DNA from: Yimella lutea
GTDB lineage: Bacteria; Actinomycetota; Actinomycetes; Actinomycetales; Dermatophilaceae
DNA length: 64,000 nt
Reading direction: 5' to 3'
Assembly (NCBI RefSeq): GCF_006715095.1
Contig: NZ_VFMO01000001.1
Span: 868,001 to 932,000 of the forward strand
The notes under the pieces were generated by a model, which saw only the letters and a program-made list of their open reading frames with translations, was not told the origin of the DNA and did not search any database. Shown piece after piece: positions 1 to 64,000 of the stretch (the first letter of the stretch is position 1; every line of letters starts with the position of its first letter). Made by a program: the position numbers and the translations under genes.

Positions 1-744
1 GCTGACGTCGGCTCGACGGTCGTCTCCGGCAGTCTGCCGGCGGCGATCGCGTTGGCCCTGCTCGCGGGCGTCGTCTCATTCGCCTCGCCGTGCGTGTTAC
101 CGCTCGTGCCTGGCTTCCTCGCCTACGTCACCGGCCTCACCGACGAACAACGAAGGACCCGCCTGGTCACCGGCGCGTTGTTGTTCGTGCTCGGTTTCGG
201 CGCCGTACTCGTGTCGGTTGCGGTGGCGCTCGGATTCGCCCTGGAGGCAACGCAATTGCACCGTGCCGCGATCACCCGGGTCGCCGGCGTCGTGGTCATC
301 CTGCTGGCGCTCGTCTACCTCGGTTTCATCGGGCAACGCGGCTTGCCGGTGCACTGGCGGCCGACCGCGGGGCTGGCCGGAGCACCCCTGCTCGGCGTCG
401 CGTTCGGGCTAGGGATGACCCCGTGCATCGGCCCGGTCTACGGGGCGATCCTGACCGTCAACGCGCCGCTGGCAGGCGACGGCGGCATCGTCGGACGCGG
501 CGTCGTGCTCGCGATCTGTTACGCGATCGGGCTCGGGATCCCGTTCGTACTCATCGCCGCCGGGTGGGCGCGGGCCGAGCGTGCCTCGCGCTGGTTGCGT
601 GATCACCACCGTCCGATCCAGTGGGTCGGTGGCGGGCTGATGCTGTTGGTCGGAGTCCTGATGGTCCTCGGAGTTTGGGAGCAGTTCATTGTCTGGATGC
701 AGACGAACCTTGTCGGCGTCGACGGATTCCGGACGGTGATCTGA
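1..744 (+). CDS. ccdA: Cytochrome c biogenesis protein CcdA (5' end cut by window)
   Basis: CcdA is a polytopic membrane protein that carries reducing equivalents from cytoplasmic thioredoxin to periplasmic or extracytoplasmic partners, keeping apocytochrome c cysteines reduced. The visible 247 residues hold the family's two redox cysteine motifs, SPCVLPLVPGF near the start and TPCIGPVYGA near the middle, in hydrophobic segments about 120 residues apart. The frame is open to base 1, so the true start probably lies just upstream; the TTG at 52 would remove the normal N terminus. The stop overlaps the resB start (TGATG), so the genes are translationally coupled. A thioredoxin-like ResA gene would be expected upstream but is outside the window. 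Confidence 0.95.
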   Translation, partial: ADVGSTVVSGSLPAAIALALLAGVVSFASPCVLPLVPGFLAYVTGLTDEQRRTRLVTGALLFVLGFGAVLVSVAVALGFALEATQLHRAAITRVAGVVVILLALVYLGFIGQRGLPVHWRPTAGLAGAPLLGVAFGLGMTPCIGPVYGAILTVNAPLAGDGGIVGRGVVLAICYAIGLGIPFVLIAAGWARAERASRWLRDHHRPIQWVGGGLMLLVGVLMVLGVWEQFIVWMQTNLVGVDGFRTVI

Positions 745-2366
745 TGGGTACGAGCACGCGGACCGCACAACCCAAACTCGGTCTCGTCGGCACCCTGCGC
801 TGGTTATGGCGCCAGCTGACCTCGATGCGCACGGCGCTGTTCCTGCTGTTGATGCTGTCGGTGGCGGCGGTGCCGGGCTCGATCTTCCCGCAGCGCTCGA
901 TCAACGCCCAGCGGGTGACCGAGTACCTCGACCAGCACAAGACCACCGGGCCCTGGCTCGACCGGTTCGGCTTCTTCGACGTCTTCTCCAGCCCCTGGTT
1001 CGCGGCCATCTACATCCTGCTGGTGATCTCGCTGCTCGGCTGTGTCATCCCGCGGATGCGCATCCACTACAACTCGCTGCGCTCACCCATTCCGCAGGTG
1101 CCCGCGCGTCTGGGACGCCTGCAGGCGAGCGCCGACGAAAGGGTTGCGGGTGACCCTGCGAAGATCATCGCCACCGCGCGAGAAGTGTTGGGGCGCAAGC
1201 ACTATCGCCTGAGGGAAGACTCCGGCGACGACGCCCGCACCCAGGACACCCACGAACTCGCGGCAGAGGGCGGCCGGATGCGCGAGACCGGCAACCTGCT
1301 GTTCCACCTGTCGCTGGTGATCGTCATCGTGGCGGTCGCGATGGGTTCGCTGCTCGGTTGGCGCGGCGATGTCATCGTGCCGGAGAAGAGCGAGTTCTCC
1401 TCGACCATGACCCGTTACGACACGATCGACCCGGGCCCGTGGGTCGACCTGGAGAAGCTGACCCCGTGGTCGCTGACTATGGACAAACTCGATGTCGCGT
1501 TCGAGGAGAACGTGCCGCAGGACTCCCCGCAGTTCGGGCAGCCGCGCAGCTTCATCGCGTCCGTCACCACCCAGGACGGCGAAGGCGGGTCGCCGCAGAA
1601 GTCGCAGATCTCGGTCAACCATCCGCTCAGCATCGGCGGTTCGGACGTCTTCCTGCTCGGCAACGGGTACGCACCGAAGGTCGTCGTGCGAGACGCCCGA
1701 GGCAACGTCCTGTACGAGGACGCCACGCCGTTCCTGCCGCAGGACAACAACTACCGCTCGGTGGGCGCCATCAAGGTGACCGGTTCCGCGCCCAAGCAGC
1801 TGGGTTTCTTCGGGCTCTTCCTCCCGTCGGTCGACTTCGACGACAAGCAGGGCCCGTACTCCACCTTCCCCGACCTGCGAAAGCCCGCGCTCGTCCTTGG
1901 TCTCTACGAGGGCAATCTCTTCCCGGGCGGACGCCCGCAGTCGGTCTTCTCGCTCGACACCCGCGAGATGACCCAGGTGAAGGCGCAGAACGGTGAGCCG
2001 CTGCGGATGATGATCCGCCCCGGTGAGACCATCCAGCTGCCCGGCGGCCGCGGTTCGATCACCCTGGAATCGGTGCCGCGCTGGGCCGGACTGTCGGTGC
2101 GCTCCGATCCCGGCAAGCTGCCGGCGCTGATCGGCGCCACCTTGGGCCTCATCGGCCTGGTCATGTCGATGGTGCTTCGCCGTCGCCGCATCTTCGTGCG
2201 GGTCACCCCGGACGGCGAGGGCACCAACCGCGTCCAGGTCGGTGCCCTGGCCAAGGGTGACGACCCACGCCTGCAGCTCGCGGTCGACGAGCTGATGCAG
2301 ACGCTTCGAAGTGGCTCCACGGACGCCACGTACCCTGAACAGGTGAAGAAAGCAGGTGCACGATGA
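744..2366 (+). CDS. resB: Cytochrome c biogenesis protein ResB (Ccs1)
   Basis: ResB is half of the System II haem delivery and ligation complex, working with CcsB/ResC at the outer face of the membrane. The 540-residue product has the family layout: an N-terminal pair of membrane helices (after LTSMRTALFLLLMLSV), a third helix around LLFHLSLVIVIVAVAMGS, a long extracytoplasmic domain, and a final helix near the C terminus (LIGATLGLIGLVMSMVL). The ATG at 744 was chosen because it overlaps the ccdA stop; the frame opens further upstream, but that part overlaps ccdA and is not ResB-like. The stop overlaps the ccsB start (ATGA). Confidence 0.95.
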   Translation: MGTSTRTAQPKLGLVGTLRWLWRQLTSMRTALFLLLMLSVAAVPGSIFPQRSINAQRVTEYLDQHKTTGPWLDRFGFFDVFSSPWFAAIYILLVISLLGCVIPRMRIHYNSLRSPIPQVPARLGRLQASADERVAGDPAKIIATAREVLGRKHYRLREDSGDDARTQDTHELAAEGGRMRETGNLLFHLSLVIVIVAVAMGSLLGWRGDVIVPEKSEFSSTMTRYDTIDPGPWVDLEKLTPWSLTMDKLDVAFEENVPQDSPQFGQPRSFIASVTTQDGEGGSPQKSQISVNHPLSIGGSDVFLLGNGYAPKVVVRDARGNVLYEDATPFLPQDNNYRSVGAIKVTGSAPKQLGFFGLFLPSVDFDDKQGPYSTFPDLRKPALVLGLYEGNLFPGGRPQSVFSLDTREMTQVKAQNGEPLRMMIRPGETIQLPGGRGSITLESVPRWAGLSVRSDPGKLPALIGATLGLIGLVMSMVLRRRRIFVRVTPDGEGTNRVQVGALAKGDDPRLQLAVDELMQTLRSGSTDATYPEQVKKAGAR

Positions 2367-3349
2367 TCACGTCCTTCGTAGCGAGCGAGGTGAACGAGTC
2401 CCTCGCTGAGATCGGCGTCGACCTGCTGTGGTCGTCCGCGCTGGTGCTGACCCTCGCGATGCTCGCCTTCACCCTCGACCTCGCCGGGCACCCCGGACGC
2501 GTCGCCCGGGCGCAGGCCCGTCGCACGGCGCGCACCCACGAGCAGATCGAGGAGGCCGGCGACACCGCCGTCCTGACCGAGGTCGACACGCCTGGCGCGC
2601 CTGAGAAGCGCCAGTGGGGCGGCATCGGCATCTCGCTGGCCTGGCTCGGCACGTTGCTGCTCATCGGCTCCGTCGCCGCACGTGCGTTCTCGGTGCACCG
2701 TCCGCCGCTGGGCAACATGTACGAGTTCGCGATCGTCGGCTCGGCATTCGTGATGCTCTGCTACCTGCTGTGGGCGCTGCGCCACGACGTCCGTTGGCTC
2801 GGCGCGTTCGTCACCGGCACCGTCGTGCTGTTCGAGATGCTCGCCGCGATGGTGTTCTTCACCGAGGCCAGCCAGTTGATGCCGTCGCTGCGCAGCTACT
2901 GGCTCTCGATCCACGTCTCCGTGGCGACCCTGTCCGTCGCGCTGTTCACCGTCGCGTTCGTGCTGCACGCGCTGTGGTTCATGCAGTCCTGGCGTGAACG
3001 TCAGCCGGGCAAACTGGCCTTCATGGACGCCGTCCCCGGCAAGGACACGCTCGACCGCCTGGCGTACGGCGTCCTGATCATCGCCTTCCCGCTGTGGACG
3101 TTCACCCTCATCGCAGGTGCGATCTGGGCGCAGGAGGCCTGGGGCCGCTACTGGGCCTGGGACCCCAAGGAGGTCTGGACGCTGGTCATCTGGGTGCTCT
3201 ACGCCGCCTACCTGCACGCCCGCATGACCGCCGGTTGGAGCGGCCGCAAGTCGATCTACGTCGCGCTCGCCGGGTTCGCCTGCGTGCTGATCAACTACGG
3301 CATCGTCAACGTGTTCTTCGTCGGTCAGCACTCGTACTCGGGTATGTGA
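2363..3349 (+). CDS. ccsB: Cytochrome c biogenesis protein CcsB (ResC/CcsA)
   Basis: This is the haem-handling subunit of the System II cytochrome c synthase. It has 328 residues and about eight hydrophobic segments, and carries the tryptophan-rich haem-binding WWD-type signature WGRYWAWDPKEVW about two thirds along. Histidines flanking that region (SIHVSVATLS upstream, GQHSYSGM at the C terminus) fit the known external haem ligands. It overlaps resB by the ATGA coupling and overlaps the next gene the same way. Function is firmly established for the family; the N-terminal soluble insert (about residues 50-85) is typical of actinobacterial members. Confidence 0.95.
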   Translation: MITSFVASEVNESLAEIGVDLLWSSALVLTLAMLAFTLDLAGHPGRVARAQARRTARTHEQIEEAGDTAVLTEVDTPGAPEKRQWGGIGISLAWLGTLLLIGSVAARAFSVHRPPLGNMYEFAIVGSAFVMLCYLLWALRHDVRWLGAFVTGTVVLFEMLAAMVFFTEASQLMPSLRSYWLSIHVSVATLSVALFTVAFVLHALWFMQSWRERQPGKLAFMDAVPGKDTLDRLAYGVLIIAFPLWTFTLIAGAIWAQEAWGRYWAWDPKEVWTLVIWVLYAAYLHARMTAGWSGRKSIYVALAGFACVLINYGIVNVFFVGQHSYSGM

Positions 3350-3612
3350 TGGCGCGCTACACCGTCCTGCGCCTGCTGATCTTCTTCGGCGTCCTCTGCG
3401 CGCTCTGGCTCGCCCAGTTGCGCGGCTGGCCGCTGCTTCTGCTGTCGGCGGTGGTCTCCGCGATCATCTCGGTGTTCGTGTTGGCCGGCCCGCGCGAGCA
3501 GGTCGCCCAGAAACTCGAGGAGAAGGTCACCGAGCGCCGCGAGCGCACCGACGACCACCGTACGGCCGAGGACGAAGAGGACGAGGAATCGCAGGAGTAC
3601 ACCGACCGCTGA
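3349..3612 (+). CDS. DUF4229 small membrane protein
   Basis: A protein of 87 residues with two hydrophobic helices (TVLRLLIFFGVLCALWLA and PLLLLSAVVSAIISVFVL), followed by a charged, strongly acidic tail rich in E and D. This matches the actinobacterial DUF4229 family, whose function is unknown. Its start codon overlaps the ccsB stop (ATGTGATG context), so it is the last cistron of the cytochrome c maturation operon. Its position suggests a role in assembly or stability of the ResBC complex, but that is inference. Confidence 0.85.
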   Translation: MARYTVLRLLIFFGVLCALWLAQLRGWPLLLLSAVVSAIISVFVLAGPREQVAQKLEEKVTERRERTDDHRTAEDEEDEESQEYTDR

Positions 3613-3623
3613 GTGTCTCGGAC

Positions 3624-3656
3624 GCGAATGTGGCGCGAATGTGGCGCGAATGTCAT
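3624..3656 (+). repeat. Three tandem 11-bp units running into a terminator arm
   Basis: The unit GCGAATGTGGC occurs at 3624-3634 and 3635-3645, and a third, diverging copy begins at 3646 and forms the outer part of the terminator left arm. This looks like slippage duplication of the hairpin base. The right arm has no matching duplication. Confidence 0.8.
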
Positions 3657-3696
3657 GAAGGGTGAGGCGTCAGCGCCTCACCCTTCATGACATTCG
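3647..3696. terminator. Perfect 23-bp hairpin between convergent operons
   Basis: The arms 3647-3669 and 3674-3696 are perfect reverse complements (23 bp) around the 4-nt loop TCAG. It lies between the end of the cytochrome c operon (+) and the end of menA (-), so it probably terminates both. There is no long T tract, as is common in high-GC actinobacteria. Its outer stem, TGTCATGAAGG, is shared with the hairpin at 20026-20065. Confidence 0.9.
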
Positions 3697-3703
3697 GAGT
3701 GCG

Positions 3704-4591
3704 TCAGCCGAGGCGAAATGCGAGGTAGAGACCGAGACCGAGCGCGAGGCCGTAGGTGAGGCTGGTCAGTCCGGCACCGGCGAGCGCGGGGACGAGGTCG
3801 CGCCCCTTCTTGCCCGACAGCACCGTGCGGACCGGCAGGATCGCCGGCAGCAGACCCACGAACCCGAGCGCCGCGTACGGGTGGCCGATCGCGATGAGCA
3901 CCACGACGACGGCGGCGACGGCGTACATCGCCACGAACAGCGTCCGGGTGGCCTTGTCACCGATGCGGACGGCGAGCGTGCGCTTGCCCGAGACGGTGTC
4001 GCCGGGTATGTCGCGCAGGTTGTTGACCAGCAGGATCGCGACGGCGAGCGCACCTACTCCGATCGCCCCGGCGATGGAGGCGAGGTTGAGTTCTTTGGCC
4101 TGCGTGTAGGTCGTGCCGAGCGTCGCGACGAGCCCGAAGAAGATGAAGACGAACAGTTCGCCCAGACCCATGTAGCCGTAGGGCTTGTCTCCGCCGGTGT
4201 ACTTCCACGCCGCCCAGATCGACGCGACACCCCCGAGCAACAGCCACCAGGTGCTCGACAGGGTGATCAGCGCGAACCCGCAGAACGCTGCCCAGAAGAA
4301 GGCGATGAACGCGGCCAGCTTCACGTTGGACGGGGTGGCGAGCCGTTGCCCGACCAGGCGGACGGGGCCGACGCGGTCCTCATCGGTGCCGCGGATGCCG
4401 TCGGAGTAGTCGTTGGCGTAGTTGACCCCGATCTGCAGCAAGGCCGCGACCAGCAGCGCGAGCAGCGCGTACCCGAGGTTCGCGCCGCGTGGCAGCAGGT
4501 AGGACGCACCGGTGCCGACGGCGACGGGCGCGACGGCGGCGGGCAGGGTGCGCGGGCGGGCGCCGGCGATCCACTGGTTCAGGGTTGCCAT
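3704..4591 (-). CDS. menA: 1,4-dihydroxy-2-naphthoate polyprenyltransferase MenA
   Basis: MenA attaches the polyprenyl tail to dihydroxynaphthoate, giving demethylmenaquinone; it is a UbiA-superfamily membrane enzyme. The 295-residue protein has about eight helices and both Asp-rich motifs: NYANDYSDGIRG near residue 58 and NNLRDIPGDTVSGKRT near residue 187. The ATG at 4591 was chosen because the homologous N terminus begins MATLNQWIAGARPRTLP and a GGAG lies upstream; an in-frame start at 4663 would overlap menE. It follows menE by 32 bp in the same orientation. Confidence 0.95.
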   Translation of the reverse strand: MATLNQWIAGARPRTLPAAVAPVAVGTGASYLLPRGANLGYALLALLVAALLQIGVNYANDYSDGIRGTDEDRVGPVRLVGQRLATPSNVKLAAFIAFFWAAFCGFALITLSSTWWLLLGGVASIWAAWKYTGGDKPYGYMGLGELFVFIFFGLVATLGTTYTQAKELNLASIAGAIGVGALAVAILLVNNLRDIPGDTVSGKRTLAVRIGDKATRTLFVAMYAVAAVVVVLIAIGHPYAALGFVGLLPAILPVRTVLSGKKGRDLVPALAGAGLTSLTYGLALGLGLYLAFRLG

Positions 4592-4623
4592 GGGCGGTGC
4601 GTGCTCCAGGAGGGCAGGCCGAA

Positions 4624-5754
4624 TCAGGGTTCGGCGACGGGAGGGGTCATCCAATCTTGCCACTGATCGGAGGTCCGCAGCGCCAGGCGGTCGGGCTTGC
4701 CGGGGCCGCGCAGGGGGAGTTTGTCGAGCACGAGCAGGCGTCGGGGGAGGGCATACGGGGGCAGGTCCGCGGCGAGGGTTTCACGGATACCGGCGAGCGT
4801 GATCGGCGAACGGGCGACCACGGCCGCGCTGACGACCTGCCCCCATTCGGGGTGGTCGGTGCCGAGCACGACGGTTTCGCGGACCTGTGGAAGGTGGGAC
4901 AACGCGTCCTCGACGAGGCGCGGTGCGACCTTCATACCTCCGGTGTTGATGAGGTCGTCGGCGCGTCCGAGCACCTGCAGGCGGCCGTCGGCGAACCGGC
5001 CGAGGTCCCCGGTGCGGAAACCACCCTCGGTGTCGAAGACCTCGGTCGTGAGTTCGGGTTCACCCAAGTAGCCGAGGGCAACGGTGTTGCCGCGCAGGGT
5101 GATTCGGTCGTCGTTCAGTTCGACAGTGGTGCCCTCGAGCGGAACTCCGTCGTACACGCACCCACCGGCGGTCTCACTCATCCCGTACGTCGTGTGCACG
5201 CGGACGCCGGCATCAGCGGCTCGTTGCAGCAGCGCCGGTGCGCTCGCCGCGCCGCCGAGCAGGATCGCGTCGTAGGAGCGCAGTGCTGTCAGGGCATCGC
5301 TGTCCAGCAGCCGGACCAGTTGGGTCGGCACGAGCGAGGTGTATCGGCGCTCGCCGGTCAGTTCGGCTGTGGCGCGGACGAATTCGTCGGTACCGAACCT
5401 TCCGAGACCGACGGGTTCGGTGCCGGCCACGATCGAGCGGATCAGCACCTGGGTACCGGCGATGTGTTGCGGCGGCATCGGCAACAGCCATTGGCCAGGG
5501 CCGCCCAGCCGTTCGTGTGTCGCGGTCGCACTGGCGCGCAGGTTGCCGGCGGTGAGCATCGCTCGCTTGGGTCGTCCGGTGGAGCCGCTGGTCGAGACCA
5601 CGAGGGCGACCCCGGCCGGCACGTCGGTCTCCCCGGGTGCACCGGCGTCCGTCAGTGGCGCGATCGCGTCCCCGCCGTTCAACGCCTCGTGCAGCGCTCG
5701 CCGGTAGTTGCGCAAGTCGCGTGGATCGACGACGAACGGGAGGAGGCGGGTCAC
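4624..5754 (-). CDS. menE: o-Succinylbenzoate-CoA ligase MenE
   Basis: MenE activates o-succinylbenzoate to its CoA thioester with ATP (ANL adenylating superfamily). Seen in the 376 residues: the P-loop-like STSGSTGRPKRAML near residue 52, the TYGMSETAGG motif, the hinge region FRTGDLGRF, and a terminal GKPDRLALR segment with the usual catalytic-lysine neighbourhood. The protein is shorter than many ANL enzymes because the N-terminal lobe is compact, as in other actinobacterial MenE. The GTG start at 5754 is supported by a leaderless promoter box 6 nt upstream. It is divergent from the SDR gene. Confidence 0.93.
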   Translation of the reverse strand: MTRLLPFVVDPRDLRNYRRALHEALNGGDAIAPLTDAGAPGETDVPAGVALVVSTSGSTGRPKRAMLTAGNLRASATATHERLGGPGQWLLPMPPQHIAGTQVLIRSIVAGTEPVGLGRFGTDEFVRATAELTGERRYTSLVPTQLVRLLDSDALTALRSYDAILLGGAASAPALLQRAADAGVRVHTTYGMSETAGGCVYDGVPLEGTTVELNDDRITLRGNTVALGYLGEPELTTEVFDTEGGFRTGDLGRFADGRLQVLGRADDLINTGGMKVAPRLVEDALSHLPQVRETVVLGTDHPEWGQVVSAAVVARSPITLAGIRETLAADLPPYALPRRLLVLDKLPLRGPGKPDRLALRTSDQWQDWMTPPVAEP

Positions 5755-5760
5755 GGTCCG

Positions 5761-5797
5761 ACCCTACGACCCGCGTCCCGCCGCTTCTCCCTAGCCT
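5761..5797. promoter_or_regulatory. Divergent leaderless -10 boxes (menE and SDR gene)
   Basis: On the minus strand TAGGGT (5766-5761) lies 6 nt before the menE GTG. On the plus strand TAGCCT (5792-5797) lies 6 nt before the SDR ATG at 5804. Both spacings fit transcripts that start at the start codon. Confidence 0.6.
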
Positions 5798-5803
5798 GTG
5801 CCC

Positions 5804-6547
5804 ATGGCTGACAAGCGACTGGCAGTGGTGACCGGGGCGAGCAGCGGCATCGGACGGGCGACGGCCCGACGGCTCGCGGCGGACGGGTTCGAGGTGATCT
5901 GCGCGGCGCGCCGCACCGAGCGCATCGAGGAACTCGCGGCGCAGATCGGCGGCCGAGCCGTCACCTGTGACGTGACCGAGCCCGAGGACATCGAGCGATT
6001 GGCCGACGAGGTCGGCGACCGGCTCGACGTCCTCGTCGCCAACGCCGGCGGAGCGATCGGTACCGAGCATGTCGCCGACGCCAAGCTCGAGGAGTGGCGG
6101 GCGATGTACGACACCAACGTGATCGGCGTGGCTGCGTCCATCCAGGCCCTGTTGCCGGCTCTGAAGAACGCGCACGGCGCGATCATCACCATCGGCTCGG
6201 TGGCCGGGCTGGTCGCGTACGAGGGCGGCGCCGGCTACTGCGGTGTGAAGGCCGCCGTCCGCTCGCTGATGATGGCGCTGCGCCTGGAGCTGGTCGACCA
6301 GCCGGTGCGGGTCTGCGAGATCGATCCGGGCATGGTCAAGTCGGACGAGTTCTCGCTGGTCCGTTTCCACGGCGACGCGACGAAGGCCGAAGCGGTCTAC
6401 GACGGGGTCGAGGCACCGCTGTCGCAGGACGACATCGCCGACACCGTCGTATGGGTCGCATCCCTGCCCGAGCACGTGAACATCGACCAACTCGTGGTCC
6501 GCCCGCGGGCGCAGGCGGCTGCGCACAAGGTCCACCGCACCGGCTGA
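5804..6547 (+). CDS. SDR-family NAD(P)-dependent oxidoreductase
   Basis: A classical short-chain dehydrogenase of 247 residues. It shows the cofactor motif TGASSGIG near residue 11, the NAG motif (VANAGG), a catalytic Ser in ITIGSVAG, and a GYCGVKAAV segment where the YxxxK pair normally sits; here it reads Y-C-G-V-K, so Tyr and Lys are both present. It resembles the YdfG/serine 3-dehydrogenase-like group that oxidises hydroxy acids, but the substrate cannot be read from sequence. ATG 5804 was preferred over GTG 5798 because of the -10 box spacing. It is probably monocistronic or transcribed with the next gene. Confidence 0.85.
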   Translation: MADKRLAVVTGASSGIGRATARRLAADGFEVICAARRTERIEELAAQIGGRAVTCDVTEPEDIERLADEVGDRLDVLVANAGGAIGTEHVADAKLEEWRAMYDTNVIGVAASIQALLPALKNAHGAIITIGSVAGLVAYEGGAGYCGVKAAVRSLMMALRLELVDQPVRVCEIDPGMVKSDEFSLVRFHGDATKAEAVYDGVEAPLSQDDIADTVVWVASLPEHVNIDQLVVRPRAQAAAHKVHRTG

Positions 6548-6572
6548 TCCGGCCGACCGGCACAATGGCCGC

Positions 6573-7361
6573 GTGGACAACGACCAGTTGCTGGGCCTGT
6601 TGCAGGAAGTCGCCGCCGAGATCGTCACCCCTCGATTCAGATCCCTCGCCGCGCACGAGGTGATGGAGAAGAACCCGGGCGACCTGGTGACCGTCGCCGA
6701 CCGCGAGTCGGAACTGGCGATCGCCGCCCGCCTCACGGACGCCTACCCGGACGCGTTGATCGTCGGCGAGGAAGCCGTCGCGGCCGAGCCGTCGATCCTC
6801 AAGCGCACCCCGGACGCAGATCACTGGTTCACGGTCGACCCGATCGACGGCACGAAGAACTTCGTCAACGGTTCTCCCGATCACGCGTTGATGGTCGCCG
6901 AGATGCGCGGACGCGAGGTGGTGCGCGGGATCATCTGGCAGCCGGAATACCGGACGGCGTACGTCGCCGAGCGCGGGGTGGGAGCCTTCCGCAACGGCAT
7001 TCGACTGGAATCGGTGGAACGCGACCAGGAGACGCTTTCCGGACACACGTCCCGACGCTCGCTGCTGAACGAGCAGATCGGTGACCTGCCGCCGCTGAAG
7101 CTGTCGTGGGTCTGCTGCGGAGTCGACTACCCGCAGCTGGCGGCCGGTGACGCCGACTTCCTGCTGTACGGCGGCTCGATGCCCTGGGACCACGCGCCCG
7201 GCTCGCTTCTGCTGGCCGAGACCGGAGGAACCGTCGGGTATGCGGACGGTTCGCCCTACGACCCGACCTCTTTGCAGACCCCGCTCCTCGCGGCCGGCGA
7301 TCGCACCACCTTCGACCGGGTGCGCTGCGAGCTCGCCAGGCACTCGGCCGCGACAGCCTGA
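6573..7361 (+). CDS. Inositol-monophosphatase-family phosphatase
   Basis: A Mg2+-dependent phosphatase of 262 residues in the IMPase/FIG fold. The metal-site residues are visible: GEEAV at residues 65-69, the DPIDGTKNF motif at 89-97, and WDHAPGSLLLAE towards the C terminus. In actinobacteria such paralogues act on inositol phosphate, histidinol phosphate or related sugar phosphates; the substrate is not determined here. A CACAAT box (6561-6566) lies 6 nt before the GTG start. The 3' neighbour is a convergent relic. Confidence 0.88.
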   Translation: MDNDQLLGLLQEVAAEIVTPRFRSLAAHEVMEKNPGDLVTVADRESELAIAARLTDAYPDALIVGEEAVAAEPSILKRTPDADHWFTVDPIDGTKNFVNGSPDHALMVAEMRGREVVRGIIWQPEYRTAYVAERGVGAFRNGIRLESVERDQETLSGHTSRRSLLNEQIGDLPPLKLSWVCCGVDYPQLAAGDADFLLYGGSMPWDHAPGSLLLAETGGTVGYADGSPYDPTSLQTPLLAAGDRTTFDRVRCELARHSAATA

Positions 7362-7363
7362 CC

Positions 7364-7422
7364 GAAAGGCCGCAGAACGCGCGGGTCAACGCGCCCTTCT
7401 TACCGACTTTGGGGTTGCTCAG
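7364..7422. terminator. Degenerate hairpin element, family B copy 1
   Basis: The segment begins GAAAGGCCGCAGAA and ends with a pyrimidine-containing GGGTTGCTCA that includes the ancestral stop codon of the minus-strand relic. It aligns along its whole length with 32655-32714, where the two halves still form a good stem. Here the stem is degraded, but the position between convergent genes is the same. Confidence 0.55.
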
Positions 7423-7599
7423 CTTACGCTGAGGCCGGACGCTTTCAGCCAGTCAACCGGCGTCCGGACGTTCGGTGCGGAAGAAGACGAACGACTTTCC
7501 GCCCACCTGGTAGACGCGGCCGTCGGTGCAGGTCGTGTGCGGCATGCCGGCGGCAATCTCGTGGACGTCGGTGACCTTCGCCTTGCGTGAGCGAGCCAT
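7419..7599 (-). pseudogene. YjbR/MmcQ-like protein relic with internal deletion
   Basis: The start ATG (7599) overlaps the menC stop. The first 48 codons (MARSRKAKVTDVHEIAAG..., then VYQVGGKSFVFFRTERPDA) look like the N terminus of the roughly 110-120 residue YjbR/MmcQ DNA-binding-like family, then hit TGA at 7453. In the next frame the residues VDWLKASGLSVS follow directly and end at TGA 7419, which looks like that family's C terminus. The simplest reading is an internal deletion of about 60 codons that also shifted the frame. The family assignment is from memory of related proteins; the two-part structure is visible. Confidence 0.7.
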
Positions 7600-8588
7600 C
7601 AGCGGGGCAGATGCATGTAGGCGTCCTGGACGCGTCGCTTCCACCACTGGATGCGGTCGGGAGACGCCGCCCACCGGTCGAGCAGTTCCGGTTCCGGAGT
7701 GACTGTCCGGACGGAAAGCGAACCATCGTGCGGCACGACGGAATCGGTGACCACGTCTGCGTCGAACAGTTCGATCGTTCCCAGGCCGCACGCGAACGGC
7801 AGGTCCGGAAGCGCGGCTGCGAATGCGACTCCCGCCGACATGCCGACACTGCTCTCGAGCGCCGACGACACGACGACGGGCAGCTCGATCTGTTCGGCGA
7901 CCCGGAGGGCGTTCCGGACGCCACCGAGCGGAGCGACCTTGACGACCGCGACGTCAGCAGCGTCCAGTTCCTTGACCCGGAACGGATCCTCGGCCTTGCG
8001 GATCGACTCGTCCGCTGCGACCAGGACGTCGATCCCGTTGCGGGCCAATGCCACTCGCAGAGCGGCGAGGTCCTCGACCCGGGTGCAGGGCTGCTCCACG
8101 TACTCCAGGCCGTACGGGGCGAGCTGGGCGATCGCGTCCAGGGCGTCGTCCACCGTCCAGCCGCCGTTGGCATCGACCCGGATGCGGGCGTCCGGACCCA
8201 TCACCACGCGGGTCGCAGCGACGCGGGCCAGGTCGTCGGTCAGTGACTGACCGCGTTCGGCGACCTTGACCTTCGCGGTGCGGCACCCGTCGTACCGCGC
8301 CAGCACGTACTCCACCTCGTGGTCGGCGACGGCGGGAACGGTCGCGTTGACCGGTACCGAATCGCGTACCGCCTCAGGGAATCCGTGCCAGCCCGTCTCG
8401 ATCGCCGCAGCCAGCCACCTGGATGATTCCTCGGGGGCGTACTCCAGGAACGGACCGAACTCGCCCCACCCGGAAGGTCCGTCGAACAGCGCGACCTCAC
8501 GGTGGTCGACCCCGCGGAACCGTGTGTTGAGCGGGAGTGACACGACGTGCAGTGCCGCGATGAGGTCGTCGGGGCCCGGAAGGTTCAC
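7599..8588 (-). CDS. menC: o-Succinylbenzoate synthase MenC
   Basis: MenC, an enolase-superfamily enzyme, dehydrates SHCHC to o-succinylbenzoate. The 329-residue protein shows the short actinobacterial form: TAKVKVAE with the catalytic KxK around residue 100, metal ligands in RIRVDANGGW, EYVEQP and VAADES, and the second catalytic lysine in VVKVAPLGG. The GTG at 8588 (protein starting NLPGPDDLIAALH) fits the family N terminus; an upstream ATG at 8615 adds nine unlikely residues. It overlaps the downstream relic by ATGA. Confidence 0.92.
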   Translation of the reverse strand: MNLPGPDDLIAALHVVSLPLNTRFRGVDHREVALFDGPSGWGEFGPFLEYAPEESSRWLAAAIETGWHGFPEAVRDSVPVNATVPAVADHEVEYVLARYDGCRTAKVKVAERGQSLTDDLARVAATRVVMGPDARIRVDANGGWTVDDALDAIAQLAPYGLEYVEQPCTRVEDLAALRVALARNGIDVLVAADESIRKAEDPFRVKELDAADVAVVKVAPLGGVRNALRVAEQIELPVVVSSALESSVGMSAGVAFAAALPDLPFACGLGTIELFDADVVTDSVVPHDGSLSVRTVTPEPELLDRWAASPDRIQWWKRRVQDAYMHLPR

Positions 8589-8928
8589 CTCATCATCATG
8601 ACAACATCGCGGCATGCGTGAACAGGGGAGGCAGCCGCACAGTCATCGGTACGTCCGCACGGTGGTGCACCGGCGATCTGCGGGATCGCGATGATGGCTG
8701 CCGGTTTCGTGGCGATGACGGGCCTGCCCGATGGTGGTTCGCCCCCGCCGGAACCCCGGCCGGAGTATCGATCCTCTGGCTGGTGATCCTTGCTGGGTGG
8801 ATCCGCGCGGCGCGAATCACCCCTTAGTCGCTCCCTGCAGTCGTGGCCGGCAACATCCTGTGCGCCGGCGCCGGCCTGTACGTGAGGCACAGCCGCCGTC
8901 GGTGACCGGAATGACTAGGGTCGGTCGG
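8589..8928. other. 340-bp gap between divergent menC and menB; possible membrane-protein relic
   Basis: No confident gene. On the plus strand, one frame reads a hydrophobic stretch (GVSILWLVILAGWI), an in-frame TAG at 8824-8826, then AVVAGNILCAGAGLYVRHSRRR to TGA at about 8902. Another frame reads GIAMMAAGFVAMTGLP. This may be a decayed two-helix membrane protein, but it could be chance. The right edge holds the menB promoter box. Confidence 0.3.
8916..8921 (+). promoter_or_regulatory. Leaderless -10 box of menB
   Basis: TAGGGT ends 7 nt before the menB GTG at 8929. Confidence 0.6.
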
Positions 8929-9864
8929 GTGAGTGAGCAGACCAGCGCCAACCCCTTCCGTCCCGAACTGTGGGAGCCGGTCGACGGGTTCGACTTCACC
9001 GACATCACCTACCACCGCGCGAAGGACCTCGGTTGCGTGCGCATCGCGTTCGACCGTCCGGAGGTGCTGAACGCGTTCCGGCCGCACACCGTCGATGAGC
9101 TGTACCGGGCTCTCGACCACGCACGCCGCACCGCGGACGTCGGCGTCGTCCTGCTGACCGGCAACGGGCCCGGCCCGCAGGGATCCGGTGCTGCCGGCAA
9201 GTGGTCGTTCTGTTCCGGCGGTGACCAGCGCATCCGAGGTCGTTCGGGCTACCAGTACGCGGACGGCGAGACCGCGGACACCGTCGACGAACGCCGCGTC
9301 AAGGCCGAGGGCGGACGTCTGCACATCCTCGAGGTGCAGCGCCTGATCCGCACCATGCCCAAGATCGTCATCGCGGTCGTCGGCGGCTGGGCGGCCGGCG
9401 GCGGTCACTCGCTGCACGTCGTCTGCGACCTGACGATCGCCTCCCGCGAGCACGCCCGCTTCAAGCAGACGGACGCCGACGTCGGCTCCTTCGACGCCGG
9501 CTACGGGTCGGCGTACCTGGCCAAGATGGTCGGCCAGAAGTTCGCCCGTGAGATCTTCTTCCTCGGCCGGCCCTACAGCGCGCAGGACATGCACCGCATG
9601 GGCGCGGTCAACATCGTCGCCGACCACGCTGAACTCGAGGACGAAGCGCTCCAGGCGGCCCGCGAGATCATGGGCAAATCGCCTCAGGCACAACGGATGT
9701 TGAAGTTCGCGTTCAACCTCACCGATGACGGTCTGATGGGCCAGCAGGTGTTCGCAGGTGAGGCGACCCGGTTGGCGTACATGACCGACGAAGCGGTCGA
9801 GGGGCGCGACCAGTTCCTGGAGAAGCGGGACCCGGACTGGTCACCCTTCCCGTGGTACTTCTGA
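8929..9864 (+). CDS. menB: 1,4-dihydroxy-2-naphthoyl-CoA synthase MenB
   Basis: MenB, a crotonase-fold enzyme, closes the second ring of the naphthoate by Dieckmann condensation of succinylbenzoyl-CoA. The 311 residues include the oxyanion-hole motif FCSGGDQRIRG, the VGGWAAGGGHSLH segment, the MenB-typical DAGYGSAYLAK and the C-terminal WSPFPWYF. The long GPGPQGSGAAGKW insert is usual in actinobacterial MenB. The GTG at 8929 is chosen from the leaderless box and the SEQTSANPF N terminus. It forms the divergent partner of menC. Confidence 0.95.
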   Translation: MSEQTSANPFRPELWEPVDGFDFTDITYHRAKDLGCVRIAFDRPEVLNAFRPHTVDELYRALDHARRTADVGVVLLTGNGPGPQGSGAAGKWSFCSGGDQRIRGRSGYQYADGETADTVDERRVKAEGGRLHILEVQRLIRTMPKIVIAVVGGWAAGGGHSLHVVCDLTIASREHARFKQTDADVGSFDAGYGSAYLAKMVGQKFAREIFFLGRPYSAQDMHRMGAVNIVADHAELEDEALQAAREIMGKSPQAQRMLKFAFNLTDDGLMGQQVFAGEATRLAYMTDEAVEGRDQFLEKRDPDWSPFPWYF

Positions 9865-10065
9865 TCAGGCCCGCGCTTGCCGATAGTGCTGCGGGCTCAC
9901 GCCGTACTCCTTCTTGAATGCGGCGCTGAGGCTGTACGGGCTCGCATAGCCGACCCTTCGGGCGATCGCTGCGATCGTCATCGATGGTTCGTGCAGCAGG
10001 TCGGCAGCGAAGCCCAGGCGCCACTGACGCGCCGGTAGCGCCCCCGTCCGACCCCGTGCCGCACA
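9865..10065 (-). pseudogene. AraC-family regulator relic (C-terminal HTH only)
   Basis: On the minus strand, ending at TGA 9865-9867, the frame reads ARQWRLGFAADLLHEP, MTIAAIARRVGYASPYSLS and AAFKKEYGVSPQHYRQARA. That is the second half of an AraC/XylS DNA-binding domain, including the conserved GY.S...F...F....G.SP pattern. Going upstream the frame meets a TAG near 10067, with no start and no ligand domain. Only about 60 of roughly 280-300 residues remain, so it is a truncated relic squeezed between menB and the ABC gene. Confidence 0.8.
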
Positions 10066-10072
10066 GTTTTCC

Positions 10073-10078
10073 TAGGGT
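10073..10078 (+). promoter_or_regulatory. Leaderless -10 box of ABC exporter operon
   Basis: TAGGGT ends 6 nt before the ATG at 10085. Confidence 0.6.
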
Positions 10079-10084
10079 GTTCAC

Positions 10085-10987
10085 ATGGGGGAGATCATCG
10101 AGGCCACAGGCCTGTCCAAGAGGTACGGAGATCATCAGGCCGTCGACAACGTCGACCTGACCGTCGAGGAGGGATCCTTCTTCGGCATTCTCGGCCCGAA
10201 CGGTGCCGGGAAGACCACACTGCTGGAGATCATCGAGGGCATCCGCAAACCGGACGCCGGGACGGCGCGCATCGCCGGGGTGGAGGTGTGGCCGCGCAAC
10301 ACCGAGATCCTCACCAAGATCGGCGTCCAGTTCCAGTCGGCCGCTTTCTTCCCGAAACTGACTGCAAGAGAACAGATCCGGGCGTTCGCCGATCTGTACG
10401 GTGCACCCGAGTCGCGCTGCGACGCTCTGCTCGAGCAGTTCGGTCTGACGCAGAAGGCGGGCACGCTCACCGAGGACCTGTCGGGTGGCCAGTCCCAGCG
10501 GCTGTCCATCGCCTGCGCTCTGGTGCACGACCCGCAGGTCGTCTTCCTCGACGAACCGACCGCAGCGCTCGACCCACAAGCACGCCGCAACCTCTGGGAC
10601 GCCCTGCGCGGCATCAACGCCGAGGGCCGCACCGTCGTCCTCACCACGCACTACATGGACGAGGCGCAGTCGCTGTGCGACCAGGTGGCGATCATGGACC
10701 ACGGACGCATCCTCACCGTCGACAGCCCACGCGCTCTCATCGCGCACATCAACGCGCCGCACAAGATCACCATCGACCGCGATCTCATGTCCGTTCCGGA
10801 TGCGGCCGCGATCGGTGGTGTCCACTCGGTCGAGGACACCGGTGAATCCCTCACGATGATCACCGACGATCCGGCGCCCGTGCTCACCGCCCTCGCCGAA
10901 CGCAAGGCACTCGCCGGCGTCGGGGTCAGCGGAGCCAGCCTCGAGGACGTCTTCCTCGAACTCACCGGACGGGAGTACCGCGCGTGA
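10085..10987 (+). CDS. ABC exporter ATP-binding protein (DrrA-like)
   Basis: A nucleotide-binding subunit of 300 residues with Walker A GPNGAGKTT near residue 38, the signature LSGGQSQRLSIA near 137, Walker B VVFLDEPTAALDP and the H-loop LTTHYMDEA. The C-terminal extension with ASLEDVFLELTGREYRA is typical of the DrrA/CcmA-type subfamily that pairs with ABC-2 permeases. The permease follows 97 bp downstream. Substrates of such pairs are usually drugs or lipids; nothing here fixes the substrate. Confidence 0.92.
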   Translation: MGEIIEATGLSKRYGDHQAVDNVDLTVEEGSFFGILGPNGAGKTTLLEIIEGIRKPDAGTARIAGVEVWPRNTEILTKIGVQFQSAAFFPKLTAREQIRAFADLYGAPESRCDALLEQFGLTQKAGTLTEDLSGGQSQRLSIACALVHDPQVVFLDEPTAALDPQARRNLWDALRGINAEGRTVVLTTHYMDEAQSLCDQVAIMDHGRILTVDSPRALIAHINAPHKITIDRDLMSVPDAAAIGGVHSVEDTGESLTMITDDPAPVLTALAERKALAGVGVSGASLEDVFLELTGREYRA

Positions 10988-11084
10988 ACTCACCCCACGA
11001 AGTTCTCCGCTCGTACCTCGCTCCGATACTTCGCGGGGGCCCCGGCACCGATGGTGGAGTGACCGGAGAAAGGGAGTGCTGCTC

Positions 11085-12209
11085 ATGAGTCACACCACCG
11101 AAGAGACTCGGGCTCCCGAACAGACCGGCCGCACCCAGCTGGGCAAGCCCAAGGGTTTCGCCACGCTGGCTCGGGCGCAGTGGAAGGCGTTCATCCGCGA
11201 CAAGCAGATCCTGTTCTGGATGCTGGCGTTCCCGCTGGCCTTCCTGCTGCTGTTCGGGGTGCTGAACGGTTCGTCCGGTGATGCCCCCAAGACCGAGATG
11301 ACGCAGGTCGGTTCGGTGCAGTTCGTCGACCGTATGCCGGCCGACGCCAAGAAGCAGTGGGACGAACTGTTCGAGGTCACCAAGACTTCCGATCGTGATG
11401 CCGCTCTGGCCAAGCTGAAGAAGGGCGACACCGACGCCGTCCTCGAACAGACCGGTGGCGGTCTGGTGCTGCACTACTCCAGCGCCGACCAGGTGCGGGC
11501 CGCCACCGTCCAGGGCACGGTGAGTTCGTTCGTCGACCGGTCGAACCTTGCGATCGCCGGCGTGAAACCAGCGGTGTCGCTGCAGGCTCAGCCGGTCGAG
11601 GACGCCTCCCTCAAACCGATCCAGTACCTCACCCCCGGCCTGCTCGGGTTCGCGCTCGCGATGGGTGGCACGTTCGGCGGCGCCATGACCCTGGTCAACT
11701 GGCGCAAGACCAAGCTGCTGCGCCGGATGCGGCTGACCCCGACGAACACCTGGGACCTCGTGGCCTCCCGTGTCGTGGTCTCGATGGTCATCGCGGTGCT
11801 GCAGTTCGTGCTCTTCATCGCGGTCGCCATGGCGGTGTTCGGCCTGAAGCTGACCGGTTCCTGGTACATGGCGCTGCCGCTCGCGCTGTGCGGAATGCTT
11901 GTGTTCATGGCGATCGGACTGATCGCCGGTTCGGTCTCCAAGAGCGAGGAGGCGGCGTCCGGCCTCGCAAACCTCATCGTCCTGCCGATGTCCTTCCTCG
12001 GCGGAGCGTTCATTCCGCTCGACTTCGCGCCGGCATGGCTCAAGACCGTTGCGAACTTCCTGCCGATGGGTCACCTCACCGAAGGAATGTTGGACGTGAT
12101 GGTGCGTGGCGAGGGACCGACCGCCGCGCTGATGCCGATGGCGATCCTGCTCGCCTTCGCCGCCGCCTTCACGCTCATCGCAGCGAAGATCTTCCGCTGG
12201 GAGGACTGA
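11085..12209 (+). CDS. ABC-2 type membrane permease
   Basis: The membrane partner of the ATPase upstream, 374 residues. It has one N-terminal helix (ILFWMLAFPLAFLLLFGV), a soluble extracytoplasmic loop of about 130 residues and five C-terminal helices, ending in LLAFAAAFTLIAAKIFRWED. A good ribosome site (GGAGAAAGGGAG, 11065-11076) precedes ATG 11085, so the in-frame GTG at 11076 is unlikely. The loop domain and LGGAFIPLDF motif fit the ABC2_membrane_3 type, usually drug or polyketide export. Confidence 0.88.
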   Translation: MSHTTEETRAPEQTGRTQLGKPKGFATLARAQWKAFIRDKQILFWMLAFPLAFLLLFGVLNGSSGDAPKTEMTQVGSVQFVDRMPADAKKQWDELFEVTKTSDRDAALAKLKKGDTDAVLEQTGGGLVLHYSSADQVRAATVQGTVSSFVDRSNLAIAGVKPAVSLQAQPVEDASLKPIQYLTPGLLGFALAMGGTFGGAMTLVNWRKTKLLRRMRLTPTNTWDLVASRVVVSMVIAVLQFVLFIAVAMAVFGLKLTGSWYMALPLALCGMLVFMAIGLIAGSVSKSEEAASGLANLIVLPMSFLGGAFIPLDFAPAWLKTVANFLPMGHLTEGMLDVMVRGEGPTAALMPMAILLAFAAAFTLIAAKIFRWED

Positions 12210-12296
12210 GCCATCGGCGTCGAAGCATCCGGTCGGCGTGGCCCGCCCCACACCGGTCGGACGCTTCGTTGTGGACCGTTGTGCACCCGTGCTGCG

Positions 12297-12302
12297 TAAC
12301 CT
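12297..12302 (+). promoter_or_regulatory. Leaderless -10 box of small membrane protein
   Basis: TAACCT ends 7 nt before GTG 12310. Confidence 0.5.
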
Positions 12303-12309
12303 CGAACGC

Positions 12310-12474
12310 GTGGGAAACACGATCCTCTACGTCATTCTCGCGCTGTGCGTCCTCGGACTCGCAGCGATCGGTGTACGTGCCCTGATGGATCGGCGCGCCG
12401 AGCACCGCCAACATGCCTACCGGCCCGAACGCCCGGCGGCCGAACGTCGCAGGCGCCGCACTCCCACCGAGTAG
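12310..12474 (+). CDS. Small single-helix membrane protein, unknown
   Basis: 54 residues starting VGNTILYVILALCVLGLAAIG, a single membrane helix, followed by a very basic tail (RRAEHRQHAYR and RRRRRTPTE). I do not recognise a family. GTG 12310 was chosen over the upstream in-frame start at 12238 because a TAACCT box sits 7 nt before it and the upstream residues are not hydrophobic. It may be a small stress or envelope protein, but there is no direct evidence. Confidence 0.55.
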   Translation: MGNTILYVILALCVLGLAAIGVRALMDRRAEHRQHAYRPERPAAERRRRRTPTE

Positions 12475-12585
12475 GTCCCGGCGTCGGGGAGCGCGCAGCT
12501 TAGGCTGGTTTCGCGGAACGGATTCGCCACTGTCGCGTCCGACCGCAGGGCACAGAGTTGCCCCGATGCGACCAGGGAGGAAGTC

Positions 12586-13230
12586 ATGTCTAACTACGCC
12601 GGAGAACCCAAGCGCCGAGGTCTTGCCCTCACCATCGTGGGCGCCGTGATGATGCTGGTGCTCGCTCCGGCGGCGTTCGTCGTCGGCACCGTGTTCGGGG
12701 TGAAGGGTGCCGTCGACCTGGTGCAGTCGGCCCCGATGGTCACCAGCGGTGGGAGCGTCCCCATGTCGGCCGGACAGACCCGCGACATCTACGCCTACGT
12801 CGGCGCATCGTCGTCGGACTCCGGCATCGAGACCGACTCCACCCTCGGCGACTCCGTGCCCGCGTGCAAGGTCACCTCACCGTCCGGTGCCGACGTGCCG
12901 GTGTCGAGCGCGACCGGCAACACCAGTTGGACGCGCGACGGCGGCCGCTACGGCTCGGCCGGTAGCTTCACCGCCCAGGAGGCGGGCGATCACGCCGTCG
13001 ACTGCGGCAGCGCCTCGGCCATCGTGCCGGACGGTGACCAGGCCAGTGAAGCCGCCACGAAGGCTGCCTGGGGGATCGGCGGCGGCCTCATCGGCGCCAC
13101 CATCATCGGGATCCTCGGCCTCATCATGCTGATCATCGGCATCGTCAAGCTGGTCAACTCCGGCAAGGAGCGCTCGCAGTTCCGCATGCAGCAGCAGATG
13201 GGCCAGTGGAACAACCAGCCGCGCTGGTGA
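12586..13230 (+). CDS. Two-helix membrane protein with extracytoplasmic domain, unknown
   Basis: 214 residues. The N terminus has a helix (LTIVGAVMMLVLAPAAFVVGTVFG, about 14-38); a polar Ser/Thr/Gly-rich domain with two pairs of cysteines runs to about 150, and a second helix (IGGGLIGATIIGILGLIMLIIGIVKLV) precedes a Gln-rich tail. A clear ribosome site, AGGGAGGAAGTC, stands just before ATG. This layout occurs in many actinobacterial hypothetical membrane proteins, but I cannot name a family. The outer domain probably faces the cell wall. Confidence 0.75.
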   Translation: MSNYAGEPKRRGLALTIVGAVMMLVLAPAAFVVGTVFGVKGAVDLVQSAPMVTSGGSVPMSAGQTRDIYAYVGASSSDSGIETDSTLGDSVPACKVTSPSGADVPVSSATGNTSWTRDGGRYGSAGSFTAQEAGDHAVDCGSASAIVPDGDQASEAATKAAWGIGGGLIGATIIGILGLIMLIIGIVKLVNSGKERSQFRMQQQMGQWNNQPRW

Positions 13231-13363
13231 TCCGCCGTTCGTCCGTCCGGCGACGGTGAATCGAGTTCGGAGGAAAGGCGCCGGACGCGTTAACCTTTGG
13301 CCGTCGGCCCTGCGCGCCCGCAGGCGACGCATTTTCCGAAACTGATCAGCAAGCAGGTGTGAC

Positions 13364-13747
13364 GTGCCCAGCGGCAAAGTGAAGTTCTTCGACGCGGACA
13401 AGGGGTTCGGATTCGTCTCCGGCGACGACGGCAAGGATGTCTTCCTGCCCTCCAGTGCCCTGCCCGCCGGCACGACCACCCTGAAGAGCGGCACCCGCCT
13501 GGAGTACTCCATCGTCGAAGGGCGACGTGGTGCGCAGGCGATGACTGTCACCCTGCTCGACCCGGCGCCGTCGCTGGCCGCCCGTCACCGCAAACCGGCC
13601 GACGACATGGCGATCATCGTCGAGGACCTCATCAAGCTGCTCGACGGTGTCGGCAACGGTCTGCGCAAGGGCCGGTACCCCGACAGCTCCCACTCGGCGA
13701 AGGTCGCCTCGGTGCTGCGCGCCGTCGCGGACAACCTGGACGTCTGA
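13364..13747 (+). CDS. Cold-shock domain protein with C-terminal extension
   Basis: The first 66 residues are a cold-shock domain: GKVKFFDADKGFGFVSGDDG carries the RNP1-like motif and KDVFLPSSAL the RNP2 region. A further 60 residues (about 67-127), mostly helical and charged, follow; the usual CspA is about 67 residues. Predicted single-stranded nucleic acid binding. The start is GTG 13364; a TAACCT box at 13291-13296 implies an untranslated leader of about 60 nt, unlike most genes here, as expected for cold-shock mRNAs. The stop overlaps the DUF3027 start (ATGA-type), so the two are coupled. Confidence 0.88.
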   Translation: MPSGKVKFFDADKGFGFVSGDDGKDVFLPSSALPAGTTTLKSGTRLEYSIVEGRRGAQAMTVTLLDPAPSLAARHRKPADDMAIIVEDLIKLLDGVGNGLRKGRYPDSSHSAKVASVLRAVADNLDV

Positions 13748-14544
13748 TGCCGGCCGACACCACGACCAGGGCAGCGGCCCCGCGCCGAACGGCGCGCAAG
13801 AGCGCCGCGCCGAAGCCGGACAAGGTGCTGTTCGACGCCGTCGACCTCGCCCGTGAAGCAGCCGTCTCGATCGCGACCCCGAACACGGTCGGCGATCACG
13901 AGGGCGCGGTCATGCTCGGCGAGCGTCTGGCGATGCATTACTTCACCTGCACCAACAAGGGCTACCGCGGGTGGCGCTGGGCGATCGCGGTCGCTCGTGC
14001 GCCGCGGGCGAAGGTCGCGACCGTCTGCGAGACCAACCTGCTGCCCGGTGACGACGCGGTGCTGGCGCCCGAGTGGCTGCCCTACGCCGAGCGACTGGCC
14101 CCCGGTGATGTCGGCCCGGGCGATGTCATGCCCTACATCGCCGACGACCCCAACCTCGAGCCCGGCTTCGAGGCGACGGGCGACGAGGACGTCGACCACA
14201 TGGCGTTCTTCGAACTCGGCCTCGGCCGTCCGCGCGTGCTGTCGCGTGAAGGACGCGAGGCTGCTGCCACCCGCTGGTACGACGGCGAGCACGGCCCGCG
14301 CGCCGCGGTCGCGGCACAGGCCAAGGGCAACTGCAGCGGATGCGGTTACTTCCTGCCGATGGCCGGCGCGCTGCGTCGCTGCTTCGGTGTCTGCACCAAC
14401 GAATGGTCGCCGAGCGACGGCACCGTCGTCTCCCTCGACCACGGGTGCGGTGCCCACAGCGAGATCCACGAAGAGGCCCCGACACCGGAGAAGATCGAGC
14501 CGCCCGTGCTCGACGACTTCGCCGTCGATGTCGAACAGGGCTGA
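13747..14544 (+). CDS. DUF3027 family protein
   Basis: 265 residues. The core includes ACTNKGYRGWRW-like sequence (TCTNKGYRGWRWAIAVAR near residue 60), LLPGDDAVLAPEWLPY and a cysteine cluster GNCSGCGYFLP...CFGVCTN...HGCGAHSE that may bind a metal ion. It matches the actinobacterial DUF3027 family. The first 25 residues are Ala/Lys/Arg rich. It is coupled to the cold-shock gene by overlap, a pairing I have seen in other actinobacteria; a role in RNA or stress biology is inference. Confidence 0.85.
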   Translation: MPADTTTRAAAPRRTARKSAAPKPDKVLFDAVDLAREAAVSIATPNTVGDHEGAVMLGERLAMHYFTCTNKGYRGWRWAIAVARAPRAKVATVCETNLLPGDDAVLAPEWLPYAERLAPGDVGPGDVMPYIADDPNLEPGFEATGDEDVDHMAFFELGLGRPRVLSREGREAAATRWYDGEHGPRAAVAAQAKGNCSGCGYFLPMAGALRRCFGVCTNEWSPSDGTVVSLDHGCGAHSEIHEEAPTPEKIEPPVLDDFAVDVEQG

Positions 14545-14545
14545 G

Positions 14546-14607
14546 CAGCAAGCAGATTCACCTGAGAAGGGCGACCTGGGATTGCAGCTCGCCCTTGCTC
14601 GTTGCTG
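14546..14607. terminator. Bidirectional hairpin between DUF3027 and zwf genes
   Basis: An inner 8-bp stem AAGGGCGA (14567-14574) pairs with TCGCCCTT (14589-14596), loop 14 nt. An outer CAGCAA / TTGCTG pair (14546-14551, 14602-14607) may extend it. It lies between convergent genes. Confidence 0.65.
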
Positions 14608-14619
14608 GTCCGTCTCGAG

Positions 14620-16056
14620 TCAGGCCGTCGGCTCGCGCCACTCCCGCTCGAACGGCAGGCGCCACGCAGTGGGTGCGACCAGTTGGTGGATCTGGTTCGG
14701 ACCCCAACTGCCCTGCCCGTAGGGGCGCACCGGGGGCGGGTTGTCCAGCAGCGGCTGGCTGACCTCCCAGAGACGTTCGATGCCCTCGGACGTCGTGAAC
14801 AGCGTGTGGTCGCCGCGCACCGCGTCGTAGATCAGACGCTCGTAGGCCTCCAGTGCTGCCGCCGAACCGGTCGACTCCTGCATCGCAAACTGCATCGAGT
14901 GCTTGTCCAGACGGAAGCCGGTACCGGGTCGTTTTCCATAGAACGACAACGACATTCGCGATTGGTCGGCCAGGTCGAAGGTCAGGTGGTCGGGGCCGTG
15001 CTGGCTCACTCCGGAGCCGGCCGGGAACATCGACTTCGGCGGCTCCTTGAACGCGATCGAGATGATGCGCTGGCCCTGCGCCAGGCGCTTGCCGGTGCGC
15101 AGGTAGAACGGGACGCCGGCCCAGCGCCAGTTGTCGATGTAGCACTTGAGCGCGATGAAGGTCTCGGTCTCCGATTCGGGGGCCACCCCGTCCAGATCGC
15201 GGTACCCCTGGAACTGACCGCGCACGACGTTCTCGGGCTGGATCGGCATCATCGACCGGAAGACCTTGTTCTTCTCCTCGGTGATGGCTTGCGGTTCCAG
15301 TGACGTCGGCGGCTCCATCGCGGTGAAGGCGAGCACCTGGAACAGGTGGGTGACGACCATGTCGCGGTACGCACCGGTCGCCTCGTAGAACGCCGCGCGG
15401 GTTTCCAGGCCGAGGGTCTCGGGCACGTCGATCTGGATGTGGTCGATGTGGTTGCGGTGCCAGATCGGCTCGAACAAGCCGTTGGCGAACCGGAAGGCCA
15501 GGATGTTGAGCGCCGCCTCCTTGCCCAGGAAGTGGTCGATGCGGAAGATCTGTTCCTCGGCGAACACCTCGTGCAGCTTCTTGTTCAACTCCACCGCCGT
15601 CGCGAGGTCGGTGCCGAACGGCTTCTCCATCACCACGCGGCTGTACGCCACAAGATCGGCGGCGGCGAGCGTCTGGATCACCGAGAGCGCAGCCTTCGGC
15701 GGGACGCTCAGGTAGTGCAGTCGACGCGGGCGCGAGTCGCCGTCGTACCCCTGTTCCGCTTCTGCGACAACGGCTTTCAACGCTTCCGGGCCGGCATCGC
15801 TGCGCACGAAGTAGAGCCTCTTCGCAAACTCCTGGAAATCCTTCCGTGCCTCCTTGCGGGAGGAGAACTCGGCGATCGCCTGCTGCGCGAACTCGACGAA
15901 ACTCTCCCGCGTGTGGTCATCGAGCGAGGTGCCGACGACGCGCACATCGTTGAGCAGTCCGCTGCCCCACAGGTGCAGCAGGCCGGGAAGCAGCTTGCGG
16001 CGGGCGAGGTCTCCGGTGGCTCCGAACAGGACGATGGTTGTGGGCCGTTCCGACAT
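14620..16056 (-). CDS. zwf: Glucose-6-phosphate dehydrogenase
   Basis: Catalyses the first oxidative pentose-phosphate step, making NADPH. The 478-residue enzyme shows the N-terminal nucleotide fold (VLFGATGDLARRKLLP), the conserved VVMEKPFGTDL, the active-site signature RIDHFLGKE, and the C-terminal EGIERLWEV and GSWGP motifs. ATG 16056 (MSERPTT) was chosen; the 64 residues further upstream in frame have no homology-like pattern. No pgl, tal or opcA partner is adjacent, so here it is a stand-alone copy. The neighbour upstream is a divergent histidine kinase. Confidence 0.95.
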   Translation of the reverse strand: MSERPTTIVLFGATGDLARRKLLPGLLHLWGSGLLNDVRVVGTSLDDHTRESFVEFAQQAIAEFSSRKEARKDFQEFAKRLYFVRSDAGPEALKAVVAEAEQGYDGDSRPRRLHYLSVPPKAALSVIQTLAAADLVAYSRVVMEKPFGTDLATAVELNKKLHEVFAEEQIFRIDHFLGKEAALNILAFRFANGLFEPIWHRNHIDHIQIDVPETLGLETRAAFYEATGAYRDMVVTHLFQVLAFTAMEPPTSLEPQAITEEKNKVFRSMMPIQPENVVRGQFQGYRDLDGVAPESETETFIALKCYIDNWRWAGVPFYLRTGKRLAQGQRIISIAFKEPPKSMFPAGSGVSQHGPDHLTFDLADQSRMSLSFYGKRPGTGFRLDKHSMQFAMQESTGSAAALEAYERLIYDAVRGDHTLFTTSEGIERLWEVSQPLLDNPPPVRPYGQGSWGPNQIHQLVAPTAWRLPFEREWREPTA

Positions 16057-16195
16057 GCCGCCCAGTCTGCCCCTCCCGGCACGGCTGTCGCGAGCCCGCA
16101 GCAGGTGAAATGCGTCGCTGCGTTCTCGGAGGTGTCGGGCTGCCCCGACACAGCGTTGGCCAGAGCACGGGATGTGGCCGCCGCTCGGCGGTCCA

Positions 16196-16201
16196 TAGCG
16201 T
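16196..16201 (+). promoter_or_regulatory. Leaderless -10 box of histidine kinase gene
   Basis: TAGCGT ends 7 nt before ATG 16209. Confidence 0.5.
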
Positions 16202-16208
16202 CGATGAC

Positions 16209-17561
16209 ATGATGACGACACAGTTACCGACCTCGGCCGAGAAGACACTCATGTCGACGACGCACCATACTCGTCAGCGGATTCCGACCCCTCGCGACGT
16301 GCTGCGGCGTCTTCCCGGTGACGCGGCGTACCTGTTCCTGTCTTGGCCGGTCGCGCTGCTGGCGTTCGCGCTCGCCTGCATGTTCTTCGGAATGGTCAGC
16401 AGCGTCGTCCTGGCGCCGGTCGCCGTCCCGGTGGCGCTGCTCGTCGCGTCCTGGGCGGCACAGACCGAGCGGCGCCTGCTGCGCCGCTTCCAGGGGGTGG
16501 ACGACGCCCACGGTGCGTACTACCCACTGCGCCAGGACGATTCGATGGTCGCCAAGGCGTGGACGCTGGTACGCGACCCGCAGCGTTGGCTGGACGCGGT
16601 GTGGTCCGCGGTCGGCTGGGTGATCTCGACGATCACCTGGATCATCCTGATCACCCTGTGGGGCACCGTCATCGGCCTCGTGTTCTGGCCGGCGTGGGGC
16701 TGGGCGTTGCCGCAGGACGGCAGCGGGTCGCTCGCGGGGTTGATCTTCGGGTTCACCTCCTACGGAGCTCAGGCGGTGGTCGAAGTCGTCTTCGGGATCC
16801 TGCTGCTGATGATCGCGCCCTACGTGACGGTCGGTCTGGCGCATCTGCAGAGCCTCGCCTCCCGCGCCATCCTGTCCAGCCGGTCGCAGCAGCAGGTCAT
16901 CGAACAGTTGCGCTCCAGCCGCGACGCCGGGCGGTCGGCCGAGACCGATCAGCTGGCTCGTCTCGAGCGTGACATCCACGACGGACCACAGCAGCGGTTG
17001 GTCCGTCTGAAGGTCGACCTCGCCCGCATCGAACGACAGTTGGGCTCGGATTCACCTGCGGCAGAATCGATCCGGGCTGCAATCGTCAGCACGCAGGACA
17101 CGCTGGAGGAACTGCGAGCGCTGTCCCGCGGTATCGCTCCACCCACCCTCACCGAGCTCGGACTCGTCGCCGCGGTGCGCCAGGCAGCCGCTCGTCCCAC
17201 CGTCCCGGTCTCACTGACCACGAACCTTCCCGAGGAGCGCGGCGTCCTGCCGTCGCACGTGGAACAGGCCGCCTATTACGTGATCAGCGAGGCACTCACG
17301 AACGTCGCCAAGCACAGCGGCGCTCGCAACGCCTACGTCGAACTGACTGTCGATCACCATGAACTCGTCGTCGCCGTGACGGACGACGGTGTCGGCGGCG
17401 CGGACCTGGCCAAGGGCAGCGGCCTGCGGGGGCTGGCCGAGCGGCTGCGTTCGGTGGACGGCAGGCTGTCGGTGGACTCACCCACAGGTGGCCCGACCAC
17501 ACTGCTGGCTCTCATTCCCCACGGACGAAGGTGTACTGATGCGGATCGTGCTCGCCGATGA
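16209..17561 (+). CDS. Sensor histidine kinase, NarL/DesK type
   Basis: 450 residues. About five hydrophobic segments lie in the first 215, with the Asp-rich linker and the TM pair VGWVISTITWIILITLWGTVIG and AVVEVVFGILLLMIAPYV. The HisKA_3 phosphoacceptor site is LERDIHDGPQQRL with His257. The HATPase shows SEALTNVAKHSGA and TDDGVGGA. The membrane part is of the putative sensor_1 type common in actinobacteria; the stimulus is unknown. The ATG at 16209 suits the TAGCGT box; MST at 16251 is an alternative. Its 3' end overlaps the response-regulator start by 23 bp, so the pair is coupled. Confidence 0.9.
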   Translation: MMTTQLPTSAEKTLMSTTHHTRQRIPTPRDVLRRLPGDAAYLFLSWPVALLAFALACMFFGMVSSVVLAPVAVPVALLVASWAAQTERRLLRRFQGVDDAHGAYYPLRQDDSMVAKAWTLVRDPQRWLDAVWSAVGWVISTITWIILITLWGTVIGLVFWPAWGWALPQDGSGSLAGLIFGFTSYGAQAVVEVVFGILLLMIAPYVTVGLAHLQSLASRAILSSRSQQQVIEQLRSSRDAGRSAETDQLARLERDIHDGPQQRLVRLKVDLARIERQLGSDSPAAESIRAAIVSTQDTLEELRALSRGIAPPTLTELGLVAAVRQAAARPTVPVSLTTNLPEERGVLPSHVEQAAYYVISEALTNVAKHSGARNAYVELTVDHHELVVAVTDDGVGGADLAKGSGLRGLAERLRSVDGRLSVDSPTGGPTTLLALIPHGRRCTDADRARR

Positions 17562-18186
17562 CTCGACGCTGCTGCGCGAGGGCGTCCAGCTGATCCTCAC
17601 CGATGCCGGTCACCAGGTCGCGGCCGACGTCGGCGACGCACCGACCCTCGTCGAGGCGGCGTTGCGGGAGCGTCCCGATCTGGTGATCACCGACGTCCGG
17701 ATGCCGCCCACAGGTTCGGACGACGGTCTGCGTGCTGCGGTCGAGATCCGACAGGCGTGGCCGGAGGCCCGAATCGTCGTCCTGTCGCAGTACGTCGTGC
17801 AGGCGTACGCCGATCAGTTGCTGGCGTCCGGAGCGGCCGGCGTCGGATACCTGCTCAAGGACCGCATCGGCGACATCGACGAGTTCCTCGCCGCGATCGA
17901 CCAGGTCGCCGCAGGCGGCACCGTCCTCGACCCGGACGTCGTCTCGCAGCTCATGGTGCGGGCGAAGGACCCCGTCCAGTCGCTGACCCCGCGTGAACGA
18001 CAGGTGCTCGAACTGATGGCGCAGGGGCTCTCGAACGGTTCGATCGCGGGGCGGTTGTTCGTCACCGGGGGAGCGGTGGAAAAACACACCCAGCGGATCT
18101 TCGCCAAGCTCGGTCTGTCGCCGGACGACTCAGCCGGGCACCGACGGGTGCTCGCTGTGTTGGCTTACCTGCGCGGGTCCGACTGA
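17539..18186 (+). CDS. LuxR/NarL-family response regulator
   Basis: 215 residues. The receiver domain has the acidic pair D7/D8, phospho-acceptor D52 (LVITDVRMPP) and the K in LLKDRIGD. A LuxR HTH follows: LTPRERQVLELMAQGLSNGSIA and EKHTQRIFAKLGL. It partners with the kinase whose gene it overlaps. The ATG at 17539 is the first Met that begins the receiver (MRIVLADDS). Target genes are not evident from sequence; autoregulation is possible. Confidence 0.92.
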   Translation: MRIVLADDSTLLREGVQLILTDAGHQVAADVGDAPTLVEAALRERPDLVITDVRMPPTGSDDGLRAAVEIRQAWPEARIVVLSQYVVQAYADQLLASGAAGVGYLLKDRIGDIDEFLAAIDQVAAGGTVLDPDVVSQLMVRAKDPVQSLTPRERQVLELMAQGLSNGSIAGRLFVTGGAVEKHTQRIFAKLGLSPDDSAGHRRVLAVLAYLRGSD

Positions 18187-18202
18187 CCTTTGGTCAACGA
18201 AA

Positions 18203-18247
18203 CCGCCTGAAACGTGACCCCACGAAAGCGAGGGACGGGTCAGGCGG
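18203..18247. terminator. Hairpin between response regulator and DUF2530 genes
   Basis: CCGCCTGA (18203-18210) is the reverse complement of TCAGGCGG (18240-18247), which includes the stop codon of the minus-strand gene. The 29-nt loop contains smaller ACCC/GGGT pairing. It lies between convergent genes. Confidence 0.5.
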
Positions 18248-18479
18248 CGGACGCGTTGCCGCGTCCGCGGCGCACGTAGAAGTAGCCGATCAGGCCGAGT
18301 GCGATGCCGAACACCGGCGTCCAGGGCCACCAGCTGCGCTCGCCGGAGCGCAGACTCGGCACCACGAGAATGACGATCAGGGCGACGGTCCAGACGGCCA
18401 CTCCGCCGAGGGTCACCTTGTTCATGTCGACCCGCATCGGTTCGACCGCGATCGGCTCGTCGGATGCGTCGTGGGTCAC
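18240..18479 (-). CDS. DUF2530 family membrane protein
   Basis: 79 residues with two helices, VAVWTVALIVILVVPSL and WTPVFGIALGLIGYFYVRRG, ending in a basic RRGRGNASAA tail. Matches the actinobacterial DUF2530 family of unknown function. The GTG start at 18479 has a TACGCT box (18492-18487) 7 nt upstream on the minus strand. It is divergent from the purine permease gene, the usual arrangement for this family in related genomes as far as I recall. Confidence 0.8.
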   Translation of the reverse strand: MTHDASDEPIAVEPMRVDMNKVTLGGVAVWTVALIVILVVPSLRSGERSWWPWTPVFGIALGLIGYFYVRRGRGNASAA

Positions 18480-18486
18480 GATTAGT

Positions 18487-18525
18487 AGCGTACCGGTGAC
18501 GCGGACCGGCGCCCGGGCCTAGTCT
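18487..18525. promoter_or_regulatory. Divergent leaderless -10 boxes (DUF2530 and purine permease)
   Basis: TACGCT (minus, 18492-18487) is 7 nt before GTG 18479; TAGTCT (plus, 18520-18525) is 7 nt before ATG 18533. Confidence 0.6.
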
Positions 18526-18532
18526 CGCGGGC

Positions 18533-20011
18533 ATGTCGACCAGCACCCCCGTGAAACCCGCCCCGGTCAGCGGTTTCGACCGCTACTTCAAGATCTCCGA
18601 AAGAGGTTCGACGCTCGCCCGGGAGGTGCGGGGAGGATTCGTCACCTTCTTCACGATGGCATACATCATCGCGCTGAACCCGTTGATCATCGGCACGGTC
18701 AAGGACGGAACCGGCCAGTTCCTCGGTGGCGGCTCGGCTCCGAACCTGGCGATGGTCGCCGCGTGCACCGCACTGGTCGCCGGAGTCATGTCGATCCTGA
18801 TGGGCGTGGTCGCGAACTTCCCGATGTCGATCGCCGCAGGCCTCGGGCTCAACGCGTTCGTCGCGTTCGGTGTCGCGGCGCTTCCCGACATGACCTGGAA
18901 AGCAGCGATGGGGTTGGTCGTCTGGGAAGGCATCCTAATTCTCCTGCTGGTCATCTCCGGCTTCCGGGTCGCGGCGTTCCGAGCCCTGCCGGGACAGATG
19001 AAGACCGCGATCTCGGTCGGTATCGGACTGTTCATCGCTTTCATCGGCCTGTTCGACGCGGGCTTCTCGCGCGCCGGCGCCGGTACGCCCGTTCAGCTCG
19101 GCATCGACGGGCGCCTGCAGGGTTGGCCGATCGTCGTGTTCATCGTCGGGTTCCTGCTACTGCTCGCGCTGTACGTCCGCAAGGTGACCGGCGCGCTGTT
19201 GATCGCGATCGTCTCGGCCACCGTCCTGGCGATCATCATCGAGTCGATCGCCAAGATCGGCCCCCGCTCCGTCGACGGCAAGCCGACCAACGACCGCACC
19301 TGGTCACTGAACGTCCCGGCCGTTCCGGACCAGGTCGTATCGACACCGGACTTCTCGCTCGTCGGTCAGGTCGACATGTTCGGCGGCTTCGCCAAGATCG
19401 GTGTCATCGCGGCCGCGCTGATCATCTTCTCGCTGATCCTCGCCGACTTCTTCGACACCATGGGCACGATGACCGCCATCGGGGCGAAGGGTGACCTGCT
19501 GGACGAGGACGGCGCCCCGCACGACACCCAGAAGATCCTGGTCGTCGACTCCGTGGCCGCTGCCGCCGGCGGTCTGGGCGGAGTCAGCTCGAACACCGGC
19601 TACATCGAATCGGCGTCCGGCGTCGGCGACGGTGCCCGCACCGGCCTGGCGTCCGTCGTCACCGGCGTCCTGTTCCTGTTCGCGACCTTCCTCGCGCCGC
19701 TGGTCGAGGTGATCCCGCACGAGGCGGCCGCCCCGGCACTGGTCTTCGTGGGCTTCCTGATGATGCAGGAGGTCGGCGAGATCAACTGGCGCGACATCGA
19801 TATCGCGCTGCCGGCGTTCCTGACCATCGCGCTCATGCCGCTGACCTACTCGATCACCGTCGGTATCGGTGCGGGCACGCTCGCCTACCTGCTGATCAAG
19901 ATCATCAAGGGCAAGTGGCGTGAGATCCCGGTGATCCTGTGGATCATCTCGTTCTGCTTCTTCCTGTACTTCGCGATCGACCCGATCCGTCAGATCTTCG
20001 GGGTCAACTGA
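18533..20011 (+). CDS. NCS2-family purine permease (AzgA-like)
   Basis: A transporter of 492 residues with about 12-14 helices. It has the AzgA-group features: FDRYFKISERGSTLAREVRGG at the N terminus, a GLGLNAFVAFG motif, a DFFDTMGTMTAIG segment and STNTGYIES-like GVSSNTGYIESASGVGDGARTG. These point to proton-coupled uptake of adenine, guanine or hypoxanthine. It is leaderless and followed by a strong hairpin, so probably monocistronic. Confidence 0.92.
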   Translation: MSTSTPVKPAPVSGFDRYFKISERGSTLAREVRGGFVTFFTMAYIIALNPLIIGTVKDGTGQFLGGGSAPNLAMVAACTALVAGVMSILMGVVANFPMSIAAGLGLNAFVAFGVAALPDMTWKAAMGLVVWEGILILLLVISGFRVAAFRALPGQMKTAISVGIGLFIAFIGLFDAGFSRAGAGTPVQLGIDGRLQGWPIVVFIVGFLLLLALYVRKVTGALLIAIVSATVLAIIIESIAKIGPRSVDGKPTNDRTWSLNVPAVPDQVVSTPDFSLVGQVDMFGGFAKIGVIAAALIIFSLILADFFDTMGTMTAIGAKGDLLDEDGAPHDTQKILVVDSVAAAAGGLGGVSSNTGYIESASGVGDGARTGLASVVTGVLFLFATFLAPLVEVIPHEAAAPALVFVGFLMMQEVGEINWRDIDIALPAFLTIALMPLTYSITVGIGAGTLAYLLIKIIKGKWREIPVILWIISFCFFLYFAIDPIRQIFGVN

Positions 20012-20025
20012 CCGCGCGACCGAGT

Positions 20026-20065
20026 GTCATGAGGGACGGGGCAACCATGCCCCGTCCCTCATGAC
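20026..20065. terminator. Perfect 17-bp hairpin, family A copy 2
   Basis: Arms 20026-20042 and 20049-20065 are exact reverse complements around the loop AACCAT. It lies between convergent genes (NCS2 permease and XPB). The outer stem GTCATGAGGG closely matches that of the hairpin at 3647-3696. Confidence 0.9.
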
Positions 20066-20067
20066 GT

Positions 20068-21720
20068 TTACAGGTCCTCGGCGTCGGTGATCCGGTAGGC
20101 GTAGCCCTGTTCGGCCAGGAAGCGCTGCCGGTGGGCGGCGAAGTCGGCGTCCACGGTGTCGCGGGTGACGACCGTGTAGAAATGCGCGGTGCGTCCGTCG
20201 GTCTTCGGGCGCAGCACGCGTCCGAGGCGTTGCGCTTCCTCCTGGCGTGAACCGAAGGTGCCGCTGACCTGGATCGCGACGGACGCCTCCGGCAGGTCGA
20301 TCGAGAAGTTCGCCACCTTGCTGACCACCAGCAACGAGATCTCACCGTCGCGGAACTGCTGGAACAGCTTCTGCCGCACCGAAACCGACGTCTCGCCGGT
20401 GATCAGGTCGGCGTCCAGGCGTCCGGCGAGCGACTCCAGTTGGTCGAGGTACTGGCCGATGACCAGGGTCGGTTCACCGCGGTGCTTGTCGACGAGCTGC
20501 TGGACGACCTTGTCCTTCACCGGTGCACAGGACGCGAACCGGTAGCGCTCGTCCGCATCGCTGGACGCGTACGCCAAGCGCTCGCTCTCGGACAGACTGA
20601 CCCGCACCTCGACGCAGTCGGCGGGCGCGATGTAGCCCTGCGCCTCGATCTCCTTCCACGGCGCATCGAAACGCTTGGGGCCGATGAGGCTGAAGACGTC
20701 CTCTTCACGCCCGTCCTCACGTACCAACGTCGCGGTGAGACCGAGGCGGCGACGGGCCTGCAGGTCAGCGGTCATCCGGAAGATCGGCGCGGGCAGCAGG
20801 TGCACCTCGTCGTAGACGATGAGCCCCCAGTCGCGGCAGTCCAGCAGTTCCAGGTGCGGGTGCACGCCCTTCCGCTTCAGGGTCAGCACCTGGTAGGTCG
20901 CAATGGTGACCGGCCGGATCTCCTTGCGGGCCCCGCTGTACTCGCCGATCTCGTCCTCGGTGAGGGAGGTGCGGCGCAGCAGTTCGTCCTTCCATTGCCG
21001 AGCGCTCACCGTGTTGGTCACCAGGATCAACGTGGTGGTGCGCGACTTCGCCATGGCACCCGCGCCGACGAGGGTCTTGCCGGCGCCGCACGGGAGCACG
21101 ACGACGCCGGAGCCGCCGTGCCAGAAACCGTCCACCGCGTGCTGCTGGTAATCGCGCAGACTCCAGCCGTCCTCGGCCAGTTCGATCGGGTGCGCCTCGC
21201 CGTCGACGTAGCCGGCTTCGTCCTCGGCGGGCCAGCCGAGCTTGATGAGTTGCTGCTTGATCGCGCCTCGTTCGGACGGGTGCACCAGAACGCTGTCGTC
21301 GTCGATCCGGTCGCCGACGAGTGGCTGAATCTTCTTGTTGCGCAACACTTCCGTGAGCACTGCCCGGTCGGTCGTCACCAGCACGAGCTTCTGTTCGCCG
21401 GCGATGTCCTGCTTGCGCAGGGTCAGGCGTCCGTAGCGGTCCATAGTCTCGGCGAGGTCGATGAGCAGCGCGTTCGGCACCGGGTAGCGGCTGTACCGGA
21501 CGAGCGCGTCCACCACCTGTTCGGCGTCGTGTCCGGCGGCGCGCGCGTTCCACAGGCCGAGCGGCGTCACCCGGTAGGTGTGGATGTGCTCGGGCGCACG
21601 TTCCAACTCGGCGAACGGCGCGATCGCAGCGCGTGCTTCGCGGGCGAGCGGGTGGTCGACTTCGAGCAGGACGGTCTTGTCGCTCTGGACGATGAGGGGT
21701 CCGGGGACGTCGGTGGGCAC
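20068..21720 (-). CDS. DNA repair helicase XPB
   Basis: A superfamily 2 3'-5' helicase of 550 residues, the bacterial XPB/ERCC3-like protein. It has an N-terminal damage-recognition-like domain (about 1-190), the Q/RDYQ motif (SLRDYQQHA), Walker A PCGAGKT near 213, the DEVH box YDEVHLLP, motif III TATL, and C-terminal motifs VSKVANFSIDLPEA and QRLGRVLR. Mycobacterial homologues unwind DNA, usually beside a Helicase_C_3 protein; here that partner is found at 27102-29021. The GTG at 21720 has a TAGCCT box 5 nt upstream on its strand. Confidence 0.93.
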   Translation of the reverse strand: MPTDVPGPLIVQSDKTVLLEVDHPLAREARAAIAPFAELERAPEHIHTYRVTPLGLWNARAAGHDAEQVVDALVRYSRYPVPNALLIDLAETMDRYGRLTLRKQDIAGEQKLVLVTTDRAVLTEVLRNKKIQPLVGDRIDDDSVLVHPSERGAIKQQLIKLGWPAEDEAGYVDGEAHPIELAEDGWSLRDYQQHAVDGFWHGGSGVVVLPCGAGKTLVGAGAMAKSRTTTLILVTNTVSARQWKDELLRRTSLTEDEIGEYSGARKEIRPVTIATYQVLTLKRKGVHPHLELLDCRDWGLIVYDEVHLLPAPIFRMTADLQARRRLGLTATLVREDGREEDVFSLIGPKRFDAPWKEIEAQGYIAPADCVEVRVSLSESERLAYASSDADERYRFASCAPVKDKVVQQLVDKHRGEPTLVIGQYLDQLESLAGRLDADLITGETSVSVRQKLFQQFRDGEISLLVVSKVANFSIDLPEASVAIQVSGTFGSRQEEAQRLGRVLRPKTDGRTAHFYTVVTRDTVDADFAAHRQRFLAEQGYAYRITDAEDL

Positions 21721-21798
21721 GTTTCAGGCTAACCAGGCGGGAAGCGCGCCGATTCCCGACGGGTTCAGGGCGCGGACGGTGGGTGAGACGATGCTCAC

Positions 21799-22731
21799 AT
21801 GAGCCTGCCGATGGTCGAACCAGCCGACGGATTGCCCGACAGCATCACGATCTACGAGGTCGGTGCTCGCGACGGACTGCAGAACGAGAAGAGTGTCGTG
21901 CCCACCGCGGTGAAGGCCGAGTTCATCCGCCGGATGATCGACGCCGGCCTCGACACGATCGAGACGACCAGCTTCGTCCCGCCGTCCTGGATCCCGCAGT
22001 TGGCCGACGCGACCGAACTGGTGGACTCGCTGGGGCAGGAGGCACGCCGTCCGACCCGGCCGGTACTGGTGCCGAACGAGCGGGGTCTCGACAACGCGCT
22101 CGCCGCCGGGGTGAAGTCGATCGCGGTGTTCGGCTCGGCCACGGAGACCTTCGCCCGGAAGAACCTCAACCGCTCGATCGCGGAATCACTCGACATGTTC
22201 GCGCCCGTGGTGAAGCGGGCCAAGGACGACGACCTGTGGGTGCGCGGGTACGTCTCCATGTGCTTCGGCGACCCGTGGGAAGGGCCGGTGCCGATCGAGC
22301 AGGTCGTCGACGTCTGCGCGCGCCTGATGGAGCTCGGCTGCGATCAACTCAGCATCGGCGACACCATCGGAGTCGGTACCCCGGGTCATGTTGCTCGGCT
22401 ACTGGATGCGTTGGGAGACAGCGGAATCGGGGTCGACCGGATCGGCGTCCATTTCCACGACACCTACGGGCAGGCGCTGTCGAACACGCTCGTCGCGCTG
22501 CAGCACGGGGTCCGCGTGGTGGATGCGTCCACCGGCGGACTGGGTGGGTGCCCCTACGCGAAGTCGGCGACCGGCAACCTGGCCACTGAGGACCTCGTGT
22601 GGATGTGTCGCGGACTCGGCATCGAGACCGGGGTCGACCTCGACAAACTCGTCGCCACCAGTGTCTGGATGGCCGACCAACTCGGCCGCCCGTCGCCGTC
22701 CCGCGTCGTCCGCGCCCTCGGCACTGCCTGA
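21799..22731 (+). CDS. Hydroxymethylglutaryl-CoA lyase
   Basis: Splits HMG-CoA to acetoacetate and acetyl-CoA, the last step of leucine breakdown. The 310-residue TIM-barrel enzyme shows EVGARDGLQNEK at residues 19-30, the metal-binding HFHDTYGQALSN, and the catalytic-cysteine signature GGLGGCPYAKSATGN near residue 250. No other leucine-catabolic gene (acyl-CoA dehydrogenase, MCC subunits) is in the window, so it stands alone. The ATG is preceded at 6 nt by a weak GACGAT box. Confidence 0.93.
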   Translation: MSLPMVEPADGLPDSITIYEVGARDGLQNEKSVVPTAVKAEFIRRMIDAGLDTIETTSFVPPSWIPQLADATELVDSLGQEARRPTRPVLVPNERGLDNALAAGVKSIAVFGSATETFARKNLNRSIAESLDMFAPVVKRAKDDDLWVRGYVSMCFGDPWEGPVPIEQVVDVCARLMELGCDQLSIGDTIGVGTPGHVARLLDALGDSGIGVDRIGVHFHDTYGQALSNTLVALQHGVRVVDASTGGLGGCPYAKSATGNLATEDLVWMCRGLGIETGVDLDKLVATSVWMADQLGRPSPSRVVRALGTA

Positions 22732-22735
22732 CCCA

Positions 22736-22805
22736 CCGAGTGGCCGGGCTATGAACAGGTGGCCGGGCGATATCCCGGCCACTCGTCCATAGCCCGGCCA
22801 CTCGG
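22736..22805. repeat. Nested palindrome of four GTGGCCGGGC units
   Basis: The outer arms 22736-22753 and 22788-22805 are perfect 18-bp reverse complements (CCGAGTGGCCGGGCTATG and its complement). Inside, GTGGCCGGG (22759-22767) and CCCGGCCAC (22774-22782) form a second 9-bp stem, so the same unit occurs twice in each orientation. It lies between two genes on the same strand and can act as a terminator for the HMG-CoA lyase gene; it may also be a REP-like element. Confidence 0.85.
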
Positions 22806-22811
22806 CGGAGT

Positions 22812-22817
22812 TAGGGT
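22812..22817 (+). promoter_or_regulatory. Leaderless -10 box of M13 peptidase gene
   Basis: TAGGGT ends 6 nt before ATG 22824. Confidence 0.6.
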
Positions 22818-22823
22818 CGACGT

Positions 22824-24773
22824 ATGCGTTCTGGCCTGACTTCGACCTTCGATTCCGAAACCCGCGTGCAGGACGACCTGTTCGGGTTCGTCAACAATCA
22901 CTGGGTCCGCAGCACCGAGATTCCCGACGACCGTGCGCGGTACGGCACCTTCGACGCGCTGCGCGAGGCGTCCGAGGCAGCTGTCCGAGTGATCATCGAG
23001 CGGGCCGCCGCCTCCGACGCCGAGCCCGGCACGGGGGAGCGCAAGGTCGGTGACCTGTTCACCTCGTTCATGAACACCGAGTCGATCGAGGCCGCCGGTG
23101 CCGACCCGATCCAGCCGCGGCTGGAGCAGATCCGCGGTTTGCGGTCGACGAGCCAGCTGGCCGGGCTCATGGGCGAACTCACCCGTCGCGGAGTGTGGAG
23201 CGCGATCGCCTTCTACGTCACCGCCGACGCCAAGGACCCGGACAAGTACATCGCCTACCTCACGCAGAGTGGTCTCGGCCTGCCGGACGAGTCGTACTAC
23301 CGCGAGGACAAGTACGCCGAGGTGCGCGAGAAGTACCAGGGGCATCTCGAGCGGATGGCCGAGTTGGCGCGCGTCCCCGATCCTGCCGATTTCGCGCGCT
23401 GTGTGTTCGCGCTGGAGACCCGCCTCGCGACTCATCACTGGGACGTCGTCTCGACCCGCGACGCTCTGAAGACCTACAACAAGCACTCGTTCGCCGAACT
23501 GAAGGATCTGGCCCCCGAGTTCGATTGGGATGCTTGGGTTTCCGGGATCGGGGCGCCGTCCGGAGCATTCGCGGACGTGGTCGTCGGAGAACCGTCGTAC
23601 CTGTCCGGTCTGTCCACCGCATTGGTCGACCACGACCTGGACGACTGGAAAGCGTGGCTGTCGTGGATGGTCATCAGCGACCAGGCGGCGTACCTCCATC
23701 AGGACATCGTCGACGAGAGCTTCGCGTTCAACGGCAGGGTGCTCAGCGGCACCCCGAAATTGAAGGAGCGGTGGAAGCGCGGCGTCGCGGTCGTCGAGTC
23801 GTGCATCGGTGAGGTCGTCGGGCAGTTGTACGTCGACGAGCATTTCCCGCCGCGCGCCAAGGAGCGCATGGAGGAACTCGTCGCGAACCTCATCGAGGCG
23901 TACCGCCGCGACTTCGAGAGCCTCGAATGGATGTCGCCCGCGACTCGTGAACGCGCGCTCGGAAAGCTGGCGCAGTTCACCCCGAAGATCGGTTACCCGG
24001 ACAAGTGGCGTGACTACTGCGCGCTCGAGATCGACGCGGACGACCTGCTGGGAAACCTTGCTCGGTCGGCCGAGTTCGAACTCAACCGTCAGCTCGGCCG
24101 CATCGGTCAGCCGATCGATCGCACCGAGTGGTTGATGACCCCGCAGACGGTCAACGCGTACTACCACCCGATGATGAACGAGATCGTCTTCCCGGCCGCG
24201 ATCCTGCAGCCGCCCTTCTTCGACGTCGACGCGGACGACGCGGTCAACTACGGCGGCATCGGTGCTGTGATCGGTCACGAGATCGGGCACGGCTTCGATG
24301 ACCAGGGTTCGCGCTTCGACGGCGACGGTTCGCTCACCGACTGGTGGACCCCGGAAGACCGCGAGCGTTTTGAGGAGCGTGCCCAGAAGCTCATCGACCA
24401 GTTCGACCAGGAGTCACCGGCCGATGCCCCCGACATCAAGGTCAACGGCGAACTGACCGTCGGCGAGAACATCGGCGACCTCGGTGGTCTGACGATCGGC
24501 TACAAGGCGTATTCCATTGCGCAGGAGGAGAATCCGGCTCCGGAACTGGACGGATTCACCGGTGATCAGCGTTTCTTCCTCGGGTGGAGCCAGGTGTGGT
24601 GCGGCAAGGCGCGTCCGGACGAGGCGAAGCGTCTGATCGCGATCGACCCGCACGCGCCGGCCAACTGCCGCGCGAACGTCGCACGGAACCTGCGCGAGTT
24701 CCATGAGGCGTTCGACGTGCAGCCGGGCGACGGCATGTACCTCGCGCCCGAGGACCAGGTGCGGATCTTCTGA
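22824..24773 (+). CDS. M13-family zinc metallopeptidase (neprilysin-like)
   Basis: 649 residues with an N-terminal M13_N domain (about 15-395) and a catalytic M13 domain. The zinc site HEIGH begins at His485 in [14 protein letters not shown], the third ligand is Glu548 in ENIGDLGG with Asp552, and NAYYHP lies before the active site. There is no signal peptide or N-terminal membrane anchor, so this actinobacterial form is probably cytoplasmic or leaves by another route. It is leaderless and its stop overlaps the DUF2200 start (TGATG). Confidence 0.93.
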
Positions 24774-25114
24774 TGTCGCGCATCTTCACCACCAGCGTCG
24801 CGTCGGTGTATCCGCACTACGTGACGAAGGTCGAGAAGAAGGGCCGTACCGAGGCCGAGCTGCGCGAGGTGATCGAGTGGCTCACCGGCTTCGACGCGGC
24901 GTCTCTCGACAAGCACCTCGCCGACGAGACGACCTTCGAGGAGTTCTTCGCTGAGGCGTCGGTCAACCCGAACGTCTCGCAGATCACCGGCTCGGTGTGC
25001 GGGGTGAAGGTGCAGGAAGTCGAGGACCCGCTGATGCGCGAGATCCACTACCTCGACAAGTTGGTCGACGAGTTGGCGAAGGGCCGGCCGATGGAGAAGG
25101 TGCTCAGATCTTAG
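24773..25114 (+). CDS. DUF2200 family protein
   Basis: 113 residues, starting [23 protein letters not shown] and including LTGFDAASL and [42 protein letters not shown] (seen as consecutive short motifs). This fits DUF2200, a small, widely spread family of unknown function. It is coupled to the M13 peptidase by an overlapping stop-start. Its 3' end meets that of a convergent relic with a 4-bp overlap. Confidence 0.85.
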
Positions 25115-25527
25115 CGATCGCGCCGCTCGACGTGCTGGACGATCCGGCTCCGTGACCCGCCCCGCGAGGGTCTCGGCATCAGTGGTGAGCCACACGGGAA
25201 CGAACCGCGCCTGCCCGGCTGCGGCCAACGCGCGCACCCGCTCGACCAGTTCGGAGTTCTCGGGCTTGTAGGCAGCCAGTGGGTGAGGACGTAGCTGAAC
25301 CGCGTCGGTGCGAGCCGGATCGCTTCGTGCACGATGTCGAGAACGCGTCCTCGTAGCTTGTTCGTCGCTTCGATGCCTTCGCCGCGGTGCACGCCCATCG
25401 GCACGAAGACCGGGTCGTTGATCAGGTGGTTGTCGACCACGATCGCGCCGGTGCGCTGTTCGAGGCACCGGGCGACCGTGAGTTTTCCGACAGCGGGCGG
25501 ACCCACGAGGTAGAACAACGAAGCCAT
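25111..25527 (-). pseudogene. AAA/P-loop kinase relic (frameshift and internal deletion)
   Basis: The N terminus reads MASLFYLVGPPAVGKLTVAR (Walker A) then VVDNHLINDPVF and FSYVLTHWL, as in small shikimate-kinase-like AAA ATPases. Near 25280 the frame shifts: the continuation AAYKPENSELVERVRALAAA and FVPVWLTTDAETLAGRV is in the next frame. After TEPDR the homologous sequence stops; the original frame then gives [11 protein letters not shown] and TAA at 25111, which looks like the genuine family C terminus. So at least one frameshift and probably a deletion of the distal third have occurred. Confidence 0.75.
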
Positions 25528-25556
25528 GCGGGCCAGTGTTCACCACCGCCGTGGGA

Positions 25557-26096
25557 TCAGACCTTCCGGCCGGTGCGGGCGAGCACCTTGGTGGTGCGGT
25601 CTGTGTCCTCGGGCACCTTCACCGGGTCGGCGAAGATTCCGGGAACGTACGCATGATCACCGAATCCGTCCACAGCAGAGTCGATCTCGTCGAGCTCGGC
25701 GTCCGTGAACTGCTCGTCGGTGCCCTGCGATCGGGCGAGATCCCAGCGGTGCACGAGCAGGTCGAAGCCGTAGAAACGGGCGAGGGTCTCGCCGACGGTG
25801 GTCGGTCCGAAGTAACCGTCGAACTGCTTGTCCGCGACTGACTGATCGCCGAGCAGGTCGGTCACCGCCTGGTTGTGCTCGCGCCACGCAGCGGCGGGAT
25901 CCTCAGCCGTTGCCGCTGCGGGGAGTTCGTGGCCCTGATTGCCGAGGAAGTCACGCTCGGTCTCCATGACGTGGTGCAACACATCGCGGGCGCTCCACCC
26001 CTCGCACGGGCTCGCGGCGTCCCAGTCGGTGACCGAGGCGACGACCTTGCTGAACGGTTCTTCGTGCCGGGTCCAGGTCTGCTGGATCTGTGTCAT
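25557..26096 (-). CDS. Mycothiol-dependent maleylpyruvate isomerase-like (DinB-fold) protein
   Basis: 179 residues. The N-terminal four-helix DinB-like domain contains CEGWSARDVLHHVMETERDF, with the metal-binding His pair, and HRWDLARS in the third helix. This is the TIGR03086/MDMPI-type family, in which some members use mycothiol as cofactor; most have no known substrate. The gene is divergent from an AraC-type regulator 74 bp away, a common regulator-target arrangement, but control is only inferred. Confidence 0.85.
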   Translation of the reverse strand: MTQIQQTWTRHEEPFSKVVASVTDWDAASPCEGWSARDVLHHVMETERDFLGNQGHELPAAATAEDPAAAWREHNQAVTDLLGDQSVADKQFDGYFGPTTVGETLARFYGFDLLVHRWDLARSQGTDEQFTDAELDEIDSAVDGFGDHAYVPGIFADPVKVPEDTDRTTKVLARTGRKV

Positions 26097-26155
26097 GACC
26101 TTCTCCTTCGTCGATCTTGATCGTGACGTTAGGGCAGCGTGCGCGGGCCGGTCTT

Positions 26156-26161
26156 GATAAT
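26156..26161 (+). promoter_or_regulatory. -10 box of AraC-type regulator gene
   Basis: GATAAT ends 9 nt before ATG 26171; the best consensus-like -10 in the window and compatible with a leaderless or very short leader. Confidence 0.5.
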
Positions 26162-26170
26162 TTCCGACAC

Positions 26171-26986
26171 ATGGCCAGAGCCGCGGACGACATTGAGCGC
26201 GCTCACCTGCGCGACCCGTCCGACCGCTCGTTCACGATTCATCGCTACGGGGCGCCTGAGCATCTGCGCGGTCTGCTGCGTCGCTTTTGGATTCCGGTGT
26301 GGGACGTGCCGGCGCCGGAGCAGTCGGTGCAGAAGGTGCTGCAGTACCCCGTCTGTCTGCTCATCACGACGCCTGCGTACTCGCGCTTCGGCGGCCCGAC
26401 GCGTGGTCTGTCGAGGACGGTGCTGGAGGGCGGATCGTGGGGGTTCGGTGCGATGTTCACTCCGGCCGCAGGGTCGCTGCTACTCGGCCGCCCGGTCAGC
26501 ACGATCACCGATCAGTCCATCGAGTTGGATGAGGTGTTCCCGGGACTCACGGTGAAGCTGCGCGAACTGATGGCTGCTGACCCGGACGATATCGGCGCCC
26601 ATGCGGAGGGACGAACGCTGGTGCAGGAGCGGCTCGAGCCACTGCTGCCCCTCGACGAGGAGTCATTGCTGATCAACGACCTGACCGAGGCCGCGGAGAC
26701 GGACCTGTCGATCACGAGCGTCGTGGAACTGTGTCGCCGCTTCGACTTGAACGAGCGCTCGCTGCAGCGTTTGTGCAACCGGCGGCTGGGGTTGACGCCG
26801 CTCTGGTTGATCCGTCGTCGCCGGTTGCACGAGGCGGCCGATCGCCTGCGTGAGAGTTCGGGGTCGTTGGCGGACGTCGCCGCCGTGCTCGGTTACGCCG
26901 ACCAGGCGCACTTCTCGCGCGACTTCAAGACGGCGACCGGAATGACGCCTGGCGAGTTCGCTCGGATGAACGCAGCCGCCGACTAG
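26171..26986 (+). CDS. AraC-family transcriptional regulator
   Basis: 271 residues. The N-terminal domain (about 30-150) has the pattern RRFWIPVWDVPAPEQSVQKVLQYPVCLL, as in DUF6597-type sensing domains; the C-terminal AraC domain has two HTH motifs, the second being DVAAVLGYADQAHFSRDFKTATGMTPGEF. ATG 26171 (MARAADDIERAH) was chosen from the -10 spacing; a start at 26117 adds 18 residues with no support. It lies next to the divergent MDMPI-like gene, its most likely target besides itself. Confidence 0.9.
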   Translation: MARAADDIERAHLRDPSDRSFTIHRYGAPEHLRGLLRRFWIPVWDVPAPEQSVQKVLQYPVCLLITTPAYSRFGGPTRGLSRTVLEGGSWGFGAMFTPAAGSLLLGRPVSTITDQSIELDEVFPGLTVKLRELMAADPDDIGAHAEGRTLVQERLEPLLPLDEESLLINDLTEAAETDLSITSVVELCRRFDLNERSLQRLCNRRLGLTPLWLIRRRRLHEAADRLRESSGSLADVAAVLGYADQAHFSRDFKTATGMTPGEFARMNAAAD

Positions 26987-27013
26987 CTGGGTCACCGCGC
27001 ATCGCTGACAGGG

Positions 27014-27067
27014 GCGCGGGGTCTCGAGATCTGCTCGCATCCCGACCCGCGCGGACCTCGACACCCC
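27014..27067. terminator. Convergent terminator with two competing stems
   Basis: GCGCGGGGTC (27014-27023) pairs with GACCCGCGC (27044-27052) with one bulged G; alternatively GGGGTCTCGAG (27018-27028) pairs with CTCGACACCCC (27057-27067) with one mismatch. It lies between the convergent AraC and Helicase_C_3 genes. Confidence 0.55.
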
Positions 27068-27101
27068 GTGCGTCTGACCGACTACCTGCCGTCGTTCCGC
27101 A

Positions 27102-29021
27102 TCAAGCGGGCGCGACGGCAGTGATGCGGTGCACGCTGATCGTCCGGACGTTCTCGCCGACGGTACCGGTCACCCGTCCTGCGTCCACCGAGCGCGGACG
27201 CATTGTGATCCGTCGGATGTTGCCCGATGTGTCGACATAGCCGACCCGGACGGGCACGCCGGTGGCCGCCGCGTCCAACAGCACGTCGACGGTCACTGCC
27301 GGGTCGCCGGTGGCCGGGGCTTCGGTCCCGGACGTCTGCAGTAGTTTCTCGACGAACTGCTCCGCGGCCGACGCCTCGACCGTGGTGCGGGTGACGGACG
27401 CGGACGGACGGGGCGACGGCGCCCGGGCGGGTTCACTGCCGATGACGGTCACGGCGCCGGACGCGTCCTCGGCGAGGGTGGAGTAGCCGATCTCGCGCAG
27501 GAGATTGAGAAGTCGAGCAGCCGGCAGCCGCGAGACCAGGACGGTCGGGGCAATTCGCAGCAGTTGCAACGGTTCTGCGGCCGAGTCGGCCACGAGCGCG
27601 TTCAGTAGTGACTCGTCATCACTACGCACGTACGACGATGCAGCCCCAACGCGAGTCACGCCGTGCCGTCGTGCGGCGTCGTCGATCAGGTACTCGAGCG
27701 ACTGCGGCAACGGGGTGAGACTCGCGGAGCGCAACTGTTCGCGCAGGCCGGCAGCCGAATGCCCTGCATCGAGCGCTCGGTTCATCGAGCGGTCGGTGAT
27801 CCGGAAAACAGTTGCCCCACCGCGAGATTCGACGTCGCCCACGGTGTGCATGAGGCGTCGCAGATCGTCCGTCAGCGGGCCGGGCGCGATCGCCGTCAGA
27901 TCAGCCTGCACGAGAACGTGATCGATCAGTGCGGGCAACAGCGGCGCGGCCACGGAGTCGTCCAGCCGGTCGGCGGCCAGGGCTCGTCCGACCGAACTCA
28001 GTCGTCCGTCGGCGACCAGTCCCAACCATTCCGCCTCTTGCACAGCGGCATCCGCGCGAGTCGGTACCCCGGGCGGCAGGCGCAGGGGGCGGTGCCAGCG
28101 CAACAGGACATCGACGTCGTCCACCGACACCGCGACCTCAGCGGACAGGTCGAGGAGCACCGACAGCACGTCGTGTCTGCGCTGGCGCATCATCGGCCAC
28201 ACGGAAGCATCCCCGAGCAGATTGACGACCGACCCGCCCGGGTCTCTGGACGCGACGAGGGACGGCGCGCGCAGCATTGTCCACCACGCCCGAGCGAGCG
28301 CGACCCAACGCGAGGCGGGCGGCTCCTGTAGCCAGTCGTCGTAGGCGGGGGTGGGCAACCAGGTCGGATCGATCTCTGCGTCGGGTGCGAGCAGCCCTGC
28401 AGCGTGGGCGAGTTCGGCGATGAATGCGCTGTGTTCGATCGTCGTGTCGAGATGCCCGGCGAGACCCTTGTGGTCGCGGACGGACACCCCGCCCTTGCTC
28501 ATCACTCGTGGCGGCGCCGCTTCCCAGTGTTCGGCGAGCGCCTCGACCTGCCACACCAGGTCGAGCGCCGCATGTCCGGCGTGCGCGTCGGCGGCCTTCT
28601 GGCTGCCCCCGGGTGTCCCGACCACGGGGTGGTGGAACGGGGCCTGGTCCAGATCGACTTCGGCGAGGAGCTGGGCGACCTCGCGGGTTGCGGTCAACCG
28701 GTCACCGTTGCGCCACACCAGTGCCCGGGTCCACAGGTCGTCCGCGAAGTCGGTGATGGCATCGACCTCGACAGCCAGGCGGGCCGCTGCGCCCGCAAGC
28801 TCACCCGACGAAGCAACCAGGGCGTCCAGGACGCGCAAGGCGTCAGCGGGCAGGGCGTCCACGGCACGTTGCACACTGCTGCGGGTCGCGGCTCGTGCCG
28901 CCAGCCCGGTCAGGTCGGACGTGCCGGGGTGAAGCAGATCGGGCCGGGCCACGACAAGATCGCGCAGTTCTTGCGGTGTCCTGGACCGGACGTCGTCGGC
29001 GAGGCTGCGGTGGGTGGGCAC
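27102..29021 (-). CDS. Helicase-associated (Helicase_C_3-like) protein, XPB companion
   Basis: 639 residues without helicase motifs. The N terminus (RSLADDVRSRTPQELRDLVVARPDLL, about 3-30) and the C-terminal half match the actinobacterial protein usually encoded beside XPB (the mycobacterial Rv0862c type), which carries a Helicase_C_3 domain. The last 100 residues, with VRVGYVDTSGNIRRITMRP and VRTISVHRITAV, look like a WYL-like small beta domain. The GTG start at 29021 has a TAACGT box (29033-29028) 6 nt upstream. Its separation from XPB by about 5.4 kb is unusual. Confidence 0.85.
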   Translation of the reverse strand: MPTHRSLADDVRSRTPQELRDLVVARPDLLHPGTSDLTGLAARAATRSSVQRAVDALPADALRVLDALVASSGELAGAAARLAVEVDAITDFADDLWTRALVWRNGDRLTATREVAQLLAEVDLDQAPFHHPVVGTPGGSQKAADAHAGHAALDLVWQVEALAEHWEAAPPRVMSKGGVSVRDHKGLAGHLDTTIEHSAFIAELAHAAGLLAPDAEIDPTWLPTPAYDDWLQEPPASRWVALARAWWTMLRAPSLVASRDPGGSVVNLLGDASVWPMMRQRRHDVLSVLLDLSAEVAVSVDDVDVLLRWHRPLRLPPGVPTRADAAVQEAEWLGLVADGRLSSVGRALAADRLDDSVAAPLLPALIDHVLVQADLTAIAPGPLTDDLRRLMHTVGDVESRGGATVFRITDRSMNRALDAGHSAAGLREQLRSASLTPLPQSLEYLIDDAARRHGVTRVGAASSYVRSDDESLLNALVADSAAEPLQLLRIAPTVLVSRLPAARLLNLLREIGYSTLAEDASGAVTVIGSEPARAPSPRPSASVTRTTVEASAAEQFVEKLLQTSGTEAPATGDPAVTVDVLLDAAATGVPVRVGYVDTSGNIRRITMRPRSVDAGRVTGTVGENVRTISVHRITAVAPA

Positions 29022-29027
29022 CAGACC

Positions 29028-29033
29028 ACGTTA
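29028..29033 (-). promoter_or_regulatory. Leaderless -10 box of Helicase_C_3 gene
   Basis: TAACGT on the minus strand ends 6 nt before GTG 29021. Confidence 0.55.
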
Positions 29034-29077
29034 GTCATCCCGTGCGTACGACGGCGCGATGTGCTTGATTGGGCGTC

Positions 29078-29989
29078 ATGAGTGATCGCGCACCCAGCGG
29101 GCAGCAATGGACCCTGAAGGCCCACGACCAGGAACTCGTCGTCGTCCAGGCGGGTGGAGGAATCCGCGAATACCGCTCGGGTGGAAGGCCACTGCTGCAC
29201 GGCTACCCGGTCGACGCAAAGGCCGATGCCGGACGGGGTCAGCACCTGATGCCGTGGCCCAACCGTATTCGAGACGGCAAGTACACCTACGCGGGCAAGG
29301 AGCAGCAGTTGGCGCTGTCCGAACCGGCACGATCGAACGCCTCCCACGGACTCACCCGTTGGGCGACCTGGCACCTGGTGGAGCAGAGTGACGATCGAGT
29401 GGTCGTCGGTTATTCGCTGCTGCCGCAACAGGGTTGGGATGGGATGCTCGAGCTGACCGTCACGTACTCGATCGGCGAGGACGGCCTCACCGTCACGCCT
29501 GCTGCAACGAACGCCGGCCGTGCAGCGGTGCCCTTCGGTTACGGCGCACACCCCTACCTCACGGCCGGGGAGGACACGGTCGACCAGCTGATCCTCGAAC
29601 TGCCTGCCGGCACCGTCATCGACGTGGACGACCGCCTCATCCCGACGGGCACCGCGCCCGTGCCGGCCGAGCTCGACTTCTCGACCGCGCGGCCGATCGC
29701 CGATACGCAGCTGGATCACGCGTACACCGATCTGCGCGCGGAGGACGGTCACTGGCGCATCACGGTACGGACCGACGAACACGCGACGACGCTCTGGGCC
29801 GATGCGGACGCGTTCGGCTACGCGCAAGCCTTCACCGGTGACTCGCTGCCCGATGGTAACGCTCGGCGCACCGGCGTCGCGGTCGAGCCGATGACCTGTC
29901 CGGCCAACGCTTTCAACACCGGCGAGGGCCTCATCGAGCTGCAACCCGGACAGACCTGGTCGGCGTCGTGGGGCGTTACGGGAGAATGA
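29078..29989 (+). CDS. Aldose 1-epimerase family protein
   Basis: 303 residues of the galactose-mutarotase fold. The catalytic surroundings are visible: MPWPNRIRDGKYTYAGKE, NASHGLTRWATW with the general-acid His, YGAHPYLTAGED with the second His, and the catalytic Glu in GVAVEPMTCPANAFNTGEGL. It may act on glucose or a related aldose. ATG 29078 was chosen over TTG 29069. menD follows after 4 bp. Confidence 0.9.
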   Translation: MSDRAPSGQQWTLKAHDQELVVVQAGGGIREYRSGGRPLLHGYPVDAKADAGRGQHLMPWPNRIRDGKYTYAGKEQQLALSEPARSNASHGLTRWATWHLVEQSDDRVVVGYSLLPQQGWDGMLELTVTYSIGEDGLTVTPAATNAGRAAVPFGYGAHPYLTAGEDTVDQLILELPAGTVIDVDDRLIPTGTAPVPAELDFSTARPIADTQLDHAYTDLRAEDGHWRITVRTDEHATTLWADADAFGYAQAFTGDSLPDGNARRTGVAVEPMTCPANAFNTGEGLIELQPGQTWSASWGVTGE

Positions 29990-29993
29990 CGCC

Positions 29994-31727
29994 GTGAACC
30001 CCTCCATGGCCTTCGCGACCGTGCTGATCGACGAGCTCGTCCGGCACGGCGTACGTGACATCGTCCTGGCTCCCGGCTCCCGATCGGCGCCGCTGGCGTA
30101 CGCCGCGCTCGAGGCCGAGAAGGCCGGACGACTTCGGCTGCACGTGCGCATCGACGAACGGTCGGCGGGGTTCCTCGCCCTCGGCATGGCGAAGATCCGT
30201 CGGATCCCGGTGCCGATCATCACCACCAGCGGCACCGCGGTGGCCAACCTGCACCCGGCCGTCCTCGAGGCGCACCATGCCCATGTGCCGATGCTCGTCC
30301 TCTCGGCCGACCGGCCGCCGGAGATGCGCGCTGTCGGTGCCAACCAGACCACCGACCAGGTGAAGATCTTCGGCAACTCCACCCGCTGGTTCTACGAGTT
30401 CGGCGTACCCGAAAGGCGTGCGGGTCAACAGGATTGGTGGCGTTCGATCGTCGGACGTGCCCTCGCCGAAGCGACCGGCATACCCGCGGGCGACGCCGGG
30501 CCGGTGCACCTGAACATTCCGCTGCGCGCCCCATTGGTGCCGGACGTCGACAGTGAGGGTTGGCCGGAGGACCTCAGCGGTCTGCCGCGCGGTGAGTCCT
30601 GGCTCAACATCCGCCAGGTCGACAGCCACCGCGCTGTGGCTGCCGGGCCCGGCATCGCCCCCGTGCCGCGCACGCTGGTCGTGCTGGGTGACCTGCCCGA
30701 GCCGTCGATGGCCGCCGAGGTCGCCGAGCTCGCGGACGCGGCGGGCTGGCCGGTCATCGCCGAACCGTTCGGTCAGTACCACCGTGGACGGGTCACCCCG
30801 CACGGGGCGCTGATCCTGCGTGCCACCGAATGGCTGGAGCGCAACCGGCCAGAACGCGTCCTTGTGGCCGGACGCACCACCCTCGATCGGGAGGTGGGCA
30901 AACTGCTGCGCCATCCGGACGTCTCGGTCGAGGTCGTCACCGCCGGCACCTCGTGGGCGGGCTCGAGTCACCACACCCGCCGCGTGCACGCGTGGGAGGA
31001 CATCGAGCGCAGCCGGACGGCGGTCGCCAGTTGCGCGGACCGCGCGTGGAGCGCCCGGTGGCGTCGTGCCAGCACTGCGCTGTCCGAGGCCGCGACACCG
31101 CTCATCGAGGGCAGCTGGCCTTCCGGCATGACCGTCGCCCGGACGGTGGTGCACAACCTGCCCGACGGCTCTGCGATCGTGATCGGCCCGTCCAACATCG
31201 TCCGAGACCTCGATCTTGCGCGAAACCCCAATCGCATTGCGCGAGAGGTGGTTTCGGTAGCCAATCGCGGTTTGGCAGGCATCGACGGCATGGTGTCGAC
31301 CGCCGCGGGCGTCGCGCTCTCGCGTCCGGAACGACCGACGTACGCACTGATGGGCGATCTCACGTTCCTGCACGACGGCAACGCGTTGCTGATCGGCCCG
31401 GACAACGACAAGCCGGACTTGACGATCGTCGTGCTGAACGACGACGGCGGTGGCATCTTCAGCACCTTGGAGCCGGGCCAGGACCACTTGACCGATTCCT
31501 TCGAGCGCATCTTCGGAACGCCGACCGGCGCCAACCTCGAGCTGGTGTGTCGGGCGCGCAGCACGCAGTACGAGCTCATCACCGACCGCGACACGCTCGC
31601 CGATCGAATCGCCAACCCCAGCAAGGGGGTTCGGGTGCTGGAGGTACGCATCGAGCGTTCTGCCGAGCGTCCTCTGCACGAACGTCTTGCGGAGGTCGCC
31701 CGACACGCGCTGGCCGAACTGGACTGA
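29994..31727 (+). CDS. menD: SEPHCHC synthase MenD
   Basis: A thiamine-diphosphate enzyme joining isochorismate and 2-oxoglutarate, the first committed menaquinone step. The 577 residues show the N-terminal PYR domain motif APGSRSAPLAYAA, the catalytic Glu in RIDERSAGFLALG, and the ThDP-binding signature GDLTFLHDGNALL followed by VVLNDDGGGIF. The start is GTG 29994. A GAGAAT box at 29982-29987 sits 6 nt upstream, so menD may have its own leaderless promoter inside the galM end, in addition to readthrough from galM. Confidence 0.95.
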   Translation: MNPSMAFATVLIDELVRHGVRDIVLAPGSRSAPLAYAALEAEKAGRLRLHVRIDERSAGFLALGMAKIRRIPVPIITTSGTAVANLHPAVLEAHHAHVPMLVLSADRPPEMRAVGANQTTDQVKIFGNSTRWFYEFGVPERRAGQQDWWRSIVGRALAEATGIPAGDAGPVHLNIPLRAPLVPDVDSEGWPEDLSGLPRGESWLNIRQVDSHRAVAAGPGIAPVPRTLVVLGDLPEPSMAAEVAELADAAGWPVIAEPFGQYHRGRVTPHGALILRATEWLERNRPERVLVAGRTTLDREVGKLLRHPDVSVEVVTAGTSWAGSSHHTRRVHAWEDIERSRTAVASCADRAWSARWRRASTALSEAATPLIEGSWPSGMTVARTVVHNLPDGSAIVIGPSNIVRDLDLARNPNRIAREVVSVANRGLAGIDGMVSTAAGVALSRPERPTYALMGDLTFLHDGNALLIGPDNDKPDLTIVVLNDDGGGIFSTLEPGQDHLTDSFERIFGTPTGANLELVCRARSTQYELITDRDTLADRIANPSKGVRVLEVRIERSAERPLHERLAEVARHALAELD

Positions 31728-31733
31728 TCGCGC

Positions 31734-31979
31734 TCAGTCGGCCGATGGCAGAGACGGGTGATCCGTCGGATACACGCCGATGGCGAATCCGTACACCGTG
31801 TCACCCGAGCGCGGCATCCGGTCGAACTCCTCGACGAGTTCAGCCATCCGGTGCCAGAACTGCGACGCCTGGTCCTGGGAAAGGCGGGCGTGCCGGATGA
31901 AGCCCCACAGCTTGCCGCGTTCGTAGGCGGGGCCGGATTCCTGCGCGGCGACCGCGAAATCGTTGAAGTCCAGCGGCAT
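31734..31979 (-). CDS. Small protein of unknown function next to menD
   Basis: 81 residues, soluble, with LDFNDFAVAAQESGPAYERGK, LWGFIRHARLSQDQASQFW and FDRMPRSGDTVYGFAIGVYP. I do not recognise the family, but the composition and codon use are those of a real gene. It is convergent with menD (6 bp apart) and divergent from the hydrolase gene. No link to menaquinone synthesis can be shown. Confidence 0.7.
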   Translation of the reverse strand: MPLDFNDFAVAAQESGPAYERGKLWGFIRHARLSQDQASQFWHRMAELVEEFDRMPRSGDTVYGFAIGVYPTDHPSLPSAD

Positions 31980-32071
31980 TGCGCCGCGATCGGCGGCGGG
32001 TTCGGCCGGTCAGACTAGCATCGTCGAACGTTCCAAAAATGTGGATCATTGCCTCGAGAAAGCTGCTTCTC

Positions 32072-32641
32072 ATGACCGACGTGCTGCTCTACCACCACAT
32101 CCAGGGCCTGACCGACGGCGTCCGTGCTTTTGCCGACGAGCTACGCGAGGCCGGGCACACGGTGCACTCACCCGACCTGTTCGAGGGGCGGACATTCCCC
32201 AGCATCGAGGACGGCTTCGCCTATGCGAAGGAGGTGGGGTTCGAGGAGTTGGGCGAGCGAGGCGTCGCTGCTGCCCAGGAGTACGGAACCGATCTCGTGT
32301 ATGCGGGCTTCTCGTTCGGTGTGGCGATCGCCCAGCAGCTGGCCCAGACCCGATCCGGCGCACGCGGCGCGCTGTTCATGTACTCCTGCCTGCCGGCCAG
32401 CGAGTTCGGAGCGTGGCCGGCCGGGCTGCCCGTGCAGATCCACGGCAAGGAAGGCGACGAGTACTTCGACGAGGACCTGCCCGCAGCACGTGAGCTCACC
32501 GAATCTGAGTCCAATGCAGAGCTGTTCGTCTACCCGGGCGATCAGCACCTGTTCGCCGACAGTTCTCTCGACGCCTACGACCCGCAGGCGGCAGCCTTGC
32601 TCATGGAGCGGGCCAAGGCCTTCCTTGGCGGGCTTGACTGA
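32072..32641 (+). CDS. Dienelactone hydrolase-family alpha/beta hydrolase
   Basis: 189 residues, about 50 shorter than classical dienelactone hydrolase. The nucleophile elbow is GFSFG, so Ser replaces the classical Cys. QIHGKEGDEYFDEDLP supplies the acid and YPGDQHLF the His, giving a Ser-Asp-His triad. ATG 32072 has a GAGAAAG ribosome site; MWII at 32039 is an alternative start. The substrate is unknown. It shares a 92-bp intergenic region with the divergent small gene. Confidence 0.88.
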   Translation: MTDVLLYHHIQGLTDGVRAFADELREAGHTVHSPDLFEGRTFPSIEDGFAYAKEVGFEELGERGVAAAQEYGTDLVYAGFSFGVAIAQQLAQTRSGARGALFMYSCLPASEFGAWPAGLPVQIHGKEGDEYFDEDLPAARELTESESNAELFVYPGDQHLFADSSLDAYDPQAAALLMERAKAFLGGLD

Positions 32642-32653
32642 GCGCTCCGGCAA

Positions 32654-32714
32654 CGAAAAGTCCGCAGAACCAGTAGACCGACTCGCCGATTCTGCGGACT
32701 TTCGGGTTGTTCAG
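32654..32714. terminator. Hairpin element, family B copy 2
   Basis: CGAAAAGTCCGCAGAA (32654-32669) pairs with TTCTGCGGACTTTCG (32690-32704), 15 bp with one bulged A and a 20-nt loop; GGGTTGTTCA follows and contains the stop codon of the minus-strand gene. It lies between convergent genes and matches 7364-7422. Confidence 0.85.
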
Positions 32715-33559
32715 ACGTGCTCGTGGTGATCCGAACTCTCGCTCGGTGCAAGGCGGACGGTGCCGCTGCCGGTGCGAGCGCTGAGCTTGACGAAGTCTTG
32801 GCCGGGGGCCGGTTCGCCGGCGGAAGGCAGCGTCGACTCCACCGGACGTCCGGAGACCACGTCCGTCCAGACCGGAGTGCCTTCGGGGACGTGCACGCTG
32901 ACCGAACCACTGCCGGTCTTGGCATCGATCTCGCCGTGCTGGAGGCGACTTACGGACACGTCGCCACTGCCGGTGCGTCCCCGCACCTTGCCCCGAGCCC
33001 CCTCGATCGACAGGCTTCCGGAGCCGGCCTTGAACGAGAGTTCGCCGAACAAGTCGCTGATGCTGACGTCGCCGGAGCCGGTGGCGATGATCGCCTCGCC
33101 GTCGAGGCGTCCGGCTCGGACGCCACCGGACCCGGTGCGCAGTCGGGCGTCGCCCTGCAGGTGAGCCACCGTGATCCGGCCCGAACCGGTGTCGACGAGG
33201 GTCTCGCGTCGGACCCGGTCGAGCACCACGTGGCCTGATCCGGCCTTGCACTGCATCGAGCGCAGCTCACCCTGCTGGGTCACCGGCGCGCTACCTGACT
33301 GCACGATGACGTCACTGTCGCCCGGAACGTGGATGCGCAGGTCGACGGCCCATTCGCGTCCGCCGCCCAGGCCCCGCGGCCGCGGGGTGACCACGCGCAG
33401 CGAGCGACCGCGCTGCTCGACCAGCACCTCGTCCGCGTGAGTGCCTTCGATCTCGACCGAGACGTCGGTGGATCTCGTGGCGTCCAGGTGGACCGAGCCG
33501 CCCTGGATCTCCACGTACAGCTCGACAGGTTCGCGGGCCTCGAACTGTTCGTGTCGCAT
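32711..33559 (-). CDS. DUF4097 family beta-repeat protein
   Basis: 282 residues. After an N-terminal strand region (QFEAREPVELYVEIQGGSVHLD), the sequence repeats GSG-centred turns at about 18-20 residue spacing: KAGSGHVVLD, DTGSGRITVA, RTGSGGVRAG, ATGSGDVSIS, KAGSGSLSIE, RTGSGDVSVS, KTGSGSVSVH and RTGSGTVRLA. This is the DUF4097 adhesin-like beta-helix family, function unknown. There is no signal peptide, so it is probably cytoplasmic. The ATG at 33559 follows the RHH gene stop by 2 nt, a tight operon. Confidence 0.9.
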   Translation of the reverse strand: MRHEQFEAREPVELYVEIQGGSVHLDATRSTDVSVEIEGTHADEVLVEQRGRSLRVVTPRPRGLGGGREWAVDLRIHVPGDSDVIVQSGSAPVTQQGELRSMQCKAGSGHVVLDRVRRETLVDTGSGRITVAHLQGDARLRTGSGGVRAGRLDGEAIIATGSGDVSISDLFGELSFKAGSGSLSIEGARGKVRGRTGSGDVSVSRLQHGEIDAKTGSGSVSVHVPEGTPVWTDVVSGRPVESTLPSAGEPAPGQDFVKLSARTGSGTVRLAPSESSDHHEHV

Positions 33560-33561
33560 GA

Positions 33562-34101
33562 TCAGTTCCACCCCTTCATGTGTCGGCTGCCCTTTCGTCC
33601 GGTGAACGGGTCCTGACCGAGGAAGTGGTTGATCAGTTCGCTGGGGTCCATCTGAAACCCGTCCTTGATCGTGGAAACGCGAATTGCGTTGACGATCCAC
33701 GTGTTCAGCGACTGGTTGGCAGCCTCGGCGCGAGCCTCGGCCTTGGCCTTGACCGCCTCGGGCAGGCGTACCGTGACGCGGGCCAGGCCGCCTTCGTCCT
33801 CGGGTTCGGCGTCCTTGTCCAGGTGAGGGGGCGACGGGGGAGTGGGCGGACTCGGCAGCGGCGCGTTGATCGCGAAGTCGAGGTCGCGACCGACCAGTTT
33901 CACATCGACCGAACCCGACGGCATCTTGGCCGTGATCTCGGCGGCAGCGGCGCTGACCGCCTCCATGATGGCCAGTCGCGCGGATGCGTCGATGGCGTAC
34001 GAGAGGCGTTCGGCGACGAACTTCTCGCCGTCCTCCCCGGCGGCACGGGCGGCAGCGAGCAGGTCCTGCCGCATTCCTTCGATGTACGGAGTGATGTCCA
34101 T
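33562..34101 (-). CDS. Ribbon-helix-helix protein (HicB-antitoxin-like)
   Basis: 179 residues. A helical N-terminal domain (MDITPYIEGMRQDLLAAAR and GEKFVAERLSYAIDASARLA) is followed by a Pro/Asp linker and a C-terminal RHH: ARVTVRLPEAVKAKAEARAEAANQSLNTWIVNAI, the usual RHH strand-helix-helix pattern. It resembles proteins annotated as HicB-family antitoxins, but no HicA toxin is adjacent. Upstream ATG 34107 and GTG 34110 are in frame; ATG 34101 fits the CATAGT box spacing of 7 nt. It probably represses its own operon, including the DUF4097 gene. Confidence 0.85.
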   Translation of the reverse strand: MDITPYIEGMRQDLLAAARAAGEDGEKFVAERLSYAIDASARLAIMEAVSAAAAEITAKMPSGSVDVKLVGRDLDFAINAPLPSPPTPPSPPHLDKDAEPEDEGGLARVTVRLPEAVKAKAEARAEAANQSLNTWIVNAIRVSTIKDGFQMDPSELINHFLGQDPFTGRKGSRHMKGWN

Positions 34102-34138
34102 AGACATCACTATGACGTCAACATGGCGTCAGCATCAA
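34091..34138 (-). promoter_or_regulatory. Promoter with repeated operator in front of the RHH gene
   Basis: On the minus strand, TTGATG (34138-34133) and CATAGT (34114-34109) are separated by 18 bp, with ATG 34101 at 7 nt. Three direct 11-bp repeats, TGACGCCATGT, TGACGTCATAG and TGATGTCTATG, occupy 34131-34099 on that strand. TGACGTCA is itself a palindrome, and GTGATGTC/GACATCAC arms (34091-34098, 34103-34110) frame the start codons. This is a likely autorepression operator. Confidence 0.6.
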
Positions 34139-34225
34139 GGGTTCGGGGGCGGCAGAAAAATCCGAGCCGCCGACGATCTGCTGGACGCGGGTCATCACGA
34201 GGTCGGCAGTCGAGGTGCGTGAGGG

Positions 34226-34915
34226 TCATGGGGCCTCGACCAGGCCGGTGACGCGGGCGTCGTGTGCCGCCAGCGTGGGAGGCAGCGCCGTCTCCTCGTG
34301 GTCGAGCAGCCAGTGCCCCAGTCCGAGCAACTCAGCCGCCGGTCGGGGATCGCTGCGCGCGAGAGCGGCGGCCGTTCCCACGCAGCACTCGCCCATGGCC
34401 GGGGCGGACGCGTAGAGCGGGGCCCGCCCATCGCCTCGGCGAACCACCTCGTGGCCACATCCACCCGGTCGAGTGCCAGCGCCGCCCAACCCGCGTACGT
34501 GGCGATCGTGGCCGTCGGCCGCACGCCGAGTCAGCCTGCCTGGCACGCGGAGTCCTCGAGCAGGTCGAGCGCCTCCTGCGGCCGGCCGGCGTGCAGCAGC
34601 AGCGCCAGGGCGGCCTTGGGATGGCAGTGACCCTATGCACCACGCCGGCACTGTGGCCTGCCCGGGCCATCGCCGCGTGCTCTTCGGCCATGGCTCCCTC
34701 GGTGTCACCGGCGGCCCGTGTCCTTGTCCGCGCCGCCTGGACGGTCCTCGTCCAGAGGGAAGCTCACCAGCGTGGTCCGAACGCCACGGCGTAGCTCGTC
34801 CAGCCGCACCCGCTCGGGGCCGACCAGGGTGGCAGACACGTTGTCGTAGGCGATGTCCCCCTGCCACAGGGCCAGGGCGCGGCGGCACAGATCGGGGTTC
34901 AGTGCGTACATCCAG
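34226..34915 (-). pseudogene. SARP/BTAD-type transcriptional regulator relic
   Basis: On the minus strand, pieces in several frames form one decaying protein. 34915-34705 gives ALNPDLCRRALALWQGDIAYDN and LVGPERVRLDELR, like a BTAD domain. Then AEEHAAMARAGHSAGVVH, HPKAALALLLHAGRPQEALDLLEDSA, TYAGWAALALDRVDVATRWFAEA and AAELLGLGHWLLDHEETALP appear in different frames to a stop at 34226, typical of a TPR-like C terminus. At least three frame changes are needed to join them. The N-terminal DNA-binding part is missing. Confidence 0.6.
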
Positions 34916-34916
34916 G

Positions 34917-36013
34917 CCGAGGTGCGCCGCGTCGAGGAACGGGCCGAATTGAATGCCCAGGACCAGGCGGCGGGACGGCCCGCGACTCGTCCGGTCGACC
35001 TGGATCGGGTGCACCTGCAGCGTGTGTTGCGCGGCACCGCGGCCGGTTCCCCGACCGAGGCGGAGTGGTTGCGGAACGCGGCGATGGTCGGCTTCGAGCT
35101 GGTGCCCCGGTGGGGTAAGGGTGGCCGCGACGTCGTCACCGGGTACTCGGTGTCGTTGGCCGACACCGACTCGGTCGCGATCGCCGAATCGAAGATCGCG
35201 CCGGACCTGACACTGACATCGTTGCGGAAGCAGTGGGCACCCCACGAAACACCCGGAGACCCGGCGGGAAGCGCTCGCGCTGTGACGGGAAGAAGAGGCG
35301 GTTGTCGACCACCCCGCCACCGACGTTGAGGAGCACCTGGCCGAAGCCGAGCACCACGCAGAACGGTTCGCTGCCGAGGTCGAGGCGACCGACCCCGAAG
35401 ACATTGAGCAGTGGCGATCGCACGCGGCCGCCGCCGGCGGGATGCTCGCCCTGGCCGCGGTGCATCACCCCGACCCGCACGAGGCGTCCCGGCTGGGGAA
35501 GGTCGCCGACGAGTACGCCCGAGTGTCTTCGATCCCCGCCCGAAGGACTACACCACCGGGGCCGGGATGTAGCACGGCAGCACTCTGCCCCGCTCCCGCT
35601 CAGCAGGGCTCGCAGCACGACACCTGAACCTCGCGACCCGCGCCGGCGGCCGCGACCGGACTCGCGGCTGGTACGCGGTGATGAAGCAGATCCAGCGCAC
35701 CGTGCCCGCTCTGCAGGATGCGCAGGCCGCCCGCCAGGAACTCGTCGACCTTGGTCGCGGCCAAACCGTCACCCAGCAGCAGCTCGTGCCTGTCCGGGTC
35801 GGCGCCGGGTATAACGCCGAGGCCGGCCGCGTCCCCTCGTCGATGCGCACCACTCCCGCGCCGGAACTGCCGGCAGAGGCGATCGAGGCCCAACAGGCCG
35901 CAGCGCACGGCACTTCTGGGCGACCTCGGTTCCCGGCCGCCGGCACCGGTCCGGCGCACGGCTGGTCCAATGGGTGGCCGGCACCCCCCACGCCGCACCG
36001 GGCCGGCACCTGA
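34917..36013 (+). pseudogene. Mobilisation relaxase relic (C-terminal part)
   Basis: The plus strand reads EVRRVEERAELNAQDQ, TEAEWLRNAAMVGFELVPRW, GRDVVTGYSVSLAD and SKIAPDLTLTSLRKQW, as in the C-terminal half of actinobacterial MobA-type relaxases. About 35254 an extra G shifts the frame; the continuation ETRREALAL is followed by TGA 35283-35285 where a Trp (TGG) is expected, then REEEAVVDHPATDVEEHLAE and QWRSHAAAAGGMLALAAVHH. Further frame changes follow before RGWYAVMKQIQRTVPALQDA. The catalytic N-terminal HUH domain is absent. Confidence 0.65.
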
Positions 36014-36197
36014 TCGAGGGTTCGGTCAGTAAACCTTCCACACACATCAGGATGAGGGGCTACAACCAGCGTTATGGCCCCCTTGTGTCACCCAGAGATC
36101 GCCCTACCCAGCCCCGTCAGCTGGTCGGCGAGTCGGGAGGGCGTCGCGTGAGAGACAGCGTCCCAAGGCCTGGGATCGCATGTCCCGACGTAGTCGA
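36014..36197. other. Short non-coding stretch between relics, no gene seen
   Basis: About 184 bp with no convincing frame in either direction; GC content appears lower than in core genes, especially towards 36200-36360. Confidence 0.5.
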
Positions 36198-36372
36198 TCA
36201 CCGTTCGCCGCGATCCTTAGTATCGTCGCCATCTTCGATGCTGTTGAATAACACGCGAAAGTAGCGGACAACCCCCCATAATGTGACGATCGCAAGCGGG
36301 AGCGACAATATTTGGAGGAGCGACCCCAAGCCCTCATTCGATTGTTTGAGTTGCGATCCTCCAAAGGTAAGG
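36198..36372 (-). pseudogene. Membrane-protein ORF truncated by the ISL3 element
   Basis: On the minus strand, directly after the IS left end, the frame reads LTFGGSQLKQSNEGLG, then a membrane helix (LLQILSLPLAIVTLWGVVRYF) and a charged tail ending DDTKDRGER at TGA 36198-36200. About 58 codons remain and the start has been lost to the IS. Base composition is more AT-rich than its surroundings. Family unknown. Confidence 0.5.
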
Positions 36373-36430
36373 GGCTCATCACAGATGAGGGTGTAGGAGT
36401 TCCTGGCGCGTCGGTCCGGGGGTGAGGGTC

Positions 36431-36479
36431 GAGGTCTCCCGATGATGAGAGTTCTGACGCAACTCATCTGGAAGACCTC
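36431..36479 (+). repeat. Hairpin upstream of the transposase
   Basis: GAGGTCT near 36431 and AGACCTC near 36474, with an inner ATGAG/CTCAT pair, can fold just before the transposase GTG. It may limit expression of the transposase from outside promoters. Confidence 0.4.
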
Positions 36480-36482
36480 GAC

Positions 36483-37790
36483 GTGCACAACGCTACCTTC
36501 ACGACGCCTGACCTGACTACGTTCTGCCGCCTGGATGAGCTTGGTCTCCTCGCGACGGGTCAACGTCTTGAACCAGGCCGGGCGGTGCTGACGTGCCGGG
36601 TCGTTGAGGATGACCGGTGGTGTCACCGGTGCGGCTGCGAAGGGACCCCGCGGGGCAGCGTGGTCCGCCGGTTGGCCCACGAACCGTTCGGGTGGCGACC
36701 AACGACACTGCTGGTCACGGTACGGCGGTACCGGTGCACCGAGTGTGGGCATGTGTGGCGCCAAGACACCAGCCTCGCGGCCGAACCGCGAGCCACCTTG
36801 TCGCGGCGTGCGATGGCGTGGGCACTTGCCGCGATCGTGTGTCAGCACCTGACCGTCGCCCGGGTCGCTGAAGGACTCGGCGTTGCCTGGAACACCGCGA
36901 ATGACGCGGTCCTCGCCGAGGGGTACCGGGTGTTGATCAACGACCCGGCCCGGTTCGAAGGTGTCACCGCGATCGGGGTCGATGAACACGTCTGGCGCCA
37001 CACTCGGCACGGCGACAAGTACGTCACGGTGATCATCGATCTGACCCCGATCCAGGACGGCACCGGGCCAGCACGGTTGTTAGACATGGTTCCCGGCCGA
37101 TCCAAGGCCGTGTTCAAGACTTGGCTCGCCGACCGTGACCCAGCGTGGCGTGAGACGGTGCAGGTCGTCGCGATGGATGGGTTCACCGGCTTCAAAACTG
37201 CTGCTACCGAAGAACTCCCGGACGCGACCACGGTGATGGACCCGTTTCATGTCGTCCGGTTAGCCGGTGACGCCCTGGACAAGTGCCGGCGCCGGGTCCA
37301 GCACGAGCTGCACGGCCACCGGGGTCGGGCCGGTGACCCTTTGTACCGTGCGCGGCGCACGCTGCATACCGGAGCGGACCTGCTCACCGACCGGCAGCAG
37401 GACCGCCTCACCGCGTTGTTCGCGGTCGAGGAGCATGTGGAAGTTGAGTGCACCTGGGGCATCTACCAGCGGATGATCGCGGCGTACCGGCACCGCGACC
37501 GTGCCACCGGCAAGAAGCTCATGACCGCCCTCATCGATTCGATCAGTACCGGTGTGCCCAAGGCCTTGACCGAGATCACCACCCTTGGCCGCACCCTGAC
37601 CAAGCGGTCCGCCGACGTGCTGGCCTACTTCGACCGGCCTGGCACCAGCAACGGACCAACGGAGGCGATCAACGGTCGCCTCGAGCACCTACGCGGGTCG
37701 GCCCTCGGCTTCCGCAACCTCGCCCACTACATCGCCCGATCCCTCCTCGAAACCGGCGGCTTCAGACCTCAGCTACACCCTGGTTTGTGA
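36483..37790 (+). CDS. ISL3-family transposase
   Basis: 435 residues. An N-terminal zinc-finger region has CHRCGC (about 47-52) and CTECGHVW; the DDE catalytic core follows with GVDEHVWRH (first Asp), VAMDGFTGFK (second Asp) and SNGPTEAINGRLEHLRG (Glu), with the terminal GFRNLAHYIARSLLETGGF typical of ISL3. The frame is complete from GTG 36483 to the stop 6 bp before the right end, so the element may be active. Confidence 0.93.
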   Translation: MHNATFTTPDLTTFCRLDELGLLATGQRLEPGRAVLTCRVVEDDRWCHRCGCEGTPRGSVVRRLAHEPFGWRPTTLLVTVRRYRCTECGHVWRQDTSLAAEPRATLSRRAMAWALAAIVCQHLTVARVAEGLGVAWNTANDAVLAEGYRVLINDPARFEGVTAIGVDEHVWRHTRHGDKYVTVIIDLTPIQDGTGPARLLDMVPGRSKAVFKTWLADRDPAWRETVQVVAMDGFTGFKTAATEELPDATTVMDPFHVVRLAGDALDKCRRRVQHELHGHRGRAGDPLYRARRTLHTGADLLTDRQQDRLTALFAVEEHVEVECTWGIYQRMIAAYRHRDRATGKKLMTALIDSISTGVPKALTEITTLGRTLTKRSADVLAYFDRPGTSNGPTEAINGRLEHLRGSALGFRNLAHYIARSLLETGGFRPQLHPGL

Positions 37791-38481
37791 TGAGCCTGAA
37801 AAGGGCTGTTGGAAGTCCTGGATCGGATTGCAGCCGAGCGTTGCATTTGCGATTACTCCTGCTCCACCACCATATGTGAAGCCGGCGACGCCACCGATGA
37901 CGGTTCCTTCCGGCCCGACGACAGGCAGAGCCCCGAGCGCGGCCATGCCCAACTCGCGCAAGCGGCCCCTGCCGAGCGAGGTGTCGGTCGACGCGCCGCA
38001 GCATCGTCGGGTCGCTGGGGTCGGAGAGTGCGCCGAGACGGGTCAGGCAGGCCCGCATGCGGCGGTGCTCAGACAGTACGACCGCCGACAGCTGGCGGAC
38101 GCCGGCGGCGTGCGCCGAGCGGGCTGTCTCGACGACGAGCGCTCGCCCCACGTCCTGGCCCTGCCAGTCGTCGACGATCATCACCGCGATCTCGGCCTCG
38201 TCGGTGTCCGATGACCGGACCCACATCGCGAGACCGATCGCCCGGCCGGTGCCGGACTCATGTGCCACGTGCGATCGCTGAACACCGTCCACCACCCGTG
38301 CGAGTGCGGTCGCCAAGCGGAGCGGAAGCCGCTGGATGCCGGTGTGAAGACGCAGGTACGCAGATTGCGCAGACATCCCACCCATGACCTCGTGGACGGT
38401 GAGGACGTCGCCGTCCGTGAGGGAGCGCACCGCGAAGGTTTCGGTGGGCGCCGGGAGGGCAGTGCCCCAGTGCTGAATCAC
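37762..38481 (-). CDS. GNAT acetyltransferase, C terminus reading into foreign sequence
   Basis: The first 160 residues form a GNAT domain: TFAVRSLTDGDVLTVHEVMGG, IGLAMWVRSSDTDEAEIAVMIVDDWQGQDVGRALV (acetyl-CoA loop Q-G-x-x-x-G) and LTRLGALSDPSDPTMLRRVD. After about residue 163 the frame continues with a basic, unnatural sequence (RARGSACRRAGRNRHRWRRR) that overlaps the Gly-rich ORF and only stops inside the IS. So the real end was probably lost in the same rearrangement. The GTG start is at 38481; the substrate is unknown. Confidence 0.6.
   Translation of the reverse strand: MIQHWGTALPAPTETFAVRSLTDGDVLTVHEVMGGMSAQSAYLRLHTGIQRLPLRLATALARVVDGVQRSHVAHESGTGRAIGLAMWVRSSDTDEAEIAVMIVDDWQGQDVGRALVVETARSAHAAGVRQLSAVVLSEHRRMRACLTRLGALSDPSDPTMLRRVDRHLARQGPLARVGHGRARGSACRRAGRNRHRWRRRLHIWWWSRSNRKCNARLQSDPGLPTALFRLITNQGVAEV
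37797..37961 (-). pseudogene. Glycine-rich hydrophobic ORF cut by the IS
   Basis: The minus-strand frame reads RELGMAALGALPVV, then GTVIGGVAGFTYGGGAGVI and ANATLGCNPIQDFQQPF, and runs into the IS right end. The Gly-zipper pattern is like that of small bacteriocins or membrane peptides, but no leader or maturation gene is present. A TTG at 37961 is the nearest start; an upstream open frame overlaps the GNAT gene. It may be the N-terminal part of the ORF continuing at 36372. Confidence 0.35.
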
Positions 38482-38589
38482 AGGATCATGGTTGTCGTGG
38501 TCTGCATGACGCTCCTCGTGGTCTCGTTGAGACCAAGCTGCGCGCCCGGTCTGTCACCGACCTGGCACGGTCGGAGAACCTCCGAGAAC

Positions 38590-38742
38590 GCTGGGCTTGC
38601 TCGACCAGCGTCGGGGTGTGGCCGCGTTGGCGTTCGCGGTCACCGTGGTTTCGGCCCATGCGGATTCACTTCGACACGTCGCTCGTGCCTCGCGACGGCT
38701 CAGTACAAGCCTTCGTCATCCGCAGGGCTCGACCAGCGGTGG
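38590..38742 (-). repeat. Partial GGTCGAGCC...GACGAAGG repeat copies in the GNAT-menF gap
   Basis: The 261-bp gap (38482-38742) has no gene. Its last 70 bp, read on the minus strand, give GCTGGTCGAGCCCTGCGG followed by ATGACGAAGG; a second GCTCGACCAGCG lies near 38598. Similar pieces occur at 40838-40940 and 62525-62567. Confidence 0.5.
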
Positions 38743-40023
38743 TCAGTCGTCGGCGAGGGCGCTGCGCATCGGCAGCAGCTTGGCGTCCGACTCGGCCAGT
38801 TCGGCCTCGGGGATGCTTCCGGCGACAATGCCGCAGCCGGCGAAAAGCCTTATTCGACAGGGGTCCTCGGGGTCGAGCATGCCGCTGCGCAGGGCGATGC
38901 CCCACTCGCCGTCACCATCGACGTCGAGCCAACCGACCGGGCCGGCGTAGCGTCCGCGGTCCATCCGCTCGAGTTCGTGGATGACCTCGGCTGCCATGCC
39001 GGTCGGCGTGCCGCACACCGCCGCGGACGGGTGCAGCGCGGCTGCGAGCGCCAGTGACGGCGTGCCGTTGCGCAGCACGCCGGTGACGTCGGTGGCCAGG
39101 TGCATCACGTTGGGCAGGTGCAGCACGAACGGGGACTCGGGCACGTTCATCGACTTGCAGTGCGGACGTAGCGCCTCGGCGACCGAGCGCACGGCGTACT
39201 CGTGTTCTTCGAGGTCCTTGGAGGACCGGGCCAAACCGGCGGCCAGGCCGAGGTCGTGCTCGTCGTCGCCGCTGCGGCGGATGGTGCCGGCGAGAACACG
39301 CGAGGTGACCAGGCCCTTCTCGCGGCGCAGCAGCATCTCCGGGGTCGCCCCGAGCATGCCGTCGACGGCGAAGGTCCACGTGTTGGAGTAGGTCTGCGAC
39401 AGGCGGTGCAGCAGCCGGCGCGGGTCGATCGGGGTTGCGCTGCGAGCCACGACGTCGCGCGCCATGACCACCTTGTCCAGGTCGCCGTGCTGGATGCGCT
39501 GCACGGACTCGGCGACCGCGTGCGCCCACTCGTCGCGGCTCAGGGACCCTGATTCGAAGGCCGTCTCACCGGTCGTGCGCGGCTCGTGGCGCTCCACCCG
39601 GGCGGGGGTACCGGGCAAGCGGTCGGCCGTCGCGATCTGGGTGATCCAGCAGCGGCCCTCCCGTCGTCCGACGACCACCTCGGGCACGACCAGCGTGCTG
39701 GTCTGACCCGAGCGGCGACTGAACGCGAAGGTGCCGAATGCGATGGGTCCCGTGCCCGGGAGGTCGAGATCGGTGCGGACCACGGCGCTCGCGGCGACGT
39801 CCTGCCACCACTGTGTGGCGGCGTCGAACCGGTCGGCACCGCTGGTGGTGATCGAGGCGGCCCGGCCCCAGCCGATGAGTCCTTCGCCGCCCCGCAACCA
39901 GCAGACGATGTCCTGCGGCGCGACGTCGTCGGGCACCAGCAGCGACAGGTCGATCGGGTCGGGGATCTGCGTCGTCCGGGCCACCAGGGTCGGCGGGGTG
40001 GCGTCGGCGAGCGGGAAGGTCAC
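38743..40023 (-). CDS. menF: Isochorismate synthase MenF
   Basis: Converts chorismate to isochorismate at the head of the pathway. 426 residues of the chorismate-utilising fold: KVVMARDVVARS near 177, TPEMLLRREKGLVTSRVLAGTIRR, HLATDVTGVLR, PSAAVCGTPTGMAAEVI and the C-terminal IRLFAGCGIVAGSIPEAELAESDAK. The GTG at 40023 was chosen over TTG 40029 because a TACGCT box (40037-40032) lies 8 nt upstream on its strand. It is divergent from menG. Confidence 0.93.
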   Translation of the reverse strand: MTFPLADATPPTLVARTTQIPDPIDLSLLVPDDVAPQDIVCWLRGGEGLIGWGRAASITTSGADRFDAATQWWQDVAASAVVRTDLDLPGTGPIAFGTFAFSRRSGQTSTLVVPEVVVGRREGRCWITQIATADRLPGTPARVERHEPRTTGETAFESGSLSRDEWAHAVAESVQRIQHGDLDKVVMARDVVARSATPIDPRRLLHRLSQTYSNTWTFAVDGMLGATPEMLLRREKGLVTSRVLAGTIRRSGDDEHDLGLAAGLARSSKDLEEHEYAVRSVAEALRPHCKSMNVPESPFVLHLPNVMHLATDVTGVLRNGTPSLALAAALHPSAAVCGTPTGMAAEVIHELERMDRGRYAGPVGWLDVDGDGEWGIALRSGMLDPEDPCRIRLFAGCGIVAGSIPEAELAESDAKLLPMRSALADD

Positions 40024-40031
40024 GAGCAAGG

Positions 40032-40078
40032 AGCGTACGCCGACCGGCGAGTAATACGGTCACTGCGTGCGTCAAGAT
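40032..40078. promoter_or_regulatory. Divergent leaderless -10 boxes (menF and menG)
   Basis: TACGCT (minus, 40037-40032) is 8 nt before GTG 40023; CAAGAT (plus, 40073-40078) is 6 nt before ATG 40085. Confidence 0.55.
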
Positions 40079-40084
40079 GGGCAC

Positions 40085-40777
40085 ATGAATCGCGCCAGCC
40101 TCGACAAGCGCCCCTCCGACGTCGCCCGGATGTTCGATGACGTGGCAGCCCGCTACGACATCACCAACGACGTCATGTCGATGGGGCAGGACCGCCGCTG
40201 GCGCAAGCAGGTGGTGGACGCCGTCGCACCCAAGCGTGGCGAACTCATCCTCGACATCGCTGCCGGCACCGGCACGTCGAGCGAGCCGTTCGAGGCGGCC
40301 GGTGCACAGGTCGTGCCCGCCGACTTCTCGCTCGGCATGCTGCGCGTCGGCAAGAAGCGTCGCGCCGACATGGCCTTCACCGCGGCGGACGCGATGAACC
40401 TGCCGTTCCCGGACAACACGTTCGACGCGGTCACGATGAGCTTCGGTCTGCGGAATGTCGAGAACTCGGTGAAGGCGCTCGCGGAGTTCCACCGCGTCAC
40501 CAAGCCCGGCGGACGCGTCCTCATCTGTGAGTTCTCGACGCCGACGAACCCGGTTTTCCGCAAGGTGTACTCCGAGTACTTGATGGGTGCGCTGCCACGC
40601 ATCGCCAAGCCGGTCGGATCGAACGCCGAGTCGTACGTGTACCTGGCCGAGTCGATCCAGGCCTGGCCCGACCAGGCCGGGATGGGCGCGCAGTTGCAGC
40701 AGGCCGGCTGGAGCGACGTGGAGTGGAAGAACCTCGCCGGCGGGATCGTCGCGCTGCACCGGGGCACCAAGGCCTGA
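40085..40777 (+). CDS. menG: Demethylmenaquinone methyltransferase MenG (UbiE)
   Basis: Performs the last methylation of demethylmenaquinone with SAM. 230 residues of the UbiE class: the N-terminal [22 protein letters not shown] signature seen in pieces near residue 12-35, the SAM motif [12 protein letters not shown], the second signature FGLRNVEN, and GGIVALHRG at the end. ATG 40085 suits the CAAGAT box; GTG 40067 is an alternative start. It shares the divergent promoter region with menF. Confidence 0.95.
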
Positions 40778-40837
40778 CTTCTTCGCGGTCCGGAGCACGC
40801 GTGGTCGGGTTCTCGTCCCGTCGGCGCCTTGGTTTCG

Positions 40838-40940
40838 GCGCGCACGCCTTCCTTCGTCAGGCGTGGGCTCTGCCAGCGGCGTTCGCAGGGTGCGGCTCGA
40901 CCAGCGGCGGTTGCGGATGTAGCTCGACCGGCGGTGTTTA
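40838..40940 (-). repeat. Cluster of GAGCC...GACGAAGG repeat copies, one with hairpin
   Basis: Read on the minus strand, 40879-40838 gives CGCTGGCAGAGCC, then CACGCCT, TGACGAAGG and AGGCGTG, the last pair forming a 7-bp stem (40843-40849, 40859-40865). Two further CTGGTCGAGC / CCGGTCGAGC fragments lie at about 40895-40935. The gap 40778-41038 holds no gene besides these repeats and the Rex-like operator. Confidence 0.6.
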
Positions 40941-40990
40941 GGATCGCCTTAGTAGGGAAATTCGAGGGCTGCGACGTAGAGTGCACGGGT

Positions 40991-41008
40991 TAGTGAACGT
41001 CTTCACAA
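40991..41008. promoter_or_regulatory. Rex-like operator upstream of menJ-nuo
   Basis: TAGTGAACGTCTTCACAA matches the redox repressor Rex consensus TTGTGAAnnnnTTCACAA at 13 of 14 defined positions. It lies 30 bp before menJ, near TAGAGT (40977-40982) and TTAGTG (40990-40995), either of which could be the -10. In Streptomyces, Rex controls nuo, cyd and atp genes according to NADH/NAD+. Rex itself is not encoded in this window. Confidence 0.6.
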
Positions 41009-41038
41009 GCAGACCCAGAAGCACCGAGGAACCCCACT

Positions 41039-42316
41039 GTGAGCCAGGCTGCCCCGCATCATGCGGCGGAGGGAACCGCTGACGTCATCGTCGTCGGCGC
41101 AGGCCCCGCAGGTTCGGCGACCGCAGCGCACCTGGCCCAGGCCGGCCTCGACGTGCTGGTGCTGGAGAAGGCCACTTTCCCCGACGACACCGACCGCGGC
41201 AACAACCGTGGCGAGGCTCTGTCTCCGCGCGCGGTTCGCGAACTGATCACCCTCGGCGTCCCCACCGACGGATGGGTGCGCACCAAGGGTGTGCGGATCA
41301 TCGGTGGCGGCATGCGACTGCAGGTCGCCTGGCCGGACGAGGCCGCCTTCCCGCCGTACGGTTTCGTGCGCAGCCGGCGCGAACTCGCCCAGGCCCTCGC
41401 CGAGCATGCCGCGGCCGAGGGCGCCCGCGTGCTGCACGGGGTCGAGGTCACCGGGCCGATCACGGACTCGAACGGCAGGATCGTCGGCGTCGAGGCTCGG
41501 CGCATCGACGACGAGGGCGCGAAGGTCGGCTTCGACACGCCGCTGGTCATTGCGGCCGACGGCGCCGGGTCGGTCCTGGCGCAAGTGGCCGGTCTCGAGT
41601 CGGAGCAACCCGAGATGTACGCGGTCTGCGCCACGTACACCAGTCCGCGCAGCAACGACGACCACCTGGAATCCTGGGTCGAACTCCCGACGCCGGACGG
41701 CGGTGAGCCGATGCGTGGCCGCGGCTGGATCCATGGCCTGGGCGACGGCACGAGCACCGTCGGACTCACCGTTCGCGAGGACATTGCGCCGGCCGACGCC
41801 GCGAACGCCCTGAAGCGCTGGGTGGCGACGATGCCGTCCGAGTGGACCTTCGACGACTCCACGATGCAGGGCGAGATCGAGGGCGCGCGCCTTCCGGCGG
41901 GTCTGACCCGCGGGCGGTTGTACACCGACGGGCTGTTGCTCGTCGGCGACGCAGGAGCCTGCACCAACCCGTTCACCGGCGAGGGCATCGCTGCCGCGCT
42001 GGAGTCCGGCCGCCTCGCTGCGCAGGTTGTCGTCCATGCCTTCGCGCGCTGCGATGCCGCCGGTCGCGAGCAGGTCCTGGCTTCCTACCCGGACGCCGTG
42101 AGCGGCGCGCTGGGTGGGTACTACACAATGGGTCGTTGGTTCGCCAAGATGATCGGCAACCCGCACCTCGAGCGCTGGGCCGTGAAGTACGCGGTACCCC
42201 GCGCGACGACGATGCGGTTCGCGGTGAAGTTGATGGCAAACCTCGGTGACACCCACGGCCGCAACGCCGACGACCGGCTGCTGGCAGCCCTGACACGGGT
42301 GACCCCGGCAGCATGA
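41039..42316 (+). CDS. menJ: Menaquinone reductase MenJ (geranylgeranyl reductase family)
   Basis: A FAD enzyme that saturates one isoprene unit of the menaquinone tail. 425 residues with the Rossmann motif VVGAGPAGSATAAHLAQ near residue 18, the GEALSPRAVREL and PYGFVRSRRELAQAL segments and the second FAD motif LLVGDAGACTNPFTGEGIA. It is the last step after menG and lies upstream of nuoA by 55 bp, so it may share the nuo transcript. The GTG start is at 41039; the RBS is GAGGAACCCC. Confidence 0.93.
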   Translation: MSQAAPHHAAEGTADVIVVGAGPAGSATAAHLAQAGLDVLVLEKATFPDDTDRGNNRGEALSPRAVRELITLGVPTDGWVRTKGVRIIGGGMRLQVAWPDEAAFPPYGFVRSRRELAQALAEHAAAEGARVLHGVEVTGPITDSNGRIVGVEARRIDDEGAKVGFDTPLVIAADGAGSVLAQVAGLESEQPEMYAVCATYTSPRSNDDHLESWVELPTPDGGEPMRGRGWIHGLGDGTSTVGLTVREDIAPADAANALKRWVATMPSEWTFDDSTMQGEIEGARLPAGLTRGRLYTDGLLLVGDAGACTNPFTGEGIAAALESGRLAAQVVVHAFARCDAAGREQVLASYPDAVSGALGGYYTMGRWFAKMIGNPHLERWAVKYAVPRATTMRFAVKLMANLGDTHGRNADDRLLAALTRVTPAA

Positions 42317-42371
42317 GCGTGAATACCATGGAGCGTCGCTCGATCATGAGCGCCTGGAAGGAGTCGGCCCG

Positions 42372-42746
42372 ATGCAAGGGATGACGAACTACTCGTATGC
42401 ACCGCTGTTGTTCTTCGCGGCCATCGGTCTGTTCTTCGCGGTGTTCTCGGTCGTCGCCGGTGCACTCGCCGGCCCGAAGCGATACAACCGCGCCAAGGCG
42501 GACGCGTACGAGTGCGGCATCCAGCCCACCCCGCACGCGGACGGCGGCGGACGCGTCCCGGTCAAGTACTACCTGACCGCGATGCTCTTCATCATCTTCG
42601 ACATCGAATCGGTGTTCCTCTACCCGTTCGCTGTCTCCTTCGACCGCATGGGCCTGTTCGCCCTGGTCGAAATGGTGCTGTTCATCCTGACCGTCTTCGT
42701 GGCCTACGCATACGTGTGGCGCCGCGGCGGCCTCGACTGGGACTGA
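42372..42746 (+). CDS. nuoA: NADH-quinone oxidoreductase subunit A
   Basis: Membrane subunit of complex I; 124 residues, three helices. The family motifs are [23 protein letters not shown] and [13 protein letters not shown], containing the conserved acidic residues near the quinone site. A GGAAGGAG ribosome site precedes ATG 42372. First gene of the 14-gene nuo operon. Confidence 0.95.
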
Positions 42747-42756
42747 GGTCCGAAAC

Positions 42757-43311
42757 ATGGGTATTGAAGAGAAGCTCCCCGCAGGCTTCCTGCTGTCGAC
42801 CGTCGAGAACGTCGCCGGCTACATGCGCAAGAGTTCGATGTGGCCCGCCACCTTCGGTCTGGCTTGCTGCGCGATCGAGATGATGGCCGTCGGCACGCCC
42901 GACTACGACATCGCCCGCTTCGGTATGGAGCGCTTCTCAGCCACCCCGCGCCAGGCCGACCTGATGATCGTCGCCGGCCGTGTCAGCCAGAAGATGGCTC
43001 CCGTCGTGCGCCAGGTCTACGACCAGATGCCTGAGCCGAAGTGGGTCATCTCGATGGGCGTGTGCGCCAGCTCCGGCGGCATGTTCAACAACTACGCGAT
43101 CGTGCAGGGTGTCGACCACATCGTCCCGGTCGACATCTATTTGCCCGGTTGCCCGCCGCGTCCGGAGATGCTGCTGAACGCGATCCTCGAACTGCACAAG
43201 CAAGTGCAGTCGAGCCCGCTCGGCGTCAACCGCGTCGAGGCCGCCCGTGCCGCCGAGCGCGCCGCCATGCAAGCCACCCCCACCCACCAGATGAAGGGCC
43301 TTCTCGCGTGA
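42757..43311 (+). CDS. nuoB: NADH-quinone oxidoreductase subunit B
   Basis: Carries the N2 4Fe-4S cluster next to the quinone. 184 residues; the cluster ligands are the tandem Cys37-Cys38 (ACCAIE), Cys103 (GVCASSGG) and Cys132 (PGCPPRP). The C-terminal tail ([13 protein letters not shown]) is typical of actinobacterial forms. The stop overlaps the nuoC start (GTGA). Confidence 0.96.
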
Positions 43312-44111
43312 ACGACAACGAGAAGAAGGACGTCCCCCAGGATCCGGTGAACGGCCCGGTCGTGCCGGCGCCCACCGAGCAGAAGCCCGAGACCGAAATC
43401 GCCCAGGAGGACGGCCGCGTCCTCGACACCCGCGAGGGCGGCGGTCCCGTCGTCGTCGCGAAGCGCCAGGGCATGTTCGGCTCGTCGATGGGCAACGACA
43501 CCACCGGTTACGGCGGTCTTGAGCGCAAGGTGCTCTTTCCCGGCGAGGCGCAGCGTCCGTACGGCGGCTGGTTCGACAAGCTCGCCGACGATCTGGCTGC
43601 AGCGGTCGACAAACGCGGGGGAGCCTCGTTCGCCGACGCGATCCAGCGAGTTGTGGTCGACCGCGGGGAACTGACCCTCTTCGTGACCCGTGAGCACCTG
43701 CCGATCGTGGCGCAGACGCTTCGTGACGAGCCCTCGCTGCGCTTCGAGATGTGCGCCGGTGTTTCCGGTGTGCACTACCCGCAGGAGGCGGGTGCGGAGT
43801 TGCACGCGGTCTACCACCTGCTGTCGATCACCAACGGCAGCAAGCGAATTCGCCTCGAGGTGACGGCCCCCGAGAGCAACCCGCACATCCCGAGTATCAC
43901 CTCGGTGTGGCCCGGTGCCGACTGGCACGAGCGCGAGACCTGGGACATGTTCGGACTGATCTTCGACGGTCACCCCGCACTGACCCGCATCCTGATGCCG
44001 GACGACTGGCCCGGCCACCCGCAGCGCAAGGACTACCCGCTCGGCGGAATCCCGGTGGAGTTCAAGGGCGCCACCATTCCGCCGGCCGACGAGCGCAGGA
44101 GCTACAACTGA
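43308..44111 (+). CDS. nuoC: NADH-quinone oxidoreductase subunit C
   Basis: 267 residues, a peripheral-arm subunit near the quinone pocket. The C-terminal domain has the 30-kDa signature [16 protein letters not shown] and [21 protein letters not shown]. The first 75 residues are acidic and disordered-looking ([15 protein letters not shown] onwards), a longer tail than in proteobacteria but usual in actinobacteria. GTG 43308 overlaps the nuoB stop, and its stop overlaps the nuoD start. Confidence 0.95.
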
Positions 44112-45463
44112 TGTCGACCGCCACGAACGAACGCGACCCCTTCGGCGCCTCGAACCACGACGTCGACGACGACACCCCGGTCATCAACGCGACCGGCGGC
44201 GACTGGGACTCCGTCGCCGAGGAGGCGTCCGCCCTCAACGAGGAGCGGATCGTCGTCAACATGGGTCCGCAGCACCCCTCGACGCACGGCGTCCTTCGCC
44301 TGATCCTCGAACTCGACGGCGAGACCGTCACCGAGGCTCGCGCCGGAATCGGCTACTTGCACACCGGCATCGAGAAGAACATGGAGTTCCGCACCTGGGT
44401 GCAGGGCGTCACGTTCTGCACGCGTATGGACTACGTGATGCCGCTGTTCAACGAGGCGGCTTACTGCCTCGCGGTCGAGAAGGTGCTCGGCATCACCGAC
44501 CAAATCCCGGAGCGTGCCAACACCATCCGCGTGATGATGATGGAGTTCAACCGGATCACCTCCCACCTGGTTGCCCTGGCGACCGGCGGGATGGAGCTCG
44601 GCGCGACCACCGTCATGACCATCGGCTTCCGTGAGCGAGAGCGCATCCTGCGGATCTTCGAGATGGTCAGTGGTCTGCGCATGAACCACGCTTATATCCG
44701 TCCCGGCGGTGTGGCTCAGGATCTCCCGGTCGGCACCATCGACGCAGTGCGCGAGATGCTGCCGAAGCTGAGCAGGGGCATCGGCGAACTCGAGGCGCTG
44801 CTGAACGAGAACCCGATCCTCAAGGGCCGCATGGTCGACGTCGGCTACCTCGACCTCACCGGCTGCACGGCCCTCGGCATTACCGGCCCGATCCTGCGCT
44901 CGGCGGGTCTGCCGCACGACCTGCGCAAGACCGAGCCGTACTGCGGTTACGAGACCTACGACTTCGAGGTCGCCGTGCGCGACACCTGCGACGCCTACGG
45001 ACGACTGCGGGTGCGCATCGATGAGATGTACCAGTCGATCCGCATCGTCGAGCAGGCCATCGAGCGCTTGGAGAACAACCCGGGCCCGGTCATGGTCGCC
45101 GACAAGAAGATCGCCTGGCCGGCGCAGCTGGCCGTCGGCAGCGACGGTCAGGGCAACAGCCTCGACCACATCCGCGAGATCATGGGCGAGTCCATGGAGT
45201 CGCTGATCCACCACTTCAAGCTGGTCACCGAAGGATTCCGGGTGCCGGCAGGACAGGCCTACGTCGCGATCGAATCGCCCAAGGGCGAACTCGGCTGCCA
45301 TGTCGTCTCCACCGGCGGCACGCGTCCGCACCGGGTGCACTTCCGTGACCCGTCGTTCAACAACCTGCAGGCCGCGGCCGCGATGAGTGAGGGCGGCGCC
45401 GTCGCCGACGTCATCGTCGCCGTTGCCTCGATCGACCCTGTGATGGGAGGCGTCGACCGCTGA
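44111..45463 (+). CDS. nuoD: NADH-quinone oxidoreductase subunit D
   Basis: 450 residues, homologous to hydrogenase large subunits, forming the quinone-binding cavity with NuoB. Motifs: [16 protein letters not shown] near residue 51, [30 protein letters not shown] and the C-terminal [11 protein letters not shown]. The first 45 residues are an acidic extension. The start overlaps the nuoC stop and the stop overlaps the nuoE start, giving tight coupling. Confidence 0.96.
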
Positions 45464-46293
45464 TGAGCGCCGAGAGCCCGCTCCACGAGAAGACCCCACT
45501 GCACGCCAGCGCCGAGCCGTACACCGACGAGCAGCTGGCTCAATTGCACGTCGACGCCGACGCGATCGTGGCCCGCTACCCGCAGAAGCGGTCCGCGCTG
45601 CTGCCGATGCTGCACCTGATCCAGTCGGTCGACAGTTACATCACCGGCCGCGGCGTCACCTTCTGCGCCGAGAAGCTCGACCTCACCGACGCCGAGGTGT
45701 CGGGTGTGGCCACGTTCTACACCCAGTACAAGCGCCACCCCAACGGCGACTACACGATCGGCGTCTGCACCAACACGCTGTGCGCGATCATGGGCGGCGA
45801 CCAGATCTTCGACGAACTGTCCGAGCACCTCGGCATCGGCCACGACGAGACGACGCCCGACGGCAGGATCACCCTCGAACGCGTCGAGTGCAATGCCGCG
45901 TGCGACTACGCCCCGGTGGTCATGGCCAACTGGGAGTTCTTCGACTACATGACCCCCGAGGCCACCAAGCAGGTCGCCGACGACCTGCGGGCCGGCAAGG
46001 ACGTGCGTCCGAGCCGTGGCCCGAACAAGGTCTGCACCTTCAAGCAGGTCTCGCGTACGCTCGCCGGGTTCTCCGACGGCCTTGCGGACGAGGGTGTCGG
46101 CGCGGGCCCCGCGTCCCTGGAGGGTCTGAAGGTCGCCAAGCAGCACAACTGGACCGCACCGGGCAGCGCGCAGGACGTCGATTCCGACCACCAGGCCACT
46201 GCCGAGGCCGGCGGTCGCCAGCCGCAGCCGGGGGAGGCCCACTCGGGCGCCGAAGGTCATGGCACCGCAGAGTCCGCGAAGGGTGACAACTGA
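45463..46293 (+). CDS. nuoE: NADH-quinone oxidoreductase subunit E
   Basis: The 2Fe-2S subunit of the NADH module. 276 residues; the thioredoxin-fold region has the cluster cysteines CTNTLC (about 105-110) and CNAACDYAP (about 146-150). The last 70 residues form a Gly/Ala/His-rich low-complexity tail (GGRQPQPGEAHSGAEGHG), making the protein about 70-100 residues longer than the E. coli form. It overlaps nuoD and nuoF. Confidence 0.95.
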   Translation: MSAESPLHEKTPLHASAEPYTDEQLAQLHVDADAIVARYPQKRSALLPMLHLIQSVDSYITGRGVTFCAEKLDLTDAEVSGVATFYTQYKRHPNGDYTIGVCTNTLCAIMGGDQIFDELSEHLGIGHDETTPDGRITLERVECNAACDYAPVVMANWEFFDYMTPEATKQVADDLRAGKDVRPSRGPNKVCTFKQVSRTLAGFSDGLADEGVGAGPASLEGLKVAKQHNWTAPGSAQDVDSDHQATAEAGGRQPQPGEAHSGAEGHGTAESAKGDN

Positions 46294-47609
46294 TGGCCAC
46301 GACGCTGACCCCGATCCTCACCAAGTTCTGGGACGCACCGCAGTCCTGGACCCTGGCGACCTACGAGGACAACGAGGGCTACCAAGCGCTGAAGAAGGCG
46401 TTCGGCATGAGCCAGGAAGAACTCGTCAACATGACGAAGGACTCCGGCCTGCGCGGACGCGGCGGCGCCGGCTTCCCGACCGGTATGAAGTGGGGCTTCC
46501 TGCCCAAGCCGGACGGCGGCCCCCGCTACCTCGTGGTCAACGCCGACGAGTCCGAGCCGGGCACCTGCAAGGACATCCCGTTGATGATGGCCGCGCCGCA
46601 CTTCCTCATCGAGGGTGTGGCGATCACGTCGTTCGCTATCGGTTGCAACCACGCGTTCATCTACCTGCGCGGTGAGGTCGTCCACGTCTACCGGCGCCTG
46701 CTGCGCGCGGTGGAGGAGGCGTACGCCGCCGGGCACCTCGGCAAGAACATCCACGGCTCCGGGTTCGATCTCGATGTCACCGTGCACGCCGGCGCCGGTG
46801 CCTACATCTGTGGTGAGGAGACCGCGCTGCTCGACTCGCTTGAGGGCCGTCGTGGCCAGCCGCGCCTGAAGCCGCCGTTCCCGGCCGTCGCCGGTCTGTA
46901 CGCGCGTCCGACCGTCGTCAACAACGTCGAGTCGATCGCGTCCGTGCCGCCGATCCTGTTGCACGGCAGTGACTGGTTCAAGGCAATGGGCACCGAGAAG
47001 TCGACCGGTTTCGGCATCTTCTCGCTGTCGGGTCACGTCACGCGTCCGGGTCAGTACGAGGCGCCGATGGGCATCACCCTGCGCGAACTCGTCGACATGG
47101 CCGGCGGTATCCGGGGCGGTCACAAGCTGAAGTTCTGGACGCCGGGTGGCTCGTCCACGCCGATCTTCACCGACAAGCACTGGGACGTCCCGCTCGACTT
47201 CGAGTCGGTGGCCGCCGAGGGTTCGATGCTCGGTACCCGCGCCCTGCAGATCTTCGACGAGACCGTCTCGGTCGTCCGTGCCGTCAGCCGCTGGATCGAC
47301 TTCTACGCGCACGAGTCCTGCGGCAAGTGCACCCCGTGCCGCGAGGGCACGTTCTGGCTGAAGCAGATCATGACTCGCCTCGAGAACGGTCGTGGCACCC
47401 AGGACGACATCGAGAAGCTCCTCGACATCTGCGACAACATCCTCGGCCGGAGCTTCTGTGCTCTGGGCGACGGAGCCACCAGCCCGGTCACCTCCGCGGT
47501 GAAGTACTTCCGCGACGAGTTCGAGGCCGGTATGCACACGCCGTGGTGGGAGATGTTCCCGCCCGAGCGCTCGGTGCTGTTCAACACGAAGGAGACCGTG
47601 TCCGCATGA
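46293..47609 (+). CDS. nuoF: NADH-quinone oxidoreductase subunit F
   Basis: The NADH- and FMN-binding subunit. 438 residues; [16 protein letters not shown] and [12 protein letters not shown] bind NADH and [18 protein letters not shown] follows, and the N3 4Fe-4S ligands are in [12 protein letters not shown] plus a downstream Cys (SFCALGDGA). The stop overlaps the nuoG start (ATGA). Confidence 0.97.
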
Positions 47610-50089
47610 TGACCGTCACCTCTCCCTCGGCCGGCGGCAACGCCGTCGACAAGGGCGGCAACGCTGCGCCCCCGATCGTGGCCGACGAGATCACCCTGAC
47701 CATCGACGGCGTGGACGTCAGCGTGCCCAAGGGCACGCTGGTCATCCGCGCCGCGGAGAAGCTCGGCATCCAGATCCCGCGCTTCTGCGACCACCCGCTG
47801 CTCGACCCGGTCGGCGCCTGCCGCCAGTGCCTGGTCGACGTCTCGACCAAGGGTCCCGACGGCTCGCTGAAGCCGATGCCGAAGCCGCAGGCGTCCTGCA
47901 CCCTCGAGGTCAGCGACGGCATGGAGGTCAAGACGCAGCAGACCAGCCCGGTCGCCGACAAGGCACAGCAGGGCGTCATGGAGCTGCTGCTGCTCAACCA
48001 CCCGCTCGACTGCCCGGTGTGTGACAAGGGCGGCGAGTGCCCCCTGCAGAACCAGGCGATGAGCAACGGCCGCGCCCGGTCGCGCTTCGAGGACATCAAG
48101 CGCACCTACCCCAAGCCGATCAACATCTCCAGCCAGGTGCTGCTCGACCGTGAGCGTTGCGTGCTGTGCGCCCGCTGCACCCGCTTCTCCGACCAGGTCG
48201 CCGGTGACCCGTTCATCGCCCTGATCGAGCGTGGTGCGCTGCAGCAGGTCGGCATCTACGAGGAGCAGCCCTTCGAGAGCTACTTCTCCGGCAACACCGT
48301 GCAGATCTGCCCGGTGGGTGCACTGACCAGCGCGATGTACCGCTTCCGCGCGCGTCCGTTCGACCTGGTCTCGACGCCGAGCGTGTGTGAGCACTGCGCC
48401 AGCGGTTGCTCGCTGCGTACCGACCAGCGCCGCGGTGTGGTGCTGCGCCGCATGGCGATGGACGACGTCCTGGTCAACGAGGAATGGAACTGCGACAAGG
48501 GTCGCTGGGCCTTCCAGTACGCCACCAAGAACCGCCTCGAGACGCCGATGGTGCGCGACGAGAATGGTGAACTGCGCGTCGCCGGCTGGCCCGAGGCCAT
48601 CGCCGCCGCCGCGGACGGTCTCGCCAGGGCCCGTGCCGCCCAGGGCGTCGGTGTGCTGACGGGTGGCCGCCTGTCGGCCGAGGACGCGTACGCGTACGGC
48701 AAGTTCGCCCGTCTGGTGCTCAACACCAACGACGTCGACTTCCGCGCCCGCCCGCACTCGGCCGAGGAGGCCGAGTTCCTGGCACACGCCGTGGTCGCGA
48801 CCGGTCCCGCCGGTGGCGCGGTCACGCACGCCGACCTGGAGAACGCGAAGAACGTCGTGCTCGTGGGCTTCGAGCCCGAGGACGAGTCGCCGATCGTGTT
48901 CCTGCGCCTGCGCAAGGGCTTCCGCAAGAACAACGTCAACGTGCTCTCGCTGGCCTCCTACGCCAGCCGCGGTCTGGAGAAGATGGGTGGCACGTTGGTG
49001 CCGACCGCTCCGGGCACCGAGGCGGAGGTGCTGGACGCCCTGGGCGACCTCAACACCGAACTGGCCAAGTCGAACCCGATCGAGGGTGACGTGATCGTGC
49101 TCGTGGGTGAGCGCATGGCCGCTTCGCCGGGTGCGCTGTCCGCGGCCGCCGCATTCGCCGCGTCCAAGAAGGGCCGCCTGGCCTGGGTCCCGCGTCGCGC
49201 GGGGGAGCGCGGTGCGCTCGAAGTCGGTGCGTTCCCGACCCTGCTGCCCGGTGGCCGCGATGTCACCGACGCCGCTGCCCGCGATCAGGTCGCGACCGTC
49301 TGGGGCGAGGGCGACCTGCCCTCGACGCCGGGCCGTGACACCGGCTCGATGCTGGCCGCTGCCGCGTCCGGCGACCTGTCCGCGCTCGTCGTGGCCGGCG
49401 TCGACCCGCGCGACCTCACCGGTCAGGGAACCGTTCGCCAGGGTCTGACCAACGCGTTCGTGGTCTCTTTGGAGATCCGCGACAACGAGGTCGCGCAGTA
49501 CGCCGACGTGATCCTGCCGGTCGCCCCGCAGCAGGAGAAGTCCGGCGCCTATGTCAACTGGGAAGGCCGCGTCCGCCCGTTCCAGCGTGCGATCGACACC
49601 CAGTCGATGAGCGACTACCGCGTGCTCGACCTGCTCGCCGCCGAGATGGGCGAGTTCCTCGGCACCCGCACGATCGACCAGATCCGCGCGGAGATGGACG
49701 AACTCGGTCCGTGGACCGGCACCCGCGCGGTGCGTCCGCGTGCCAAGGCCGGCGGCGCCCCGCGTCCGCTGGTCGGCGAGGCGATCCTGGCCACCTGGGC
49801 GCAGCTGCTCGACAACGGAGTGCTCCAGGACGGCGAACCGTTCCTGGCCGGCACCCGCCGTCCGGCGGTGGCTCGCATGTCGCAGGCCACCGCGTCCGGC
49901 GCGGGCGTGGTCGACGGCGATCTGGTGCAGGTCTCCACCAAGTCCGGTGCCATCACCCTCCCGGTGTTGATCACCGCCATGCCCGACCACGTGGTCTGGG
50001 TGCCGACCAACTCCGACGAAAGCACGGTGCGTTCGACGCTCGACGTCGACGCCGGTGCGGCCGTCGCACTGCGCAAGGCAGGTGCCTGA
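47606..50089 (+). CDS. nuoG: NADH-quinone oxidoreductase subunit G
   Basis: 827 residues carrying several Fe-S clusters. The N-terminal 2Fe-2S ligands are in [19 protein letters not shown] (Cys61, Cys72, Cys75); the His/Cys cluster is at [16 protein letters not shown], and the next 4Fe-4S site at [11 protein letters not shown] and ICPVGAL. The inactive molybdopterin-like domain begins at [10 protein letters not shown] and ends with a C-terminal molydopterin-dinucleotide-like domain. ATG 47606 overlaps the nuoF stop. Confidence 0.96.
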
Positions 50090-51482
50090 GTGAACTCCGT
50101 GGCTCACCTCCTGACGGCCGTCCCGGCCGCCACCGACAACCCGGTGGCCGACTTCAGCGACACCCCGTGGTGGCTGTCGCTGGTCAAGGCGGTCCTGCTG
50201 TTCGTGTTCCTGCTGGTGAACACGCTGGTCGTCATCTGGTTCGAGCGTCGCGTCATCGGCCGGATGCAGCAGCGTCCGGGCCCGAACCGTGCCGGCCCCT
50301 TCGGTTTGCTGCAGACGCTGGCCGACGGTGTGAAACTGGCGCTGAAGGAAGACGTCACCCCCAAGAACGCCGACAAGCTGATGTTCATGCTGGCTCCGAT
50401 GATCGCCGGTGCGATGGCGTTCGTCGCGTTCGCGGTCATCCCGCTGTCGAACGAGGTGTGGATGTTCGGTCACCGCACCCCGCTGCAGCTGACCGACACT
50501 CCGGTGGCGGTGCTGCTCGTGCTCGCGGTGGCGGGTGTGGGTGTGTACGGCATCCTGCTCGCCGGTTGGTCCTCCGGTTCGACCTACCCGCTGCTGGGTG
50601 GCCTGCGTTCCTCGGCCCAGGTCATCTCCTACGAGATCGCGATGGGCCTCGCGCTGGTCGCGGTGTTCCTGTACGCCGGCTCGATGTCGACCAGTCAGAT
50701 CGTCTACGCGCAGAAGAGCCTGTGGTACATCATCCCGGCGTTCTTCTCTTTCTTCGTCTACCTGATCACCATGGTCGGTGAGACCAACCGTCTACCGTTC
50801 GACCTCGCCGAGGGTGAGGGCGAGCTCACCGGTGGTTTCCACACCGAGTACTCCTCACTGAAGTTCGCGATGTTCTTCCTGGGTGAGTACGTCAACATGT
50901 TCACCGTCTCCGCGTTGGCGACCACGCTGTTCCTCGGCGGCTGGCAGGCGCCCCCGCTCATCTCGATGATCGGTGACGGCATGCTCAACGGCGGCTGGTG
51001 GGGCCTGTTGTGGTTCAGCCTGAAGCTGTGGACGTTCATGTTCTTCTTCGTCTGGCTGCGTGGTTCGTTGCCGCGTGTCCGGTACGACCAGTTCATGAAG
51101 CTCGGCTGGAAGGTTGCTCATCCCGGTCACCCTGCTCTGGGTCGTCGCGGTCGCGTTCATCCGCGCCTCCCAGCTCGGCTTCCTCGGTGACAACCGGATC
51201 TCCTTCGCCGGCTTCGACATCCCGCGGGCAACGCTGTTGGTCACCAGCCTGATCGCGCTCGCCGTCCTCGGTGCCGCATGGGCTTGGGATGCCAAGCAGG
51301 CACGCAAGGAGACCGAGGTCCGGCAGGTGCCGGACGAGATCGATCCGTTCGCCGGCGGTCACCCCGTACCGCCTCTGCCGGGCCAGCGCCTGGTCGAACC
51401 CGCGCCCAGCCTGACCTCCTCGAGCGTCCGGTCGAGCGCCCACAGCACCGACACCACCCTCCAGGAGGAGTCCCGTGGCTGA
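50090..51482 (+). CDS. nuoH: NADH-quinone oxidoreductase subunit H, frameshifted
   Basis: The 463-residue product would link the arms and quinone site. The frame from GTG 50090 shows [19 protein letters not shown] and [24 protein letters not shown] (in pieces), then reads [11 protein letters not shown] and goes out of frame at 51113-51116 (GGTTGCTC; GGTGCTC expected), ending at 51190 in an unnatural Arg/His/Pro tail. The other frame supplies [21 protein letters not shown] and the usual C terminus to 51482. One extra T explains it. A sequence error is as likely as a real mutation. nuoI overlaps by 8 bp. Confidence 0.9.
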
Positions 51483-52155
51483 CCAGAAAAAGCCTGACGA
51501 CGACGGCGAGAAGGGCGGATTCCTCTCCGACCTGTTCGCGCCCATCGCGGGCTTCGGCGTCACCTTCGCAACCATGTTCCGCAAGATCGAGACGCAGGAG
51601 TACCCGGAGGAGAAGCGGCCGACCCAGCTGCGCTTCCACGGGCGTCACCAGCTCAACCGTCACCCGGACGGGCTGGAGAAGTGCGTCGGCTGCGAGCTGT
51701 GCGCGTGGGCCTGCCCGGCCGACGCGATCTTCGTGGAAGGCGCGAACAACAATGACGCCGAAGGTGAGCGCTTCAGCCCCGGCGAACGGTACGGCCGCGT
51801 TTACCAGATCAACTACCTGCGCTGTATCTTCTGCGGCCTGTGCATCGAGGCCTGCCCGACGCGCGCGCTGACGATGACCAACGAGTACGAACTGGCCGCC
51901 AACAACCGCGCCGACCTCATCTTCACCAAGGAGCAGCTGCTGGCTCCGGTGCTGTCGGGCATGCTGCCCGCGCCGCACCCGATGGTCGAGGGCATGGAGG
52001 AGCGCGACTACTACCAGGGCAAGGTGCAGGGCGCCACGGACGAACAGCGCGAGTGGGTCGAGCAGCGCGGCGGCGACACCGTCGTCGACGAGCCCCACGA
52101 AACCCCGGTCGAGCACCGGGAGGCCGGCCGCTACGCAGGGGAGGGACGCCCGTGA
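51475..52155 (+). CDS. nuoI: NADH-quinone oxidoreductase subunit I
   Basis: A double 4Fe-4S ferredoxin-like subunit, 226 residues. Ligands are Cys70, 73, 76, 80 ([12 protein letters not shown]) and Cys117, 120, 123, 127 ([12 protein letters not shown]). An amphipathic N-terminal helix ([20 protein letters not shown]) faces the membrane; the acidic C-terminal tail is an actinobacterial extension. GTG 51475 is preceded by AGGAG. Confidence 0.96.
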
Positions 52156-52943
52156 GCAACCTCGGTGGAGCCGAGTCGACGCTCTTCTTCTTCCTCGCAC
52201 CGCTGACCGTCTTCGGTGCGCTCGCTCTGTTGTTCGCCCGCAAGGCGGTGCACGCCGCGATGGGGATGGCCCTGACGATGGTCGGGATGGGTGTCTTCTA
52301 CATCGCTCAGAACGCCGAGTTCCTGGGTGTCATCCAGATCTTCGTGTACTCCGGCGCCGTGATGATGCTGTTCCTGTTCGTCGTCATGCTGGTCGGTGTC
52401 GACAGTTCCGACTCCCTGGTCGAGACGATCAAGGGTCAGCGGGTCGCCGGTCTGCTGCTGGGCCTCGCGCTGGCCGCACTCGGCGTCGCCGCGGTCGCCA
52501 AGGCGAACTTCGGTCCGTTCACCGGCCTGGACAAGGTCAACGAGCAGGGCAACGTCAGCAGTATGGCGAACCTGATCTTCGGCCAGTACGTGTGGACCTT
52601 CGAGGTCACCTCGGCGCTGCTGATCACCGCCGCCCTCGGCTCGATGGTGCTCGCGCACCGTGAGCGCCTGACCGCCAAGCCGACCCAGGCCGACTGGTCG
52701 CGAGCTCGCATCAAGAGCGGCAAGGACGTCGCGGGTCTGCCGGTGCCGGGTGTCTACGCCCGCCACAACGCGGTCGACACCCCGGCACTGCTGCCCGACG
52801 GATCGATCGCCGAGAAGTCGGTGTCGCGCGTCCTCAAGGCCCGTGGCCAGGTGGCCTCTACCAGTGAGCTGGTCGCCGCGAGCAAGGAGCTTGAGGGCGA
52901 GACCGGCGACATGACTCGTTACGACGGAGGTACGGACCGATGA
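52152..52943 (+). CDS. nuoJ: NADH-quinone oxidoreductase subunit J
   Basis: Membrane subunit, 263 residues, with five helices in the first 175; the conserved [27 protein letters not shown] region is present (seen as two motifs). A soluble C-terminal tail of about 85 residues is much longer than in E. coli (about 184 residues in total there). GTG 52152 overlaps the nuoI stop; its stop overlaps the nuoK start. Confidence 0.95.
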
Positions 52944-53239
52944 GCCCCATGGTCTACATCTACCTGTCGGTGATCCTGTTCGCGATCGGCGCGACGACGG
53001 TGCTGCTGCGGCGCAACGCGATCATCGTCTTCATGGGCGTCGAGCTGATGCTCAACGCGGCGAACCTGGCGTTCGTCACCTTCGCGCGCATGCACGGCAC
53101 GGTCGACGGGCAGGCCATCGCACTGTTCGTGATGGTGGTCGCGGCCGCCGAGGTCGTGGTCGGCCTGGCGATCATCATGGCGATCTTCCGGGCGCGCCGC
53201 TCGGCCTCCGTCGACGACGCGAACTTGCTGAAGTTCTAA
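52940..53239 (+). CDS. nuoK: NADH-quinone oxidoreductase subunit K
   Basis: 99 residues with three helices. The proton-path acidic residues are in [14 protein letters not shown] and [15 protein letters not shown]. Family length is normal. It overlaps nuoJ (ATGA) and is followed by nuoL after 17 bp. Confidence 0.96.
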
Positions 53240-53256
53240 GGGAACGGTGACTTGAG

Positions 53257-55212
53257 TTGAACTTCCTCACGACCTCTGTCCAGGGCGCCGTCCTGGCGTC
53301 CGGCGAGGCGCAGACCGCACACGCCGCCGAGGGCATCGCGTCCCTGGGCTGGCTGATGATCGCGTTGCCGCTGCTGGGTGCTGCCGTGCTGCTGCTCGGC
53401 GGACGCAAGCTGGACAAGATCGGTCCGCTGCTGGCGACCGTGCTGTCCTGGGCCTCCTTCGGCGTCGGCCTCGCCGTCCTGCTCGGCATGCTCGGCAAGG
53501 ACAGCCACGACCGCGCAGCTCACCTGAAGCTGTTCTCGTGGATCGACGCCGGCGCGCTGAACGTCGACTTCGGCCTGCTGATGGACCAGCTGTCGATGAC
53601 CTTCGTCATGCTGATCACCTTCGTCGGCTCGCTGATCCACGTGTACTCCCTGGGTTACATGGAGCACGACCCGGACAAGCGCCGGTTCTTCGCCTACCTG
53701 AACCTCTTCATCGCCGCGATGCTGACGCTGGTGCTCGCCGACTCCTACGTCGGTCTGTTCCTCGGCTGGGAAGGCGTGGGTCTGGCCTCCTACCTGCTGA
53801 TCGGTTTCTGGAACTGGAACCCGGCGTACGCGACCGCCGCCAACAAGGCGTTCATCATGAACCGTGTCGGTGACTTCGGTCTGCTGCTGGCGATGTTCAC
53901 GATGTTCGCCACCTTCGGCCGCGTCGACTTCGCCGGAGTCAACGAGCAGGTCGCCGGAGCCGGCAGGGGCGCGCTCACCGCGATGGGAATCTTCCTGCTG
54001 ATCGCTGCCTGCGGTAAGTCGGCGCAGTTCCCGCTGCAGGCCTGGCTGGGCGATGCGATGGCCGGCCCGACGCCGGTCTCGGCGCTGATCCACGCGGCCA
54101 CCATGGTGACCGCGGGTGTGTACCTCATCGTCCGCAGCAATGTCATCTACGACGCCACGCCGGACGCCCGTCTCGCGGTCTGCATCGTGGGTGCGATCAC
54201 GTTGATGTTCGGTGCGATCGTGGGATGTGCCAAGGACGACATCAAGAAGGCGCTGGCCGCCTCGACGATGTCGCAGATCGGTTACATGATCCTGGCCGCC
54301 GGTCTCGGCCCGGTCGGGTACGCGTTCGCGATCTTCCACCTGGTCACGCACGGCTTCTTCAAGGCGGGCATGTTCCTCGGTGCCGGTTCGGTCATGCACG
54401 GAATGAACGATCAGGTCGACATGCGCCGCTTCGGCGGGCTGTCCTCGGTCATGAAGATCACCTGGATCACCTTCGGCCTCGGCTGGCTGGCGATCATCGG
54501 TGTGCCGGGTCTGTCCGGTTTCTGGTCCAAGGACAAGATCATCGAGGCCGCGTTCATCGGCGAGGGCTGGCGTCCGTGGGTCTTCGGCGGGGCGACGCTG
54601 CTGTGCGCGGGTATCACCGCGTTCTACATGTCGCGTCTGTTCTTCATGACTTTCCACGGCAAGCGCCGCTGGACCGACGACGTCCACCCGCACGAGTCGC
54701 CGCTGTCGATGACGGTGCCGATGATGATCCTCGCGGTCGGTTCGGCCTTCCTCGGTCTGGCCCTCACGCTGCTGGACTTCCCGCACTGGCTGGAGCCGGT
54801 GGTCGGCGCCCACCCTGAGGGTGAGCACCCGGTCATCGCGATCCCGGTGATCATGGCGCTGACGATCCTGTTCGTCGCCGTGGGTGTGGCCCTGGCGTGG
54901 ATGCGCTACTGGCGCGACGACGTCCCCGTGACGCCGCCGGTCGGTTCGTTCGCCACGCGTGCCGCGCGTCGCGACCTGTTCCAGGACGACCTCAACGAGG
55001 CCGCGTTCGCTCGTCCCGGCCTGCACCTGACCCGCTCGCTGGTCTTCGCCGACAACAAGGGCATCGACGGCGCCGTCGGCGGCACGGCCGCGATGATCGG
55101 CGGCAGCTCCTCGCGCCTGGCGAAGCTGCAGAACGGTTTTGTCCGCTCCTACGCGACAACGATGCTCGTGGGCATCGTCGCGATCCTCGGTCTGCTGTGG
55201 GTGATCAACTGA
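53257..55212 (+). CDS. nuoL: NADH-quinone oxidoreductase subunit L
   Basis: Largest antiporter-like proton-pumping subunit, 651 residues, with about 16 helices and the lateral helix at the end ([24 protein letters not shown]). Motifs: [40 protein letters not shown] (in pieces), the conserved Lys/His region [21 protein letters not shown], and [14 protein letters not shown]. The TTG start at 53257 has a weak GGGAACGG upstream. Confidence 0.96.
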
Positions 55213-56759
55213 TGTCCAACTTCCCCTGGTTGACGACGATCGGCGTCGTGCCGTTGGTCGGCGCCATCGTTATCGGCTGCCTGCCGAAGGCAGCCGCGGC
55301 CTCGGCGCGCCTGGTCGCGCTGGTGTTCTCGCTGATCACCCTCGGTCTGGGCATCGCCGCGGCGACCCAGTTCAAGACCGGCGGCAGCGGTCAGCAGTTC
55401 CAGCTGACGGAGACGCACACCTGGATCAAGCAGTTCGGTGTCTCCTACGCGCTCGGTGTCGACGGCATTGCGCTCGCGCTCATCCTGATGAGCCTGGTGC
55501 TGGTGCCGATCGCGATCCTGGCCGCCTGGCGCGATGTCGAGGACGACACCCCCGGCCGGCAGAAGGCGTACTACGCGCTGCTTCTGGTGCTGGCCACCTT
55601 CATGGTCGGTGTCTTCGCCGCCACGGACGTCTTCCTGTTCTACGTCTTCTTCGAGGCGATGCTGATCCCGGTCTACTTCCTGATCGGCCAGTTCGGCGGC
55701 CCGCGCCGCCAGTACGCCGCAGTGAAATTCCTGATCTTCTCCCTCGCCAGTGGACTCGTCATGCTCGTCGCGGTCATCGGCCTGTTCCAGGCCGGTCCCG
55801 GCGGGGAACACGGCTTCCTGGTCAGCCGCCTGACCGGGATCGACATCCCGCTCGATACCCAGAAGTGGTTGTTCGTCGGCTTCTTCATCGCGTTCGCGGT
55901 GAAGGCCCCGATGGCGCCGGTGCACACCTGGTTGCCGGACGCCGCCGCCGAGTCCAAGCCGGCCGTCGCCGTCCTGCTCGTCGGTGTGCTCGACAAGGTC
56001 GGCACCTACGGAATGATCCGGTTCTGCCTGCAGCTGTTCCCGGACGCGTCCAAGTGGGCAACGCCCGTGGTCATCACGCTGGCGGTCTTCTCGATCATCT
56101 ACGCGGCGATCGTGGCGATCGGCCAGACCGACATGATGCGCCTGATCGCCTACACCTCGGTGAGCCACTTCGGCTTCATCGTGCTCGGCATCTTCGCGAT
56201 GACCAGCACCTCGCACGTCGGCGCGAACCTCTACATGATCAACCACGGTTTCACCACCGGTGCGTTGTTCCTGTTCGCCGGCTTCCTCGTGGTGCGCGGT
56301 CGCAGCCAGAACATCCCCGACTACGGCGGTTGGCAGCGGGTCACCCCGGTACTCGCCGGTGTATTCCTGATCGCCGGTCTGTCCGGTCTGGCGTTGCCGG
56401 GTCTGAACTCCTTCGTCTCGGAGTTCCTGGTCATGGTGGGCACCTTCGGCAAGTACTGGCTGGCTGCGGCGATCGCCGCGGTGGGCGTCATCCTGGCCGC
56501 GATCTACATCCTGCTGATGTACAAGCACCTGATGACCGGTCCGAAGCCGGAGGGGGAGCGGTTCGCCGCCGTGCGCGACCTCGACGTCCGCGAGAAGGTC
56601 GTCGCCGCAGTCCTGATCGCCTTCCTGATCGGTCTGGGTGTGTACCCCAAGCCGGCCCTTGACATGTTGAAGCCCGCCGTGACGCAGACGCTGCAGCACG
56701 TCGGGGTGACCGACCCCGCTCCGAAGACCGGTGCGGCCGTTGACGGGAGCGCCAAGTAA
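55212..56759 (+). CDS. nuoM: NADH-quinone oxidoreductase subunit M
   Basis: Proton-pumping antiporter-like subunit, 515 residues, about 14 helices. It has the conserved DGIALALILMSLVLVPIAIL, FYVFFEAMLIPVYFLIG with the key Glu, KAPMAPVHTWLPDAAAESKPA and YTSVSHFGFIVLGIFA. ATG 55212 overlaps the nuoL stop and its stop overlaps the nuoN start. Confidence 0.96.
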   Translation: MSNFPWLTTIGVVPLVGAIVIGCLPKAAAASARLVALVFSLITLGLGIAAATQFKTGGSGQQFQLTETHTWIKQFGVSYALGVDGIALALILMSLVLVPIAILAAWRDVEDDTPGRQKAYYALLLVLATFMVGVFAATDVFLFYVFFEAMLIPVYFLIGQFGGPRRQYAAVKFLIFSLASGLVMLVAVIGLFQAGPGGEHGFLVSRLTGIDIPLDTQKWLFVGFFIAFAVKAPMAPVHTWLPDAAAESKPAVAVLLVGVLDKVGTYGMIRFCLQLFPDASKWATPVVITLAVFSIIYAAIVAIGQTDMMRLIAYTSVSHFGFIVLGIFAMTSTSHVGANLYMINHGFTTGALFLFAGFLVVRGRSQNIPDYGGWQRVTPVLAGVFLIAGLSGLALPGLNSFVSEFLVMVGTFGKYWLAAAIAAVGVILAAIYILLMYKHLMTGPKPEGERFAAVRDLDVREKVVAAVLIAFLIGLGVYPKPALDMLKPAVTQTLQHVGVTDPAPKTGAAVDGSAK

Positions 56760-58300
56760 TGGATCCCAATACCTTCACGCAGGCGCAGATCGAGTACTCG
56801 GCGCTGCTGCCGATGTTCGTGATCTTCGGTGCGGCGATGGTGGGTGTGCTGATCGAGGCGTTCGCGCCCCGCAAGGCCAGGTACGCGGCGCAGCTCGCCG
56901 TGACCCTCATCGGCCTGGTGGCCGCGTTCGTCCTGCTGGTGACCGTCGCGCGTGACCACCAGGGTGTGACCGCCGGTCGCGCCCTGGTGATCGACGGCCC
57001 GGCGCTCATGATGCAGGGCACGATCCTGGTGCTGTCGTTCCTGGCCGTCCTGGTCATGGCCGAGCGCTTCACCTCCGACGGTGCGGACGCGTTCACCCAG
57101 TCCGGTGCATCGGTGCCCGGTTCGCCGCAGGAGGCTCAGGCCGAGCGCCTGGGCGCCACCACCACCGAGGTCTTCCCGCTGACGCTGTTCGCGGTCGCCG
57201 GAATGATGATGTTCCCCTCGACCAACAACCTGCTGACGATGTTCGTCGCGCTCGAGGTGCTCTCGCTGCCGCTGTACATCATCACCGGTCTGGCTCGTCG
57301 CCGTCGCCTGCTGTCGCAGGAGGCCGCCCTGAAGTACTTCCTGCTGGGAGCCTTCTCCTCGGCGTTCTTCCTGTTCGGTTCGGCGATGATCTACGGCTTC
57401 GCGGGCACGCTCGACCTGGCGTCGATCTCCAACGCCGTCGGCACCCAGAGCGGCCAGGACTCCGTCCTCGTCCTCGGCATCATCCTGATCGCGGTGGGCC
57501 TGCTGTTCAAGGTCAGTGCGGTGCCGTTCCACTCCTGGACGCCGGACGTCTACCAGGGTGCCCCGACCCCTGTCTCGGGCTTCATGGCTGCGTGTACGAA
57601 GGCCGCCGCCTTCGGTGCGTTGCTGCGCGTCTTCTATGTCGCGTTCGACACGATGCGGTGGACCTGGCAGCCGGTCATGGTGATCGTCGCGCTGCTGACG
57701 ATGGTCGTCGGTGCGGTGCTGTCGATCACCCAGACCGACATGAAGCGTCTGTTGGCCTACAGCTCGATCTCGCACGCAGGCTTCCTGCTGCTCGCGCTGA
57801 CCGCGCTCGACAAGGATTCGGTCGCCGGTGTGCAGTTCTACGTCGCCACCTACGGCGCTGCGACCATCACCGCCTTCGCGGTCGTGGCGCTGGTGCGTAA
57901 ATCGGGCGTCGAGGCGACGCACCTGTCGGAGTGGGCGGGCCTCGGCCGTCGCAGCCCGATCCTGGCCGGTGTGTTCGGTTTCCTGATGCTCTCGTTCGCG
58001 GGTATCCCGCTGACGTCGGGCTTCACCAGCAAGTTCGCGTTGTTCGCGCCGGCCGTCAAGCACGGCTCGGTGTGGTTGGTCGTCGTGGCCGTGATCGTCT
58101 CCGCGATCACCGCGTTCGTCTACGTCCGCGTCATCGTGCTGATGTTCTTCTCCGAGCCGGCCGAGGGTGTCCAGGTGGCGATGCCGTCGCCGCTGACCGC
58201 CGTAGCGGTGGCCGCCGGTACCGCGATCACGCTGGCGCTCGGTGTGCTGCCGGGACCGTTGCTGGACATCGCGGGCCACGCCTCGCAGTTCCTGCGCTGA
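56759..58300 (+). CDS. nuoN: NADH-quinone oxidoreductase subunit N
   Basis: The third antiporter-like pump subunit, 513 residues, about 14 helices, with FVALEVLSLPLYIITGL, KVSAVPFHSWTPDVYQGAPTPVSGF and YSSISHAGFLLLALTAL. It is the last nuo gene; ATG 56759 overlaps the nuoM stop. The polyprenyl synthase gene starts 8 bp after its stop and is likely on the same transcript. Confidence 0.96.
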   Translation: MDPNTFTQAQIEYSALLPMFVIFGAAMVGVLIEAFAPRKARYAAQLAVTLIGLVAAFVLLVTVARDHQGVTAGRALVIDGPALMMQGTILVLSFLAVLVMAERFTSDGADAFTQSGASVPGSPQEAQAERLGATTTEVFPLTLFAVAGMMMFPSTNNLLTMFVALEVLSLPLYIITGLARRRRLLSQEAALKYFLLGAFSSAFFLFGSAMIYGFAGTLDLASISNAVGTQSGQDSVLVLGIILIAVGLLFKVSAVPFHSWTPDVYQGAPTPVSGFMAACTKAAAFGALLRVFYVAFDTMRWTWQPVMVIVALLTMVVGAVLSITQTDMKRLLAYSSISHAGFLLLALTALDKDSVAGVQFYVATYGAATITAFAVVALVRKSGVEATHLSEWAGLGRRSPILAGVFGFLMLSFAGIPLTSGFTSKFALFAPAVKHGSVWLVVVAVIVSAITAFVYVRVIVLMFFSEPAEGVQVAMPSPLTAVAVAAGTAITLALGVLPGPLLDIAGHASQFLR

Positions 58301-58307
58301 TCCGGTC

Positions 58308-59318
58308 ATGAGCATGTCCACGAGCCCTACCGACACGTCCACCATCGGTGTGCCGGGCGCGAGCGAAGAGCTCGCGACCCGGCTCGCCGAGGGACTCACA
58401 CAGGTCGACGCGCGGCTGCGGGAGGTCGTCCAGCATGACGACCCGTTCATCGCCGGGGCTTCCAAGCACCTGGTCGAGGCGGGCGGCAAGCGGTTCCGCC
58501 CGTTGCTGACGCTGCTGGCCTGCGAACTCGGTGACGGACGCAATGAGCAGGTGGTCGACGCGGCGGTGGGTGTCGAACTAACCCACCTCGCCTCGCTGTA
58601 CCACGACGACGTGATGGATGAGGCCGACCTGCGTCGCGGTGTCCCCAGCGCGAACGCCGAGTACGACAACTCGACCGCGATCTTGATCGGCGACCTGCTG
58701 TTCGGCAAGGCGTCGGCGATCATGGCCGGGCTCGGACCGGATGCGGTCCGCATTCAGGCCGAGACGTTCGTCCGGCTGTGCACCGGTCAGATCGAGGACG
58801 ACCGTCAGGCCCCGGCCGATGCCGATCCGATGGCGCACTACCTCGACGTGCTCGCCGACAAGACGGGCTCGTTGATCGCGACCGCGGCTCGCTACGGTGC
58901 GATGTTCAGCGGCGCTGCGGACGACGTCGTCGAGACGCTCACCAAGTACGGCGAGCTGGTCGGCATGGTCTTCCAACTGGCCGACGACGTGCTCGACGTG
59001 AGTTCGGACGTCTCGGGTAAACCCGCGGGCACCGACCTGCGCGAGGGCGTGCGCACGTTGCCGGTGCTGTACGCGTTGGCGTCGACCGACCCTGCCGATG
59101 ATCGGCTCAAGGAGTTGGTATCCCGGCCGCTCACCGATCCCGCGGAGCACGCCGAGGCGCTGGCGTTGCTGCGTGCCCACCCGGCGCTGCAACAGGCGCG
59201 TGAGCACACCGTCGCCGTGGCGGCATCGGCTCGGGCGCTCTTGGACGGGCTGGGGGACAGCGATGCAGTGCAGACGCTGCGGGCGCTGCCCGAGGGAGTT
59301 GCCGAACGCTCTGCCTGA
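58308..59318 (+). CDS. Polyprenyl diphosphate synthase (menaquinone side chain)
   Basis: 336 residues. Trans-prenyltransferase with FARM-region ASLYHDDVMDEADLRRG (DDxxD near residue 103) and the second Asp-rich motif QLADDVLDVSSD; GGKRFRPLL near 61 binds the allylic substrate. The group (GrcC/HepT-like) makes heptaprenyl to nonaprenyl chains; the location directly after nuoN fits supply of the menaquinone tail to MenA. ATG 58308 was chosen; a second ATG at 58314 is possible. Confidence 0.92.
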   Translation: MSMSTSPTDTSTIGVPGASEELATRLAEGLTQVDARLREVVQHDDPFIAGASKHLVEAGGKRFRPLLTLLACELGDGRNEQVVDAAVGVELTHLASLYHDDVMDEADLRRGVPSANAEYDNSTAILIGDLLFGKASAIMAGLGPDAVRIQAETFVRLCTGQIEDDRQAPADADPMAHYLDVLADKTGSLIATAARYGAMFSGAADDVVETLTKYGELVGMVFQLADDVLDVSSDVSGKPAGTDLREGVRTLPVLYALASTDPADDRLKELVSRPLTDPAEHAEALALLRAHPALQQAREHTVAVAASARALLDGLGDSDAVQTLRALPEGVAERSA

Positions 59319-59430
59319 GCCGAGCGGACTCGGCCCGGTGGTCGAGCGGATAGTGCTACGCGCCGGTTCGGAGCCGGTTGACACCCGTCAAGATCAAGAG
59401 TGCTGAAATATCCGGGAATCACCGGGTATT
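59319..59430. other. Gap with a tRNA-like stretch, no gene
   Basis: The gap holds GGTGGTCGAGCGGATAGTGC followed by CCGG-TTCGGAG-CCGG, which resembles a D arm and an anticodon stem-loop with CGG, but acceptor and T arms do not pair. A TTGACA (59378-59383) and TATTGT (59427-59432) may be promoter parts for the TetR gene. Treated as not functional tRNA. Confidence 0.35.
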
Positions 59431-59452
59431 GTCTTGAACGGCCGTTCAAGAC
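59431..59452. promoter_or_regulatory. Perfect 22-bp palindromic operator before the TetR gene
   Basis: GTCTTGAACGG (59431-59441) is followed directly by its exact reverse complement CCGTTCAAGAC (59442-59452), overlapping the TATTGT box. Its position 18 bp before ATG 59471 and perfect symmetry point to the TetR-family protein binding here and repressing the operon. Confidence 0.75.
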
Positions 59453-59470
59453 CGGGAGAAGGAGAACCCC

Positions 59471-60082
59471 ATGTCACGCACTCCCGCGGCCATTCGTCGT
59501 ACCGAACTGGTCGAGGCGGCCATTCGGGTCTCGCTCAACGAAGGCCTGGAAGCGGCGACGGTCCGCCGCATCGCCGCCGAAGCAGGGGTCTCCCTGGGCA
59601 CGGTCCACTACTGCTTCGGATCCAAGCGCGCGCTGCTGGAGGCCGTGGTCGAGTCGATCGCGCAGCCGACCCTCGAGGTCGACCTCAGCGCAATCGCGCC
59701 CGACGACTACACCGGGATCATCCGCGCGGCCTTCCGGGCGTACTGGGTCGAGGCCGGCGGCAACCGTGACCGCCAGCGGCTGATCTACGAGCTCGCAACC
59801 CACCTGGTGCGCCAGGAGGAGCCTGGCCCCGAGCTGGCGAAGATGATGTTCCAGCGTTCCTTCGCGACCGTCGCCCGGTTCATCGAGCAGCGCCTGCTGG
59901 ATTCCGTGCCGGAGTTGCCGCTGCCGAGCCAGACGCTGGCCCGCATGATCATTGCCGTCACCGACGGTGTCGCCCTTGCTTGGATCGCCGACGGCGACGA
60001 CGAGGCGGCCCTCGAGGTGCTCGACGGCTACGCCGTCATCTTCGGAATGACGATCGACACCTTGCTCGCGGGGTCCGATTGA
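59471..60082 (+). CDS. TetR-family transcriptional regulator
   Basis: 203 residues. The HTH is RRTELVEAAIRVSLNEGLE... with ATVRRIAAEAGVSLGTVHYCFGSKRALL; the C-terminal part (about 70-200) is a helical ligand domain. A GGAGAAGGAG ribosome site precedes the ATG. The stop overlaps the TTG start of the next gene, so the three-gene cassette is one operon, very likely autoregulated through the palindrome upstream. The ligand is unknown. Confidence 0.93.
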   Translation: MSRTPAAIRRTELVEAAIRVSLNEGLEAATVRRIAAEAGVSLGTVHYCFGSKRALLEAVVESIAQPTLEVDLSAIAPDDYTGIIRAAFRAYWVEAGGNRDRQRLIYELATHLVRQEEPGPELAKMMFQRSFATVARFIEQRLLDSVPELPLPSQTLARMIIAVTDGVALAWIADGDDEAALEVLDGYAVIFGMTIDTLLAGSD

Positions 60083-61224
60083 CCGAGCCCTGGAGAGCGC
60101 TGACGAAGGCCGGTGTCCCGACCGCTGTCGTCGATCTGGATCGTTTCGACGCCAACGCCGCGGGCATGCTTCGCCGTTCCGGTGGAATGCCGATCCGGGT
60201 CGCATCCAAGTCGATCCGGGTGCGATCGCTGATCGAACGCGCGCTGTCCTTCAAGTGCTACCAGGGAGTGCTGGGCTACTCAGTGGCCGAGGCGATCTGG
60301 TTGGTACGCAACGGAATCGACGATGTCGTGGTCGCGTACCCGACCGTGGACGAGGAATCGGTGCGGACCGTTGCAGCCGACCCCACGCTGGCCGCAGCGA
60401 TCACGTTCATGGTCGATCTGCCCGAGCACATCGACTGGCTGGCCCGGTTCGCTCAGGACGTGCCGCTGCGGGTTTCGATCGACGTCGACTGCTCGCTGCG
60501 GCTGGTGGCGCTGTCGATCGGTGCGCACCGATCCAGCGTGCACACCGCGGACGAGGCGGGCCGCCTCGCAGCGCACGCGGCCGCAACTCCCGGTCTCGCG
60601 CTGGTCGGAATGATGTTCTACGAGGCGCAGGTCGCCGGAGTGCCCGACAACAAGGCCGGCATGCGGATCGTGAAGAAGCTGTCGCTCGATCAGCTCACCC
60701 GTGACCGCGGCGCGATCCGATCAGCGGTCGAGGAGCACGCGTCCCTGGAGTTCGTGAACGGCGGCGGCACCGGCAGCCTGCACACCACCCATCTCGACCC
60801 GGCGATCACCGAACTCGCAGCAGGCTCAGGCCTTTTCTCGCCCGCCAGTTTCGACGGCTTCGACGACCTACGGGTGGAACCCGCGGCATGGTTCGTCTCG
60901 CCGGTGACGCGCAAGCCGCGCGCCGACGTCGTCGTCACCTTCAGTGGCGGCTACCTCGCCTCCGGTGCGGCCGACCGCTCGCGCCTGCCCACCCCGACCC
61001 ACCCGTCCGGACTGTCCTACTTCCTGCAGGAGGGCGCCGGCGAGGTGCAGAGTCCGTTGCGCGGCAAGGCTGCCCGCGATCTCGAACTCGGTGACCTGGT
61101 GTGGTTCCGGCACGCGAAGGCGGGTGAGATGTGTGAGCGTTTCGACGAGATCGTGCTGATCAGCGACGGGCAGGTGACAGGTCGCGTCCCGACCTATCGC
61201 GGCGAAGGGAAGAACTTTGGCTGA
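60079..61224 (+). CDS. PLP-dependent amino-acid deaminase/aldolase-like (alanine-racemase fold)
   Basis: 381 residues. The N-terminal alanine-racemase-like barrel starts at GVPTAVVDLDRFDANAA, and the PLP lysine is in PIRVASKSIRV; the phosphate-binding GGGTGSLHTT and the C-terminal domain (HPSGLSYFLQEGAGEV, DLVWFRHAKAGEMCERFDEI) fit D-threonine aldolase/D-serine dehydratase-type enzymes. The true substrate is not known. The TTG at 60079 overlaps the TetR stop and suits the MTEPWRALTKAG N terminus. The stop overlaps the next start. Confidence 0.85.
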   Translation: MTEPWRALTKAGVPTAVVDLDRFDANAAGMLRRSGGMPIRVASKSIRVRSLIERALSFKCYQGVLGYSVAEAIWLVRNGIDDVVVAYPTVDEESVRTVAADPTLAAAITFMVDLPEHIDWLARFAQDVPLRVSIDVDCSLRLVALSIGAHRSSVHTADEAGRLAAHAAATPGLALVGMMFYEAQVAGVPDNKAGMRIVKKLSLDQLTRDRGAIRSAVEEHASLEFVNGGGTGSLHTTHLDPAITELAAGSGLFSPASFDGFDDLRVEPAAWFVSPVTRKPRADVVVTFSGGYLASGAADRSRLPTPTHPSGLSYFLQEGAGEVQSPLRGKAARDLELGDLVWFRHAKAGEMCERFDEIVLISDGQVTGRVPTYRGEGKNFG

Positions 61225-62515
61225 GTGGAGCAACTGGAGCGGTACCGCCACGGCCGACGTCGAGATCGTCGAGGTCTGCGACGTCGAGCACGTCCAGCAG
61301 ATCTGCGCGCAGGCGCTCGCCTCGGGTCGCAAGGTCAAGCCGATCGGCGCGAGCCACTCCTTCACCGCGATCGGCCAACCGGTCGACATTCAGTTGCGGA
61401 TGGACCGCATCAGTGGGCTCATCAGCGCGGACGCTTCCACCGGACGGGCGTGGGTGCGTGCGGGCACACGCCTCAAGGACGCCGTGGTCGCGCTGCACGA
61501 AGCAGGCCTCGGTCTGCCGAACCAAGGCGACTACGACCGGCAGACGCTCTCGGGCGCGACCTCGACGGGTACGCACGGCACCGGTGTCGGTTTCACCGGG
61601 TTCTCCGGCATGGTGCGCGGCGTGGAGTTGGTGCTCGCCGACGGCACGTTGCTGCGCGTCTGCGACTGCGAGAATTCGCAGCTCCTGCCGGCCGTCGCGC
61701 TGACCCTCGGCTCGCTCGGTGTGATCACCGCGATCGAGTACCAGTGCGAGCCCCGCTACCTGCTGACCGCGCAGGAAGGACCGGCTTCCTTCCGGACGGT
61801 GCTGGCAGAGGTCGACGAGCGCATCGCCGCCCACGACCACTTCGAGTTCTTCTGGTTTCCCGACACCGATCGCGTTCTGACAAAGACGAATTCGCGCCAC
61901 CGCGAGGAGTCCAGGCGTGCGCCGATGCCCGCGTGGAAGGACCGACTGGACAACGATCTGCTGTCGAACAAGGTGTTCGAGGCGGTCAACCGGTTCGCCG
62001 GACGTGTTCCGCGGGCGACGTCGTTGATCAACCAGGTTTCCGCTCGTGCACTCTCGGCCAAGACCTACACCGATTGGTCGCACATCGTGTACCCGACCGA
62101 GCGTGACGTCGTCTTCCGCGAGACCGAGTTCTCCGTGCCCCGAGCCGACGCCGTCGAGGTGTTGCAGCGCCTGGACGAGTGGCACCGTGCGCACCCGTCG
62201 ACCACCTGCTTCCCGGTCGAGGTACGTTTCACGGGGCCGGACGACGTCTGGCTGTCGACCTCCTACGACCGCGAGTCGGCGTACATCGCCGTGCACCAGT
62301 TCCGCACGCGTCCGCACGAGGAGTACTTCGCGGCGTTCTGGGACATCCTTCGCGATCACGAGGCGCGCCCGCACTGGGGCAAGATGCACGAGCTCGGCGC
62401 CGACGATCTGCGCAAGGTGTACCCGAAGTTCGACGACTTCGTGGCCGTGCGTGACCGACTCGACCCGCAGCGGGTGTTCACCAACCCCTACCTCGACCGC
62501 GTCCTCGGCGCCTGA
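61217..62515 (+). CDS. FAD-linked D-arabinono-1,4-lactone oxidase-type protein
   Basis: 432 residues. The FAD-binding PP-loop region has VKPIGASHSFTAIG near 42 and SGATSTGTHGTG near 115, without the His of covalent flavinylation being certain; the C-terminal ALO domain has VEVRFTGPDDVWLS and the substrate motif HWGKMH near 394. It oxidises sugar lactones or alcohols; physiological substrate unknown. TTG 61217 overlaps the preceding stop by 8 bp. Third gene of the TetR cassette. Confidence 0.88.
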   Translation: MAEWSNWSGTATADVEIVEVCDVEHVQQICAQALASGRKVKPIGASHSFTAIGQPVDIQLRMDRISGLISADASTGRAWVRAGTRLKDAVVALHEAGLGLPNQGDYDRQTLSGATSTGTHGTGVGFTGFSGMVRGVELVLADGTLLRVCDCENSQLLPAVALTLGSLGVITAIEYQCEPRYLLTAQEGPASFRTVLAEVDERIAAHDHFEFFWFPDTDRVLTKTNSRHREESRRAPMPAWKDRLDNDLLSNKVFEAVNRFAGRVPRATSLINQVSARALSAKTYTDWSHIVYPTERDVVFRETEFSVPRADAVEVLQRLDEWHRAHPSTTCFPVEVRFTGPDDVWLSTSYDRESAYIAVHQFRTRPHEEYFAAFWDILRDHEARPHWGKMHELGADDLRKVYPKFDDFVAVRDRLDPQRVFTNPYLDRVLGA

Positions 62516-62524
62516 TCATCTCTG

Positions 62525-62567
62525 GTGGTTGAGCCGTACGCCTGAGCGACGAAGGCGTACGCGCCGA
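62525..62567 (+). repeat. GAGCC...GACGAAGG repeat copy with hairpin
   Basis: GGTGGTTGAGCC is followed by CGTACGCCT (62535-62543) and AGGCGTACG (62553-62561), a 9-bp perfect stem with loop GAGCGACGA. It lies between convergent genes and could act as a terminator; the same elements occur in the minus strand at 40838-40879. Confidence 0.65.
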
Positions 62568-62625
62568 AATCTCTGCAGCGAACGAAGCGAATAGAGCATC
62601 GAACCGCTTCGGACGTGCAGGTCTC

Positions 62626-63558
62626 TCAGACGCTTGCGTTTCGCGCCGATCTCGCCGACCGTCGGGAGCGGCCTGCGCTGGCGAGCGAGTCGGCGCTGAG
62701 GACGGCGAGGGCCAGCCAGACGATCGCGAAGCCGATCCAGCGTGCGGTTGACAGCTGTTCGCCGAGGAACAGCACCGCACAGAGCAGTTGCAGCACCGGC
62801 GTGACGAACTGCAGCAGCCCGATGGTGACCAGCGGGACGCGTGACGCGGCGGCAGCGAACAGCAGCAACGGGATGGCGGTCGCGATACCGGACGACGCGA
62901 GCCACAGCGTGTGACCGGCGCCCTCGGAGCCGAACGTGGTGTCGCCGCGTGCGGCGAGCAGGAAGAGTGCGACCAGCGCGATCGGGGACAGGATGGCCGT
63001 CTCGGCCGCCAGGCTCTCGAACGCCGACAGTGATCCGCCGATGCGCTTCTTCGCCAGACCGTAGGAGGCGAAGCTGCACGCGAGCACCAGTGAGATCCAC
63101 GGGAACGTGCCGCCCTCGACGGTGAGGTACAGGCAGGCCACCGCGCCGATCGCGACGGCGATCCACTGCAACGGGCGCAGCTTCTCGCGCAGCACGACCA
63201 CGCCGAGTGCGATCGTCACCAACGGGTTGAGGAAGTAGCCGAGGGACGCTTGGCTGGTGCGTCCGGTGTTGACCGCGTAGACGTAGACCAGCCAGTTGGT
63301 CGCGATGAGCAGGCTGGCGATCGTCACCAGTGCCAATCGGCGCTTGTCGCGAATCAGCTTGCGGATGAACGCGGTTCGTCGCAACACCACGACGCCGATC
63401 GCGCAGACGACGAGCGTCCACAGGATGCGGTGGACCAGGATCTCCCAGGCGCCCGCCGGCAGCAGTCGGTGGAAGTAGAGCGGAAACGCGCCCCAGAGCA
63501 GGTAAGCCGCGAACCCGTAGACCGTGCCCTTGCTGACCTCGTCCCGTTCGTGCCTCAC
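62626..63558 (-). CDS. rarD: EamA/RarD-family transporter
   Basis: 310 residues, ten helices in two EamA repeats. RarD-like features are LLWGAFPLYFHRLLPAGAWEILVHRILWT (in pieces), NWLVYVYAVNTGRTSQASLGYFLNPL and PLVTIGLLQFVTPVLQLL. The family is a drug/metabolite transporter; RarD is often linked to chloramphenicol sensitivity, but its natural substrate is unknown. GTG 63558 was chosen because a TACCGT box (63570-63565) lies 6 nt upstream on this strand. Confidence 0.9.
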   Translation of the reverse strand: MRHERDEVSKGTVYGFAAYLLWGAFPLYFHRLLPAGAWEILVHRILWTLVVCAIGVVVLRRTAFIRKLIRDKRRLALVTIASLLIATNWLVYVYAVNTGRTSQASLGYFLNPLVTIALGVVVLREKLRPLQWIAVAIGAVACLYLTVEGGTFPWISLVLACSFASYGLAKKRIGGSLSAFESLAAETAILSPIALVALFLLAARGDTTFGSEGAGHTLWLASSGIATAIPLLLFAAAASRVPLVTIGLLQFVTPVLQLLCAVLFLGEQLSTARWIGFAIVWLALAVLSADSLASAGRSRRSARSARNASV

Positions 63559-63564
63559 CAGTGA

Positions 63565-63628
63565 ACGGTAGGGCATCGATCGGCTGCCTATCGAACCGTT
63601 TCAGCCGCTGATCACGGCGCGGCAGGAT
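63565..63628. promoter_or_regulatory. Divergent leaderless -10 boxes (rarD and enoyl-CoA hydratase)
   Basis: TACCGT (minus, 63570-63565) is 6 nt before GTG 63558; CAGGAT (plus, 63623-63628) is 7 nt before ATG 63636. Confidence 0.55.
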
Positions 63629-63635
63629 GGGCGCC

Positions 63636-64000
63636 ATGACCGTGAACCTCACCATCGACGACCACGTCGAGGTGATCGAGTGGAACCGTCCGCCGGCCAA
63701 CCATTTCGATCGCGAACTGCTGGTCTCGATCGCGGACGCGGGCGGGCGCGCGCAGGACGAGGGTGCACGGGCCGTCGTGCTGGCGTCCGTCGGCAAGCAC
63801 TTCTGCGCCGACGTCGACTTCGCCGCCGGACAGATCCGGGCCGACCCGCACGGTGCGATCTCGGCGTTGTACGAAGCGGGCAAACGGATCTTCGCGCTCG
63901 AGATTCCGGTGGTGGCGGCGGTGCAAGGTGCCGCGGTCGGCGGCGGACTCGGGCTGGCCTGCGCAGCGGATTTCCGGGTCGCGACCGCGCGACTCATGCA
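63636..64000 (+). CDS. Enoyl-CoA hydratase/isomerase family protein (3' end cut by window)
   Basis: The first 121 residues are seen. They form a crotonase domain: MTVNLTIDDHVEVIEWNRPP, AVVLASVGKHFCADVDFAAG with the first oxyanion motif, and AAVQGAAVGGGLGLACAADF with the second. The gene continues past base 64000. It may be a beta-oxidation hydratase, but catalytic Glu positions lie beyond the window and could not be checked. Confidence 0.88.
   Translation, partial: MTVNLTIDDHVEVIEWNRPPANHFDRELLVSIADAGGRAQDEGARAVVLASVGKHFCADVDFAAGQIRADPHGAISALYEAGKRIFALEIPVVAAVQGAAVGGGLGLACAADFRVATARLM

Follow-up and report, generated by a model that had tools for sequence, protein, structure and literature searches.

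A probable Rex operator, accompanied in its family by a probable iron half-site, at the promoter of the predicted ggr-nuo operon of Yimella lutea

In Yimella lutea, a single operon appears to encode a flavoprotein of the geranylgeranyl reductase family (ggr), respiratory complex I (nuoA-N) and a polyprenyl diphosphate synthase. This operon is likely preceded by an operator from which NADH would release Rex, and in the family of Y. lutea the same promoter would probably also read iron through IdeR/DtxR. The proposal was built from sequence comparison, namely from the site, the Rex gene, the joint presence and loss of the two, the geometry of the promoter, the iron half-site and a DtxR gene. The window, meaning the whole stretch of 64,000 nucleotides that was analysed, contained the following features:

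40067 to 40777, + strand: menG, demethylmenaquinone methyltransferase (NF001241, 369.7 bits, cut-off 327), the upstream neighbour of the promoter.
40938 to 40952, + strand: probable IdeR/DtxR iron half-site TTAGG-N4-CCTTAG, TTAGGATCGCCTTAG, immediately before the expected −35 position.
40954 to 40959, + strand: expected −35 position, AGGGAA, placed by position only with a 17-nt spacer and unlike TTGACA.
40977 to 40982, + strand: predicted −10 hexamer TAGAGT, the conserved TANNNT before the operator.
40991 to 41008, + strand: very probable Rex operator TAGTGAACGTCTTCACAA, covering about +3 to +20 relative to the predicted start, assigned by consensus match and conservation.
41039 to 42316, + strand: ggr, geranylgeranyl-reductase-family flavoprotein of the nuo-linked subfamily (TIGR02032; FAD-binding Pfam domains).
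42372 to 58300, + strand: nuoA-nuoN, respiratory complex I (NCBIfam models; nuoI by frame and motifs).
58308 to 59318, + strand: polyprenyl diphosphate synthase, with its ATG at 58308, 7 nt after the nuoN stop.

The operator is an 18-bp palindrome on the forward strand, the coordinates and letters of which were verified in the window. It differs from the Rex consensus TTGTGAANNNNTTCACAA in a single position, position 2, and its end is separated by 30 nt from the GTG start (41039) of the 425-aa flavoprotein gene. The original prediction of a Rex-like operator in front of a reductase and nuo was thus exact in letters, coordinates, the one off-consensus position and the distances of 30 bp and 55 bp. 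Models, frames and coordinates also bore out its gene order of reductase, 55-bp gap, nuoA-N and polyprenyl synthase: the ggr stop ends at 42316 and nuoA starts 55 nt on, at 42372. NuoA, B, C, D, E, F, G, H, J, K, L, M and N scored above their NCBIfam cut-offs, and nuoI was assigned to the open frame 51475-52155 from its CxxCxxCxxxCP motifs, without a model match; the other frame in that place, 51278-51868, matched no model either. The polyprenyl synthase had its best match in NPPPS_Mycobact with 322.9 bits, below the cut-off of 600 for that model. To the left of the menaquinone genes, an ISL3-family transposase gene is located at 36483-37790 of the window (368.5 bits, cut-off 180). A second nuoB-like gene with 51% identity is found 10 kb to the right of the window (G000:C1:942066-942524, L249) and has counterparts in several genomes of the family of Y. 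lutea.

For the comparison with relatives, 90 loci were scanned and the 74 in which ggr is directly followed by nuoA were counted. The 16 loci left out were ten Streptomyces-like ones (L057-L066) and L033, L044, L048, L050, L051 and L100; L100 is cut by a contig end and L044 carries the operator. In the interval from 450 nt upstream to 60 nt downstream of the gene start, the operator was found with at most two mismatches in 63 of the 74 ggr-nuoA loci (no mismatch, n = 10; one, n = 38; two, n = 15), and each of 60 permuted palindromes of equal composition was found in none of the 74. The 63 loci span 19 family labels. The commonest departure from the consensus, in the window as well, was in position 2, with a C in 39 and an A in 9 of the 63. 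A set of 80 named loci, which partly repeats the 90-locus set (L157 is L095, for example) and is not independent of it, had the operator with at most two mismatches before ggr in 40 cases. Among the carriers were Intrasporangium, Janibacter, Kribbella, Micromonospora, Salinispora, Saccharopolyspora, Actinomadura, Nonomuraea, Nocardiopsis and Frankia. The nearest named loci were those of Intrasporangium, Agilicoccus and Janibacter (54, 53 and 51% identity). A Cellulomonas MAG displayed the site before ggr with three mismatches, and four of the 80 named loci, outside the Streptomycetaceae, had no operator.

Two further palindromes were observed in these regions. A second Rex-like site with 2-3 mismatches is present in the ggr-nuoA gap of L028, L036 and L184, which could mean that nuoA has, or formerly had, an operator of its own. 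In the family f36 (L091-L094 and L105) a different long palindrome, TTACGCAAC ... GTTGCTGCGTAA-like, was found upstream of the same promoter and is perhaps the site of another regulator.

The operator occupies a regular place in the promoter. A TANNNT hexamer was located 7-17 nt upstream of it in all 63 site-bearing loci, and in 57 of these it had the form TA[GC]A[GC]T, which was found in 0 of 63 at a control position 75 nt farther upstream. With TAGAGT of the window taken as the −10 hexamer, the operator is predicted to cover about +3 to +20. A generic promoter and terminator scan of 40700-42900 returned no promoter-like and no terminator-like site. The −10 assignment therefore rests on conservation, and, with no terminator-like site in that interval, a single ggr-nuo transcript is plausible.

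Judged by its distribution, the operator follows complex I and not the reductase. All eight genomes devoid of the nuo-linked reductase carried the site, with 1-2 mismatches, between menG and nuoA. In four other genomes (G011, G040, G041 and G042) menG adjoins ggr and Rex is present, nuoB is missing (G011 has a 53% paralogue only), and no Rex site was found before ggr, the best sequences having 6-7 mismatches. None of the 35 named loci from Streptomycetaceae had the site before ggr, and all 19 of them with nuoA in reach had a 2-mismatch site before nuoA, 1.7-2.6 kb behind ggr. The footprinted sequence of S. avermitilis, TTGTGACCTGCTTCACAT, was unchanged in 13 of these 19 loci and in three of four further Streptomyces-like stretches with nuoA (nuoA was seen in four of the six downstream stretches L107-L112). 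On this gene order, ggr would be the usual first gene behind the complex I operator, its usual passenger, and Streptomyces, in which Rex control of nuo was shown, would be a lineage with ggr outside that operon. The original prediction had put MenJ under the redox switch of nuo; the two are indeed coupled in gene order, yet it is complex I rather than the reductase to which the operator is tied. Its statement that Rex regulates nuo in Streptomyces agrees with published work on Streptomyces avermitilis (PMC5355995). Its remark that it knew of no description of the coupling is also in keeping with the Streptomyces loci followed, where ggr lies outside the Rex-controlled nuo operon.

The same observations leave some room for a different account, in which the role of Rex is confined to complex I. 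Under this account ggr would be a bystander that has an unrelated role or is served mainly by a promoter of its own, and quinone saturation would not be redox-controlled. An operator that stays with nuoA when ggr is elsewhere, in the eight loci without the reductase and the 19 of Streptomycetaceae alike, agrees with it, as do the bare ggr of the four Rex-bearing menG-ggr genomes without a close nuoB and the lack of a site at eight of eight MenJ-type loci (below). It has to be set against the 63 loci of 19 family labels in which ggr lies between operator and nuoA, where ggr must be transcribed from that promoter unless another exists, and the scan of 40700-42900 offered no other promoter-like site. 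We regard the bystander account as somewhat unlikely.

Upstream of the −10 hexamer, the loci of the family of Y. lutea have a block in common, TTAGG-N4-CCTWA, which the original prediction had missed on this promoter. The copy in the window forms a half-site palindrome of the TTAGGNNNNCCTAA type and is probably the site of one IdeR/DtxR dimer. With at most two mismatches the half-site was present in 20 of the 22 operator-bearing loci of the family, starting 38-40 nt before the −10 hexamer, and absent from two; half-sites with permuted arms (at most 29 distinct) were found in at most 3 of the 22. No half-site was detected in any of 41 operator-bearing loci outside the family. Six of the eight loci without ggr contained it (6/6 in the family of Y. 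lutea, 0/2 in f5). In the named loci it was found in seven of eight Micromonosporaceae, in Intrasporangium, Agilicoccus, Janibacter and Humibacillus, and with two mismatches in Actinotalea. Most other named genera were without it, and no block of this kind was found at the corresponding position of two Saccharopolyspora loci.

The block could instead be an extended element of the core promoter or the site of some other regulator. Its near-fixed distance of 38-40 nt to the −10 hexamer would fit such an element, and genome-wide the pattern was not enriched (6 and 6 matches against 24 and 20 for the reversed control). An exact copy was also located next to a transposase gene, and three other places with one mismatch had no gene assignment. 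However, copies with 0-1 mismatch also precede three genes of iron-uptake type in Y. lutea, one for a Peripla_BP_2 lipoprotein and two for siderophore-interacting proteins, and the genome contains a DtxR gene above cut-off (NF053665, 305 bits, cut-off 290). In S. erythraea, moreover, a half-site of this kind at nuo is reported to be bound by IdeR (PMC8464063). The block is absent from most families and is therefore no general part of the promoter. A core element or foreign site is accordingly unlikely in our estimation, and the iron half-site is retained as the probable reading.

The reductase gene was called menJ in the original prediction, and this name did not survive the model scores. The product of 41039-42316 matched the geranylgeranyl reductase superfamily model TIGR02032 with 188.2 bits, above the cut-off of 158.8. 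It reached 184.1 bits with the MenJ model NF045655, far below the cut-off of 700, and was not the best MenJ match of the genome. That match is a gene at G000:C1:1611340-1612563 (L113), away from nuo, which scored 567 bits along its entire length; the genome-wide site list contains no Rex-like site near it. Neither Corynebacterium glutamicum nor any of 80 genomes reached the cut-off of 700; 12 of the 80 had a MenJ-type gene (>560 bits) and four had no match at all. Identity was 32-41% between the two reductase types, and 50-72% and 65-82% within them (5 and 7 proteins). When 58 relatives were sorted by score and identity (G045 and G050 without a check against the MenJ model), 36 had the nuo-linked type only, 10 the MenJ type only, 4 both and 8 neither, an avoidance with p = 4e-4, uncorrected for kinship. 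Three of the four relatives with both types belong to the genus of Y. lutea, which is among the few with both. In none of the eight MenJ-type loci examined did the best site have fewer than 5 mismatches. With Y. lutea, which was judged from its genome-wide list, this covers nine of the 12 genomes that have the MenJ type.

By these comparisons ggr appears to be a sister subfamily of MenJ that largely replaces it across genomes. In the four genomes without a close nuoB, ggr stays beside menG. The mutual avoidance of the types, together with this place beside menG without complex I, suggests that both types reduce the menaquinone tail, and ggr likely does so. The naming of MenJ and ggr is handled loosely in papers: proteins named geranylgeranyl reductase were assigned to MenJ by BLAST (PMC9686282), and two Streptomyces were stated to lack a menJ homologue (PMC13403950). 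That ggr is MenJ itself would agree with such assignments, with the shared superfamily and with the near-complementary distribution, which suggests the same job, but 184 against 567 bits in one genome and an identity of 32-41% between types make it very unlikely. Orthology is contradicted, while equal activity would still be possible.

A Rex gene was identified in Y. lutea (PF06971 and NF003992, 308.7 bits, cut-off 226). It is located 9 kb to the left of the window, with hemA and a gene for porphobilinogen deaminase behind it; the site before rex, TTGTGCCTGCGTTCACGA, has three mismatches. A search with this Rex found the protein in 66 of 80 genomes; the 80 together contain 68 of the 90 loci, 58 of these with the ggr-nuoA junction. 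Among the ggr-nuoA genomes, 47 had both site and Rex, none had the site without Rex, two had Rex without the site (G004 and G008) and nine had neither, the last belonging to seven family labels (f1, f3, f10, f13, f14, f20 and f25). The association gave a Fisher p = 5e-9, uncorrected for kinship, which overstates it because related genomes are not independent. In G004 and G008 the Rex site at the ATP-synthase genes was kept, so Rex probably works there and only the site at the nuo promoter was lost. With at most one mismatch, 53 of 59 genomes in the family of Y. lutea had 1 to 4 sites, against 3 of 59 for the reversed control. Thirty near-perfect loci of the family, one per genome, were compared with six reference proteins, and 18 were located at ATP-synthase genes, 6 at rex, 1 at ggr and 1 at nuoA. 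At four near-perfect sites with 0-1 mismatch (L266, L267, L268 and L284) the adjacent genes matched none of the six. The Rex-lacking genomes G010, G014 and G015 had no near-perfect site.

Regulators of the cAMP type recognise TGTGA-N6-TCACA, with a half-site geometry as in the Rex operator. The palindrome could on this ground be a CRP/GlxR site, and Crp-type HTH domains were present in all 24 genomes searched, including Y. lutea. The site, however, was absent from all nine tested ggr-nuoA genomes without Rex, whereas Crp-type HTH domains were kept in 14 of 14 Rex-lacking genomes; this family is broad, with matches in all 14 control genomes as well, so that the finding weakens the CRP reading without implying a GlxR orthologue in each genome. 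The inner AA..TT of the palindrome is conserved, and the other near-perfect sites in the family of Y. lutea coincide with Rex targets already published. Since the site goes with Rex while the Crp-type HTH domains of this broad family stay, a CRP site was rejected as highly improbable, and the palindrome is very probably a Rex operator.

The genome-wide search for such sites together with a Rex gene, proposed along with the original prediction, yielded two sites with at most one mismatch, TAGTGAACGTCTTCACAA being one of them, and the Rex gene described above. The genome (G000) is one contig of 3,533,116 bases, and about 0.036 such sites are expected from its base composition. A chance origin of TAGTGAACGTCTTCACAA was rejected as having negligible probability, for although matches with at most three mismatches are common (1 in the window against 0.34 expected, reached by 30 of 100 shuffles; 25 palindromic matches in the genome against 18 for the reversed control), the site is near-unique at one mismatch and conserved in 63 of the 74 ggr-nuoA loci. 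The second site, TTGTGATAACTTTCACAA, lies between a gene taken for wecA-like and ATP-synthase-associated genes (Cg1360 family above cut-off, PF09527).

Rex control of nuo in Streptomyces and IdeR at nuo in S. erythraea are already known, each published separately. In S. avermitilis, Rex represses nuo, and the footprinted respiratory operons were nuo, ATP synthase, rex-hem and cyd, with the nuo operator between −42 and −16 relative to the nuoA start (PMC5355995). For S. coelicolor the Rex regulon names nuoA-N as SCO4562-75 (PMC8981147). Y. lutea resembles both in having a Rex operator before nuo, in rex-hem and ATP synthase as targets and in the consensus (PMC5355995, PMC8981147). Unlike in the Streptomyces loci followed, where the operator precedes nuoA and ggr lies 1.7-2.6 kb upstream and outside, ggr is enclosed here, and unlike that of S. 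avermitilis (PMC5355995) the Y. lutea operator is predicted to be behind the start. In S. erythraea, a single IdeR dimer bound to a half-site of the nuo cluster with a KD of about 102 nM, and the consensus was redefined as 14 bp; the function of half-sites was left open, and nuo is said to be iron-induced in two other bacteria (PMC8464063). The 14-bp type of half-site at nuo is shared with Y. lutea, but the accessible text of that account has neither Rex nor ggr, whereas the Y. lutea half-site has a fixed distance to the −10 hexamer and a Rex operator beside it (PMC8464063). Like MenJ of Mycobacterium (NF045655, PMC5936774), ggr belongs to the same superfamily and adjoins menaquinone genes, with a nearly complementary distribution; it differs from MenJ in identity, in the separate MenJ-type gene of Y. 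lutea and in the lack of a Rex operator at the MenJ-type loci examined. The gene order ubiE-ggr-nuo of Actinomyces oris, in which insertions in ggr and nuo fell into one phenotype class, is the same as in Y. lutea (PMC5478893); the text consulted does not deal with the regulation of that locus. In a literature search that left most subscription journals outside its scope, no account was found of Rex over a nuo-linked reductase or of Rex and IdeR at one nuo promoter.

The regulation may be depicted as follows: Rex with NAD+ bound would most likely occupy the operator immediately downstream of the −10 hexamer, from about +3 to +20, and prevent transcription from starting. A rise in NADH would release Rex, and complex I would be made together with the ggr flavoprotein, the probable function of which is to saturate the menaquinone tail. 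Bound next to the expected −35 position, where this promoter offers a poor −35 sequence, DtxR loaded with iron would most likely help the RNA polymerase, so that the operon would run when NADH is high and iron sufficient. In this scheme the binding of Rex and IdeR, the direction of both effects, co-transcription across the 55-nt gap and the compound reduced by the enzyme are inferred. Complex I needs many iron-sulfur clusters, and activation by plentiful iron is most likely for this reason. IdeR is reviewed as a repressor of uptake genes and an activator of storage genes (PMC10317159), so repression of the nuo promoter would also be possible.

A wider reading is offered tentatively: one promoter answering to NADH through Rex and to iron through IdeR may make complex I together with a menaquinone-tail reductase other than MenJ, the saturation of menaquinone may follow NADH and iron in many actinobacteria, and the nuo-linked type may be the missing reductase of actinobacteria without a MenJ-type gene, Streptomyces included. 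The nuo-linked gene would then be a concrete candidate for the menaquinone-saturating enzyme in such actinobacteria, sharing one switch with complex I in many families. Natural controls may be found in Streptomyces and in the genomes with a MenJ-type gene, where the reductase has become separated from the switch. The constant spacing between half-site and −10 hexamer would make testable the role of IdeR at half-sites, left open in PMC8464063.
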